A stretch of 64,000 nucleotides of DNA, from assembly GCA_037447655.1 (NCBI GenBank), contig JBBHKE010002817.1:61112-125111 (forward strand). Direction: 5' to 3'. The notes under the pieces are model-generated. The model was not told where the DNA came from. It worked only from the letters and a program-made list of their open reading frames with translations, and made no database searches. The first letter of the stretch is position 1, and every line of letters begins with the position of its first letter. Positions 1-64,000 of the stretch are shown here, piece by piece. This DNA comes from Zygnema cylindricum. Its lineage: Eukaryota; Streptophyta; Zygnematophyceae; Zygnematales; Zygnemataceae. Position numbers and translations under genes: made by a program.

Positions 1-4
1 TTCC

Positions 5-987
5 AAACAAGGGCATTCCTCCATATAATGACTTGGTTCCCTACAAAAGAAGCAAACCCCTTTTTTCAAAGCTCCTCTTTTTTTCCCTTTCCCCCTCTTT
101 CCAACGAAGTTTTGATAAGGTTTACCTTTTTCATTCTTCCTCACATCACGCTTACGCCAGTCACCACCAGCTGTAAATGCATTCAACCTGTCACTTACCC
201 TACAAAGCTCCAAAGTGCTTTCCCTCACAAGAATTATCCCTATGGTAAAAGTGAAAGTCCATGAGGAGCAATCTATTGCCTACATACGACAAATGATGTT
301 TGTATACTCATCTGGGAGTTTTATTAGTAGTGTATTAATCTTCCTCTCCTCAGATTCTACATATCGCCCACTAGCAAGCTCAACATATAACGCAGCAATA
401 TCATTGGAAAATTCTATCATACTACCGTCGTTATAAACATAGGCCTCTATTTCGTGTTTTACTAATTGCTGCCTCTGAATCGCTCACTCTTATAAATCTG
501 ACTTAATGTTTCCCAAATTTCCGAAGACTTGGTTAGATTCAAAAAAGTGAGAGCTATGGACTTAGATACATTTTCTGAGTATGAGATGTTTTGCTATAGT
601 GTATTTATACTCCCCGATTTTACTATCATTTTCTTCAGTTTTACTTATAACCCCTCTAAGTGGTGCTGTGGCGGAGAGCTTAGCTGCCCTCATAATAGGT
701 GTCCTTTTATCGTTCTCTGCACTTCCCCTTTCTATGGCAATAATTTTCCCTTCTCCTTCCTTTGCATCTGAAATACGGTTGGCTTTGTAGGAAGCCCCTG
801 ATGAAACGTCGTAGTGAGTTCCACCAATCCGGGTGGCGGACCCCTCACTTGTCCCGAAACAACTCCCCACAAGTGCTTTTCAAAAAGCAATCCCTCCATC
901 GTTAAATCCCAATAAGTGAAGTGTGTTCCATCGAACATAGGCACCTTAGATGGTGAGCCAATAACCTGAAACTTTGTGTGCATCATT
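5..987 (-). pseudogene. Copia O gag, decayed
   Basis: Decayed copia-type gag read on the minus strand. The N-terminus keeps the family signature FQVIGSPSKVPMFDG followed by FTYW, equivalent to FQVMGPPSRVPIFNG in copia B. A CX2CX4HX4C zinc knuckle (CFFCREPSHYMEEC) is readable at about 5-60, the leftmost bases of the window. Open stretches are in more than one frame (562-870 and 732-1010), so frameshifts and stops have accumulated. Gag would form the cytoplasmic virus-like particle and bind the RNA. Protease and pol lie off the left edge. Confidence 0.75.
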
Positions 988-1453
988 ACCCACAGAAATC
1001 GCAGATCCAAATGAAACTAATCTAGATAGTACTGACTCCTAACTTGATATAAACCCAAATGACTAACCCCAAGACAGTCACAACCTCAATAAAGTTTCAC
1101 CCTTGTAAAATAACACTTTCTGTGTGCTCAGTTCCACCACAGAATACAAAGTTAGAATATGAGATTTGGACACATTCACCCATTTTGACTTTCCTTTAGA
1201 AATGTAGCCACCCTGGCAGACAAAAACTTTGACCAACTACAACCCTGTGTAGCTTCGACTCCCTTGAGTCGCTAGCAAAAATAATCACTAAAAATGGTCA
1301 AGTAAATTGATGTGTATGGTTGCCCAAAATTAGACCTTTTTATTGAAGGTGCTCTCACAAAGAGGCGACTACCTACCAATAATATTCTAAGTCCTAAAAC
1401 CCATCTCTAAGCCCCATAGTACTAAAACATGGTCTAATCACAAGGCTGTATTG
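967..1453 (-). repeat. Copia O 5' LTR, first piece
   Basis: Starts at the TG next to the decayed primer site and aligns by eye with the first part of the A LTRs (1454-2673, 4660-5895). It is interrupted after 1453 by element A. Joining 1453 to 5901 restores an LTR of about 1.18 kb. Confidence 0.8.
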
Positions 1454-2410
1454 TGAATTTCTATGGGCTCCATAGCCCACAGAATTCGCAGATCCAAAAG
1501 AAGCTAATCTAGATAGTGCTGACTCCAAGTTGATATAAACCCAAATAAATGATCCCTTGACAATAAGAACCCCAATACACCTTCACCCCTGTGAAGAGAA
1601 GACCTTCTGTGTGATCAATTCCACCACAGAATGCAAAGCTTGAATAAGTGTTTTGGACAATATTCCCCACTTTGACTTTCCAACTGATTAAGTGCCATCC
1701 TGGCACGCAAAGACTCTAACCGACTACACCCCTGTGTAGCTTGGACTCCCCTGAGTCCGCAGCAAAAAGAATCACTGAATTTGCTCACCCGAGCATTAAG
1801 TTATGGCTAGTCAAAGATGACCTTTATAGTTACAAGCTCTCTTAGAGAGAGGTACCGAAATATCACTAAGTCGTAGTCTTTCTACTCATGACTACCTACT
1901 ACTAAACCCTAGTCCAATAGGAACACTATATAGTACAAGAAGGTACAATGGGCGATGTACTTATTGACAAGGTCTACAAGGTGACACCTGTCAAATTGGA
2001 AGCCATGGTTCCTTCTCCCATCTTCTCCGGTATCAAATAATGTGGCGCCACGTGGCACCGCGTGACGCTATCTCCATATGCCGCCAAAAGCTCACTTCGC
2101 GTGGCGGCTATAATGCCGACCATCTGATCAAAACATATTTTACACGGTTCAGATTCGCGTACATGCAGGAATTTCTCCTTTTGGTTAGTTTGCTGTTAAT
2201 TACCTGTTGCGTTAATGTTTATGTATTTATGAAACTCGTCACGTTTATTATTTCGATAACGCCTTATTGGTTAAGGCCTACGTATACAAATATAACCCCA
2301 AACCATGGTTCAAATTTGGTTTAGAGCAGTTTTTGTTTATTGTAAGTTTGTTAGAACTCTCTTCTTGTCCATGTATAAATACCTATTGTACCCTACATAT
2401 GGCATCGTTT

Positions 2411-2482
2411 ACTCTAAGCTATAGGCTAAAGCTTACGTCTATAGTAGGATGTAGGTACCAGGATCAAATCCTGGAACCGTGA
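2411..2482 (+). other. tRNA-like block in the A 3' LTR (antisense)
   Basis: On the strand opposite the element, CCAGG-ATCAAAT-CCTGG (2458-2474) has exactly the 5-7-5 geometry of a tRNA T-arm and holds a B-box-like GGATCAAATCC. About 40 bp upstream, ataggctaaagc resembles a D-arm/A-box. No convincing acceptor stem is visible, so this is a tRNA-derived relic or internal Pol III promoter, not a tRNA gene. Confidence 0.5.
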
Positions 2483-2545
2483 TAACCATTTTGGTACAAA
2501 CTACGAATTAGTCTATCCTCTTTAGACAGCCATGGCTCTAGTTCT

Positions 2546-2589
2546 CTCTCTGGTCTTCAGTGACAGCAACAAGTATGGGGACCAGAGGG
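2546..2589 (-). promoter_or_regulatory. Conserved LTR hairpin (A, 3' LTR)
   Basis: CTCTCTGGTC (2546-2555) pairs with GACCAGAGGG (2580-2589). The loop is the complement of the shared core ACTTGTYGYARTCACTGR. The same loop with different stem bases recurs in the other LTR families of the window. Confidence 0.55.
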
Positions 2590-2686
2590 AGTTGAGCGAA
2601 AAGTTGGTTGCCTTTGCTGACTTACTCTATTTATTTTTCCAATACAGACCTAGAAAATACATGAATTTCAACACTCCCCTTATTTT

Positions 2687-3664
2687 CTAGTCTACTTTCT
2701 TTTCAACTCCCACTAAAAATATATATATAATATATATATTTTTTTTCCTTCTTTTCTTTTTCTTCTTTGTTTTCTCCTCATAAAACTTTAAGTGATTACT
2801 CTCGTATTTTAAAAGGTCCATAAGATGAGCTGAAATAAACATTCCATCTTGCTTATCACATATTTTATTAAGAATACAATTTTCTATAAATCCAAGCAAA
2901 GATTTTATCCCTCTCATCTTTTTTCCATCCACACAGAATCCGATTTCCCTCTTGCAATTCAAAAATCCAGCCCCATCTCCAATATGCAACACACACTAAG
3001 ATGCTAACCCTTTTACTGGCACACCTTCATAAATGCCACCCCTCCTATTAGTGATGTCAAATCCATTACCCCCCAAATTTTCCCAAAAAACAAGTGTCCC
3101 CACTAAGTTCCTAATAAGATCTACGTCCTCGGTACTCATATTTTTATCCATGATACTCACCCCATTTTCTGAACTTTCCTCACTCTCTCCCATGGAATTC
3201 TTTCCGCTGTCACTTTCTATTTTTATCCCCAATAAATATTTCTCCTCCCCTAAACCTTTCATTAAATATTCCTCTACTCCCCTATCTTTTAAATCCCCCT
3301 CTAGATTTACTTCTCCCTTTTCCTCGGAATCCATTGAAGTATCTCTTTTCGACCAGTTTTCTGTTTCCAAAATATCTATAAAATTATCCTCATTCTATTT
3401 ATCTTTCTCTTTTTGAATAAAAGATTCTAGATCTAACTTTCTATACTCCTTGACATCCACATCATGTCTAACTCCTTTAAGTACCTCCCTTCCATTTACT
3501 TCCCTTATACCTCCAAAAGCACATCGTTGCTTTCGTGTAATTTCCGCGTACTTCTCTCTCTTCTCCATTCTACCAATGTGAAGAAGCTCCAATATTTCTT
3601 CATCTTCTTTCTCCTCTTCCCCTTCTTCCTCCTCTTTAACATTCCAACTTCTAAGTTCTTCCAA
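2687..3664 (-). pseudogene. Copia A pol remnant with large internal deletion
   Basis: One reading frame with two stops (near 3395 and 2996). It starts with an acidic Glu/Lys-rich linker and KQRCAFGG, which matches the gag-protease linker RRQKCAYGG of copia B. It then jumps to EEKYLLGIKIE (RT end, compare EAKYILGIQVE in B), a VGTLVFWEN block, IGDGAG and KSLLGFIENCILNKICDKQ, which follow the RNase H of B. Integrase and most of RT are absent. The similarity is weak but collinear. A mono-purine/AT run (2710-2780) encodes a poly-lysine tail. Calls outside the RNase H-like part are inference. Confidence 0.55.
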
Positions 3665-4678
3665 ACAAGGGACACTCCTCTATATAGTGACCCGGTTCTC
3701 TACAAAAGAAGCAAACACCCTTTTTCAAAGCTCCCCTTTCTTTTCCTCTCCCTCTCTTTCCACCAAAGTTCCGATAAGGTTTACCTTCGTCTTTCTTCCT
3801 CTCATCACGCTTCTGCTCGTCACTGCCGTTCCTCTCATCACGCTTCCGCGAATCACCACCAGCTCTAAAGGCAGTTATCCTCTCACTTCCCCTACAAAGC
3901 TCTAAAGTGCTTTCCCTCATAAGAATTATCCCCATGGTAAAGCTCCAAGTCCACGAGGAGCCATCCATTGCCAACATACGATTAATGATATTTTCGTACT
4001 CATTTGGGAGTTTCATGAGTAGTGTATTGATCTTTCTCTCCTCAGATTCTACGTACCCTGCACTAGCAAGCTCAACATATAACGCAACAATATCATTGCA
4101 AAACTCTATCATGTTACCGCCTTTATAAACATAGGCCTCTATTTCCTTTTTTACTAACTGCTGCCTCTGAATAGTCTCACTCTTATAAATCTGCCTTAGT
4201 GTTTCCCATATTTCCAAAGACTTGGTAAAACTTAAAAGAGTGATAGCTATGGACTTAGACACATATCTAAGTATAAGATGTTTTGCTATAGTGTTTTTAT
4301 ACTCCCAAATTTTATCATCATTTTCTCTAGTTTTACTTATAACCCCTCTAAGTGAAGATGTGGCAGAGAGCATAGCTCCCCTCACCATAAGTGTCCCGTT
4401 ATCCTTCTCCCCTATTTCCCCATCAACGGAAAGGTTTTTCCCTTCACCTTTTGATTCATCTGAACTCCGGCAGATATTCTGGGCAGCCTCAAATGACTCT
4501 CCCTAGTAACCTCCTCCAAAGCCAGGTGGTGGACATCTCACTTGTCCCGAAACAATTCCCCATAAGTGCTTCTCGAAAAGCAATCCCTCCATAATAAACG
4601 CCCAATAAGTGAAGTCTGTTCCATCGAACATAGGCATATTAGATGGTGGGCCCATAACCTGAAATTCTATGGGCTCCA
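3651..4678 (-). pseudogene. Copia A gag
   Basis: Gag starts at the ATG at 4678, inside the 5' LTR and 19 bases from its end, and reads MEPIEFQVMGPPSNMPMFDG; the primer site encodes QVMGPP. An early stop and frame change near 4503-4390 separate this from the 245-aa main part (4388-3651). That part keeps the capsid-like helices (for example EIWETLRQIYKSETIQ and LLMKLPNEYENIINRM) and a zinc knuckle CFFCREPGHYIEEC near its end. It would bind and package element RNA. Confidence 0.75.
4648..4659 (-). other. Primer-binding site of copia A (initiator tRNA-Met anticodon arm)
   Basis: GGTTATGGGCCC on the element strand, directly after the LTR end at 4660. It is the exact complement of GGGCCCATAACC, the anticodon arm of plant-type initiator tRNA-Met, as in Drosophila copia, which is primed by a tRNA fragment. 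Confidence 0.8.
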
Positions 4679-5895
4679 TTACCCACAGAATTCGCAGATC
4701 CAAAAGAAAGAAATCTAGATAGTGCCGACTCCAAGTTGATATAAACCCAAATAAATGATCCCTTGACAATGAGAACCTGAATACACCTTCACCCCTGTGA
4801 AGAGAAGACCTTCTGTGTGAGCAGTTCCACCACAGAATGCAAAGCTTAAATATGTGTTTTGGACAAAATTCCCCACTTTGACTTTCCCACTGAATAAGTG
4901 CCATCCTGGCACGCAAAGACTCTGACCAACTACTCCCTTGTCTTGCTTGGACTCCCCTGAGTCCGCTGCAAAAAGAATCACTGAATTTGCTCACGCGAGC
5001 ATTAAGTTATGGCTGGTCAAAGATGACCTTTATAGTTACAAGCTCTCTTTGAGAGAGGAACCGAAATATCACTAAGTCGTAGTCTGCCTACTCATGACTA
5101 CCTACTACTAAACCCTAGTCCAATAGGAACACTATATAGTAGAAGAAGGTACAATGGGCGATGTACTTATTGTACGACCATTGTACAACAAGGTCTACAA
5201 GGTGACACCTGTCAAATTGGAAGCCATGGTTCCTCCTCCCATCTTCTCCGGTATCAAATAATGTGGCGCCACGTGGCACCGCGTGACGCTATCTCCATAT
5301 GCCGCCAAAAGCTCACTTTGCGTGGCGGCTATAATGCCGACCATCTGATCAAAACATATTTTACACGGTTCAGATTCGCGTACATGCAGGAATTTCTCCT
5401 TTTGGTTAGTTTGCTGTTAATTACCTGTTGCGTTAATGTTTATGTATTTATGAAACTCGTCACGTTTATTATTTCGATAACGCTTTATTGGTTAAGGCTT
5501 ACGTATACAAATATAACCCCAAACCATGGTTCAAATTTGGTTTAGAGCAATTTTTGGTTATTTGTTAGTTTGTTAGAACTCTCTTATTGTCCATGTATAA
5601 ATACCTATTGTACCCTACATATGCCATCGTTTACTCTAAGCTATAGGCTAAAGCTAACGTCTGTAGTAGGATGTAGGTACCAGGATCAAATCCTGGAACC
5701 GTGATAACCATTTTGGTACAAACTACGAATTAGTCTATCCTCTTTAGACAGCCATGGCTCTAGCTCTTTCTCTGGTCTTCAGTGAGTGCAACAAGTATGG
5801 GGACCGGAGAGAGTTGAGGGAGAAGTAGGTTGCCTTTGTTGACTTAATCTATTTATTTTTCCAATAGAGACCTAGAAAATACATGAATTTCAACA
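4660..5895 (-). repeat. Copia A 5' LTR
   Basis: 1236 bp, TG...CA on the element strand. It holds a GTAC-rich promoter block (5150-5200), a CCACGTGG G-box (about 5268), a tRNA-like block with B-box (about 5640-5705) and the hairpin CTCTGGTC/GACCGGAG at 5766-5813. The target duplication TATTG follows at 5896. Confidence 0.88.
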
Positions 5896-6586
5896 TATTG
5901 TACAAGAAAGTACAGGTGCCGGAGTGTTTTCTGCACGGTACTTGTATGACATGTCTATAACGGTGAGAATTGTCACAGCCGGATTTGTCATCTTACGTTC
6001 CAGAGATGGCGCAATCCTCCAGGATGTTGTCACTTGTCATACGGTGTTGGCGTGGCCAAAAACTGCTAGAATTACCATTCCGTACAGCCGGCTTAAACGG
6101 GAGCCGTTCAATTATATTTCGTACTTTCAATCTCGACTGTCGAAACAAATGTCTTCGATATTTTTTTCTTGTGCCCTGTATTATTACAGTGCGATACCTT
6201 TCAATGTTCATTTAGTTTAGTTTCGCCGTTTAATGGATGATACCGGTTTATCAGTTTTTATTATTTATTGAATTCATAAGGTGCATCAATCACTTGTACA
6301 TCTAACGGATAAGGCGGGATACCAATTTTGTACAGTCGTAGGCTTGATGTTCCAGGATCAATTCCTAGACTCTCCGGTTAAATTTTGGTAATGCTTAGAC
6401 ATACTCGCCTCCATCTTATCTCCTTGGCTACTTATGGAGCTCCCCCCTACCTGTCTCTTTTGTAATTTAGGTAGCCATGGCTATCTCGTCTTCCAGTGAT
6501 TACGACAAGTATGGATGACTTAGAGAGACTATTTGACAAAACAATAAAATAAATTCTGACCTAGAAAATACCAAAATTTTGATACA
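5896..6586 (-). repeat. Copia O 5' LTR, second piece
   Basis: Continuation of the LTR cut at 1453. It includes the GTAC block (5901-5950), a tRNA-like block (about 6305-6375), a weaker version of the hairpin (6482-6529) and the LTR start TGTATCAAAATTTTGG on the minus strand. Gypsy G1 coding sequence begins directly afterwards. Confidence 0.8.
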
Positions 6587-8633
6587 ACTCTGTTGGAGTG
6601 TGGGTGGCATAAACAGGATAACACCCGGCTACGGGTGCTTTGATTTTCCCCATTTTCCATAAATCTAGGGGTACCACCACTTTGAGCCTTTCTGAATCCT
6701 CACGATCTCGAACAATAAACTGCTCTTTCCACACACTTAATCCCATATTCAACCTTGTCCAGGTGGCCATCCCTGGCAAAATTTCAAACTGCTTACCTTC
6801 CACCACCAAGAAGGGAAGTTCAATTAGGACCTTCTAACCCGCATCATCAAAGAACTCGATTAACATGGCCTTGATAATTCTGTGGACCGGCTAACTCCCA
6901 TTGGAAAAAGTGCTTAAACAGATGTTATTGGGGCAGATTTCCGGTCGGAGTTCCTCAAGTATTTGATGTAGAGGCGAAGTGGTAATTAGATTTTGGGAGT
7001 GCTACTATAGCGACCACTGCATCATGATATCCGCTGTATGTGTTGTATTTGAAGTTTCCCGTCCGGTTGAAGAATAACCCCACAAATAACGTTTTATAAT
7101 CCCTATCCATCATAAGGGTTTTTAGGTTTGCTGACTAGACATATCTGTCCTGATGTGCCTTGTCTCATTTCTCCCCTCCCGAGTGAATCTCTTTTTCGAG
7201 GGCCTAGATGAGAATTTTTTCTGACAAGTTATGGGAAGAGGCCAGCGTTTTCACGTGAGTGAGGGCGTAGAGCATTAGATGCCTAACTAACAGCATTGCT
7301 GGATTGGAGGAAGGAGGTTGAGTTTTTCTGCGACAAAATGGGGGAATATGCTGGTTCCTCGTGTTTTTCCTTCTCCCCCCCCCGCTGCTTCCTCACTCTC
7401 ATGGTCAGATTAAAACTCTAGGGGCGTTTGTGGTGTGTTATCTTTCGAACGTTCCGCCAAATATTTTTCGAAACAGGCTTGATTTTTCCGTTTTTCCTCC
7501 TCCTTGGCCTGTTTTTACATCTCCCTCATTTTAGTTGTCTTGTAATTCTCGAATCCGGGATGCAATTTCTTCACGGCCAGGGGAGGCGAGTTTGTAAGTT
7601 TGACATTGAGTCCTATCTTGTCATTCAGAATGACTGCTCTGAGGGTGAAAGACAGAGGTCCCGTGGTCTTTGTGTTGTGGTCTCCTTGAGCCAATCTTTG
7701 CTTGTCTCTTCTCTGCGCTGATGTCGAGTTACGAAGCTGCTTGCGACTGTCTCCCACGCCGACGTTCTAGGCTCCAAAAAGGGAGGTTTGTGGATGATGC
7801 TCTTTAGGAGGTTCCTTATCCCAGCCCATCACATCGTCATCGTATTCGCCTGCAGCGGTTTCCTATTCTAGCTCCACAAGCTTTTGTAGTAACTCTTGTT
7901 TTTCTCCGGTGGAGTTTGAGAGCAGCCGTCAGAGCAAGAGTCTTGGAGAGAGATCACAATTTGGAGGCTGCTAATTTTGCAGCCATTGCGGCAAGTTGCT
8001 GGCTTTGCTGTTGAATTATAATCTACGAGGTGAGTCTTATTTGACATGTTGGCTGTCGTTCAGGTTCTTCAGTGGTGCGCCGTCCCCCAAGTGTAAAGAA
8101 GTTGGAGAAAGAGAGGGTTTACGACAATTTCACCTTCGCCGATAAATAGTGCATATTGCATCATCTCCTTCAGGACCCCATTCTTTTAGAAACACTGCCC
8201 TTCTTTATGATTAATGATACCGTAAGCCTCACACTAGGAGTCCTCGTTGGTGTATTTGCCCCTCAATTCATAGGAGTTTTTGGCGTCATTGAATTTTGGA
8301 AGTTTGATTTGTCACAACTCGGCTTGTGACATTTTTGCTGTCTTGGACTAGGGAGTCGGACAGTAATTGTCTTTATTCACCGCGGTCTTGTCTTCCAATC
8401 CTCCTTATTTCCTTTCTAATTGCTTCTTGGTCCTTTCAGCTCTCTCCTTTTCCCATTCCTTTTGCTTGAGAGCTAATTGTGGTTTAAGCTTCAGGGGGCA
8501 ACGCTTCCATCCATGACCTATTTGTTGACATTTCAAACACTTGTACAACAAGACGCGGTCATGAGCCCCCATGGCGGGTTCGGATTTGCTATCCACAATG
8601 TGTTTCCCCTTAAGCTTTGGCAAAGCTAAGAGT
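6587..8633 (-). pseudogene. Gypsy G1 gag C-terminus and protease, decayed
   Basis: Minus-strand Ty3/gypsy remnant between copia O and copia B. The right end carries KLKGKHIVDS and a zinc knuckle CLKCQQIGHGWKRC (about 8500-8560). A second knuckle near 8200 has lost a cysteine. The left end (6561-6809) reads VVEGKQFEILPGM and VWKEQF, the end of the retropepsin as seen in G5. The catalytic DTGA block (about 7000-7030) is changed beyond function. It is clearly the same family as G4 and G5. The methyltransferase, RT and integrase parts lie left of O, outside the window. Confidence 0.75.
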
Positions 8634-9384
8634 TGAAACTCTGAGACCTCCATAGGTCCTCAGAGTGGACAGCTTCCAAGAAGCCTCTAGGATAATCCTG
8701 ACCCCTTTGTGTTTAAGCAAAAATAACTGCCACCCTGGCAGACAAAAACTCTGACCAACTTCACCCCTGTGAAGACAAGACTCCCCTGAGTCGATAGCAA
8801 AAAGAATCTCTGAATTTGCTCCCCTGAGCAGTAAGTTATGGAGGGTCAAAGTTGACCTTTTGTACAGAAGCTCTCTGGGAGAGAGGGTCCTATCTTCTAA
8901 TTTTTCTAAGTCTTATCTCTCTCACAGACTCTATCTACTGATGTACGGAACCAATCAGAATTGAGTTCCGTACGCAAAAGTACAGCTGCCGGTGTACTTT
9001 ATGTACGGATTTTGTACGACATGGCCAAAATGTCGACACATGTCAAATCCGGATTCGGTGTCATAATCTCCGGAGTTTCCACAATCCAACGGAATTTTGC
9101 CACGCGTCATCCGATGTGGCGATGGCCACAAACCGCCGAAATCTTCCTCCGCGATCTCGGTGCTAATCCCGGCCGTCCGATTAAATTCGGCTTTAATCGT
9201 AGCCGTAATAAATACATGCGCGGTATTTGTTTCATTTGCGAAACAAATGCGCGGTACTGATTTATGTCCGTACCGTAAGTTGTACATTACATATTACTGG
9301 ATCTATGTATCCCGTAATTAATTCTAGTTAAATGGTTTATCGGTTGTATACATATATAAATAATTATCAAACTATATGCTAGGT

Positions 9385-9475
9385 AACAGTACCGCTAGAT
9401 GAAACGGCTAAGGCTACCGGCTACTTCCTATCTGCCGGCCGGCAGGTTCAAGGATCAAATCCTGCCGCCGGCATA
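9385..9475 (+). other. tRNA-like block in the B 3' LTR (antisense)
   Basis: Reads cggctaaggctaccggc (D-arm-like), then a GC-rich arm and a B-box-like GGATCAAATCC at 9452-9462 flanked by GGCAGG/CCTGCC. It has the same position and orientation as in the other LTR families and a perfect copy at 14785-14875 in the 5' LTR. Confidence 0.5.
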
Positions 9476-9549
9476 TACATTTTAATTAAATATATAAACC
9501 CTAATATAAAATTCCCGTAAACCTCAGGATAGCCAAGGTAGCCATGGCT

Positions 9550-9611
9550 CTAGCTTCCTCTCCAATTTCTCAGTGACTGCGACAAGTTTGAGAGTTGGAG
9601 AGAGAAGTTAG
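9550..9611 (-). promoter_or_regulatory. Conserved LTR hairpin (B, 3' LTR)
   Basis: CTAGCTTCCTCTCCAA (9550-9565) pairs with TTGGAGAGAGAAGTTAG (9595-9611), a stem of about 16 bp with one bulge and one wobble pair, around the shared loop core. Copied at 14950-15011. Confidence 0.6.
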
Positions 9612-9682
9612 AGATAGACTGCCTCGACTTCTATATTTCTTTTCAGACCTAGAAAATACTAATAAAACCATTAGTTTCTACA

Positions 9683-9690
9683 CTCCCCTT
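9683..9690 (-). other. Copia B polypurine tract
   Basis: AAGGGGAG on the element strand abuts the 3' LTR start. Copia A has the same tract; E has AAGGGTAG and I has a similar AGGGGAG. It would prime plus-strand DNA synthesis. Confidence 0.8.
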
Positions 9691-9695
9691 ATTTT

Positions 9696-12684
9696 CTAGT
9701 CAATCTTTAATTTCAGACCACACTTCTCCCTGCAAAAAATTAGTTTAGGGGAAGGCACAGGTTTGGTCATCATATCTGCTATCATCTCACTATCTGGTCT
9801 GTACTCTAAACTGATTATTTTGTTTTCTACTTTCTCTCTAACAAAGCTGAGTCTGATGTCCATGTGTTTGGCTTTAAAATGGTGTTTAGGATTGGCAGAA
9901 ATAGCGATTGCTGCCTGATTATCACAAAATATTTTCTGCACTCCACTCTTAAGGTGACCAAGCTCACCAAGCAAAGACTTGACCCACATCAATTCTTTTA
10001 CAGCAGAGCAAGAGGCCATATACTCAGCCTCCATGGTGGACTGAGCAATAACCTTTTGCTGTTTGCTACTCCAACAGCAAGCCCCATCACCCACATATAA
10101 TACATATCCAGAAGTACATCTCCTCATCGGAGCATCACCATAACTGGCATCACTCCAAGTAGTGATGTTAGTATTCTCCCCACCCAAATGCAACCATAGA
10201 TCTCTAGTTCCTACCAAGTATCTAAGGACTCTCTTAGCTGCCTCCCAATCCTTCTTAGTGGGAGCATTTAGACTTCTACTCAGCACTCCTACAGCTGCAG
10301 CTAAATCCGGCCGGGTACAATTCATAAAATAGATTAGACTTCCCACTACTTGCCTGTAAGGAATAGTCTGCATGAACTTCTGTTCTTCAGGAGATAATTC
10401 CTCGTCTAAGACTATGACTCCTTCTTCCTCACTCCCCTCACTTCCCTTCTTCAATTCCATTGGAGTTGTGCAACTATTAGCTTTATCCATTTGAAATTTT
10501 TCAAGCATGTTTCCTATTGCTTCCTTTTGAGTCAATCTTATAATTTTCCTTTTTCGGTCTCTCTCTACTTGAATTCCCAAAATATATTTTGCTTCCCCCA
10601 TATCCTTCATTTCAAATCTCCCCTTAAGATCGGTTTTCAGTTTATTAATTTTTTCCATTGATTTACTTAAAACAAGCAAATCATCAACATAAATTGCAAT
10701 AAATATAAAACCTTCCTCATCTTCGAAAACATAGATTGAGTGATCTGAGCTGATCCGAATATATCCTAGACCGGTAAGAAACTCATCAAGCTTCTTATTC
10801 CACTGTCGGGGCGCCTGTTTCAAACCATAAAGAGATTTAATCAGCCGGCATACCTTACTCTCCTCTCCTTCTTCCACAAACCCTTCGGGTTGTCGCATGA
10901 AGATCTCCTCTTCTAATTCTCCATGCAAAAAGGCTGTTTTGATGTCCATCTGGTGCACTTCCATGTCTTCCGCCGCTGCTAAACTGAGAAGTATGCGGAC
11001 GGAGGGAAATCTGACCACCGGGGCAAAGGTTTCCTCGTAGTCAATTCCTTCCTTTTGTGTAAATCCCTTTGCCACTAATCTGGCCTTGTAGCGCTCGATT
11101 GTGTTATCTGGGTTCAGTTTCAGTTTGAAAACCCACTTACAACCGATTGGTTTTCGGTTAGGTGGACAGTCCACCAGCTCCCAAGTATCGGCTGCCATGA
11201 TTGAAGCCATCTCCTCATTGATGGCTGTCTTCCACCGGTTTCTTTCTGGACAAGTCATCGCCTCTCGATAAGTTTGAGGTTCATCTTGATGAGATAGTTT
11301 AGTTACCTTGTTATTAACCTGTTTTTCTTGCAGTCTTTTGCTACTTCTCCTCCCTCCCTCAAAATCTGAGGCCGGAATAGATGGTTCTCGTGGATTCTTT
11401 CGAACAAACTCGGCTTCTCCCCTATCCCTTGATTCCGAATCAATTTCCACCACGTCTTCCGCTTCGAGTAGAGTCGTCACTGGAGTTTCCACAGCCGAGT
11501 CCTTTTCGGTCTGATTTGTTCCTGCAAGAATGTCATCGTCTCTAAAACCTGGATAGTTAGGAAGCTCAAAGTCACCAGAATTTTCTGACTCAAATTTGAT
11601 TTTTACTGACTTTGTATATTTGAAGGGATCCACAGACTTTCCTTCATCCATAACTACTAGATGCTTTACTAAGATTATATCTTCTCTTTTTAGATCATAA
11701 ACTCTATATCCTTTAACATCCTCATCATATCCTAATAAGTATCCCGGTTTTCCTTTAGGATCTAGCTTCCAATTGGACCGATCAGTATCTAGACTGAATA
11801 CTTGACTGCCGAAAACCTTTAAATGAGATAAGTCTGGTTTCCGGCCTGTCCATCTCTCATAAGGTGTTTGATCTTTTATAGCTGAAGTAAGAACTCTATT
11901 TTTGAGGTAATTAGCACAGTTCATTGCTTCTGCCCAAAACCTTTTTCCTATCTTCTTATCCGACAACATACTTCTAGCACTATCACTTAGTGTTCTATTT
12001 AACCTTTCAGCTACCCCATTCTGTTCAGGATTTTCTGGCACTGTCTTTTGGTGTTGAACCCCATCTTCCCTCAAAAAATCCTCAAACTGGTTAGAAGTAT
12101 ACTCTCCACCATTGTCACTCCTTACTCTCTTGATTGGAGTTTCATGGAGTTTTTCGCTCCATGCTTTATATTGTCTAAAACAGTCCTCAGCTTCTGACTT
12201 GTTTTTCAAAAAATATACTCGGGAATACCGAGACCAATCATCAGTTATAGTCATCATAAATCTCTTCCCCCCCGGTGAGGGCACTCTAGCCGGTCCCCAA
12301 ATATCTGTGTGTACTAGATCTAGAAGTTTTTCTCCCTTGTAGGTGGCTGTTTTTGGAAAGGGTAATCTGTGTGCTTTACCTTGAGCACACCCACTACAAT
12401 CACTTATATCATCACTCTCACTGAACTGAATCCCTTCCACCACTCCCATCTTTTTCATCTCTCTTAACTTATCTAGATTCACATGCCCAAGCCTCTTATG
12501 CCACATCATAATATCATGAACACCAGCATAATAAAGTTTCTTCGTTTCATTACTTAAGATCAGCCTAAACATCCCATGGCTACCTTTCTCAGCAATGAAA
12601 TAGACATCCTCCTCAAAACTAGCAGTAAAGACTCCTTCCCTAGTGCTAGTGAAAAAACCCTTATCATCTAATACTGTGTAGAGA
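9696..12684 (-). CDS. Copia B pol: integrase, reverse transcriptase, RNase H
   Basis: Open from 12684; the first in-frame ATG at 12572 gives 958 aa, and residues below count from it. The integrase zinc site is H25, H30, C59, C62. The catalytic triad is D90 (HTD), D153 (RSDNGGEY) and E189, with the D-35-E spacing. A linker follows, then RT from about residue 460 with YVDD at 628-631, and RNase H towards the C-terminus with the MEAEYMA block. The order integrase before RT defines Ty1/copia. The frame differs from gag-protease: the text between LNKNLIS and LYTVLDDKG is shorter than in typical copia elements, so a small deletion with frameshift is likely. Otherwise I see no lesion. It acts in the virus-like particle and then the nucleus. 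Confidence 0.95.
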
Positions 12685-14053
12685 TAAGGTTTTTGTTCAG
12701 CTCCGGAATAAACAATACATCGGAGAATGTTAATATGGATGTCTTTCCTTCAACTAACACTTTCAGATCTACCGATCCTACAAGAGTAGTGGTGACTATC
12801 CTCCCATCCCCGTACTCTATTTCTACGGTGGGAATCTTTCTTATCTTAGTGAACAGGTGTCTATCCTTACACATGTGCATTGAGGCACCTGAATCTATAA
12901 TCCAGCTTGCTTCACCTTTCAATCCACCGTAAGCACATTTCTGCCTTCGTGGAATTTCAACCTCAGTTTTCGCCTCCAACTCCTCATCCAAAAGGAGCTC
13001 ATCGTTCTCGTCCTCGGATTCCGCCTCAAGTACCTGTGTGACAAGGGCCTTTTTCTTTCCTCTCGGGGTACCACCGGTCTGCCCCTCCTTTAACCGAAGC
13101 TCGGTTAGCTTGGTGCACTCTGCCATATAGTGCCCAGGTTTCTTACAAAAATGACATAAACCTTTGGGAGCCCTTGGTTCGAACTCGTCAACCTGTTTTT
13201 CCCGCTCCCTACCCCCATAGTTTCTGACTGGTTTCCGGGAATCCTTGTTCCTCCAATCGGTCGCTGTTGCCAAGGCTTGGCCACTCTTTCCTCCCCTTCG
13301 GATCTCAATCGTATTCTCTCGAACGAGAATCATCCCTACCACTGAGTTCCATATCCACCTTGAGTCCGGCAAGTCCTGCACACGGTTGACTATGTTCTCG
13401 AACTCATCAGGTAACTTCATTAGTAAACAGTTAACTTTTTCTTTTTCACTAAAAACTTTACCCGCACTCTCTAGCTCCATGAAGAGTGTAGCAAGCTCAT
13501 TGCAAAAATCCAACATATTTCCCCCTTTGTATACATACTCCTTAACTTTCTGATCAGCCAACTGTTGTTGCTGAATCGTACCACTTCGGTACATCTCTAT
13601 GAGAGCCATCCAAAGATCGGATGCCCTCTCTACCTGCAAATGAGGACATGCAAGTCCTTGAGTGAGATGGCGTAGGATGAAGTGCTTTGCCGCCATATTG
13701 TTGAAGTCCCAGGTTTCAGTATCATTCTCCTCGTTCCTCGGAATAGGTGACATGAATGCTAAACCAGTTGCTATTGGTGTGGTCGCCTCCTTCTCCTTTC
13801 CTTTGTCCACCACCTCTCCTTCCTTTGTTTCCTCCGTTGAAGGTGAATCCTCTTTCCTGGTGAATCTGCTTCCTTTAAACCCTGGAGGAATTCCAAGACT
13901 TGATGGACGCCCCAATCGTCCACTCACTATCCCCCAAAACCTTTTTTCGCATAGAGCTCCTATCATCATACTTTCCCAGTATATGAAGCCAGTTCCATTA
14001 AATATTGGCACCCTAGAGGGTGGGCCCATAACCTGAAACTCTGAGACCTCCAT
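12668..14053 (-). CDS. Copia B gag-protease
   Basis: 461 aa starting MEVSEFQVMGPP. The ATG at 14053 lies inside the 5' LTR, 20 bases before its end, and the primer site is translated as QVMGPP. The capsid-like region spans about residues 100-250. The zinc knuckle is C300, C303, H308, C313 (CHFCKKPGHYMAEC). The retropepsin active site is D387-S-G-A. The protein ends at LNKNLISTQY, where the frame breaks before integrase. Copia elements normally use one continuous gag-pol frame, so the break is read as damage. A programmed shift is possible but no slippery signal is obvious. Confidence 0.93.
   Translation of the reverse strand: MEVSEFQVMGPPSRVPIFNGTGFIYWESMMIGALCEKRFWGIVSGRLGRPSSLGIPPGFKGSRFTRKEDSPSTEETKEGEVVDKGKEKEATTPIATGLAFMSPIPRNEENDTETWDFNNMAAKHFILRHLTQGLACPHLQVERASDLWMALIEMYRSGTIQQQQLADQKVKEYVYKGGNMLDFCNELATLFMELESAGKVFSEKEKVNCLLMKLPDEFENIVNRVQDLPDSRWIWNSVVGMILVRENTIEIRRGGKSGQALATATDWRNKDSRKPVRNYGGREREKQVDEFEPRAPKGLCHFCKKPGHYMAECTKLTELRLKEGQTGGTPRGKKKALVTQVLEAESEDENDELLLDEELEAKTEVEIPRRQKCAYGGLKGEASWIIDSGASMHMCKDRHLFTKIRKIPTVEIEYGDGRIVTTTLVGSVDLKVLVEGKTSILTFSDVLFIPELNKNLISTQY
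14022..14033 (-). other. Copia B primer-binding site
   Basis: GGTTATGGGCCC directly after the 5' LTR with no spacer. It is an exact 12-base complement to the anticodon arm of initiator tRNA-Met, and not to the tRNA 3' end used by most plant copia elements. Confidence 0.85.
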
Positions 14054-14257
14054 AGGTCCTCAGAGTGGACAGCTTCCAAGAAGCCTCTAGGATAATCCTG
14101 ACCCCTTTGTGTTTAAGCAAAAATAACTGCCACCCTGGCAGACAAAAACTCTGACCAACTTCACCCCTGTGAAGACAAGACTCCCCTGAGTCGATAGCAA
14201 AAAGAATCTCTGAATTTGCTCCCCTGAGCAGTAAGTTATGGAGGGTCAAAGTTGACC

Positions 14258-14425
14258 TTTTGTACAGAAGCTCTCTGGGAGAGAGGGTCCTATCTTCTAA
14301 TTTTTCTAAGTCCTATCTCTCTCACAGACTCTATCTACTGATGTACGGAACCAATCAGAATTGAGTTCCGTACGCAAAAGTACAGCTGCCGGTGTACTTT
14401 ATGTACGGATTTTGTACGACATGGC
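14258..14425 (-). promoter_or_regulatory. Copia B promoter block: GTAC cluster, CCAAT, degenerate TATA
   Basis: On the element strand the order is a run of six GTAC cores within 80 bp (14340-14420), ATTGG (CCAAT box, about 14350), then the tract CAGTAGATAG, and TGTACAAAAGG as a poor TATA-like site near 14260. LTRs K, F and D have the same order with better TATA boxes, which supports this as the U3 promoter. The transcription start is inferred to lie about 200 bp from the LTR end. Confidence 0.5.
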
Positions 14426-14784
14426 CAAAATGTCGACACATGTCAAATCCGGATTCGGTGTCATAATCTCCGGAGTTTCCACAATCCAACGGAATTTTGC
14501 CACGCGTCATCCGATGTGGCGATGGCCACAAACCGCCGAAATCTTCCTCCGCGATCTCGGTGCTAATCCCGGCCGTCCGATTAAATTCGGCTTTAATCGT
14601 AGCCGTAATAAATACATGCGCGGTATTTGTTTCATTTACGAAACAAATGCGCGGTACTGATTTATGTCCGTACCGTAAGTTGTACATTACATATTACTGG
14701 ATCTATGTATCCCGTAATTAATTCTAGTTAAATGGTTTATCGGTTGTATACATATATAAATAATTATCAAACTATATGCTAGGT

Positions 14785-14875
14785 AACAGTACCGCTAGAT
14801 GAAACGGCTAAGGCTACCGGCTACTTCCTATCTGCCGGCCGGCAGGTTCAAGGATCAAATCCTGCCGCCGGCATA
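14785..14875 (+). other. tRNA-like block in the B 5' LTR (antisense)
   Basis: Same sequence as 9385-9475, with a D-arm-like and B-box-like segment. Antisense to the element. Confidence 0.5.
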
Positions 14876-15082
14876 TACATTTTAATTAAATATATAAACC
14901 CTAATATAAAATTCCCGTAAACCTCAGGATAGCCAAGGTAGCCATGGCTCTAGCTTCCTCTCCAATTTCTCAGTGACTGCGACAAGTTTGAGAGTTGGAG
15001 AGAGAAGTTAGAGATAGACTGCCTCGACTTCTATATTTCTTTTCAGACCTAGAAAATACTAATAAAACCATTAGTTTCTACA

Positions 15083-15929
15083 AGAGTTCTATCGACTCCT
15101 CATTGGCTGGAGGCATATCTTCGGCAAATCCTGCAAAGTTTCCCTAGGTTTTGCCGGTTACCGCCTTCTCTTGGGCCTCTATATGAACGAAGTGGTCTTA
15201 AAGCTTCATTGCGGCCAGCAAGATTTCTTTATCGGATGGGTTGATGGCCTCGATGGCCTGTCCGGCAATCGAATTATCCAGGGCAGTCTTCCACGTGGAT
15301 CCGAACGCGTTTTTGACCCCGATGAAGTATTTGGTTGCCATAGCTGGGAGATCAATGGTTGATAGTTTGGTCTTTTGACAAAGGCTCGACAATCCGTTGT
15401 AAAGAGTCTGGGGAGTTTCACTCTTTTAGCAACAAAATTCCGTAAATTCCTTAATAGCCGATTCATTCATTCTAGTGTAAAGGAGCCTCTAGGTGTTCAA
15501 AAGAGTTGTACAGGGTGTAGGATCTGCAACCATCAGGTGGCTACTTCGTCGTCGTGAATTGCTTGAAGCTCGTTGACATATGCTTGACCTTGTGCCCGCA
15601 GTTTCATGTCATCTGTGACGGCGGCTATGACAAGAGCGGCAGTAGTTGTAGCCAATTTTGCTTTTGCTTTTATACTGCCTCATCAAGGATAGGGTTTGAA
15701 TTTTGATGCTGGGAAATTTCAAGAGAGGTTGTGGTTTTTTGTAATCTACTAAAGCGCAACCAGCAAGATGATTGACCATCATTGGGAAAGGAGTAGTTTT
15801 GAAGTCATGTGGAATTGCTCCCCCCCTATACTTGTTTATTTCGAATTGTGTGAAAGATTTCAATAACAATTTGAAATCAGAGAATACGATCCACGAACTG
15901 TCCCCTGTAAAAATCCTTACGTCACCCAT
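15083..15929 (-). pseudogene. Gypsy G1 gag N-terminal half, cut by copia B
   Basis: Begins MGDVRIFTGDSS at 15929 and follows G4 gag closely (SFTQFEINKYRGGAIP, MATKYFIGVKNAF). Stops and frameshifts break it. The reading ends at the copia B insertion point and resumes at 8628 with the zinc-knuckle region. It is the capsid part of a Ty3/gypsy gag of a type I recognise only by comparison with the other copies here. Confidence 0.8.
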
Positions 15930-17436
15930 TTTCTCTTCCTCAGCGAGTTTGGTGAACTGGGGCGAGGAAGGCTTGATGGGATTGACAAATCCAATCGGTG
16001 AAATGACCCTTGTATATGTGCCTTTTGGCTCGAGGCCGCCTCCTCCTCCGACGAAAGGAGCTGCCAGTGAGTGGTGGGCCCAGTCTTAGCTAAAAAAGTT
16101 CCCGCAACTGGATATCTAGCAAAAAACCTATATTTCCAACTGGTTTGCCTCTGGGAAAAGATAAAACTATCAGTTTGGGAAAAGATGTCCCAATGTCTGC
16201 TCCTCTATACCCATGAGAGGCTCGTTCCTCATTCAGAACTTCCTACGCCGAAGGGATGTGAAGACCAGGTTTGATCACAAGAGGTCCTTAAGAGATTGGT
16301 GGTGACGGGGACGAAGATGACTGAGGGCTTTTAATAAAAGGTGTCTGTCCCCTTGTTCGCTGTCTAGAGGTCTTTGGTGAAGGAGTTATTGCGTTGGAAG
16401 ATGGGGAACGCTCGTGAGGAGGTGAGTAGGCAAAGACATTGTATTTGTAGGGTAAAACCGGTGGGCCACGAGACCCACGGACCCTTATAGCAAGAGAATG
16501 GATGGCTAAGGATATGAGGCCTGAGGTGGTGATGGAAGAGGAGTGGAAGAAGAGGGAACATCATGAGTTAGATGCGGAGGTGATGGAGGAGAGGAGGGCG
16601 ATCTTAATGAATACCCTCTCGTCCGGTCGCAATTCCACCAACGCTTGAGCTACGGATGAGGTCTCTTATGAGACCAAGGTGGGCGCGCCCGGGGGAGAAG
16701 CAGCAAGGTCAGGCTTGTAATCGGCACCCAAGCCCTTCCCATGATGTAATGTGGTTTCCCCCCCTTCCCGCTGAAGAGGAGTATTCCTGTTAGTCTCCGA
16801 AGGAGACATCCCCAATGGCTGCCTCAAGATAGAAACGGTTTCCTAAACGTGTGCTTCAAGGTGTGTCCCAGTCCCACGAGTAGAAGTTGTTGTCCGCTAA
16901 GAAGCCCACTAGACCTCCGCCGTGCTTCTCTAATAAGGTTTAGTTCGTGTTCACATGACTTTCTACTCTCTGCCTCCAATGCTTCCCAGTCTATAATGGA
17001 GGGTCTTGCCCTCATCGTAGCCTTTCATTGTGATGCTAAAACATTTATCACTTCCTGAGCTTTGCTGATTACCCAGGTCAAATTTGCTATTTTTAGGCAT
17101 GGAACCTCTAGATCGATAGATCTTGTCTGCCACAAACCTCTCGGAGGTTGCACAATCGGGGCAGCTTCAGGAGGCTCCTTAGGAGCTACAGTCGAGGGCG
17201 GAGGAAAAGTCTCTTCTTTCACCTACCGGGTGAACCTACCTTTATTGTAACGATGATTGAATCTTTTCCCTCTCTTGGTCTCTTGGGACCTCTGCCTGCT
17301 ATTGCCTTCCTAGAAATGAGAGGCGGCTCCGCCACTGGATGGTTTACTAGAGGCAATGTCTTGAGATTGAGCGACTGTAGAAAAAGGAGCTGGTTTGTCG
17401 AGCGTGTTTGAGAACCGGAAGGTTCAGGTAAGATGT
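15930..17436 (-). pseudogene. Gypsy G1 N-terminal Pro/Ser-rich gag extension or leader
   Basis: Similar to the Pro/Ser-rich region upstream of gag in G4 (57436-58160), with matching stretches near 16380-16560. In G4 this region is in frame with gag, so it is probably an N-terminal extension. Here no frame stays open. The function is unknown; low-complexity N-termini of this kind are common in gypsy gag. The part from about 16600 to 17436 has no counterpart in the truncated G4. Confidence 0.5.
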
Positions 17437-18965
17437 CCTAGGAGGTGTGCGTGAAAATCTTGCAATCCATTCCACACACTGATGCTTCCCCGAATCTGTG
17501 ACCATGCCCATCTCGGTTCTTCACCCCCCCCAGGGATATGCATAGATAATAATGAGGAATGGAGTGGAAAAGAGAAAATACTTGGTACCCCCCCATAATG
17601 TGCTTTTTCCCACCGGAAGCAGAATAAATGCTACTCCCCTGACAACTCTCTAAAGAATAGGGAAGGAAGGATAGTCGTTTGATCCGGCCCCTAAGAACTC
17701 AGGACAGAAAAACCCAATGATGACCACAAGAGTACGCAAATAACTCCCACAAAGATATATAAAAACAATAAAAATCGGCTCTTTCAGATTTAACAATATC
17801 ACCTTGCCCCAGAGAATGGAATAAGATATAGGTAAACAATAATGGTGAAGCAAGCAAACATACCCCGGAGAGCAAAGATGACCAAACCCAGAAGAAGGAA
17901 ACTCTCCCAATGGCCCCTAAGACAGGTATGAGTCTCCCTCACCCCTCGGTTCCGCCGTACGGATCCGACAAGACTCTTCTAAGTTTCAAACAGCAAAAGT
18001 CCAAACCGCCCAATGAGAGAATAGTGCCAACCACCCACCCGAGCTACGGTCTCCACAAAAGACAATCCAAAACAAAAATGGCAATAGAGTCAACGACACA
18101 ATGCAACAGTTCTCCAACCTAAAGGTTGATTTAATTCTCTGTGGGTTTTCTCAGGAGACAGTACTGAAAAAGCAACCTGTCTCCCCCGACCCCAAGTGCC
18201 TTATACAATCAAAGTTTGTCCTACTGCAAGTGCCAAAGTCAAAGCAATGTGGCAAGCAATCAGCGGCGAGCAATCGTTACCACACGGACACTAGACAAGA
18301 GAGTTTGTACTACACTAAGGGCTAAAATATAGACGACTAGTTTCGGCTGGATTAGCGGCCGAAGGTCCTCCTATAATACACAAAAGGGCAACAAAGTTCT
18401 GATTCCACGTGAAACCGCCTAACTTTGACCCAATACATAAATGCTTTGCCCGTCTATTGGGCCTGAACTGATATCCTACTGATAGCTAACAGTAAGATCT
18501 AAAGGATAATCCCAAAGGTTGCGTGTCGTTTTCTAATATATCCCTCTACTAGAGCTACATAGAACACACAATATGATAGAGCAAACACTTTGCACTGGAC
18601 TAACTCCGCCGTTCGGCATCCGTTGAAGGTGATCACAATCGCGTAGTGCTCCTGGGTGAAAATATAAAGATCTTATCCGGCTGGTTGTCCTCCCCCTCTC
18701 CGTACGCTAGAGTCCGTACAAGGTGGAATGAAGCCCCAGAAATGCCAAAAATGCACACGAGCTTGACAGCAATCGAGCATGCGTGAGAACAAGAAGGTTT
18801 AGGTAAGATGTCTAAGGAGGTGTGCGTGAAAATCTTGCAATCCACTCCACACACTGATGCTTTCCCAGATCTGTGACCATGTTATCTCTGCTCCTTACCC
18901 CCCCCAAGGGATATGCATAGATAATAATGAGGAATGGAGTGGAAAAGAGTAAATACCCGGTACCC
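17437..18965 (-). repeat. Gypsy G LTR region shared between G1 and G2
   Basis: Lies between the 5' end of G1 and the 3' end of G2, both minus strand. 17640-18150 matches 54410-54840, the LTR of G4, by eye. A 155-bp direct repeat marks its edges (about 17437-17590 and 18811-18965), each copy with C-tracts and the string ggatatgcatagataataat. Only one LTR fits here, so G1 and G2 may share it as a tandem. Exact ends and the primer site are not resolved. Confidence 0.5.
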
Positions 18966-19017
18966 CCCCCAGATCCCCCCCCCTCTTAGTCCCGCATGAA
19001 TAAGAGGATTAGACCGG

Positions 19018-20390
19018 TCAGCCGCCAAATTCGCAGTCCTCACAGAACCACAAATTTGCGGGTTAAGAGCGGGGCTCCCAATTTAAAGGTAGGCAGCCGT
19101 CATGCCACCCCTGGTGACAGTGTTCACACACCAACAGGAGGTCCAGTACAGAGGACCCATGGCAGGCAGAGGAACAGGATGGCGGGTCTGCAAAGTAAGT
19201 GAGGTGGAAAGTGGGTTCATCCTCTAACCCTCGTAGATGGCAAGGGGCCACATTGATATGATTTTCTTTAATTTTGCGGCCATCCTTCCCTTCCACGGTA
19301 AGAACCCCTTTGTTTGACACCTCCACAACTTTCAAAATCACTTGTCCGGCCGAAATATCCAAAGTGTCCTTCTTCCGTTGCATGCGATACACAAAATCCC
19401 CGGGCACAAATCGCCGTTGCCAGGGGACGTAATTGCCGCTCCGGCGTTGGGACTACCAAAGTTGATCCCTGTGCTGAGCAGCTTATAAGTTGCCTATGGC
19501 CAGAGGTATTTTGCGCTGAAAAACCTTAGCCTTGTCGGCAATCAGTTTCTCGACAGTCCCCCGGTTGGCCATCTCCGGAAGCACAACCGCATGAGCCGAT
19601 GCAGGCTTGGGTAGGATGGGATGTCGGCCGAAGAGAATGAAGAAAGAGCTATAGGAGTGGATGGTTGCATGCCGGCAGAACCTCTACCCCATGGCAATCC
19701 AAGGCACCCGTGTGTCCCACTCCCCCAAATCCTCTCCCACTGCATATTTCTGTAGTGACCGCTTCACTATGTGTACGCACCTCTCAGCCAATCCGTCGGC
19801 TTGGGGGTGGTCTCGGCTGGTTAACCTGTGGTCAATGAGGCACTTCTCCAGAAGGTTAGAAAATTCTTCGGCAAACTCGGAGCCCTGATCTGTCAGAACT
19901 TCGGCTGGGGCTCCAAATTAAGACAACACTCTCTGCAAGAATGCGTCCGCGATCGCTTTGGACTCCTTTCGAGAATGAACCACCAATTCAATCCATTTAG
20001 AGAAGTGTTCAATCATGACCTGACCAAAACGGTTCCACCTCCGGCTAGTGGGAAGTGGTCCCAGCAGATCTAGTTACCATCTGTAAAACATTCCCCAAAT
20101 GGGGAGGGAGTGAAGTTCAGTCACACCCTTTTTGTCAATAGCACCTTTCACTCGGTCACAGGAAGGGCACGTCTGCACCACACAATTGACCTAGGCCCAC
20201 AACCCATGCCACCTATACGACCCTGTGACTAGCAAGGTGGTTCGTTTCTGTCAAAGTGCCCGCATTGTAGGTGAAGCCGAACAATGAGCGTTTCCCGATC
20301 TGCCGAAGGAGGAACCACTTTCCTCGTCCCATCGGCCCATTTTCGGAGAAGAATGCCTCTGTCCCATTCATAAGCCGCCATTCGGTTATG
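19018..20390 (-). pseudogene. Gypsy G2 integrase with C-terminal PHD-like finger
   Basis: Integrase fragments in several frames, including the zinc-binding start and the C-terminal domain FVPGDFVYRMQRKKDTLD...DGRKIKENHINVAPCHLRG. After this, instead of a chromodomain, comes a C4HC3-like zinc finger (19021-19176): CSSAC, VCEHC, GWHDGC and WFCEDC in order, the pattern of a PHD finger. An in-frame TAA at 19063-19065 sits before the last cysteine pair, and the frame then stays readable to a second stop at 19018. The integrase would join element DNA to the genome. The finger would be expected to read histone tails and steer integration; that role is inferred. Confidence 0.75.
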
Positions 20391-22119
20391 AACACGGGAC
20401 AATTGACTTCCGGCAAGGTGGGGTAGAGGAGAGCCCTTCTGGATAGATTGGAGGGAATCGGTGTCATTCCATATATCCTTTCGGCCAGCTCTAATGGGGG
20501 CCTGTCCTTCAACATCTGCAGCAAAAGTTGATAGTTCTCCTTCAGCTCGAGGAAGCCAAATAAAAGCAGAAGAAGCTCGGATAAGTCCCAAGCTGAGCTC
20601 AGGGTCCTCATCGTGCCGCGCCCCAGTAGAGTCTCTGGTGGACGGGCCTGGATTCTTGCTGAGTCCGTCGGCATTCCCATGAATCTCCCCGGCTCTATAG
20701 AAAATGCTGAAATCATATTCTTGGAAGATGAGAACCCATCTGGCTAACTTTCCCGTCAACTTACTTTTCTCCATGATCCATTTAAGGGGTTGGTGATATG
20801 TAATTAGGGTGAAGTGTACTCCATAGAGGTAAGGCCGGAAGTGTTGGATGGCCCACACTGCGGCAAGTAATTTCCCATGGTAACCGTTGTAATTCCCCTC
20901 GGCTTTGTTATTACTCCAGCTTGCGTAGGCCACTACATACTCAGCCCCAGCATCGTCCATTTGAGCCAACAAAGCTCCCAATCTGAACCTGCTCCAATCT
21001 GTGTAAAGGAGAAAAGGCCGCTGGTGATCAGGCACCCAGAGCACCGGATGCTGTTTTGAGGGAATCCTTCAGGAATTGGAACGCTATCTATTGTTCTTCT
21101 TTCCACTACCACTCCTGGTCCTTTCACAACAACTGATTCAATGGCTGAGCGTGGCTACTGAATTCAGGTATAAACCAGCGGTAATAGTTGGCAAGGCCCA
21201 GGAAAGTAGGAAGAGCTTAAATGTCCTGCAGAGGTGGGAGAGTGTCTAGGGCGGCCACCTTAACCATGTGGGGGCCCACTGTCTCGGGAGTCACCTCATG
21301 ACCCAAATAAATGATTTTCTGCACCCCAAAGATGCCCTTCCCCGGGTGACACTTTAAGCTTGATGCTTTGAGCTCCCGGAGAACAATCTGTATATGCTTA
21401 TAGTGTTCCTCGAATGTCTTGGAGAAGAAGATTACATCGTCAATGTAGCATCGGGCGAAGTCAATTCCTTGGAGAGCCTTGTCCATGGCCTGTTGGAATT
21501 TGGCAGGTCCATTTTTGAGGCTAAAGGGCATGTATAGCCATTCATACAACCTGGATCCTGCCCAAAAAGCAGTTCTCTCCCGGTGCTTCGGCTCCATTGC
21601 AATCTGGTGAAATCCATTCTTCATATCCAACGTGGAGTAGATGGTGGCCCTAGCAAGAGAGTCGAAGATCTCTTTCGGGGTTGGCATAGGATAACGGTCA
21701 AAGACAGTTGTCGCGTTGAGCATCCAGTAGTCCCCACACATCCGGAAATCTACCGTTTTTCTGGAGGAGTCTTTCTTTGGCGGGAGTACGGTTTGTGAAG
21801 CAAACCCATGTAGCCCTGTACTCTCCTCAACGAGCCCTGGGTCCAACAAAGTGTGCACCTTTGAAGTGATAAACTCCTTCTCCTTGAAACTGAGAGGGTA
21901 CTGTTTGTGCCAAATAATTGCCGTCTCATCGATCAGGTCAATTCGAAAAGGGGTCCCCTTATAGATCCCTACATCTATGTCAAACCAAGCGAACACCTGC
22001 CCGTTCTCTTCTAATAGCTTAGCGAGTCGGGCCTTTTGCTGTGGGTCTAGCTGTTCACCTAGAGTCCAGTCCATCTTCCCGAGTTCCACTGCCGCCAATG
22101 CTTTCTGTGGCCTACCCAA
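20391..22119 (-). pseudogene. Gypsy G2 reverse transcriptase and RNase H
   Basis: RT (21217-22119, about 300 aa open) carries DFRMCGDYWMLN, STLDMKNGFHQIAMEP, LYMPFSLKNGPAKFQQAM and the catalytic CYIDDVIFFSK. RNase H (20229-21044) begins at FLLYTDWSRFRLGALL, with HQPLKWIME and GNADGLSKNPG. Stops and a frameshift near 21050-21216 separate them. RT before RNase H before integrase is the Ty3/gypsy order. Confidence 0.88.
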
Positions 22120-22712
22120 GAGGGAGATGTCGAAGTTCAGCTCTACCTGTGGATATGTCCCTTGTTCGGCTGTTATAACGCTGCTGCTGAAAACTATCCC
22201 TAAGCTGTCCTATTCTGAGCTTCCGTCCCCCCCCACTGAGGAAACTCCTGGGTCAATGTGCTATCGCTCCCCCCCACTGAGGAAGTTCCTAGAATTGGTA
22301 TGCTATTTAAATGTAATTTGGTGAATGTGAATTTTTCCCTCCTTGTCTTTCTCCCCCCGTCAAGCTTTAGAGTTGCGTGCATGGCCAGCAACTGTGGGGC
22401 TTGAAGGTATGTTGTCCGTGATGGTGGAGACTGAAAACTTGAGAATGCAAGAGAATGTTTCAGCACCCAGGAAATTGCATTTAAACCCATACTTTGTCCG
22501 ATTAAACTGCACCTTCTTGAGGGCGAGACCCCTGGCGCGGCTGTGGTTCTTTGTTGAAATCCCATTGCTTGTTCCCTTTTTGCAATATTTGGCGCTGTCC
22601 ATGTGGCTGTTGTATTGTCAAAGATCATTCTTGGTGCGCCCTTCCGGTAAGCATGGCTATTAGGAAAAGATACCACGGTTGGTAGGGCCTTCCTTGGATA
22701 TCTGAGTTTATT
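22120..22712 (-). pseudogene. Gypsy G2 DNA methyltransferase C-terminus and linker
   Basis: 158 aa open (22200-22676) matching the end of the C5-methyltransferase domain of G5: VSFPNSHAYRKGAPRMIFD, then motif X-like REQAMGF, TTAAPGVSPSRRCSLIGQ and NAISWVLKHSLAF. A Ser/Gly-rich linker leads to RT. The catalytic motifs I-VIII are missing because the copy ends at 22712. Confidence 0.7.
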
Positions 22713-22714
22713 GC

Positions 22715-23321
22715 AACAGTCTCTCAGCGGTTCAACCCGTTACTACGGAAGAGGGTCGTAATCTTGATCCCCATATCAGTTTCCTTGATAACTCACGGGG
22801 ATCATTATCAGTGAACGGTGTTCATCCCACTCTTCTTCTCATGGACACCGGGGCAAAACCCGTGATCCTCGGATCCGGATTTGCGCTCAAGCTTGGTCTG
22901 ACAGCAGACAAGCTTCAGGTGACCACTACGCGTCTTCTTACTTCGGCTAAGACCACGGAGCCAGTCCTCGGAATCACAAAGGACCTGCTCATCTTTCGGT
23001 TTGAGACAGGAACCGAAAATGAGTCCGTTGAAATTGCGGTCAGAGCATTAGTCACTAAATGTGACGACTATGAGTGTTTGGTGGGTCAAGACGTTATATT
23101 CCGAATTGGCGGTGGTGTGGACATGCACGACAAAACATTTTTTTACCGACCGACACACTCTCCGGAGCGCAAAATCTGCCTCTCTCTCATTTCAGGCCGC
23201 CGACCTTTGCCCACTATGGCTCACTCGGCTACGGCTCTTCCCGCATTTTTAGGGAACTCCGTTGGGGAGGAAATTTTCCACTCTCTTTCGGCCGAAGAAA
23301 TTATACCGGATAGTTCCCCCT
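22715..23321 (+). pseudogene. Retropepsin fragment of another LTR element, plus strand
   Basis: Open from before 22740: LSVNGVHPTLLLMDTGAKPVILG, then ALKLGL and a second half ending YECLVGQDVIFRIGG. DTGA followed by hydrophobic strands is a retropepsin, the dimeric aspartic protease that cuts gag-pol. It differs from the G-family protease (VVDTGALPNLIT in G4) and is on the opposite strand, so it belongs to another element. It runs into an assembly gap. The first in-frame methionine is not obvious; the true N-terminus is missing. Confidence 0.7.
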
Positions 23322-23331
23322 NNNNNNNNNN
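23322..23331. other. Assembly gap (10 N)
   Basis: Ten N bases. Their real length is unknown, and the junction on either side may not be contiguous. Confidence 0.99.
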
Positions 23332-23651
23332 AGACCCCCCCATGGCCCATGAAAGAGAAAAGGTGAGGTAAGGAGTATTAGTAGATACGTATAGGACCCC
23401 CCCCCATTTCTTGTTTCTATCCGTACCAGTGTCTAGGCCACTTCGTAGTCACACACCTCACCTAAGGTCCAAAAAGTACGTGTGGAGGAATCTGTAGAAT
23501 GGACTTGGAATACCAAGAATCCGTGCGAGCTACCCCCCCCCAGGATATGCATAGATGATTATGAGGAATGGAGTGGAAAAGAAAAAGTACCCGGTACCCC
23601 CCCAGATACCCCCCCCCTCTTAGTCCCGCATGATTAAGAGGATTTGATAGG

Positions 23652-25030
23652 TTAGCCACCAAACTCGCAGTCCCCACAGAGCCACGGATTTGCGGGTTAA
23701 GAGCGGGGCTCCCAATTCAGAGGTAGGCAGCAGTCATGCCAACCTTGGTGACATTGTTCACAAACCAACAAAAGGTCGTGTACGGAGGACACATGACAGG
23801 CAGAGGAACAGGATGGCGGGTCTGCAAAGTAAGTGAGGTGGAAAATGGGTTCATCCTCTAACCCTCGCAGATGGCAAGGGGCCACATTGATCTGATTTTC
23901 TTTAATATTGCGGCCATCCTTCCCTTCTAGGGTAAAAACCCCTTTGTTTCACACCTCCACAACTTTCAAAATCACCCGTCCGGCCGAAATGTCCAAAGTG
24001 TCCTTCTTTTGTTGCATACGATTCACAAAATCCCCGGGCACAAATCGCCGTTGCCGGGGGAAATTATTGCTGCTCCCGCGTTGGGAATGACAAAGTTGAT
24101 CCCTGTGTCGAGCAGCCTGTAAGTTGCCCATGGCCAGGGGTATTTCCCGCTGAAAGACATTAGCCCTGTCGGCAATTAGTTTCTCAACAGTCCCCCGGTT
24201 GTCCATCTCCGGAAGCACAACCGCCTGAGCCGATGCAACCCCGGGTAGGATGGGATATCGGCCGAAGGGAATGAAGTAAGGGCTATAGGAGTGGAGAGAT
24301 GCATGCCTGCTGAACTTGTACCCCATGGCAATCCAAGGCACCCGTGCGTCCCACTCCCCCAAATCCTCTTCCACAACATATTTCCGTAGTGACAGCTTCA
24401 CTGTCTATACGCTCCTCTCGCCCAATCCGTCGGCTTGGGGGTTGTCTCGGCGGGTCAACCTGTTGTCAATGAGGCACTTCTCCAGAAGGTTAGAAAATTT
24501 TCTAGCAAACACGGACCCTTGATGAGTCAGAACTTCGACCGTTGCTTCAAATTGAGACAACACTCTCTGCAAAAATGCGTCCGCGATCCCTTTAGACTCC
24601 TTTCTGGGAAGAACCACCAATTCAATCCATTTAGAGAAGTGTTCAATCATGACCAGAACAAAACGGTTCCCCCTTTCGGCTAGTGGGAAGTGGTCTCAGG
24701 AGATCTAGTGACCATCTGTAAAACATCCCCCGAATGGGGAGGGAGTGAAGTTCAGTCCCACCCTTTTTGTCAAAAGCAGCTATCACCCGATCACAAGGAG
24801 GGTATGTCTGCACAACACGATTGACCTGGGCCCGCAACGCATGCCACCAATACAACCCTGTGACCAACGAGGTAGTTTGTTTTTGTCCGAAGTGCTCGCA
24901 TTGCTGGTGAAGCCGAACAATGAGCGTTTCCCGATCTGCCGAAGGAGGAACCACTTTCCTCGTCCCATCGGCCCATTTCCGGAGAAGAATGCCTCGGTCA
25001 CATTCATAAGCCGCCATTCGGTTCTATACA
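23652..25030 (-). pseudogene. Gypsy G3 integrase with PHD-like finger
   Basis: Pieces of the zinc-binding domain (RLHQQCEHFGQ...PPCDRVIAAF), the core (IEHFSKWIELVVLPRKESK and VLTHQGSVFARKFSN), and the C-terminal RFVPGDFVNRMQQKKDTLD. The finger (23655-23810) keeps CSSAC, VCEQC, GWHDCC and WLCGDC. As in G2, TAA (23697-23699) interrupts it before the last cysteine pair. Confidence 0.75.
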
Positions 25031-26268
25031 CGGGACAATTGACTTGTGGCAAGGTGGGGAAGAGGAGAACCCTTTTGGATAGACTGGAGGGAATCGGTGT
25101 CATTTCATATTTCCTTCCGGCCGGCTCCAATGGGGGCCTGCCCCTCTACATCTGCAGAAAAAGTTTATAGTTCTCCTTCGGCCCGAGGAAGCCAAATAAA
25201 AGCAGAAGAAGCCCGGATAAGTCCCAGGCTGAGCTCATAGTCCTCATCATGCCGCGCCCCAGTAGAGTCTCTGGTGGACGGGTCCGAATTCCTACTGAGT
25301 CCGTCGCCATTCCCATGAATCTCCCCGGCTCTATGGATAATGCTGAAATCATATTCCTGCAAGATGAGAACCCATCTGGCTAACTTTCTAGTCAACTTAC
25401 TGTTCTCCATGATCCATTTAAGGGGCTGGTGATCCGTAATAAGGGTGAAGTGTACTCCATAGAGGTAAGGCCTGAAGTGCTGGATGGCCCACACCGCGGC
25501 AAGTAATTCCCCATGGTAACTGCTGTAATTCCCCTCGGCTCTGTTATTACTCCTGCTTCCGTAGGCCAGTACATACTCAGCCCCGGCATCGTCCAATTGA
25601 GCCAAAACTGCTCCCAATCCGAACTTGCTCCAATCTGTGTAAAGGAGAAAATGCCGCTGGTGATCGGGCATCCGGAGCATCGGATGCTGTTTGAGAAAAT
25701 CCTTTAGGAACTGGAACGCTATCTGCTGTTCTTCTTTCCACTGCCACTCCTAGTCCTTTCGCAACAATTGATTCAATGGCTGAGCGTGGCTACTGAATTC
25801 AGGAATAAACCGCTGGTAATAGTTGACAAGGACCAGGAAAGTACGAAGAGCTGAAATGTCCTGCGGAGGTGGGAGAGCGTCTACGGCTGCCACCTTAACC
25901 ATGTGGGGACCCACTGTCCCGGGAGTCACCTCATGACCCAAATAAATGATTTTGTGCACCCCAAACATGCCCTTCCCCGGGTGACAATTCAAACCTGCTA
26001 CTTGGAGAGCCCGGAGAACAATCTGTATATGCTCCAAGTGTTCCTCGAATGTCTTGGAGAAGATGATTACATCGTTTATGTAGCATCGGGTGAAGTCAAT
26101 TCCCCGGAGAGCCTCGTCCATGGCCCGTTGGAATTTGGCAGGTGCATTTTTGAGGCCTAAGGGCATGTATAGCCATTCATACAGCCTGGATCCTGCCCAA
26201 AAAGCGGTCCTCTCCCGGTGCTTCGGCTCCATTGAAATCTGGTGAAATCCATTCTTAATTGTCGTAAA
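25031..26268 (-). pseudogene. Gypsy G3 RT (partial) and RNase H
   Basis: RNase H (25165-25680) reads FLLYTDWSKFGLGAVLAQLD...GNGDGLSRNSDPS. The RT part (25750-26268) keeps LYMPLGLKNAPAKFQRAMDE and CYINDVIIFSKTFEEH: the first catalytic aspartate of YIDD is now Asn, so this RT would be dead even if expressed. The N-terminal half of RT is absent. Confidence 0.85.
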
Positions 26269-27087
26269 CCTGGATAAGACGGAGAGAAACTGCTTCGTAA
26301 TGTCTATTGGCAAAGCTATGATGTAACTGATATAAAAAAGTGTTGCATATGAACAACGATTCAACCCGCTAGAGTTATCATTCAACCAACTAAGGGTGGG
26401 TCTCCATCAAGCAAAAAGTGAGGTTGTTTTCAGGAAACATACCTTTACGTACTATGCAGTACTGGTTTTTCTTCTTTTTTTTGTATCGAATATCGAATTT
26501 ATTGCGATATATTTTTACCCGATACACAACATTAGTTAATGCAAAATAAAACATATAATACAACATAATTCATAATACTAGTTTCGTTTAAAGAGACATG
26601 GCAAATTGGCGTCCACTTCTTTAAATAGTGTTGCTAACACTATTTTATGATTTTCGACCGGAAAAGAAAGTCGCGACCAAATTAGTATTGTTAACTCTCA
26701 TAACAAGGGGTGTAATGGATCAAAAAACGACAAAAATCTCATGATAATCTCATACAATAGCAGATTACTGATTTACAAAATTTTGCTAACTATCCATGCG
26801 ACCATCTAATATACTTCAAAAAAAAAAAAAAACATTTTTTTGGGTATAGAAAAAACCGTTGTCACACCATTTACAACTCAAGGGTAGATAATTCCAATGA
26901 TCTGGATTTTTGACATTTGGCTCCCATTTACTTATGAAATGAGGGTCAAAATTTGCAGTGAACCAACTAATTAATTTTGATTTTCAATTCTGATATATTG
27001 ATGTGCTTTCCTGGCAAATATTTTGACATTTGCAATTTTAATGAGCATATTATATAAGCGTTTCTACGCGACCTGTTGAAATGTAAT
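26269..27087. other. AT-rich stretch, nothing recognised
   Basis: About 820 bp of AT-rich sequence between truncated G3 and LTR K, with a 14-A run near 26818. No open frame of note, no LTR or pol similarity seen. Confidence 0.6.
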
Positions 27088-27171
27088 TGTTGAAATTGCT
27101 AGATTTATGAAGTATTTTCTAGGTCTGAATAGGTTACTGAAAACAGAAAAGAAAAACGCAGGTGGTCTGCC

Positions 27172-27233
27172 TCCACCCCCTCTCTCTATCCCCCATACTT
27201 GTTGTAGTCATTGAAAGAGAGAGGGTGGTGGAG
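27172..27233 (+). promoter_or_regulatory. Conserved LTR hairpin (K)
   Basis: A pyrimidine arm ending CCCCCTCTCTCT (27176-27187) pairs with AGAGAGAGGGTGGTGG (27216-27231) around the loop core ACTTGTTGTAGTCATTGA. The stem bases differ from those in A and B but still pair. Confidence 0.55.
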
Positions 27234-27297
27234 CCATGGCTACCTTGGCTCCCTAAACAGGTCAGAAGATATGACATAAGTCACTTCTAACAAAAGG

Positions 27298-27372
27298 TTG
27301 AGTCCGGCAGGACTCGAACCTCCGACCGGCAAAGCGAGGCGTAGCCGTCAGCCTTAGCCGGTATGTTGATGA
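27298..27372 (-). other. tRNA-like block in LTR K (antisense)
   Basis: On the minus strand: CCGGCTAAGGCTGACGGC (D-arm-like), then GGTCGGAGGTTCGAGTCC with a perfect B-box GGTTCGAGTCC, then TGCCGGACTCAA. This is among the most tRNA-like of the set. No acceptor stem pairing is evident. Confidence 0.55.
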
Positions 27373-27719
27373 AGTCCGTTAGAGTACATGGGGTGTAATT
27401 AGTATTTAAATATGTCAAAGTTCACTAATCGGATTAACTGAATTACGGATAAGTAACATAAAAACAAATTGGATTACAATGCGAACATGAAACCGCACGA
27501 AACAACTTCACCATGCATCGATTTTCGACGGCTGACATTCAAAGCCGTTTTGGATCCAACGGCACGCATCATCGTCGAGATCTCGGAATGGTCGCTTTGG
27601 CGGTTTTCGGGTGTGACATGATCTAGCGACACGTGGCAAGATAACATTGGGAAGCGGGAATCTCGGAGAGCATTAGGGCGAGTTCGAGGAGACACGCGTG
27701 CACTCAATGGCCGAGTCGT

Positions 27720-27885
27720 ACACAAAGCGTACAAAAAGTACACCGGCCACCGTACCTTTCTGTACTTTATAGTTCTCATATTGGTTCGTACATCAGTAGA
27801 TAGGAATTGTGAGAGGGGTTTAGGACTTAGGAGATTTAGGAGGTAGACGCCTCTCTCCAAATGAGCTTTGTATATATTTTGGCAT
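27720..27885 (+). promoter_or_regulatory. LTR K promoter block
   Basis: Five or six GTAC cores (27720-27795), ATTGG at 27780-27784, CAGTAGATAGG, then the TATA box TGTATATATTTT at about 27869-27880, about 90 bp after the CCAAT box. LTR F has the same 90-bp spacing. Confidence 0.6.
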
Positions 27886-28012
27886 CTTTGCCACTTCATA
27901 TCTAATCACCTGGTTGGGCACTTTCAGTGATTCTTTTTGTTGCGGACTCAAGGGAGTCCAGATTGCACAGGGGTCCAATCAAATTGCTTGTTTGTCTATT
28001 TGGGCATTTGTG

Positions 28013-29260
28013 ATCCTATTGTGAGTTTTTCCCTCCTTGCCTTTCTCCCCCCCTCAAGCTGTAGAGTGGCTTGCATGGCCAACAACTGTGGAGCTTGAAG
28101 GTATGTTGCCCGTGACAGTGGAGACTGTAGGTTGAAGAATGCCAAAAAATGTTGCAGCACCCAGGAAATTGCATTCAAATCCATACTTTGTCCGATTAAA
28201 CTGCACATTTGTGAGAGTGAGACCCCTGGGGCTGCCGTGGTTGTTTGTTGAAATCCCATTGCTTGTTCGCGTTCCTCAATATTTGGTGTTGTCTACGTAT
28301 CGGCTGTACTGTCAAATATCATCCTGGTGCCTCTTTTTGGTAAGCATGAGTGTTAGGGAATGATACCAGGAATGGTAGGGCTCTTTGTGGATTTCCACGA
28401 TTATTGCAACAGAAGAAAGGTACTAGGTTGGCTTTGGTCACGGAAGTGGCCATTGGCCCTGGTCCGAGAATCTGTTGAACTGTTATGATGGGATCTAGAA
28501 CCTGTGTTTTCAACAGCTGTTGGAGGATGGGAAGAGGAATCAAGTTAGTCCAATAAGCCTGAACCCTGTGGGCTCTTGATTCGATCTGAGCTGCATCAAA
28601 AACTATGGGAGTCCCCAGAACTTTGGTCACTTGGTTCTAGCTATTGACCACCTGTTTCCTTTTGTCATCACTGGGGTTAACATTTTCCAAGACGTACCCC
28701 ACTGGCGTGTCTTGGCGTCCTTGTAACTTTGTTATCATTCGCGTCATTTGAAAGAATGATCTGCTACGAACATCCTGGTGTCCCTTGCCCTGTCTTGCTA
28801 ACGAATACCCCTGGCACGGTCATCCAGCAATTACCATATCTACCCTTCCAAGATTCTCCAAATGTGACTTCGTGATGTTGTCCACATTCTTGGGAAGAGT
28901 GCGGTGAGAGTTAGACATGGCAGACACATGGAGTTGTTGTGGGTAAAGTTGGTGCAGCTGATGCAGTTGATACTCACTAACTGCACGGGCATCCGTGTCA
29001 ATTTTGACTGCCGAGTACGCTTCTACTCGGTATCCAGATATTAGAACGGCTTCCATGTCAGAACTAATGCCGGAAAAGAGTGATAGAATTCTGAGTATTG
29101 AAGGCGGGATCTCGAGTGACACCACTTGTAGATTGAAATCCTTCTTTTTGTTAGCGACTTTTAGAAGTTCTGATTGGATAACCTTTACGATTCCGGGTAA
29201 TTTTGCGACAAAGATACTGTCCACTTCCCGCCAAAGTGTGGTCATTTGTGCCAATCTGTT
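28013..29260 (-). pseudogene. C5-cytosine DNA methyltransferase domain encoded by gypsy G5
   Basis: The conserved C5-methyltransferase motifs follow in the right order. Motif I is ILSLFSGI (29066-29086). Next come an acidic KIDTDARAVSEYQL and LPKNVDNIT, then LENLGRVDMVIAG. Motif IV PCQGYS (28802-28819) holds the catalytic cysteine. Then DVRSRSFFQMTRMI, motif VI LENV (about 28679), a motif VIII-like SRAHRVQAYWTNL (about 28560-28600), and the C-terminal EREQAMGF, TTAAPGV and SLIGQSMDLNA (28190-28280). The AHRxxAYWTNL block recalls DNMT3/DRM-type enzymes, but I cannot assign the class. Lesions are a TGA just before PCQGYS, a TAG after VVNS, and a frameshift plus stop near 28300-28330. It would methylate cytosine in DNA; targets and timing are unknown. 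Confidence 0.85.
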
Positions 29261-29660
29261 CTGATACTCCCTTTCCCACCGTTTGGAAATAGGGAATTGC
29301 TAGATGGACTCCGCGATATCCGTGGAGCCTTCGAAAAGCTCCGAACGGGTGGATGCAGAGTACACTGGATAACATCCAAACACCGGAACAATTGTTCTCC
29401 CCCGATTCCATAAATCCAAAGGGACCACCACTTTTGTGCCATTGGGATTATCCGAGTTTGACACTGTAAATTGTTCCTTCCAAACGCTCATCTCTATGTA
29501 CAATCTTGTCCACGTCATACCCTACAAAATTTCAAATTGCTTACCTTCCACCACCAAGAAAGGAAGCTGAATTTGTACGCATTTTCCCCCGTCATCCGCA
29601 AATTCGATTTCCATTGCTTTTATGATACCATATACTCATTGCTCACCGTACTCAAGCATA
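29261..29660 (-). pseudogene. Gypsy G5 protease end and protease-methyltransferase linker
   Basis: Two frames together read VVEGKQFEIL, then GMTWTRLYIEMSVWKEQF and VVVPLDLWNRGRTIVPVFGCYPVY, the same text as G1 at 6561-6809. A frameshift near 29630 and stops at about 29300 break it. The FLVV...FEIL stretch resembles the last strands of a retropepsin. Confidence 0.6.
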
Positions 29661-32186
29661 TGTCACTTGGGCTGATTTCTAGCCAGAGTGTTTCGGGCAT
29701 TTGTTGCAATACTTTGGTGGTTATGATATTAAGGAGAGCTCCGATATCCACAACTGCATCTTGATACCCGCCGTATCCATTAAGTTTAAAATCTCCCATC
29801 CTCTTAAGAATAAGAGCCACTGACAGGGCCTTATAATCTTTATTCGCCATAGACGTTTTTGGTTCCACTAACATGAAGACTGTCTTGGGTGGTTCTGCCA
29901 ACGCGACCCTTTCCCTCTTGGTGTGAATCTCTTCCCCCAATGCCTGAATGAGGGTTTTTTTGGGGAGATTGTGGGAGACAGCTAGAGTCTTGACGTGCGT
30001 CAGGGCGAAGGGCATCAAGTGCCGCACTAGCATGACTGCCGGTTTGGAGGAAGGAGGTTGAGCTTTGGGCGATGAAATTGGTGAGTCCTCGTCCTCCGAT
30101 TTCTCCTGTCTCCCCCCCCCTTCTTCCTCACTTTCTGCGTCAGAATTTGCTGTTGGAGGTGTCATTGGCGGATCCGTGGATGGTCTTTCGGCAAAGTATC
30201 TTTCGAACCATTCCTGATCTGTTTCGGGGGTTGAAGGATCTTTTGCAGGCTGGGGATTCTTAAAATTTTCGAAACCAGGAGGAAGTTTCGTTGAATGTGG
30301 GGGATGCAGATGAGTCGGCTTGAGTCCCAGACCAATGTTACTATTCAGAAGGACTGCTCGCGGTGTGAAAGATAAGGGACCGGTGGTTTTGCGGCTGTGG
30401 TCCTTTTGTTCCATCGGTTGTTTGTCCTTCCTTTGGGAAGACGTTGTAGAGCGCAGTTGCCTTCGACTGTCCCCTATACCAACGTTCCAGGCTCCGGATA
30501 GCAATGTCCAAGCATGATGAGCCTTTGGAGGCTCCATATCCCAGCCCATTAGGTCATCATCATCTCCATCCACCGTGGTCTGCTGTTCTAGCTCCGCTAA
30601 CTTTTGTAGCAGTTATTGTTTTTGCTTCTGCAATTTCTGAGCCGGCGTAAGAAGTTGAGGAGTGCGGGCAAGGGATCTCAGTCGGAGAGCAGCCAGTTCT
30701 GTTGCCAAAGCGGCTTACTGGGTGCTTTGTTGCTAAATGATAAGTTTCGATATTAGTCTGCTGGGTCCCGGTTCATTAGGAGATTGACGTCCCCATGGAT
30801 ACAAAAGTTGCAACGGGAGAGGATTAACGGCAGTTTCCCCTTCACCTGTGAACAAAGCATATTGCATCATCTCTTTTGGAACCCCATTCTTCCGAAAGCA
30901 TTGCCCTTCTTTGTGGCCCATGAATCCACAAGCCTCACATTTTGACCCCTCAGCATTAAACTTCCCCCTTAGCTCATTAGAGATTTGAGAGTAATCAAAT
31001 TTCGGAAGTCGCATTTGTCTCAACTCGGATTGAGACATCTTAGCGGTTTCAGTTCGTGGAGTAGGTTTATATGTATCCTTGGTGACCGGGGTTTGGTCTA
31101 CTCCTCCGCCTCCTTGCTTACGTTCCTGCTGCTTCCTAGTTCTTTCTGCACGCTCTCTCTCAAACTCCTTCTGCTTGATGGATAGTTGTGGATTGAGCTT
31201 TCGGGGGCACCTTTTCCATCCGTGACCAGGCTGGTTACAGTTTAGGCTGTCGTATAGAAAAACTTTTTCATCTGCCCCCATTGCAGGCTCTGGTCGTGCA
31301 TCTGCCTCTTGTTTCCCCTTAAGCTTCAGCAAAGCTTGTAGTTCTGTCTATTCGTCGTGACTAAGTGATGTTTCCTCGGTGAAACCTGCAAAGTTGGCTC
31401 TTGATTTCCCGGTAACAACCTTTTCTCGTGCCTCGCTATTAACAAAATGATCATACAATTTCACAGCAGCCAATGAAATTTCTTGAGCAATGGGATTTCG
31501 GTCGTGTATAGCCTGACTTGCACTCCAATTGTCCAGAGCTACCTGTCCTGTTGGTCCAAAGGAATTCCTAACAGCAACATAATATTTGGTGGCTATAGCC
31601 GGTGTATCGATGGTGGACAAGTTGGTCTTCTGGGAGAGGCTTGAGAGGCGGTTCAACAGCGTCTGGGGTGTTTCATTCTTCAAACAGCCGAAGTCTGTGA
31701 ACTCCTTCATGGCAGTCTCGTTCCTTTCTGTGTAAAGGAGTCTCCAAGCATCCAGAAGAGTGGTACAGGGATTAGGAATAGCAACCATCCGGGTGGCCGC
31801 TTCGGCTGCCTGTACAGCTTGCAGGTGGTTCACGTAGGCCCTGCCTTGGGCCTGAAGTTTCATATCCATGGTGAAAGTAGGGGTGAGAGGAGCTGCTGCT
31901 GCGGCAGCCAAGTCGGCTGCTACCTGAAGAGCCTCGGCGTCCAAAGCCGGATCCGATATTTTGATACTAGGAGCCATCAACAAAGGTTGACCCTCCTTAT
32001 AATCAGCCAAAGCTCCTCCGGCTAGATAATTTACCATCATCGGGAACAGGGTTGTTTCAAAATCTGCTGGAATGGCCACCTCCCTTTTATTTGTTGATTT
32101 CGGACTGAGTGAAGGATTTCCACAACAGTTCAAAATTAGAGAAAGCAATTCCCGAGTTGTCCCCGATAAAGATCCGGACGTCTCCC
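29620..32186 (-). pseudogene. Gypsy G5 gag and retropepsin start
   Basis: Three long open pieces. 31348-32148 is the capsid part with an Ala-rich helix and KYYVAVRNSFGPTGQVALDNW. 30733-31332 carries zinc knuckles CNQPGHGWKRC (first cysteine pair changed) and CEACGFMGHKEGQC. 29620-30573 carries Pro-rich sequence, KLPPGFENFKN, and the protease start GYGGYQDAVVDIGALLNIIT, where DTGA has become DIGA. The N-terminus is cut by the LTR at 32187, within the MGDVRIFTGDSS-equivalent. Confidence 0.8.
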
Positions 32187-32829
32187 TGTAGAAACTAATG
32201 GTTTTTAAGTATTTTCTAGGTCTGAAAAGAAATAAAGAAGCCGAGGCAGTCTATCTCTAACTTCTCTCTCCAACTCTCAAACTTGTCGCAGTCACTGAGA
32301 AATTGGAGAGGAAGCTAGAGCCATGGCTACCTTGGCTATCCTGAGGTTTACGGGAAATTTGTATTAGTTAGGGTTTATTTATTTAAAAGGTATGTGCCGG
32401 CGATAGGAATTGATCCTTGTACCTACCGGTCGGCAGACAGGAAATAGCCGGTAGCCTTAGCCGTTAAGTCTAGGATTAATGTTACGTAGTATATAGTTTG
32501 ATAATTAATTAAATATGTATACGTACGATTATTCATTTAACTATAATAGATTACGGGATACATAGATCCGGTAATATATAAAGTACGGATTACGGTACGG
32601 ACTAAAAATCAATACCGCGCATTTGTTTCGTAAGTGAAACAAATACCGCACATGTATTTATTACGGCTACGATTAAAATTAGATTCTAATCGGACGGCCG
32701 CAATTAGCGCCGAGATCGCGGAGGAAGATTTCGGCGGTTTGTGGCCATCGCCACATCGGATGACGCGTGGCGAAATTACGTTGGATCGTGGAATCTCCGG
32801 AGATTATGGCACCGAATCCGGATATGAGA
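32187..32829 (+). repeat. B-family copia LTR, plus strand, 3'-truncated
   Basis: Starts TGTAGAAACTAATGG like copia B and follows that LTR to CACCGAATCCGGAT (about 32826), then turns into gypsy G6. It keeps a hairpin (about 32257-32318) and tRNA-like block (about 32400-32470, B-box on the minus strand). The promoter block and 3' end are lost. Preceding bases CTCCC have no partner. Confidence 0.8.
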
Positions 32830-33290
32830 ACACACGTTACGGATCCTAATATCACGGTCCAACAGATCCTCGAACCGGGGCGAATGGCCACTCCGGTGAT
32901 CACAGCCGACAAAGCACCCTTCTTTTGTTGTAATAAGCCTGGGTATCCACGGAGGGCCTTACCAACTCTGGTATCTTTTCCTAATAGCCACGCTTACCGG
33001 AAAGGCGCACCGGGAATGATCTTTGACAGTGAACCGCCACGTGGACAACGCCGAATATCACAGAACGGGAACAAGCAATGGGGTTTCAACCGGGAACCAC
33101 AGCTGCCCCAGGGGTATCGGCCTCAATAAGGTGCAGTTAATCGGACAAAGCATGGATTTAAATGCAATTTCCTGGGTGCTGAAACATTCTCTTGCATTCT
33201 CAAGCCTTCAGTCTCCACAATCACTGACAACATACCTTCAAGCTCCACAGTTGTTGGCCATGCAAGCAACTCTAAAGCTTAGGGGGGGGA
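32830..33290 (+). pseudogene. Gypsy G6 methyltransferase C-terminus
   Basis: Reads DPNITVQQILEPGRMATPVI, APFFCCNKPGYPRRALPTLVSF and then, in a shifted frame, EQAMGFQPGTTAAPGV and LIGQSMDLNAISWVLKHSLAF. A one-base deletion near 33138 links the frames. It is fused downstream to RT by a Gly/Ser/Leu-rich linker, showing methyltransferase and RT in one polyprotein. Confidence 0.7.
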
Positions 33291-35239
33291 GAGAGACAAG
33301 GAGGGAAAAATTCACATTCACCAAATTCCCAGGAACTTCCTCAGTGGGGGGAAGCAATGGCACACTGGACCCAGGAGTTTCCTTAGTGGAGGGGAACGGA
33401 GTCTCAGAACAGGACAGCTTAGAGGAAGTTGTCAGCAGCAGCGTTTTGACAGCCGAACAAGGGACAGACCCACTGGTAGAGCTGAACTTCGACATCTCTC
33501 TCTTGGGGAGACCACCGAAAGCATTGGCGGCAGTGGAACCCGAGAAGATGGACTGGACTCTAGGTGAACAGCAAGATCCACAACAGAAGGCCTGGCTCTC
33601 CAAGCTGTTAGAAGAGAACTGGCAGGTTTTCGCCTGGTCTGACACAGATGTAGGGATCTATATGGGGACTCCTTTCCGGATTAACCTGATCAACGACACG
33701 GCTACTGTTTGGCAGAAACAGTACCCTCTCAACTTCAAGGAGAAGGAGTTCATAACTTCAAAGGTGCAGACTTTGGTGGAAGTTGGGCTGGTTCAAGAGA
33801 GTACAGGACTACATGGGTTTGCCTCACCAACCGTGCTCCCGCCAAAGAGAGACTCCTCCGAAAAAACTGTAGATTTCCGGATGTGTGGGGACTATCGGAT
33901 GCTCAACGCGGCAACTGTCTCCGACCGTTATCCTATGCCCACCCCGGAAGAGATTTTCGACTCTCTTGCTGGGGCCACTATTTACTCTACTTTGGATATG
34001 AAAAATGGATTCCACCAGATTGCAATGGAGCCGAAACACCGAGAGAGGACTGCTTTTTGGGCCGGATACAGGCTATATGAATGGCTGTACATGCCATTTG
34101 GCCTCAAGAATGCACCTGCCAAATTACAACGGGCCATGGACGAGGCTCTCCGGGGAATTGACTTCGTACGATGTTATATCGACGATGTTATCATTTTCTC
34201 CAAGACATTTGAAGAACACTTGGAGCAGCTACAGATCGTTCTCCGGGCACTCAAAGCAGCGGGCTTGAAGTGTCACCCGAGGAAGGGCATCTTTGGGGTG
34301 CAGAAAAATTTTTATTTGGGTCATGAGGTGACTCCCGGGACAGTGGGTCCCCACATGGTTAAGGTGGCAGCCCTAGACGCTCTTCCACCCCCTCAGGACA
34401 TTTCTGCTGTTCGTACTTTCTTAGGTCTTGCCAACTATTACCGGCGGTTTATTCCTAAATTCAGTAGCCACGCTCAGCCATTGAACCCATTGTTGCGAAA
34501 GGACCAGGAGTGGCAGTGGAAGGAAGAACAGCAGATAGCGTTCCAATTCCTGAAGGATTCTCTCAAACAGCATCCTGTGCTCCGGATGCCCGATCACCAG
34601 CTGCCCTTTCTCCTTTATACAGATTGGAGCAGGTGCGGATTGGGAGCAGTTTTAGCTCAATTGGACGACGCAGGGGCTGAGTATGTAGTTGCCTACGCAA
34701 GCCGGAGTAATAACAGAGCCGAGGGGAATTACAGCAGTTACCATGGGGAATTACTTGTCGCGGTTTGGGCCATCCAGCACTTCTGGCCTTACCTCTATGG
34801 AGTGCACTTCACCCTTATTACGGATCACCAGCCCCTCAAATGGATCATGGAGAACAGTAAGTTGACTGGAAAGCTGGCCAGATGGGTTCTCATCTTGCAG
34901 GAATATGATTTCAGCATCATCCATAGAGCCGGGGAGATTCATGGGAATGCCGACGGACTCAGCAGGAATCCGGACCCTTCCACCAGAGACTCTACTGGGG
35001 CGCGACATGGCGAGGACCCTGAGCACAGCCTGGGACTTATCCGGGCTTCCTCTGCTTTTATTTATCTGCCTCGGGTCGAAGGAGAACTGTCAGCTTTTGC
35101 TGCAGATGTAGAGGGGCAGGCCCCCATTGGAGCCGGCCGGAAAGATATATGGAATGACAGCGATTCCCTCCAATCTATCCAAAAGGGCTCTCCACTATCC
35201 CACCTTGCCGGAAGTCAATTGTCCTGTGTTCAGAATTGA
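33023..35239 (+). pseudogene. Gypsy G6 reverse transcriptase and RNase H
   Basis: 738 aa open. The linker is followed by RT with DFRMCGDYRMLNAATVSDRY, YSTLDMKNGFHQIAMEP, LYMPFGLKNAPAKLQRAMDE and intact CYIDDVIIFSKTFEEH, the thumb region QDISAVRTFLGLANYYRRF, and RNase H from FLLYTDWSRCGLGAVLAQLD to AGEIHGNADGLSRNPDPS. The frame ends at a TGA (CVQN*MAAYEW) where G2 has Arg, a typical CGA-to-TGA change. It would copy element RNA into DNA in the particle. Confidence 0.93.
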
Positions 35240-35822
35240 ATGGCGGCGTATGAATGGGACCGAGGCATCCTTCTCCGGAAATGGGCCGATGGGACAAGGA
35301 AAGTGGTTCCTCCTCCAGCAGATCGGGAAACGTTCCTTGTTCGGCTTCACCAGCAATGCGGGCACTTCAGACAGAAACGAACCACCTCGCTAGTCACAAG
35401 GTTGTATTGGTGGCATGGGTTGCGGGCCCAAGTCAATCGTGTGGTGCAAACGTGCCCTTCCTGTGACCGGGTAAAAGCAGCTTTTGACAAAAATGGTGGA
35501 ACTGAGCTTCACTCCCTCCCCATCCGGGGGATGTTTTACAAATGGTCACTGGATCTGCTAGGACCACTTCCCACTAGCCAGAGGGGGAACCATTTTGTTC
35601 TGGTCATGATTGAACACTTCTCTAAATGGATATAATTGGTGGTTCTTCCCCGAAAGGAGTCCAAAGCTATCGCGGACGCATTCTTGCAGAGAGTGTTATC
35701 TCAATTTGGAGCACCGACCGAAGTTCTGACGGATCAGGGGTCAGAGTTTGCCGGAGAATTTTCTAACTTTCTGGAGAAGTGCCTCATTGACCACAGGTTG
35801 ACCAGCCGAGACACTGGTTGAT
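35240..35822 (+). pseudogene. Gypsy G6 integrase, truncated
   Basis: Zinc-binding part RLHQQCGHFRQKRTTS...CPSCDRVKAAF and core SLDLLGPLPTSQRGNHF, VMIEHFSKW, VLTDQGSEFAGEFSNF. A TAA replaces Glu after FSKWI. It ends at about 35815 before the catalytic Glu region, so the C-terminal domain and PHD-like finger are absent. Confidence 0.88.
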
Positions 35823-36244
35823 GCTGGGTTCAAAACTTACCAATTGAGCGCTTGCTTACCTTTTTTAGCCATTCTTGAACACGGAGCTAAAATTTGCCCC
35901 TTGCTATGTTTGTTGAACTTAGAGCTAACATCGATATATGGCTTGGGACTTTTATTTCGGGTAAGAGTTTCCAGTAACCAAAAACGTGACTTCTCCAACC
36001 GTTTTGTTTGCGTTACAGTTCAAACCAAACTCCTTATTGTTTAACCTACAAATGACAATAAGACGGTGATCTAACATTTCTATTCGCAAAACCTCATTGT
36101 TCATTTGAATTGCTTCCAAACCTGATGACTTCTCGCAAATACCTTCTTTTCACCCAAACTTCTCCCCTCATTCTTTGTGGGAAAAAAAAAGGGAGGGGCG
36201 GCAGAAATAAATAACAAAAGGAAAAGAAAATAAAAACCAAGACC
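35823..36244. other. No gene recognised
   Basis: AT-rich sequence after the broken end of G6. No TE or RNA feature recognised. If 36245-36427 is a first exon on the minus strand, this would be its intron, now cut by G6. Confidence 0.5.
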
Positions 36245-36427
36245 TCATCCAACCAAAAGATTACACACGAAGTCTTCCCCTCCTCCATTTTCTTCCCTCC
36301 ATGAATCAGCCGCATTGAGAGATGAAAGCCGCCTTTTGTTCTCGAAAGACTCCCAGTACAGCTCCGCGTTCACACGAGCGACCACCGAGCTCGCCGTCGT
36401 TGGCGCGGTGGCCATTGTCTCCTGCTC
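36245..36427 (-). other. Candidate first exon of a host gene, minus strand
   Basis: An ATG near 36416 sits in GAGACAATGGCC, close to the plant start context, and opens MATAPTTASSVVARVNAELY followed by ESFENKRRLSSLNAADSW. The local GC content is far above its surroundings. A plausible donor GTGTGTAATC follows near 36262. I do not recognise the protein, no second exon is visible before G6, and the frame also stays open upstream of this ATG to 36565. Confidence 0.25.
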
Positions 36428-36689
36428 ACACGTGCGAGCAAGACCAGCCGCGCCCTGTGGCAAGCCTGTGTGCGCGGATCGTACACGCAACAGAGGCGTC
36501 GAACAAATTGGGGAAGGGGAAAAGTGTGCGGACACTCTGGAAGCAGCTTCGGACACACGAATCATAATTCCGTTGATGTCGAATTTGTACGGATTTCAAC
36601 TTTTTTACGAAAATTACATAACATTTGTCTTTTTCATACTTTTTGTAAAAAATTGTGTAAATTTTGTTGTGCGGCCATGCACAAAAACG

Positions 36690-37350
36690 TACAGAAAGTG
36701 TGATCTTAGAAAATCCTTTAAAATCTTAAAAGTACGAAAATTTAACAGAAATGTACGAAATTGTATAAAAGTGTACCCTAAAAAACCTCATAATACAAAA
36801 TATCCTTGGCAGCCGTACTGAAATATAAAGGAACGTAAGGCAATGTACCTTAGAAACCTTAAATTCCCCTTTAAATAACCCTAAAAGGCACAAACATGTC
36901 CGGGCATTGTAAACAAGTGTAACAAAAATGTACGGGTACAAAGTAAAGTACGCATTTAATGGACTTATTCAACATCGTTTGACGCGTACTGTACGTAGTA
37001 TTTATTAGTTTATGCCGTACGTAATATGCGCACGGGGCATCTATGCATATTTCTAATTTTCTACACACGGTATTTGTACTGCGACATCCTGTGCTTGACA
37101 GGATTTCAATAACAACAGGCTGTTCCCGTTTTCGGACGGCCTAAAGGGCACGCCGCCAACTTGTCAAAACGAAATCACGAATTGTAAGTTGTCAATGACT
37201 CCGTGCACGTAATTGTAAGTTGTCAATGACTCCGTGCACGTAATACACGGCTGCGTGTAGCGTTTACAGTACAGTATTGTAGCATGGTCGTTGTTAAAAT
37301 GATAGTACAGGCTATAGTGTACGGCGAACCCGGTGGGGGTAAGTACTGAC
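36690..37350. promoter_or_regulatory. GTAC-rich block upstream of the candidate exon
   Basis: About 15 GTAC tetramers in 660 bp where two to three are expected by chance, many as tgtacg or cgtac. The same motif clusters in the copia U3 regions. It may be a host promoter region or a decayed LTR whose ends are no longer visible. Confidence 0.35.
37180..37241. repeat. 31-bp perfect tandem duplication
   Basis: The unit at 37180-37210 is repeated exactly at 37211-37241 and ends in gtgcacgt. Confidence 0.95.
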
Positions 37351-37890
37351 GACCATATCGCTAATATGATCGGATGCGGTGTGTGGCAAAAATGGTGGGA
37401 GTGTTCGGAGCTTAATAGTGTTGATATTACATATTGTTTTATTATTAACTGTATTTTTTTTTAACGGTTAAAAATCAACCAGGCTATTCCAAAACTGAAA
37501 TAGAATTACAAACATTAATAACAACCTCATAATACTAATTTGGGTTGGGGTTTGGGTTGTAGTGTTGGTTTAAGTGAGATGTTGTGTTGTTTTTTTGGGT
37601 TCGGGTGCTTTTGTTTTACGCGCCATTTTCCTCTATTCACATTGCTTTCCTTGTTTTATTTCGCCTTGATTGTAGTTTTTCAGTTTTGGCCATGCCACCT
37701 CTTTTGTATCCTTAGACTCAGATGATTTACCACCTCGCTTTTTAATTCGATATGCCTTCCCATAATACTAATTTATTCACTCTTACGATAGACACACAGT
37801 GTACTCTAAAAAAAATCGCATACAATACATTGTCACTCTAATCGAGTGTTTCCAGTGCGCATTGTAGAAGGTAAAGGCATGGTGGGCAGG
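37351..37890. other. No gene recognised
   Basis: AT-rich sequence with no clear frame. A short plus-strand frame at 37540-37725 is hydrophobic and aromatic-rich and looks incidental. Confidence 0.5.
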
Positions 37891-38120
37891 ACTCGCACCA
37901 GAAGAACGACTCGCACAAGGACTCGCACCAGAAGGGGTACTCGCACCAAAAGGAGAACTCGCACTAGAAGAAGAAATCGCACCACAAGAATGATTCGCAC
38001 CAAAACGAGGACTCGCTCCACAAGGAGGACTCGCCCAAGAAGAAGGACCTGCCCCTGAAGAAAGACTCGCACCAGACCGATGACTTGCACCAAAAAGAGG
38101 TACTGCAGCAAAAAAAGGAC
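37891..38120 (-). repeat. 18-bp minisatellite encoding Gly-Ala-Ser-Pro repeats
   Basis: About 13 imperfect 18-bp units, consensus actcgcaccagaagaagg on the plus strand. On the minus strand one frame is open for the whole array and reads degenerate GASPSS units followed by HHAFTFYNAHWKHS. The other minus frame gives Val/Leu repeats. Copia E starts at its right edge, so the array may have continued there. Confidence 0.75.
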
Positions 38121-38122
38121 TT

Positions 38123-39090
38123 TGTCATTTTGTGACATCCATTGGCCCATACAATGTACAGCTTATATGAAACCTCTAGGATAGTGCTTTCCCCTTAGAC
38201 TTTTAGACCAAATAAAAGAAACCCTGTTAGACAAAAGTTCTCACCAACCTCACCTTTGTGAGGGCCTGACTCCCTTGAGTCAGACGCAAAAAGAATCACT
38301 GAATTTGCTCCCCTGAGTACTAAGTTGTGACTGGCCAAAGATGCATATTTACACAAAAGCACTCTAGGAGAGAGGCGCATCCAAAATTGTCGAAGTCCTA
38401 AATCCTAGTCCCTCTCTGAACCCCCTACTACTGAAGTACCTATCCGATCAAAAAGATGTACAATATAAAAAGGTACAGATCTCGCTGTACTTCTTGTACG
38501 GCCATGGTACGGCTTGGCCGTCCCGTTGGCTTCTGTCAGTTCTTCAGCCATGGTTCCTCCCTCCACAATATCCGTTGTCCAGATATACTATGTCACGTGT
38601 CATTTGGTGATGTCTCCTCCACAAAGCGCCAAATGATCACTCCGGCGCTTTTGCTCCATTGTGAGCCGTCCGATCGACATCAACATTTAATTCTGTCCGT
38701 TCACATTAAATGTTGTTTTGTATATTTCGTGCGTCTCGTCTGTTTCATGCGTCTAAGTAGTTTTCGTGTTCAAGTCATTCAGTAATCGGTTAAATAAAAT
38801 ATATTTAGCAGCATATTTTTAAATCAAATCACATTCCATGTATGTAACGCTTCATCAAGACCTAAAGGATATGACGGACAAGGACGTTGTACGGCGATAA
38901 TCTTGTAGGACCTAGGATCAAATCCTGGTCTGGCCGCCTATCTTTTCCAAAGGGTTATGCCTCCTGCTCCTTTATTCTGTCTCCCTGTGCCATGGCTGTC
39001 TTTAGTTTTCAGTGGTTGTGAAAAGTATGACGACCTTAGTAACTCTACAAATTGACAAAGAGATAGAAATATATAATACATTTTTGAACA
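38123..39090 (-). repeat. Copia E 3' LTR
   Basis: 968 bp. TGTTCAAAAATG at its start on the element strand, followed by a polypurine-like AAGGGTAG. tRNA-like block about 38862-38940 with T-arm CTAGG-ATCAAAT-CCTGG. The hairpin region near 39000 pairs poorly. Promoter GTAC motifs at 38455-38515. Confidence 0.85.
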
Positions 39091-40340
39091 CTACCCTTAT
39101 TTTCTAATCTATCTTTTGCTTTAGTCCACACTTCTCCCTGCAAAATACCAATTTGGGAGAAGGAACCGATTTGGTCAACATATCTGCTACCATCTCCCCA
39201 TCCGGTCTATATTCCAAACTAATGATTTTATTCTCAACCTTCTCTCTAACAAAGCTCAATCTGATATCCTTATACTTTGCTTAAAAATGGTGCGTTGAAT
39301 TTGTTGAAATTGCAATTGTAGCTTGATTACACAAAATATTTTTTGCACTACATTCTTCATATAACCAAGTTCTTGAAGCAATGATTTCACCCACATTAAT
39401 TCTTTCTCAGCCGAACAATAGGCAATATACTCAGCCTCCATGGTGGACTGAGCAATCACTTTTGCTGGTTGCTGCTCCAACAGCAAGCCCCGTTTCTAGC
39501 ATACTACACATACCCAGATGTACACCTCCTCATTGAAGAATCCCCATAATTGGCATCATTCCAAATGGTGATGACAGTATTATCCCTCCCCAAATGCAAC
39601 CACAGATCTCTCGTTCCTATCAAGTTCCGCATGACTCTCTTGGCTGCTTCCCAATCTTTCTTCTTAGGATCATTCAGACTCCAACATAATATTCATATAG
39701 CTGCTGCTATATCACGACGGGTATAACTCATAAAATAGATCAAGCTATCGACAACCCATCTGTACAGAATATTTTGCATAAACTCTCTTTCCTTCGGTCG
39801 TAACTCATCATCTAAGACCACAACTCCCTCTTCTGAACTCCCCTCATTTCCCTTCTTTAAATCCATTGGTGTTGTACAATTATTTGCCTTATCCATTTGA
39901 ATTTTTTCAAGCATGTTTTCGATTGCCTCTTTTTGAGTTAATCTAATTTTTTTCTTCTCTCCATCCCTCTCCGTCTGAATTCCCAAAATATATTTTGTTT
40001 CCCCAAAATCCTTTATTTTAAATCTACTCTTTAGATCCCTGTGCAGTCCATTAATTTTCTCCATTGATTTACATAAAAGAAGCAAATCGTCAACATAGAT
40101 TGCAATAGGAATTATACCTTTCTCATCCTCAAATAAATAGATGGAATGATCTAAGCTAATTCGGATATATCCCAGATTTGTCAAAAACTCGTCCACCTCC
40201 TTATTCCATTGGCACGGAGCCTGCTTTAGTCCACAAAAAGACTTTATCAATTTGCACACCATGCTTTTGTCTCCTTTCTCCACGAACCCTTTCGGCTGTC
40301 GCATGAATATCTCTTCTTCCAATTCTCCGTGTAAGAAGGC
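39091..40340 (-). pseudogene. Copia E RT C-terminal half and RNase H
   Basis: RT (39693-40322) opens at LEEEIFM and keeps CGLKQAPCQWNKEVDEFL and the catalytic YVDDLLLL. The following EKYILGIQ-type block and RNase H (39256-39486, with STMEAEYIAYCSAEKELMWVK) are frameshifted. The N-terminal third of RT is deleted: the linker text before 40361 joins straight to the AFLHGELEEEIF region. Confidence 0.85.
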
Positions 40341-41410
40341 TATTTTGATTCTTCCTCGGGCTAGACTAAGGATTGTGGCTCCAAAAGTGAGTCATTCTCG
40401 TTCAAAATTTTCCCTTCATCTGCAACGCCTGGCTGAACTGAAGTTTTGTTAAAAGAATTTGAATCTAACTCACTTTCGGATTCAATTCTAATTCTGACCG
40501 GTTTAGTATATTTAAAGGGATATACTGAATTTCCTTCATCCATAACTACCAAGTGTTTAACTAGGATGATATCTTCTTTTCCAAGATCATATGGGCTTTC
40601 CTCTTACATCTAACTTCCAATCATATTTTTCTAAACTTAGATTAAAAGCTTGACTTCTAAACACCTTTAAGTGTGATACATCAGGTTTTCTCCCGGTCCA
40701 ACTTTCATAGGGTGTTTGACCTTTCACCGCCGAGGTGAGGACTCTACTCGTAGGGTAATTAGCACAATTCATAACCTCTGCCCAGAAGCGTTTTCTTATC
40801 TTTTCATCTGATAGCATGCTTCAGGCACTACCACTTAATGTCTGATTTAATCTCTCAGCTACACCGTTTTGTTGCGGATTCTTTGGGACAATCTTTTGGT
40901 GTTGAACCCTTTCGTCTTTCAAAAAATCCTCAAACTGATTAAAAATGTATTCCCCCCATTATCACTCCTCACTCTCTTTATAGGTGTCTCATGGAGCTTC
41001 TCACTCCATGCTTTAAACTCTTTAAGAAAAGAGGGTACTTCAGATTTATTTTTCAAGAAATAGACTCTAGAATACCTAGACCAATCATCAGTGATAGTAA
41101 GGATAAATCCTTTTCCTCCAACGGACGGCACTTTGGCCGGTCACCATATGTCAATATGAACTAAATCTAGGACTATTTCACCTTTATAAGTTGCGGTTTT
41201 TGGGAAAAGTAGTCTGTGGGCCTTACCTTGAGCACATCCAATACAGTCATCCAAGGTCTCATTATCTCCAAAATAAATTCCCTCGTCTACTCCCATTTTT
41301 TTCATTTATTTTAATCTATTCAAATGCACATACCCCAATCTTTTATTCCAAATCATCAAGTTACTTACACTGGCATAGTAAACTCCTGTCTTTCCATTAC
41401 TCAAATTCAG
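40341..41410 (-). pseudogene. Copia E integrase and linker
   Basis: 40919-41131 carries the core ILTITDDWSRYSRVYFLKNK and VRSDNGGNTF, where GEY is broken by a frameshift. 40587-40817 carries LSDEKIRKRFWAEVMNCANY and TPYESWTGRKPDVSHLKVF. The zinc site (about 41220-41390) is present but degraded. Stops and short deletions abound. Confidence 0.8.
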
Positions 41411-42830
41411 CCTAAACATTCATTGGCTACCTTTTTTATTCAGTTGTGGAATGAAAAAGACATCGAAAAAAGTGACTATTGATGTCTTACCTTCAACTAA
41501 GACTTTCAAATCCACAAATCCCACTAAGCTAGTGGTTAGTACTCTCACATCCCCATACTCTATCTCTACATCCCCATACACTATCTCTACAGTAGGGATC
41601 TTTCTCATTTTAGTAAACATTTGTTTCTCTCTACACATATGCATAGAGGCACCTCAATCAATAATCTAACCTTCTTCGTGAGCTTCTTTCAATCCACCAA
41701 AGGCACACTTCTGCTTCCGTGGAATTTTCGGCTCGGCTTTTATCTTCAACTCCTCGTTGAGGAGGAGTTCTCTATCATCCTCATCGGAATCCTCTCCCGT
41801 GACTTGTATGGTCACAAATGCCTTCTTCTTTCCTCCAGTTGATCCACCGATCTGCCCCTCTTCAAGTCTCAACTCAGTCAGTCTAGTGCACTTTGCCATG
41901 TAATTTCATGGCTTCTTACAAAAGTGATAAAGCCCCTTTGGAGGCTTAGATCCCCATCCATTAGATTTGTTTCCTTTCCCTCTTCCACCAAAGTTTGCAT
42001 AAGGTTTCTTGGAATCCTTATTCCTCCAATCAATTCCAGCAGCCAATGCTTGAACACTCTTGCCTCCTCTTCGAATCTATATTGTGTTTTCGCGAAATCA
42101 AACTCATCCCAACAACAGAATTCTAGATCCGTCGATTGTCAAGAAGATCTTGAACCCTGTTAAAGATGTTCTCATACTCATCCGACAGTTTTATGAGCAA
42201 AATATTCACCTTTTCTTTCTCAGTCTCAGGTTTTCCAACACACTCCAACTCCATAAACAATTCGGACAAATCATTAGAGAAGTCAAGCATCTTTCTTGCT
42301 TTGTAGGCATATGCTTGCAGCTTCAGATGAGCGAGTTGTTGTTGCTAAATTGTTCCACTCATGTTTATATTTACAATAGCCTCCCACAACTCGGTCGCCT
42401 TGTCCACATTTAGGTGTGGGGTAGCAATTGCTTGATTAAGGCGCCCAAGAATAAAATGAGTTACCACCGTGTTGTTGAAATCCCAAATTTCAATATCATT
42501 TGCCTATGATTTTGGAATAACTCCTACCGGCACAAATCCAGTAGCTATTGGTGTGAGCTTTTCCTTCTCCTTCTCTTTGCCTTTGTCCAACACGATGCTC
42601 TCTCTATCATCTTCTACCTCTTATGTATCCACAAATCCACTTGAGAATCTAGCTCCTCCAAACCCTAGTTGAATATCCAGATTCGCCGCACACGACCACT
42701 CAAGATGCCCTATAGACGCTTTTGAAAAAGTGCTCATTTCATCATGGTTTCCCAGTATATGAATCCCATTCAATTAAAAATGGGTACCCTAGAGGGTGGG
42801 CGCATAACTTGTAACTCTGTGACCTCCATT
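41411..42830 (-). pseudogene. Copia E gag-protease
   Basis: Fragments collinear with copia B gag: QKCAFGGLKEAHEEG, RLTELRLEEGQIGGS (41666-41899), and protease linker MRKIPTVEIVYGD with a small local duplication (GDVEIEYGDV). PR and integrase are joined as LNKKGSQ, shorter than in B: the region between is deleted. The knuckle cysteine region near 41900-41940 is broken. The start would be inside the LTR. Confidence 0.75.
42799..42809 (-). other. Copia E primer-binding site, mutated
   Basis: AAGTTATGCGCCC on the element strand beside the LTR end, differing at two positions from the intact initiator tRNA-Met arm complement GGTTATGGGCCC seen in A and B. Confidence 0.6.
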
Positions 42831-42988
42831 GACCCACAGAGTATCCACCTTATATGAAGCCTATAGGATAAAATTTGCCCTTTGACTTTCAGACCAAATA
42901 AAAGTTGTTGAAATAACTAGTTTTTCTGGAATTTTCTAGGTCTAAAATATTAGCGGAAACAGATAAGAAAAATGCAGGCAGCCTGCCT

Positions 42989-43050
42989 CCATCTCTTCTC
43001 TCTTGCCCCTATACTTGTTGTAGTCACTGAAGGAGAGAGAGAGTGATGGA
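42989..43050 (+). promoter_or_regulatory. Conserved LTR hairpin (F)
   Basis: CCATCTCTTCTCTCTT pairs with GGAGAGAGAGAGTGATGG around the loop ACTTGTTGTAGTCACTGA. Imperfect but long stem. Confidence 0.5.
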
Positions 43051-43113
43051 GCCATGGCTGCCTCAGCTCCATAGGCAGGACTAAAGAGTGACTTAAGTCA
43101 CTCTCAACAAAAG

Positions 43114-43190
43114 GTTGAGTCCGGCAAGACTCGAACCTCCGACCAGCAGAGCGCGGCGTAGCCGTTAGCTCTAACCAGTCTGTCGTAGAT
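43114..43190 (-). other. tRNA-like block in solo LTR F (antisense)
   Basis: Minus strand: GACTGGTTAGAGCTAACGGC (classic D-arm TGGTTAGAGC), GC-rich middle, then GGTCGGAGGTTCGAGTC with B-box GGTTCGAGTCT and TGCCGGACTCAAC. The closest of all blocks to a real tRNA. Confidence 0.55.
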
Positions 43191-43549
43191 GTCCGTTAGG
43201 ATATATAGGGTTTGATATTTATTTAAACTATTGTATGGTACTGAAACCGATTAACTAAACCATGAACGAAGGAACATGTAACTTGTTAAAGTTTAGTGCG
43301 GACGTTATTTCGCACAAAACAAATGAATCGGAAATTTGTTTCAACGGCCGACATTTAATGCCGAATTTAATCCGACAGCACACATCAACGCCGAGATCAC
43401 AGAATGGTCACTTTGGCTTTTATGGACCTGGCACGACCTGGCGCCACGTGGAGGGATAACATTTGGTCGCAGGAATTCTGGCGAACATACGGACGAGTTG
43501 AAGGGCGACACGCGTCCACTCAGAGGCCTTGTCGTACACAGGCTGTACG

Positions 43550-43700
43550 GAAAAGACATCGGCCGTAGTACCTTTTTGTACTTTACAGTCATATGATTGG
43601 TTCGTACTTTAGTAGATAGGGGTTATGAGAGGGGTTTCGGACTTTGGAAAATCTGGTAGGTAGTCACCTCTCTCTAAGAGAGCTTTGTATAAAATTGGCA
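43550..43700 (+). promoter_or_regulatory. LTR F promoter block
   Basis: GTAC cores at 43532-43607, ATTGG at 43596-43600, AGTAGATAGG, and TATA box GTATAAAA at about 43687, 90 bp downstream as in K. Confidence 0.6.
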
Positions 43701-44640
43701 TTTTAGGCGGCTCATAACTTATCGGTTGGTTGGCCGTTTTCAGTAATTCTTTTTGCTGCGGACTCAGGCTGCACAAAGATGTAGTCAAACTCTCAGTTTG
43801 CCTTCTTGGGAAGCAGTGGTTGTGGCTTGAAGTGGGTTAGTGAAAAACTATCTAGAGGCCACATGTATTCTGTAGTGCAATGGAGGACACATAATTTCAA
43901 AAGCCACCCGGTCGGATAAGTGTTCTGACCAAGTTCAGCCATGTAAAGGCCCGACTCCCCTAAGTTAGACGCAAAAAAAATCTATAAATTTGCTCCTCTG
44001 AGCAATAAGTTATGAGTGGCCAAAATAACCTATGTATACAAAAGGTCACCTGGAGAGAGGCGCCTCAAAAACACTAAATCCCTAAACCTCTACTGATAGA
44101 AATCTACTACTAAACCCTAAACCATTGAGAGGAATGTACAGTACAAGAAGGTAAAGTGGCGGGTGTACATTTTGTACAACCATTGTACGATATGGCCTTC
44201 TAGTTGACGCCTGTTAGCTTGGGAGCCATAGTTCCTCCTCCCGTCTTCTCTGGTGGCCAATGATATATTGCCACGTGGCATTGCATGACATTGTCCCCGA
44301 TAGCCACCAAAAGTTCATTGCGGGTTGGCGGCTGAAATGAGGACCGTCCGATCGCGGAAATTTATTGGGTCAGATCTTCGTCCGTGAATTTCAACCAATT
44401 TACATGTACAACTTCGTTCGTTCGTTCCTTTAAATAAATTAACCGTCGCGATACTGTTTAAATACTTATCACGCCACATATATGTAACAATTCTTCTACG
44501 ACTTGGTGGATAAGGCGAACGGCTACTAGACCGGTGGTCACTAAGTAGGACCAAGATCAAATCCTGGTCAAGTCACATATCTTTTTGTCAGAGGTCAGTC
44601 TGCTGTCTACCTCCTCAGCTGCCTGAAGGCAACCATGGCT

Positions 44641-44684
44641 GCCTAAGTCTCAGTGACTACAACAAGTATATAGACTTAGAGTGG
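44641..44684 (-). promoter_or_regulatory. Conserved LTR hairpin (E, 5' LTR)
   Basis: CTAAGTCT (44643-44650) pairs perfectly with AGACTTAG (44672-44679). The loop holds the complement of the shared core. Stem sequence differs from A, B, K and F. Confidence 0.55.
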
Positions 44685-44720
44685 CGGCTAAGGCAAGCAA
44701 TTAAGAAATAAATTTCAACA

Positions 44721-45330
44721 TACTGGAGGGATAATACTATAGAAGTTACGTCTTAAGAGTGAAATGCGTTTTAACTGAGGTAAGTTAAAAAAAAGAAGGG
44801 GGATGATGTAAAAATAATAAATGATCGAACTTGTTAACAAATGGGTTTTTAAAAGTTTTGAATTTAAAGTTATGGATTTAGTAGACGTCCGCAAAAGAAT
44901 CGCACGATTTGGAGTTGTATTTTAAAAGTTATAGCGATTGGGGTATTTAGGCGACATCGGGAGGTCAAAATAACGAATGAGTGTTTGTCGTAGCGGGTTA
45001 AGGGTCAAATTAGTAGCATAAATTCAGCCGTACGTTTGATAAAGTACTAATGAAATATTTAGAGCGTTGTTCAATAACGCGGTCTCAGTAAACGTCAAAA
45101 AATCGTTTACTAAAGCGAACCTTCTATGTTGAATATCATGGGCATACTGACTTGGATGCGATCCACTCGCACTTTGAGTCCCACTCGTACCATTTGGAAT
45201 ATTTGTCCGTGGAGGAGCAGGTGGAGCACTAGGGCCAAGAGGAGCACTAGGGCCGGCTGGAGCTGAGCCATAGTAAGACATATTAGTAGAAGCAAACCCA
45301 AAGATGAATGCCTATCAGACTAGATTAATA
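44721..45330. other. Non-TE stretch with a Pro/Ala/Ser-rich frame
   Basis: AT-rich sequence between copia E and solo LTR H1. Its only frame of note is on the minus strand at 45024-45281. Nothing else recognised. Confidence 0.5.
45024..45281 (-). CDS. Hypothetical Gly/Pro/Ala/Ser-rich peptide, possible 5' part of a gene
   Basis: 85 aa starting MSYYGSAPAGPSAPLGPSAP. The GPSAP units are coded by 18-bp repeats that resemble the minisatellite at 37891-38120 on the other side of copia E, on the same strand. The C-terminal half (YAHDIQHRRFALVNDFLTF, then TETALLNNALN) is not low complexity. I do not recognise a family. It could be a host gene end split by E, or chance. No intron signals were confirmed. 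Confidence 0.25.
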   Translation of the reverse strand: MSYYGSAPAGPSAPLGPSAPPAPPRTNIPNGTSGTQSASGSHPSQYAHDIQHRRFALVNDFLTFTETALLNNALNISLVLYQTYG

Positions 45331-46503
45331 TGTTGTTTCAAAAACTTAGTTTTGTGCGTACTACACACTTTGTGCGCACGCGATGTTGCGTGCGTAGTTT
45401 GTTAAATGAATTTACTGTGGAGGTTCGAATGGATTTGCGGATTGGGGGAGTGAACATACAAATATATTGTTTTGGGACAAACGAAAAAGAAATTGAGTGG
45501 CGCGGAAAATACGAAATGCGAAAGAGAAATGGACGGCGGATCGCGAAGTGATCCGACGTTAGATAATCGACGAAGTTAAAATGGTACGTCACACGTAAAA
45601 AGCATAATGCGACAAGCGGAATTTATGGAGAGGTACGCAGTTTAGGTACGGACACGATTTCGATCGTACGGTTCGATTTCGGCAAGTTGGTCGTGGTACA
45701 CGTGGAGGGCGAACGGCGTCCGCCGATATTTTTCAAGGAATCGCAATTTTGATGACGTGGTATCAAGTGAACCGTACGTATGTGATGTCGGTTCACTACG
45801 TGGTTTCGTCCACAAGTGACAAATCAAGTTGATATTCAGTACGCGGATTTTACAGAAGCGTCGATGTCAATATTTGGTTGAACATTGTTTTGTTTTTTTG
45901 TGAATCTATTATTAGTGTAGATTTACTCACTTTGACATTCCTTGATGTATTCGGGTATACCAGCATTAAAAGAGGTAGCTCGTAGATAGCGTATGGCTGG
46001 TATGCCTCCGTACATTCAGCAGTAAGCTCTTGTATATATATATAGGACTTAGTCATTTTAGGACTTAGGGAACTTTTCTGTACCAAAAAACTGTTTATGG
46101 TGTTTTTGGTAATTTTATCTGAGGATTACTCTCAGATCTGTTTGCATAATTATCTGAAATTCTGCATATGTGTTCCTCTTTATATTTTTAATATTGTCAA
46201 AGATTTGCAGGCATACTGTGTGCCTGGCCTGTGTTTTACTTCATTGTGAAGTTAGTCTGTTTTATCAAAGTTCTGGCAAACTGTTTTTCTACAACTTTGA
46301 CTAGATGATGTGATCACTCTGTTTATTATAATTGTTTGAAACTTTGTGAGGTTATTCCATAGCCTAGGTAATATCTGTTACTGTAGTTTTAGCTTGTTTT
46401 GTTATTTCTGTAAAATTCTGTGTTGATTCAAAGTAGGCTGTTTTTGGGTAGTTTGTGGTGCTTCCGAGGGTGAATCCATGGCTAGAAATGGCTATGGACA
46501 ACA
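45331..46503 (+). repeat. Solo LTR H1
   Basis: 1173 bp, TGTTGTTTC...GGACAACA, flanked exactly by TAATA (45326-45330 and 46504-46508). A TATA-rich box tatatatata lies near 46031-46042. Near the end, ATGGCTAGAAATGGC (46478-46492) would be the gag start of the intact element, again inside the LTR. No internal part remains. Confidence 0.9.
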
Positions 46504-47815
46504 TAATACTGTAAGAAATGTAACTACAAATGAAAAAGGTCTTTCAACCAGACAAACATATACCACAAGCAAATAAAAGACAATAGAACACAACACACCT
46601 TAAATTGCACTTAGTGCTCTCATTTCCTTAACTCTGTAGAATGTACATTCTGTATCAAACTTATTATTCCTAATTGAACTAAATACTCAAAAGATCTAGA
46701 AAATATCCAAAAAGTATGTAGAAGGTTCACCTGAAAATCTACTGACAAAATTCTAAGTACTTGGACCAAAATTGTCTAGTAACAATATCTACACTCTCAA
46801 AATCCGAAGATATATTTCACGTCTACATTCATAGGCGGCCGTAAACACTAATTTACTCAAAGATAACTACTCGAGTAGACATTAAAAATCCACACTAAAT
46901 ATAGCTAATATTGAATAGTTGGTGGTCCAAAATATTCTAAGTCCTAGACTCTAATTTCTAAGACTTAATAAAGATTACTTTTCAATACTCCCCTTAAACT
47001 TTAGAAGACTTACTCACTTAAACCACATGCTTTTCTGCAGTACTCCAATTTGGGAGCTGGAAAGGATTTTTTCAACATGTCCGCAACCATTTTCTCATCA
47101 GGCAAATAACAATGTTTGACACCCCTTGCAAATACTTTCTCTCGTACCAAATGTAGTCGAATGTTCATATGCTTACTTTTAAAATGGTGACTAGGGTTTG
47201 TACCACAAAAATGGCTGCTTGATTGTCACACCATATTATATGTGTCCCGTGTTGTGTAAAACCCAATTCTTGAAGAAATGCCTTTATCCAAAGCAGCTCT
47301 TTCAAGGCTGCGATCGCAGCCATGTATTCAGCTTCAATAGTAGATTGAGCCGTGACTTTTTGAAGTTTACTACTCCAACTACAAGTTCCACTTCCAATCT
47401 AAATGTCATACCCAGTTATAGACATCCTACTACGCACATCACCATAGCTAGCATTACTCCAAGTATTAATGCCAACCTTGTCCCCACCCAAACTACGCCA
47501 AAGATTTAAAGTCCCAACAAGATATCTTAGGACCCTTTTTGCTGCCTCCCAGTCTCTCCTTCGTGGATTTTGCAGACTTTTGCTCAATACACCACAGCTG
47601 CAGCTATGTCGGGCCAAGTACAATTCATAAAGTAAATGAGACTTCCTACTAATTGTCTGTAGGGTACTTGAGACATAATTTTTTTTCTTCTGTCGTGACT
47701 TCCCCATCTATCAACACTCCAAATTTATGCTCTATTCCTTTAAGTTTTTGCCTGAATTCCATAGGAGTTGAACAATCTTTAGCATCAGCCAAGCCAAATT
47801 TTTCCAACATGTTTC
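46504..47815 (-). mobile_element. Copia I fragment: 3' LTR and RNase H/RT end
   Basis: Right part of a minus-strand copia. An LTR-like stretch (to 46989, where TG has become TA: TATTGAAAAG) is followed by polypurine AGGGGAG. RNase H/RT text is readable in pieces: SLQNPRRRDWEAAKRVLRYLVG, WSNASYGDVRSRMS and, near 47750-47815, NMLEKF...CSTPMEFRQKLKG. It is cut at 47815 by another copia LTR (L). The left LTR end is not resolved. Confidence 0.7.
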
Positions 47816-48006
47816 TGCAATTCTGTGTCCCCCATTGGACTGCAAAATTCAGGAAGCCTGTAGATAGTTTTTGACTAACCCACTTTGAAGTAGAACTGGT
47901 GCTACCCTAGCAAGAAAATAGACAATCTGATTGCACCCCTGTGCAGTCTGGACTCCCTTGAGTCCCCAGCAAAAGGAATCATTGAAACGCCGAACTAGGC
48001 AATTAC
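47816..48006 (-). repeat. Copia L 3' LTR remnant
   Basis: On the minus strand it follows the last 190 bp of LTR F (GAAGTGGGTTAGT, AAAACTATCTA, GGGGACACAGAATTGCA). The rest of the LTR and the end of RNase H are deleted at 48006. Confidence 0.7.
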
Positions 48007-48641
48007 TTATGAAGTGGGAATTGCAGCTTGATTATCACAAAACACTTCATGTACTCCCTTCTTCATATAACCCAATTCTTGCAATAAAGACTTGACCCAC
48101 ATCAGCTCTTTCGCAGCAAAACAGGAGGCCATATAATCAGCCTCCATAGTGGATTGAGCAACCACCTTTTGTTGCTTGCTACTCCAACAACAAACACCTT
48201 CCCCCACATATAATACATACCCAGAAGTGCATCTTCTCATAGGTGCATCCCCATAACTGGCATCACTCGAAGTAGTGATGTGAATGTGCTCCCACCCCAA
48301 ATGCAACCAGAAATCTTTGGTTCCCACCAAGTATCTCATGACGCTCTTGGCTGCCTCCCAGTCTCTCTTCCTAGGATCATTGAGACTCCTACTGAGGACT
48401 CCAACTGCTGCTGCCATGTCCGGTCTAGTACAATTCATAAAGTAAATCAAGCTTCCTACAACCTGTCTGTAAGGAATAGACTTCATAAACTGTCCCTCTT
48501 CCGGACTCATCTGATCATCTAGTATTATCACTCCTCCTTCTGCACTCCCATCACTTACTTTCTTCAAGTCCATGGGAGTGGTACAACTGTTTGCCTTATC
48601 TACCTGAAATTTCTCAAGCATATTTTCGATAGTTTCCTTCT
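48007..48641 (-). pseudogene. Copia L RT end and RNase H
   Basis: 204 aa open, very close to copia B: MLEKFQVDKANSCTTPMDLK, IPYRQVVGSLIYFMNCTRPD, WSSKQQKVVAQSTMEADYMA, ELMWVKSLLQELGY, DNQAAI. RNase H lacks its C-terminus. On the right it is cut by LTR H2 at 48642. The frame is well preserved for so small a piece, so the deletion may be recent. Confidence 0.88.
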
Positions 48642-49750
48642 TGTTGTCTTGAAAACTCAGTTTCGTGCGTACGCTACAATTCGTGCGTAATTGCTAATTG
48701 GATTTAATATGGAGGATTGAATTGATCCAGGATTGGGGGAGCGAACGTACGGATATAACTAAAGTGACGTAAGGGACTCTTTGAGTGGGGTGACAAAGAA
48801 TTGACAAATGGACGGCGGATCGCGAAGCAATCCGATGTGGAATAAACGAAATGTTGAAATAGGCACCGCTGGTACGGCGCAGTTGCGACACAGACAGGAC
48901 AACGCAGCTGCGTTATTTTGGATGAATATGCGCCGCCGGTACGGAGCAGCTGCGACGCAGACAAGTCAACGCAACTGCGGTTACCTTGATATGATCCGTA
49001 CGGATAAAGCAGCTGACGCAGCTGCGGATAATATAAATAGTATAGATTGTGAGTAATGATATTTGCTTAGTGGTTACTTAGTGGGAGCTTGGTTTTTGAC
49101 GTACAAAGATTGTGGAGATGTTTGTGTAAATATTATGTACAACATAGGTTTGTCTTTTTGCTAATTAGTTTATTAGTGTAGATTTGTGCAGTCTGACATA
49201 CCTGGAACTATTCGGGTATGCTTACAATAGTTTAGGTAGATAGTAGATACCGTACGGCTGGTAAGCCTCCGTACATTCAGTAGTGAACTCTTTGAGTATA
49301 ACTTGTAGGACTTATAATATTTTGAGTATCACAGTCAAGTTCATCAAAGCAATGGAAGCCTGTTTTCTGCATCTTTGACCTGTTGGTGTGATCACCCTGT
49401 TTGGTGTTTTCATGTGAAACTGTGTGAAGTTATTCTATGATATAAAATCTATATGCAGTTTCATTCTATTCTGTTAACTCTGTGAGATTCTGTGAGAAGT
49501 GAAAGTGGTTAGTTTGTAAAGTTGTCAGCTGTTTTTGGGAAACTCTGGAGCTTATATCTTCCAAATTCCTTTGTGGATTTGGCTGTAACTTTGGGAGTTT
49601 ATAGTGTCTATAGTATACTGCCTATCGGTGCAGTTTAAGGTGACTTTGTTTATTGTGGAGGAATCTGTGCTGTCGCAAACACAACTGCTTGAAGGCTAGT
49701 CTGTGGTGCTTCCGAGAGTAATCCATAGCTGAAAAAGGCTATGGACAACA
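48642..49750 (+). repeat. H2 5' LTR
   Basis: 1109 bp, related to solo LTR H1 (shared TTCGTGCGTAC start, GATCGCGAAG, and CTTCCGAGAG...GGCTATGGACAACA end). Contains many GCAGCTGCG-type repeats (48880-49035). The gag ATG present in H1 is ATA here (CCATAGCTG). Confidence 0.85.
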
Positions 49751-50152
49751 GGTTATGAGCCCACACCCATGGCTACCCACATTTAATGGATCAAAATATC
49801 ACTACAGGAAGGATGCACTCGAGAGCTAATTCGAAATGATGGAGCTAATGGATGCTGTGGACGGTACCTTGGCAAAATCATCAAATGGATGGAAAAGGAA
49901 AAATCATGAGTGTCTAAGGGTTATCAAGAGCTTCCGAGAGTAATTCATAGCTGAAAAAGGCTATGGACAACAGGTTATGAGCCCACACCCATGGCTACCC
50001 ATATTTAATGGATCAAAATATCACTACAAGAAGGATGCACTCGAGAGCTACTTCGAAATGATGGAGCTAATGGATGTTATGGACGGTACCTTGGCAAAAT
50101 CATCAAATGGATGGAAAAGGAAAAATCATGAGTGTCTAAGGGTTATCAAGAA
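49709..50152 (+). repeat. 222-bp tandem duplication across LTR end, primer site and gag start
   Basis: Unit 49709-49930 is repeated at 49931-50152 with few changes. It duplicates the primer site GGTTATGAGCCC (49751-49762 and 49973-49984). 222 is a multiple of three, so the frame is kept, but the first copy has a stop (GAGAGCTAATTCG). Confidence 0.92.
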
Positions 50153-50697
50153 CTCCTTGACTGAGGATTTGGTAATGTCATACCTAAGTTTTAAAAGGGC
50201 GTCTGAATTATGGAAGTGCTTAGAATGTATGTATGCAAAGACATCTTTATATCATTGGCTTAGCAGTGTTACCAAAATAGTTGAACACAAGTATGTAAGA
50301 GGTAGTATGGAGAAACACTGTATTGACTTACAAGTATTATTTGCAGAAAATAATTTGGCAGGAGGAAAATTCACAGATGCTCCAACAAGCTATATTGTTA
50401 ATGAGAAGTCTACCTAAAGAATATAACAGTGCATTAGATCGATTTACTTTAATTGCTAAAAGGGATTGGAGCTTCACTGCAGCAAGACGTGTTGTTTTAG
50501 ATGAAGAGGCTAATAGAAAGGTTTTATCAAGAAAAATGAATATAAAGGAATCTAAGTCTCAGTTTCAGAAAATTAAAAAGAATAGCGAGTTCGGAGATCG
50601 GCCAAAGAATTGTTTTTATTGTAATGATTTGGGACATACCTTCAGGGAATGTCCGTCATATAAAAGTGCATGTGTTACGGGGAATTTCAGAGATTGA
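49977..50697 (+). pseudogene. H2 gag
   Basis: Copia-type gag: MSPHPWLPIFNGSKYHYKKD, capsid-like helices (ASELWKCLECMYAKTSLY), then after a frameshift near 50390 the text LLMRSLPKEYNSALDRF and a zinc knuckle CFYCNDLGHTFREC. The natural start is probably upstream in the LTR. Confidence 0.8.
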
Positions 50698-50748
50698 TGG
50701 GACAACAACCTAGTTCGACCCTCAACAAGAAGAGAATCAAGTGCCTTC

Positions 50749-51711
50749 GTGAATGAGAGACAAGACTCGACCAATGACAACAGGTATAAACCGTGTGTTG
50801 AGGAATTTATTTACTTACCGACCTTCTATGTTGTTCGGAATGAGGTGAAAGAGGTGACAGAAAAGGATTCGATTGCTTTCAATATTTCTTATGACATATT
50901 GGTGAGTGACACAAACTTACTAAAGGAAGAGGCAACTAGAATAGGAGGAGTTGAAGGATTTAAAGAGCAACCAGAAGTGGAAGTGGAAGGAACTAAAAAT
51001 AGTGTGGTCATCGAAGATAGTGTGGAGAAAGAAGAGAGTGAAAAAGATTCGGTTGTTGTGACTCTTTCTTGTGATAGATTCGTGTGTGTAAATGTCTTAC
51101 GAGGGGACGAGATGCTTGAAGAAAAAATAGTTAGAGAAGGAAACTTCAAAGTGGCAGCATAATATTCCTTAGATATGGAGAAAACAGAACTAGAAACAAA
51201 ACTTAGAGTAAGGGAGGAAGATGATGAGAGAGAAAATGGTGAATTCACGCAAGATGGGGAATTTACATCGGAGGTGGAAAATAATGTGGTTTTAAAAGTT
51301 AATGAATTCAGCGAAGGATCAAGAGAGATTGTTAAGAAAATGAGGTTAAGAAAAGAAGGTCATAAAATTAGAGAAATTTGGATATTAAAAAAGAATATTA
51401 GGAAGGAGAAAAAGCAACTAAATGAAAGGGGGATCAGACTGAATATATTGAGAATGCGTACGCTTAAGGGAAGTGGAAGATCTATGGAGAAAGACCAAAA
51501 ATAAGTGAGAAAAACCACACTTTATAGAGGTAATGGGAAGGCAAACTGTGGAAACACTACAAAGTCCAAAATTAGATTAGGAAGACATAAGAAAATAGAG
51601 AGAAGATGCAATATTCAAAGGATCGAGGGCAGAAGAAAACATTCTCAGAAAGTGATTAAGAAAAGAGAGCGGGAGAAACGAATTTCTGAAGGACATTTTT
51701 GGAGAACGTGA
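50749..51711 (+). CDS. H2 acidic/basic low-complexity ORFs in place of pol
   Basis: Three consecutive plus-strand frames (50749-51162, 51175-51504, 51505-51711) rich in Glu, Lys, Val and Arg. No protease, integrase or RT motif. They may be a filler or accessory coding region of a non-autonomous element, or a purine-rich stretch that is open by composition. Expression is unproven. Confidence 0.3.
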
Positions 51712-52433
51712 ATTTAGAGAAATCTTAATTTTGGAAAAACTTATATTACAAGCATGTCTTATAAAGACAAGCTCCTTTTGATATTTAATATTTTTGGTAG
51801 GATTTTAGATTTGGTATTATTCCTTGTTGAGTTAGTTGAAAAGACAAAAAAAAAACAAAAGATGTTATTTATGTATTTTTTGTAAACAAAGGAGGTAGCA
51901 GAAGCAATGGGTTGTTCAGATAAGAAAATTTTGGGAGACATGGCAAAACGCAGCGAAAGTATTGGTGAATCATCGGAAGCAGTTCACGTCCCGATGCAGC
52001 AACGCAACATAGCAGCGCAGCGGAAGGCGTGGAAGTATCTAACGGGGGAGAATGTGCAGCAATTGTTTGATATATTTTCGGCAAATGTGTGATGATAGAT
52101 TTTCGGCAAATTTGATAACATGGCCAGGTGACGAATACTATTGGAAATTCGGATTTTCTAGAGTGGTGTTATATCGTTAGTGAAAGTGACAGTTTTGCAT
52201 TTATGAGCTGTTACAGGACAAATTTTGCAAGGTGGTGGTTTTCAGCAAGGCGAATGGAAAATGGCGACGTCAGCAAAACAGTGGTGATGTATTATTTTGG
52301 CTGAAATTTTTGAATTATTAGTAGTGGAGGTTGATAGAGAATTTTTAATCTCTAAATATTTTTACATTCCTCAGTTTGTCTGTATCTCCATTAGAATATA
52401 AATATCCGCATGGCATACTGAGTCTAAAGCTTT
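51712..52433 (+). other. H2 3' internal region, no gene recognised
   Basis: Short frames only; a small plus-strand frame at 51907-52092 has no recognised family. Ends in gagtctaaagctttgggggag, resembling the 3' end of copia D. Confidence 0.4.
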
Positions 52434-52440
52434 GGGGGAG

Positions 52441-52845
52441 TGTTGAAATTGAAAGCTTTAGTTCTCAATAGATGAGGCTATGAGGAGGAAATTAAGGGAT
52501 TTATGTTATTTTATATATGTTTGATATGCACTGTTTATGCATTTGTCCTAGGGTTTGCTTATGTTGATTATTCCATCAAACCTTAGATGTTGTCCTAAGG
52601 TCTGTTTATGTTGATTTTTCCATCAAACCTTAGTTGATGTATGTTAAATGGAGGATGCATTTCAAATGATTGTTCGTCGACCTAGTTTTGCTTAGCTTCT
52701 TGCATGATAGTTTGGGTCGCTTCTGCGGTCTATTTTAGACCAAAGAACAACAGCTATAGCGCTGCGGTGCGGTAACATCGCCGCTGCGTTTCTTTGTCGC
52801 GTCCCCAATATTATTGCGATGGTTGCGACACTGCGATTTGTTCCT
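52441..52845 (+). repeat. LTR-like sequence after the H2 polypurine tract
   Basis: Starts TGTTGAAATTGAAAGCTTTAG. The first 55 bp resemble the D LTR start; the rest does not match D, H1 or H2. It contains a 47-bp tandem duplication (52544-52637) and a GCTGCGG-rich end. Its right end is unclear. Confidence 0.5.
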
Positions 52846-52924
52846 TTATTGCGGCCGCTGCGATTGCCCCTCTGGTGAAACCGGCTTTCCGGCTTTCCTC
52901 ACTCTGCTGAAACCGGCGCAGCAA

Positions 52925-53320
52925 TTATGGGGAATGCATATCCTCTTCGTCCACCCAAGAGTCATCGTCAGCACCGTAGCCCTTCCAGCGCACCAAATAT
53001 TCGCTGGAGTTGGAATTCCGAGAGCGGCGCGACTGAAGGATCTCTTCCACCTCATACTCGTCCGAGGTACCCCAAACGGGTGGTAAAGGAGTATTTCGTC
53101 GTCGATTAGGAAACATCGAATCAGGGTCGCGGAATGGTCTAAGGAGGGAAACATGGAAGACATTATGGATATGCCAGTCCTTCGTAATACCCAACTTATA
53201 AGCCACTTCGCCCACACGGGAGAGAACTGTGAATGGCCGCGTGAATTTCGGTGCCAACTTGTTACAGAGGGCACCCGGCAAGGAGAGGTTTGCCATATTA
53301 AGGCGAACCTTTCCCCCCAC
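52925..53320 (-). pseudogene. J integrase C-terminus with chromodomain
   Basis: 131 aa: NKLAPKFTRPFTVLSRVGEV and HNVFHVSLLRPF are the GPY/F-type integrase end. EYEVEEILQSRRS...EYLVRWKGYGADDDSWVDEEDM is a chromodomain with its aromatic and acidic signature. Chromodomains bind methylated histone H3 tails and steer integration into heterochromatin. The domain ends at a natural stop. Confidence 0.92.
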
Positions 53321-53900
53321 GCGAAAGACGGCGTCCTTCCGGTGAGCGTCGGCCTGCGACTTTTGGCGATCCTTTGCTAACTAGAGCGCCTTGGCCGCCT
53401 TTTCAAGGTTTCCTTGCAGCGTTTTCGCAAAATCCCTAGCTGTTGGTGTTTGGCAGTCGGCTACCAATAAGTTTTGAGGAAAAGTGGGATGTTGTCTATT
53501 TAGAGAGAATGGCGTAGCATTCGTAGACGAGTGCACCGCACTGTTGTACGCCACCTCAATCGCTGTTAAATGGTCCACCCAATCCGTTTGGTGCACCGAG
53601 ACATAAGCCCGCAACGCTTCCTCTAGAGTTCGATTCACCCTTTCATTCTGACCATCAGTTTGAGTTGTGGAGTTGGCCAACTGCGTGCCACACAGCGCAA
53701 ATAGATTTCGCCAAAAGTGGCTCACGAATTTGCGATCACGGTCGCTGACGATCCTCTTCGGAAGTCCGTGATGGCGGAATATCTCCCAAAAGAATAAGTC
53801 CGCGATATCTCGTGTTGTGGCTGTGGTGGATGTGGGTAGGAAATGGGCCATTTTCGTCAAATAATCCAGGACAACGAAGATTGAGTCATAGCCCTCCTTA
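53321..53900 (-). pseudogene. J integrase core
   Basis: MTKMAHFLPT, then SDRDRKFVSHFWRNLF and TQTDGQNERVNRTLEEALRAY: the second catalytic aspartate and the glutamate of the DDE triad are visible. The first aspartate is near the join with RT. Frame changes occur at about 53350 and 53890. Confidence 0.85.
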
Positions 53901-54145
53901 TTCTATCTTCGAAAAATATTTAGCACCTCGAAGTCGATCTAATAATTCGTCTATCGTCGGTAATGGGTACGCATTCTTCACCGTTATTATGTTTAGTGCT
54001 CGGTAGTCTATACACATACGGAAACCTCCATCTTTCTTGTTTTGTCGAGCGTGCCCGAGAATCCCAAAGAAAGGGCCCACAGCCCGGGGTAGTTGTCCTC
54101 GGATTCCTGCAAAGAACCCCTCCCCCCCAAATGCGAAAGGCTTCC
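53901..54145 (-). pseudogene. J RT N-terminus
   Basis: [43 protein letters not shown], the start of a chromoviral RT. It breaks off and runs directly into integrase, so the YxDD region, RNase H and the integrase zinc site are deleted. Confidence 0.85.
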
Positions 54146-54149
54146 CAGA

Positions 54150-54885
54150 ATAATGATCATGCCCACTGCTGACCCCCCATCCTTCCCATAGATATGCATG
54201 CAAAGATAGGAGAAACACCGGAACCGGGAGTAAGAGTAATTGCATAGGGAGGCGAAAAGATCTCCCCTCCCCCTTCCTTTCCCATTAGGCCAGGAAAAGG
54301 GATTTGGGTTCTCGGTAATCGGGTCGGTCCTCCAATTTTGTACTTATCCACGGGAAGTCTATAGCATTTGTTCCCTCAAAACCCACTGTTTCGATACAAG
54401 GAGGTAGCCGTTTTACTCCGGGGAGTCCACGCCAAAGCAAAAAGAAACTACAAGCGAATACACAAATGCACTACCACGTTGACATATAGAAATAAATAGG
54501 GATGGCTGTTTCAGATTTAACAATATCACCTTGACCACAGAAATAAAATATAAGATGGAAGATATAAAAGATGGCGAAGCAAGCTTAACATACCCTCGGC
54601 AATTTACGATGACAAAGAGACAAGGGCGAACTCTCTCCCGATGGTAGTGTAAACAGGTATGGTACTCCTTCAACCCCCGGTGTCCGCAGTTCGGAACCGA
54701 CCAGACTCTTCTCAGTTTCAAGCAGCGAAAAATCCAAAAATCACCCAAAGGGACAATAGTGCCAACTACCCGCCCGAACTATGATTCCCACAATGGACAG
54801 ATCCAAAACAAAGATGGTAATAGAGTAAAACAAAACAAAGATCCTTCCAAAAGAAAGTTTGTTGTCTTTTCTGGGGGTTTTTTCT
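54150..54885 (-). repeat. Gypsy G4 3' LTR
   Basis: Matches 17500-18150 in several stretches (for example TTTCAGATTTAACAATATCACC at 54509 and 17787). It contains the catgcatat/C-tract motif at its left. Ends not resolved to the base; the right end joins the protease without the missing pol. Confidence 0.6.
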
Positions 54886-57800
54886 GGGGCAAATTTGGGG
54901 TCTGAGTTCACCCGGCATTTTCTGCAATGCGGAAGTGGTGATAAGGTTTGGAAGTGCTCCGGTGTCGACCGCAACGTCTTAGTACCCGCCGTACCCATTA
55001 AGTTTGAAGTTGCCAGTCCGGTTCAGAATGAGCGCTACTGACAAGGTTTTGTAGTCCCTATCCACCATAGGGGTTTTAGGCTCTGCGGACAAATATGCCT
55101 TCGGGGGTGGTGTTGGCCGGTAGACTTTGTCCTTGCCAGAATGAATTTCTTCTCCCAAGGCCTGAATGAGGGTATCTTCGGGCAGATTATGGGAGGAAGC
55201 GAGAGTCTTAACATGAGTCAAGGCATAGGGCATGAGGTGCCGGACTAGCATGAGAGCAGGCTTTGAGGAAGGGAGTGGGGCTCCCGGGGATGAAGCCGGC
55301 GAATCTGGCTCCCGATCCTTTTTGTTCTCCTCTTTGTAATCACTCTCAGAGCCAGAATCGGGCATTGGTGGAGTTTTGGGTGCCTCCTCGTCCGGACGTT
55401 CTGCCATGAACCGCTCGAACCAATCTTGGTTGCTCTGTTTGTCTTCTTCCAATGATTTCTTCTCCTGCTGTAGTTTCTCGCTCTTGTAATTTTCGAAACC
55501 GGGAGGCAATTTAGGCTTAGGAGGAGGAGGAGGAGGTTGGATAGGCTTAATCCCAAGACTTGTGTCACTGTTCAACACTACTGCCTGGGGCGTGAAAGAT
55601 AAAGGCCCGGTGGCCTTCCGGTTGTGGTCCTTCTGGCTCATTTTCTGCCTGTCCCTCCTCTGATCAGAGGTTGAAGAGCGGAGTTGTCTACGACTATCTC
55701 CCACTCCCACATTCCACGCTCCGTGAAGTAAACTGCTAGCATGGTGGGCATTTGGAGGTTCCAAATCCCAACCCATCATATCATCTTTGTTAGCACCCGG
55801 TGTGCTTTGAACCTGAAGCTCCGCTAGCTTTTGTAGTAACTCTTGTTTCTGTCTTTGGAGTCGTTGCGCTGCCGTAAGAGGAGCAGGCTGGTAAGTCGAC
55901 CCCAAACGAAGGGCAGCCAATTCTGCAGCCATGGCAGCCATCTGCTGACTCTGCTGTTGGATTATTATCTCCGGTGTAAGTCTTGCGGAAGCAGTCGTTA
56001 ATGGTTCTGGCGTCACTGGTGTAGGCAGCCCTGGGCGCTCCCAAGGATGAAGGAGTTGTAGGGGAAGAGGGTTAACGGCAGTCTCTCCTCCTCCCGTGAA
56101 CAGAGCGAATTGCATCATTTCCTTTGGTATCCCGTTCTTCCAGAAACATTGTCCCTCCTTGTGCCCCATAAAACCACAGGCCACGCATTTGTTACCCTCA
56201 GTGGTATACTTGCTCCGAATCTCGTTGGAGATCTGAGCATCGTCAAACTTAGGCAATTTGATTTGCCGCAGTTGGGACTGGGACATTTTCGAAGTTTCGC
56301 TCCGGAGAGTGGATCGGTAATTGTTCTTTGTGACCGGTGTCCTCTCCCCCCCCCCTGCTTTGAGCCTTTCTTCATACTGCTTCTGGCTCCTTTCAGAACG
56401 CTCTACATCCCATTCTTTCAACTTAAGGGCTAGCTTCGGTTTGAGTTTCCTGCTGCAGCGTTTCCATCCATGTCCAGGTTGTTGACAATTTAGGCAATTG
56501 TACAGAATTACCCGATCGTCGGTCCCCATTGCCGGTTCTGGCCCGCTGTCCACAGTTTGCTTCCCTTTAAGCTTCCGCAAAGGTTGGAGTTCCGCTTGTT
56601 CTTCCCCACTTAAGGAAGTTTCCCCGGCGAATCCTGCAAAATTTGCTCTTGCCTTGCCGGTCACGGCTTTTTCCCTCGCCTCACTGTGAACGAAGTGGTC
56701 GTATAACTTCATGGCCACCAGGGATATGTCCTTGGCCGAGGGATTTATGTCCTGGATGGCTTGTCCTACAATCCAGTTATCCAAGGCAGTCTGCCCTGTC
56801 TGTGCGAAGGAATTACGGACAGCAATGAAATACTTCGTAGCCATCGCAGGAAGATCAATGGTTGACAGCTTAGTTTTCTGGCACAGGCAGGATAGACGGT
56901 AGAAGAGAGTCTGGGGTGTCTCGCTCTTTAAGCATCGGAATTCCGTGAATTCCTTGATGGCCGATTCGTTCCTTTAAGTGTGGAGGAGTCGCCAGATATT
57001 CAGAAGGGTGGTGCAAGGAGTAGGATTTGCCACCATGCGTGTTGCTGCCCGAGCTGCCTGAATAGCTTGCAGCTGGTTAACATAGGCCCTTCCTTGGGCC
57101 TGCACCTTCATATCATCGGTGAATGTGGCTGTCACAGGGGTGGCCGCCGCTGCCGCCAAGTCAACCTCAGCTTGTAAAACGGCCGCATCAAGAGTATGAT
57201 CGGAGATCTTGATGCTAGGGGCCATCAAAAGAGGTTGAAGCTCCTTATAGTCTGCCAACGCCCCTCCAGAGAGGTAGTTGACCATCATGGGAAAGAGAGT
57301 CGTCTCGAAGTCATCCGCCATTGCTCCTCCCCTGTACTTATTGATTTCCGATTGGGTGAAAGATTTCCACAACAACTCGAAATCTGAGAAAGCGATCCCC
57401 GAACTGTCCCCTGTAAATATTCGAATATCCCCCATTTCTTTCTCTTCTTCCGCTGATTTGGTGAACTGAGAAAAGGAGAGGCCGGTGGGACTAACGAACT
57501 GTGCCGGCGAAGTAACCCCTTTGTCCTCTTCTTCGGGACCAGAACCGCCTTCTCATCCAATAGGAGATGCTGCTCTGCGAGGCGCGGATACTCCTCCCGC
57601 AGAGGAAGTACCAACCCCTGAAAGAATGGCTGGAGGAAGGGTATTCCTCACGGGGAGAATTCCTGGCCCCCGGTGAGCAGAGGGTGTCTGCGTCTGAAGA
57701 CTTGTTTCTCCTGATGTAGTGGAAGGAAGAGCCCACCCCCCTTCGTTTACTCCTCTATATCCACGGGAATACCTTTCGTCCTGAAGAACTGTCTCCTCTG

Positions 57801-58160
57801 AAGGGATGTGGATCCGAGGTCTGTTCAAAGGTTGATCTCCGTGCAAAGATGGAGAAGAAGACGACGAAGGCCAGTTCTGAGGAGAAGGAGTTCGTCTCCG
57901 GAAAGGAATCAGTTTCCGGGGCCGTCTTCGAGAGGTTTTAGGAGGAGTTCCGGAACTAGAGGATGGGGAATGCCTGTGAGGAGGAGAGTAGACGTCTGGC
58001 TTGTAGGGTAAATTCAGCGGACGTGGGGACCCACGGTCGGCTCCAGTAAGGGAAACGGAAGGAGATGGAGAGGAGATGGGATTGTCCCGGGGTTCTGCTG
58101 CCAGAGCCTGGGAGTGGGAGGTAGGAGGATGAGGAGGGTACGGTAACAACGTCGGAGATG
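54886..58160 (-). mobile_element. Gypsy G4 internal part (gag and protease only)
   Basis: Best gag of the G family. Pol (methyltransferase to integrase) is deleted: the protease text stops after QICP and LTR follows. The 5' end is truncated near 58160 against the rDNA-like stretch. Confidence 0.85.
54895..58149 (-). pseudogene. Gypsy G4 gag-protease with Pro/Ser-rich N-terminus
   Basis: One frame from 58149 to 54895 broken only by a few stops (TGA 57553, TAA 56974, TAA 54979). It has a Pro/Ser/Arg-rich N-terminal part (about 230 aa), capsid from MGDIRIFTGDSSG (57435), an Ala-rich helix, then two zinc knuckles CLNCQQPGHGWKRC (about 56456-56497) and CVACGFMGHKEGQC (about 56147-56188). After that come a Gln-rich coil, a Pro-rich stretch and the retropepsin start GYGGY...DVAVDTGALPNLIT with DTGA intact. 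The stops look like ordinary C-to-T decay. In the intact element this would be followed by the methyltransferase. Confidence 0.88.
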
Positions 58161-58332
58161 CCGCAATGGGTTATTCGCAGCCAAGTCCGCAAACGCGCGA
58201 GTGTTCGGATGCCGTTCACAGACTAGATGGCGGTGGGCTCAGGTCACGGTCACCTTCACGAGGCTTTCCGCGTCCGGTTCTAAGATATATTCGGGTCTTT
58301 TTGGAGACAGAAAGGGAAACAACTTCTCACCG
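58161..58332. other. Unassigned stretch before the 18S end
   Basis: Contains gagtgttcggat, which also occurs in 18S rRNA, but not the conserved GTCGTAACAAGG just upstream of the 18S end. It is either strongly diverged or an unrelated sequence joined to it. Confidence 0.4.
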
Positions 58333-58362
58333 TTCCGTAGGTGAACCTGCGGAAGGATCATT
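58333..58362 (+). rRNA. 3' end of 18S rRNA (fragment)
   Basis: TTCCGTAGGTGAACCTGCGG followed by AAGGATCATT is the near-universal 3' terminus of eukaryotic 18S rRNA (about 30 nt). Only this end is recognisable. Confidence 0.85.
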
Positions 58363-58601
58363 GACACAAATCAGCCACAACTGATTGTGTTGTACAGACA
58401 AAGCGAACACATTCTTCTCTTTGGGGCGCTGCCTACACGCATCCTGTCTGAAAATAGGCTCCGGCCCCTCTCTAAGCCGAAGGTTTGCGCCTCGACCATG
58501 ATGTCGCTAGCGGCGTCCGAAGTCTTTGGCGCGTCTTGCCTCCCCCTAAAATCGGGGTTAAAAGCTTGGTGTGGGGGTTACCTCTCCAATACACACATGT
58601 T
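58363..58601 (+). other. ITS1-like spacer, interrupted by copia D
   Basis: Follows the 18S end directly. It has GC-rich, hairpin-prone sequence (ccggcccctctctaagccg) typical of ITS1. No 5.8S is reached because the D LTR starts at 58602. Could identify the organism by search. Confidence 0.65.
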
Positions 58602-59557
58602 TGTGGGTTTCAAAGCTTTATCCTCAATAGATAAGGCTGTGAGGGGAGGTTTACTACTTATAATATTTTTGGGTCCTTGAAGTTGTAACACTTACCTTGT
58701 ATAGTGTGATAGTGGATTAGTAACTCTGCAGTGTAGTGTACCGTCACATAGACACGCGTCAGTATGAGGGACAATTCACAAAAAGCGAAATGGCCTTGGA
58801 CACATGTAACATATCGAACAAAGTCAAACCGGCGCATCGGACGGACGAAAAGGAAAAACGGACATCTGGGAAAACAAGGGTGAAGAACAAATACAGGACG
58901 TCGATTTGAACAGAACTAACGGATACGATTTCAGTGTGGAACACAGGTGACAAGGTGCTCCGTAAGCACCCCAAATATTTGTACAGGATTAACCACAACC
59001 GGTTGGACTTATTAACTACTGCTGACTAAGAAGCAACATTATGTGTACGGCACGAAATTAAGAAAACCTGAACAAACGGTTTTTGGAGTCTAGTTAATTA
59101 AAATTTAGTATGTCACTGTTTGATTTAGGATAGTGGCAAACGGGATTCTTTGGAAGTACATTAGGTACTCTATCGTACTACAGTACACTACGACTATTCA
59201 GATACCACAATCTGATTGGTCAAGTAGATAGACACTCAGTGTATAAAGCTTAGGACTTAGAAATATTTTGACAACCAGTTTTGAGATAATGCAAATCTGA
59301 ATGCAGTTTTTGGGAAACTTGCAGATGTCATATCTTATGGTTTACTTGTTCAATTGTGTTGTACTTTTGGGAATTAACAGTGTGTATGCTGGTCATATTG
59401 TATGCTCAATTTGGTGTGATTTGTACTTATGAATCAGGTTTTATAGTGAGTGAAACATCAGTGTTTGATTGGATTATTGGTTAGCTTCTGTTTAAGTTAT
59501 GTCTACTTCTACTACTACTGCTGCAGCTCCATCTGTACCAGTGGTCATAAAACAACA
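58602..59557 (+). repeat. Copia D 5' LTR
   Basis: 956 bp from TGTGGGTTTC to AACAACA. Promoter region: GTAC cores at 59157-59187, ATTGG at 59215-59219, AGTAGATAG and TATA box GTATAAAG at 59241-59248. It lacks the tRNA-like block and hairpin of the other families as far as I can see. Gag starts inside it at 59499. Confidence 0.88.
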
Positions 59558-60434
59558 GGTTATGGGCTTGTCTCTAAGAATACCAGTCTTTAATGGGCAA
59601 AAATATGCTTACTGGGCAGATATGGTTGAGTCATATTTTGAAACTGCATGTTTGTTGGAGGTGATAGATGGATCTCTTGATGAGGCTGATCCATCATGGG
59701 CAAAGAAAAACTCATCAGCTCGAAACGCTCTGAAGCTTTGTCTTTCGGAAAACATGGTTATGTCTCGAATGAAAATGAAAAAGGTGAAAGATATTTGGAC
59801 TTCCCTCAAAGCGTCTTATGAGAAGGCGAATGTTCAGGAGGAACTTTTGTTGGCAGGAAAAATCTGGGATTACAAATACTCGCGGGGAACGATGTCGAAA
59901 TATACTAATAATTTTCAAACTCTTATTGATTCTCATTCGTGTGATGGTGGCTCTTTCCCAAAGTTTCACCAGGCTGCTTTAATCATTAGAGGTCTTCCTA
60001 GCAGTATGAAAGATGCATATGCTGAATTGAAAAAGCATGATAAAGCTGACTGGACACTTCAGTTAGCTATCAATATTATTTTGGAAGAAGAATCTACTTC
60101 AAAGATGCTTAATGGAGAAAAGCAAGTAGAAGCTTTTAACACATATTTTGAAAAAAAAGGACAGTTCAATCAGTCAAAGAATCAGTGTAATCAGCTCAGA
60201 AACCAGGGTCTTAAGAATCCAGGACAATTTAATCAGTTTAATCAAGGGCAAAATAGGCAGTCTTTTACTACATGCTTTTATTGTTCACAGAAAAATCATG
60301 GATATAGGTATGTCATAAGCTCAAAAAGGCAAATGAAATTGGTTTATATAGGCCAAGGTGGCAGCAGAGTCAGTTTAATTAGGGCTTTTCTGGTAATCGT
60401 TTACAAAACAACTCATTGTTTTCTTCGTCTGTAA
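59499..60434 (+). pseudogene. Copia D gag
   Basis: 311 aa open, starting MSTSTTTAAAPSV inside the LTR. It has VMGLSLRIPVFNGQKYAYW, capsid-like helices (LLLAGKIWDYKYSRGTMSKY, LIIRGLPSSMKDAYAEL), an Asn/Gln-rich stretch, and a knuckle CFYCSQKNHGYRY whose last cysteine is gone. A frameshift leads to the protease. Confidence 0.88.
59558..59569 (+). other. Copia D primer-binding site
   Basis: GGTTATGGGCTT directly after the LTR. Matches the initiator tRNA-Met anticodon-arm complement at 10 of 12 bases. Confidence 0.75.
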
Positions 60435-60439
60435 CTCAG

Positions 60440-60747
60440 GAAGATGAGTCATCTGGTTTCGATGAGCAGGACACATTGGAGTTATTTGCAATGGCGGCGG
60501 CGATGGAAGGATCCAAGGACGCCGGGTGGATCATGGACACATGAGCATCGGCTCACATGTGTTGGAATAAGGACGCTTTTACTACTCTACAGACTACACC
60601 TGCAAGGAATAAATATCATGCTTGTGGCATGAGTGTCCATACTTCTGCTCATGGAGATGTTTCATTACTGCTAGATGTAGAAGGGAATTCGGTTGAAAAA
60701 AAAAGAATCTGTTTTCTACGTCTCTAGTTGAAAGCAAAGGCTTTGAG
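60440..60747 (+). pseudogene. Copia D protease
   Basis: Frame reads ELFAMAAAMEGSKDAGWIMD, then T, a TGA stop, and ASAHMCWNKDAF: the active site DTGASAHMC has its glycine codon changed to TGA (60542-60544). Further frameshifts follow at a poly-A run (60698-60706). Confidence 0.8.
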
Positions 60748-63657
60748 GTGACCCTTAAAGGGGGTAGACAGGTTGTCAACGAACTAGAAAAAGTAGCAGT
60801 CACAGGAACAAGAGATAAAAGCAAAATGTATCGCATGGATATGGCAGATTCTAAGGAAAATGATGTTATCTACTCGATTGTGATATCTGAGAATGAGTTA
60901 TGGCATAAAAGGCTAGGTCATGTTAATTATGACAGCTTGAAAAACATGGTGAAATCTGGCAAAATAGAAGGTGTTTCATTAACAGATCAGCCAGTTAAAA
61001 CATGTGAAGGCTGCTCTTTGGGAAAAATTCACATGCTGCCTTTTCTAGAAGAATCCGAGCACAGGTCAACGCAAGTCTTGCAACTCATTCATTCTGATGT
61101 GTTGGGACTGGCTCAGGTACCATCTACTTGGGGGGTTCGCTGCATGCTAATTTTTACCAATGACTTTTCACGGTTCACTAGGGTGTACTTCATGAAAGAG
61201 AAAAGTGAGGTTTTTTCACACTTCAAACACTACAAAGCTTAGGCGGAGAAGCTACATGGTGTTCCAATTCTGGAACTCAGATCAGATAATAGAGGCAAAT
61301 ACATGTCCAATGAGTTTAAGCAGTTCCTTTTGGATGAAGGCATCGGTCGCCAGTTGACTGTTCCATACACACCTCAACAAAATGGTGTTTCAGAGAGGTT
61401 AAATAGAACGGTTACAGAGTGTGCTATATCTATGCTTGCTGATAAGAGTATAGATATGAAATTCTGGGCTGAGGCCCTAAATTGTGCAGTTTATATCAAA
61501 AATAGACTCAGATCAAGATCGGTTAGCACAACACCTTTTGAATTATGGACAGGCATAAAACCACAGGTTAGTCATTTTAGAGTGTTTGGCAGTAAATGCT
61601 TTATCTTAAATATTTCTCAGTCTACATGGAAAATGGAACCAGAAGGGTTACCGGAAATTATAATGGGGTATGATGAATATTCGAAAAGATATAGGATATA
61701 TGTTATAGAAAAGGACAAGGTTGTACTATCAAAAAATGTTATTGTAAATGATGAAGGAGATTCAACAGATTTATTTACAATGACTAACAAACAAGCTGTA
61801 GAGAAATCTTAGGAATATGTCATTTTTGATACAATAAAAACCACTTACTTTCCAGTGGTTCAGCAACCTATTGCAGAGCGAGTTTCTTCTGAGCAACAGG
61901 ATCATGTACAGCCTCAGCATGAGCCAGCTGAGGGGCTTCAGGAGCAAACACGACAGTTTACAAGACAGACAAGGAACGCAAGAAATCCGTCAGTCTCCGC
62001 CTCAAAATTTCAGGGGGGGAGGAGATCTAGCAGCCGTCTGCAATCAGGTTCCCACTTTGCATTTTCTTCAACTTCAGGAGAATCTTTGACCATCTGGGAG
62101 GCCTTCTCATCAACCGAAAGAACTCACTGGATTGAGGCAGCAAATGACGAGATGAAATCAATAATGGAAGCTCAAACATGGGAGTTAGTTGATCTTCCTC
62201 CGGACCGGAAAGCTATTGGTAGCAAATAGGTGTTCAAATTTAAGTTAAATCCGGATCGAACAATCGAGAGATAGAAAGACAGACTTGTGGCAAAAGGCTA
62301 CAATTAGAAGGAGGGAATTGATTTTGAGGAAACCTTCTCTCCGGTGGTAAGGTTTCCAACTGTCACAATTCTGTTGAGTCTAACTGCAGTTGAAAATATG
62401 GAAGTTCATCAAATGAATGTTAAAACATTTTTTTTTTATGGAGAGCTTGAAGAAACTATCTATATGAATCAACCAGAGATGTATAAAGAGAGAGGAAAGG
62501 AAAAACTAGTTTGCAAACTGCAGATATCTTTGTATGGGCTGAAACAAGCCCTTAGACAATGGAACTTGAAGTTGGATGAGTTCCTAACTGGACTAGGTTT
62601 TAAAAGATTAAGTTCAGATCACTGTGTGTATGTTCTACAAGGAAATGATGGGATACTCTATATTGTTGTACATGTAGATGATCTGCTGCTTATCAGCAAA
62701 TCTATGGATGAAATAAATAGTATTAAATGAGCCTTAAAATTCAGATTTGAGATGAAGGATCTTGGTGAAGCCAAATATATATTAGGGATACAAGTAGAGA
62801 GAGATAGAAATAAGAGATAGATAATGTTAACTCAAAAGGAAGCCATAGGATTCATGCTTGAAAAATTTGGAATGAAGGAAGTAAAAGGGTGTGTAACTCC
62901 TATGGAATTCCGGCAAAAATTAGAGGAAAGTAACTCTGATTCAGGAATTCTAGTTAGTGAGAGCATAGAGTTAGGGGAGGAGGACTTTATGGCATTAGAA
63001 CCATACAGGCAGGTAGTCGATAGCCTCATATATTTTATGAACTGCACGAGGCCTAACATTACAGCTGCAGTTGGCTCTTTAAGTAGAAGTCTGCAGAATT
63101 CGAAAACGGCTGATTGGGAGGCTGCAAAAATAGTTCTGAGATACCTTGCAGGAACTCAAAACCTCAAGCTTTTTCTTGGAGGAGGAGAAGTCAAACTGCA
63201 AACTTGAAGCGATGCCAGTTATGGTGACATGCGTAGCAGAAAATCTACTACAGGTTTTGTTTTGCAGATTGGAAATGGAACTTGCTACTGGAGCAACAAA
63301 CATCAAAAGGTCACAGCTCAGTAAACAATGGAATCGGAATATATGGCAGCAAGCTCTGCCCTCAAGGAACTCTTATGGGTAAAGGCACTTTTACAAGAAT
63401 TGAGATATATGCAAACTGGTCCACAGATCATCTGGTGTGACAACCAGGCAGCAATTGCAATAGCCTCCAAACCCAGCCACCACTTTAAAAGTAAGCACAT
63501 GGATGTCAGAATTCATTTTGTCAGAGAAAAGGTGCTTGCTAGAGTCATAAAAGTATGCAATTTGCCTAATGAAAACATGGTTGCAGACATGCTAACCAAA
63601 GCTCTCCCTGCACCTAAATTACAATTCTGTAGACAGGCTATTTGTTTGGGTGAATAG
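60748..63657 (+). pseudogene. Copia D pol: integrase, RT, RNase H
   Basis: Six open pieces in nearly one frame. Integrase zinc site LWHKRLGHVNYDSLKNM...CEGCSLGK and core ending EQ-type PQQNGVSERLNRTV. A TAG replaces Trp at about 61243. The linker follows; RT has VHVDDLL (62670s) and KLQISLYGLKQALRQWN. RNase H includes YMAASSALKELLWVKALLQE and CDNQAAIAIASKP. Stops replace Trp, Tyr and Gln alike (near 62226, 62271, 62306), so they are mutations and not a code change. Confidence 0.92.
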
Positions 63658-63680
63658 CTGAGTCTAAACCTTTAGGGGAG

Positions 63681-64000
63681 TGTTGGTTTCAAAGCTTTAT
63701 CCTTAGTAGATAATGATGTGAGGGGAGGTTTACTACTTTAAATATTTTTGGGTTCTTGAAGTACTAATACTTACCTTGTATAGTGTGACAGTGGATTAGT
63801 AACTCTGGAGTGTAGTGTACGGTCACATAGACACGCGTCAGTATGAGGGACAATTGAGAAAAAGCGGAATGGCCGTAGACACATGTAACATATTGAACAA
63901 AGTCAAACCGGCGCATCGGACGGACAAAAAAGAAAACCGGACATCTGGGAAAACAAGGGTGAAGAACAAATACAGGACGTCGATTTGAACAGAACTAACG
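63681..64000 (+). repeat. Copia D 3' LTR (first 320 bp)
   Basis: TGTTGGTTTCAAAGC after the polypurine tract AGGGGAG (63674-63680), matching 58602 onward. Confidence 0.92.

What the first reader, a model, noticed from the sequence alone, without database searches (positions are those of the whole stretch)
28013..29260. A DNA cytosine methyltransferase built into a Ty3/gypsy polyprotein
Between retropepsin and RT, G5 encodes motif I LSLFSGI, the catalytic PCQGYS, LENV, SRAHRVQAYWTNL and a motif X-like end, in the order of a C5-methyltransferase. G2 (22200-22712) and G6 (32830-33290) keep its C-terminus fused to RT, so it is a family trait and not a chance neighbour. Retrotransposon-borne methyltransferases are rare; I recall reports for dinoflagellates and a charophyte. 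Whether this position between protease and RT, and this lineage, is new needs checking.
Basis: partly seen in the sequence, partly recalled or inferred. Interest (0 to 1): 0.92.

Follow-up and report, generated by a model that had tools for sequence, protein, structure and literature searches.

The report
DNMT3-type methyltransferase inside Gypsy retrotransposon
A repeated jumping gene in this genome carries its own DNA-methylating enzyme, of the kind that cells use to silence jumping genes; the kind was known from one alga, but here it belongs to a wider and odder family.

The parts
28021..32186 (-). G5: truncated family-A element remnant (gag - protease - DNMT), ends before RT
   Evidence: blastn to sister copy L009 2475-6596, 82-89% identity
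28131..29101 (-). DNMT3-type C5-methyltransferase domain (broken in this copy; ends estimated from the translation)
   Evidence: motifs in three-frame translation; PF00145 E 2.3e-5 for 28641-28819; sister copy PF00145 8.2e-13
29300..29302 (-). in-frame TAG between protease and DNMT, context TAG CAA TTC CC
   Evidence: TAG in 22 of 22 family-A copies that hold the site; a 23rd (L043) lacks the site
28820..28822 (-). premature TGA just before the catalytic PCQ
28637..28639 (-). second premature stop (TAG) inside the DNMT domain
29620..30612 (-). protease-side ORF of G5 (aligns with the L006/L009 stretch that weakly matches aspartyl protease)
   Evidence: L006 Asp_protease_2 E 2.1e-4, 22.3 bits against a cut-off of 24.3; no Pfam match for the window copy itself
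30733..32250 (-). gag-side ORFs of G5
   Evidence: no gag Pfam match
18900..22719 (-). G2: DNMT C-terminus - RT - RNase H - integrase of family A
   Evidence: L009 6204-10000, 88%
17610..18741 (-). terminal repeat (A repeat) of a family-A element next to G2
   Evidence: 84.6% to the A repeat of L015
23536..26253 (-). further family-A RT - integrase fragment
   Evidence: L009 7279-10000, 90%
32825..35812 (+). G6: DNMT C-terminus fused to RT - RNase H (739-aa open frame 33020-35239)
22717..23321 (+). protease fragment of family B (the ECQG-type DNMT element)
   Evidence: 95.5% to L013
54463..57520 (-). gag/protease and A-repeat remnant of a more distant relative
   Evidence: 72-77% to L009 and to the A repeat

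Best explanation
G5 is a decayed copy of a Ty3/Gypsy retrotransposon family that carries a DNMT3-type cytosine-5 methyltransferase in its polyprotein between protease and RT, a relative of KnitGypsy-Dnmt3. Shown here: domain identity, order, family-wide presence, long-term purifying selection, a conserved UAG between protease and DNMT in family A, split direct repeats, and in two family-B copies TG...CA ends with exact 4-bp target duplications. Inferred: Gag-protease is made in excess; occasional UAG readthrough yields Gag-PR-DNMT-RT-RH-IN-PHD, so the DNMT enters the particle with Pol, and after reverse transcription it methylates the element's own double-stranded cDNA (most likely at CG) before integration, so that the new copy looks host-like to the host.
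Against: No activity, expression or readthrough data. The isolated K. nitens domain gave no methylation in yeast, which its authors call inconclusive (PMC5890265 section 10). The context UAG-CAA-UUC departs from the CARYYA readthrough motif (recalled) at its last base, and invariant codons occur elsewhere in the frame too. C-to-T differences in window copies against L009 are raised about equally at CG (12.0%) and CHG (11.5%) over CHH (6.8%), a host-like pattern and not a CG-only signature; other changes at C are raised at CG as well (8.5%). Family B has no stop at the junction, so readthrough is not general. dN/dS was measured on copies chosen for lacking stops; one of the 14 (L045) has lost the catalytic Cys and L037, L041 and L043 have other changes in or near motifs IV and VI. 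Exact target duplications were seen in 2 of 4 family-B copies only.
Confidence: 0.7

Rival explanations
1. The DNMT domain is kept for a non-catalytic or non-DNA role: binding nucleic acid in the particle, methylating the element's RNA, or helping integration-site choice together with the PHD finger.
For: 50 of 133 sequences have Glu instead of Pro before the catalytic Cys; the Haematococcus and Pleodorina proteins keep partial matches between RNase H and integrase in which motif IV is changed or not aligned; K. nitens domain inactive in yeast (inconclusive).
Against: PC or EC, and so the Cys, is kept in 122 of 133 and the motif-VI EN in 109 of 133; the predicted fold is a full DNMT3-like domain.
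Confidence: 0.2
2. The enzyme acts in trans on host chromatin: it dampens its own family or changes host methylation, which limits damage to the host and so favours the element.
For: Copies are many; C-to-T differences at CG and CHG exceed CHH.
Against: A plant-type CMT exon exists in this genome (L007) and would explain the CHG signal; nothing ties the element's enzyme to it.
Confidence: 0.08
3. The conserved UAG is an ordinary end of ORF1, and ORF2 (DNMT-Pol) is started by re-initiation or from another RNA.
For: Context is not a full CARYYA motif (recalled); metagenomic relative P0001 is predicted to start at a Met inside the DNMT ORF.
Against: Same frame on both sides and no Met at the start of ORF2 (QFPISKRW...); the codons right after the stop are conserved beyond the amino acids.
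Confidence: 0.25

Closest known systems
KnitGypsy-Dnmt3 of Klebsormidium nitens (de Mendoza et al. 2018, PMC5890265; sections 6, 9, 10, 11 read; figures not held)
   Same: Dnmt3-related, unrearranged domain in the Pol of a Gypsy element; DIRS-like repeat layout with Gypsy enzymes; purifying selection. K. nitens protein P0033 has DNMT before RT as here, 42% identity over 63% of the query.
   Different: Here two families in one genome, a conserved UAG between protease and DNMT in family A, an ECQ catalytic motif in family B, and a PHD finger; the paper's main text has no hit for PHD, Marchantia, Closterium or readthrough and calls the event an independent acquisition in the K. nitens lineage.
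SymbioDIRS-Dnmt3 of Symbiodinium (same paper)
   Same: Dnmt3-type domain in a Pol that shares an ORF with RT; A-coding-B-A-B repeats; de novo CG methylation shown in yeast.
   Different: Tyrosine recombinase instead of DDE integrase; dinoflagellate host. Not compared by sequence here.
DNMT3 / plant DRM enzymes
   Same: Best sequence and fold matches are DNMT3A/B.
   Different: No PWWP/ADD match in the Pfam scan; motif order not rearranged, unlike DRM; element domains split from 7 outgroup rows at 100/99.
Readthrough retroelements (MLV, recalled; SIRE1 by stop codon suppression, passage in PMC2829016; Tca2 UGA, start of abstract in listing)
   Same: In-frame stop with coding frame on both sides.
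   Different: Here the stop separates Gag-protease from DNMT-RT-RH-IN; not tested experimentally.
Chromoviruses (Gypsy with a chromodomain after integrase; starts of abstracts in listing)
   Same: A chromatin-reader-like domain at the end of integrase.
   Different: Here a PHD finger (PF00628 2.2e-10 in L012; 0.0044, below cut-off, in L009), not a chromodomain.

Membership tests
KnitGypsy-Dnmt3-like Gypsy elements | DNMT domain in one open frame with Gypsy RT, RNase H and DDE integrase | tested here: met
   L009 and L011
KnitGypsy-Dnmt3-like Gypsy elements | DNMT sequence related to the K. nitens element's | tested here: met
   P0033 E 1.1e-49, 42%; element DNMTs split from 7 outgroup rows at 100/99
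KnitGypsy-Dnmt3-like Gypsy elements | DIRS-like split direct repeats | tested here: met
   A1...B1-A2-B2 in C1344 (A 931 bp 100%; B 243 bp 99.6%); C1374 A 97.5-98.7% over 888+298 bp, B 218 bp 99.5%, but with extra sequence on its 3' side
DNMT3 family C5-methyltransferase | motifs I to X in unrearranged order, best match DNMT3 | tested here: met
   motif X by eye
DNMT3 family C5-methyltransferase | falls inside the cellular DNMT3 clade | tested here: inconclusive
   no cellular plant DNMT3 was obtained; the tree has 7 distant outgroup rows only
Active DNA C5-methyltransferase | methylates DNA | not testable with these tools
   catalytic Cys kept in L009 and L011
DRM | rearranged motif order (VI-X before I-V) | tested here: not met
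   motifs run I to X; PDB DRM chains match only over one half
DIRS order | tyrosine recombinase | tested here: not met
   rve and Integrase_H2C2 matches instead, no tyrosine recombinase match
Stop-readthrough retroelements | conserved in-frame stop with conserved 3' context | tested here: met
   TAG in 22 of 22 copies that hold the site; CAA in 21 and TTC in 21 of the 22 (L022 TAA, L029 TTG)
Stop-readthrough retroelements | fusion protein made | not testable with these tools
   needs assay

The most novel reading that the evidence does not exclude
DNMT-bearing Gypsy elements form one old green-lineage group (streptophytes with DNMT before RT, chlorophytes with a remnant between RNase H and integrase), in which a captured DNMT3 was kept, moved once within the polyprotein, put under UAG readthrough in one branch, and chemically altered (Pro to Glu beside the catalytic Cys) in others. 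They package a methyltransferase with reverse transcriptase, methylate their own cDNA, and use a split-repeat replication cycle that ends in DDE-integrase insertion.
Probability: 0.3. Interest if true: 0.8.

Novelty: new variant of a known kind. Interest (0 to 1): 0.62.

Why it matters
Retrotransposons that carry the host's own silencing enzyme are a puzzle: why keep a DNMT? If it is translated only with Pol and rides in the particle, the target is likely the element's own cDNA, which can be tested. The distribution and the two layouts suggest that the K. nitens case is one member of an older group and not a lone capture. The ECQ sequences are a natural test of whether a C5-methyltransferase can work without the Pro of its catalytic motif, and the split repeats plus a DDE integrase call for a replication scheme of their own.

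Tried and rejected
Chance or lone copy: rejected. DRM, DNMT1/CMT or DNMT2 identity: rejected on match scores and motif order. Plain LTR layout: the first repeat pair found in C1344 had no target duplication; comparison with C1407 showed B repeats around the second A copy, and with the true ends (TGTCA...CGACA) exact 4-bp duplications appear in 2 of 4 family-B copies where both ends were found (C1344 TTGG, C2602 CCCC); C449 matches at 3 of 4 bases, C2526 does not match (its end is changed); the C783 3' end was not found in the piece fetched; family-A C1374 has no matching duplication and carries extra sequence on its 3' side.

Downstream RNA structure at the UAG: only a 5-bp TTCCC/GGGAA hairpin and a weak second one (covariation term -0.24); not counted as evidence. 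Methylation footprint: weak and host-like.

Host identity: not established. No RuBisCO large subunit match; requests for PF00504 and PF00012 did not complete. The L007 exon matches maize chromomethylase (4fsx; that name is recalled, the PDB label says methyltransferase 1) at 3.7e-29 and other DNMT1 chains at about 1e-12 or weaker, which points to a green-lineage host. Whether a cellular DNMT3 gene exists here was not tested.

Absence of DNMT from 68 of 141 RT-bearing sequences (61 of them RT-RH-IN) was not read as loss: many of those predicted proteins begin just before RT, so a DNMT in an upstream frame would be missed. The 141 are 139 returned proteins plus my L009 and L011; the proteins are the listed hits of three searches, of which one search listed 120 of 2609. 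In the motif-IV census the 133 sequences include L009, L011 and outgroup rows that passed the threshold. Foldseek 'pdb' was never accepted; the VIA-align second look was used.

Papers, searches: on DNMT3 in retrotransposons I found nothing beyond PMC5890265 and one sentence in PMC12344493 (section 5, which names Copia and DIRS). PMC9033089 and PMC6317226 were searched for terms only. Most listed papers were not opened. Only open-licence PMC papers are held and figures are not, so a description elsewhere cannot be excluded.

Full report
WHAT IS IN THE WINDOW. The DNMT lies on the minus strand. Reading 26.3-30.7 kb in three frames gives motif I LRILSLFSGI, PCQGYS, YVLENV, SRAHRVQAYWTNL and, in another frame, CSLIGQSMDLN. 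The copy is dead: TGA at 28820-28822 and TAG at 28637-28639. blastn to the sister copy L009 shows that G5 is gag-protease-DNMT only (28021-32186) and stops before RT; G2 (18900-22719) and G6 (32825-35812) begin inside the DNMT and run on into RT. A protease piece of a second DNMT family (B) lies at 22717-23321.

COPIES IN THE SAME GENOME. A PF00145 search of the window's assembly (352.8 Mb, 2689 contigs) scored 123 of 782 first-look candidates and listed 123 matches, a lower bound that includes host genes; one of them, L007, is a host exon that matches maize chromomethylase best. A search with the family-A domain scored 113 of 1912 candidates and listed 114 matches at 65-100% identity. Family A (L006/L009) has a 1520-aa frame with DNA_methylase, RVT_1, RNase H, integrase zinc binding, rve and a sub-threshold PHD (0.0044); family B (L011) has one frame of at least 2321 aa with a sub-threshold zinc knuckle, DNA_methylase, RT, RNase H and rve; in sister copy L012 the integrase frame ends in a PHD finger (2.2e-10). 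L009 has stops in gag besides the junction TAG.

SELECTION. Fourteen family-A domains without stops: 91 pairs, of which 42 have saturated dS and 1 is identical; L009 against the diverged subfamilies has dN 0.16-0.22 with saturated dS; the 26 pairs with dS 0.1-1 have median dN/dS 0.215; the 48 usable pairs have median 0.150 and range 0.05-1.69. The highest values come from close pairs, where neutral decay after insertion weighs most (inference). Family B: 4 of 15 pairs usable; L011/L027 0.164, L012/L027 0.169, L026/L032 0.213, L011/L012 0.32 on a dS of 0.004; RT of L011/L027 and L026/L032 is 0.021 and 0.273. The copies were picked from the hit list for lacking stops; L045 has lost the catalytic Cys, and L037, L041 and L043 have other changes in or near motifs IV and VI.

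THE UAG. Between protease and DNMT, family A has an in-frame TAG, usually TAG-CAA-TTC-CC. Of 23 family-A copies fetched with this region in view, L043 lacks the site; the other 22 all have TAG (L003/L020, L009, L010, L018, L019, L021-L024, L029, L034-L042, L044, L045 and the window), although DNA identity around it falls to about 65%. CAA follows in 21 (L022 has TAA) and TTC in 21 (L029 has TTG). In a 13-copy codon alignment that does not include L022 and L029 both codons are invariant, whereas 27 of 250 conserved columns keep a single codon. Family B has no stop there. Readthrough is therefore inferred, not shown.

REPEATS AND INSERTION. In C1344 a 931-bp repeat A lies upstream of the coding frame and again downstream (100% identical), and a 243-bp repeat B flanks the downstream A (99.6%). 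C1374 (family A) has the same B-A-B at its 3' side. A pattern for the B1-A2 junction, CGACA-GC/AC-TGTCA, occurs in 11 fetched loci of both families (9 GC, 2 AC). In C1344 and C2602 the outer ends are TG...CA with exact 4-bp duplications; two further family-B copies gave 3 of 4 bases and no match. The 2018 paper states that the K. nitens element has the repeat layout of a DIRS element with Gypsy domains; the finding here agrees and adds target duplications as expected of a DDE integrase.

RELATIVES. Protein searches found proteins labelled Klebsormidium nitens, Marchantia polymorpha and Closterium sp., EukProt entries and many metagenome proteins. In one search there is a wide gap between element domains (E below 1e-18) and other methyltransferases (E above 1e-7). 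Of 141 sequences with RT (139 listed proteins, L009, L011), 23 have DNMT before RT and 50 have it after RNase H (49 of these before integrase), partial matches included; 68 show none. The RT tree of 25 rows parts the two layouts with support 100/99, and in the domain tree the 36-row clade that holds the RT-bearing second-layout rows is supported at 100/100; the roots are not secure. Haematococcus and Pleodorina proteins carry only partial matches in the second position. Motif IV is PC in 72 and EC in 50 of 133 sequences, outgroup rows included.

HOW IT LIKELY WORKS. Gag-protease in excess, readthrough to DNMT-RT-RH-IN-PHD in family A (inferred), a DNMT3-type enzyme in the particle (inferred), methylation of cDNA before integration (inferred; the 2018 authors suggest this for DIRS-type elements). 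Against it: the K. nitens domain was silent in yeast, which the authors call inconclusive.

NOVELTY. The kind is known. New relative to the papers found: the two layouts and their distribution, the conserved UAG, the PHD finger, the ECQ variant, and the duplications at the split-repeat ends. Searches are listed under Tried and rejected.

Noticed in passing
P0188 and P0196: Gypsy polyproteins from metagenome contigs carry a precomputed PF05869 (Dam adenine methyltransferase, name recalled) besides RT and integrase: a second kind of methyltransferase in Gypsy elements.
   Followed up: no
P0122, P0124, P0177 (Haematococcus lacustris), P0162 (Pleodorina starrii): Partial DNMT matches between RNase H and integrase; where the motif-IV stretch is aligned (P0177) it reads GWEYPHLP, without the catalytic Cys.
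   Followed up: partly
window 8910-14693: A near-complete Copia element: ORFs of 463 and 1017 aa (9696-14059) between repeated flanks at about 8910-9293 and 14310-14693, by eye.
   Followed up: no
window 52846-54284 (-): A chromovirus-like Gypsy fragment: integrase and a chromodomain-like end (YEVEEIL...EYLVRWKGY), by eye.
   Followed up: no
L007:1498-1797: Host cytosine methyltransferase exon closest to maize chromomethylase (4fsx), pointing to a green-lineage host.
   Followed up: partly
L015:1-133, 3964-4181 and 5369-5585: The family-A copy on C1374 has three B-repeat copies and about 3.7 kb of other sequence between the first and second; not explained.
   Followed up: partly
G000: No RuBisCO large-subunit match in the assembly; plastid contigs may have been removed.
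   Followed up: no
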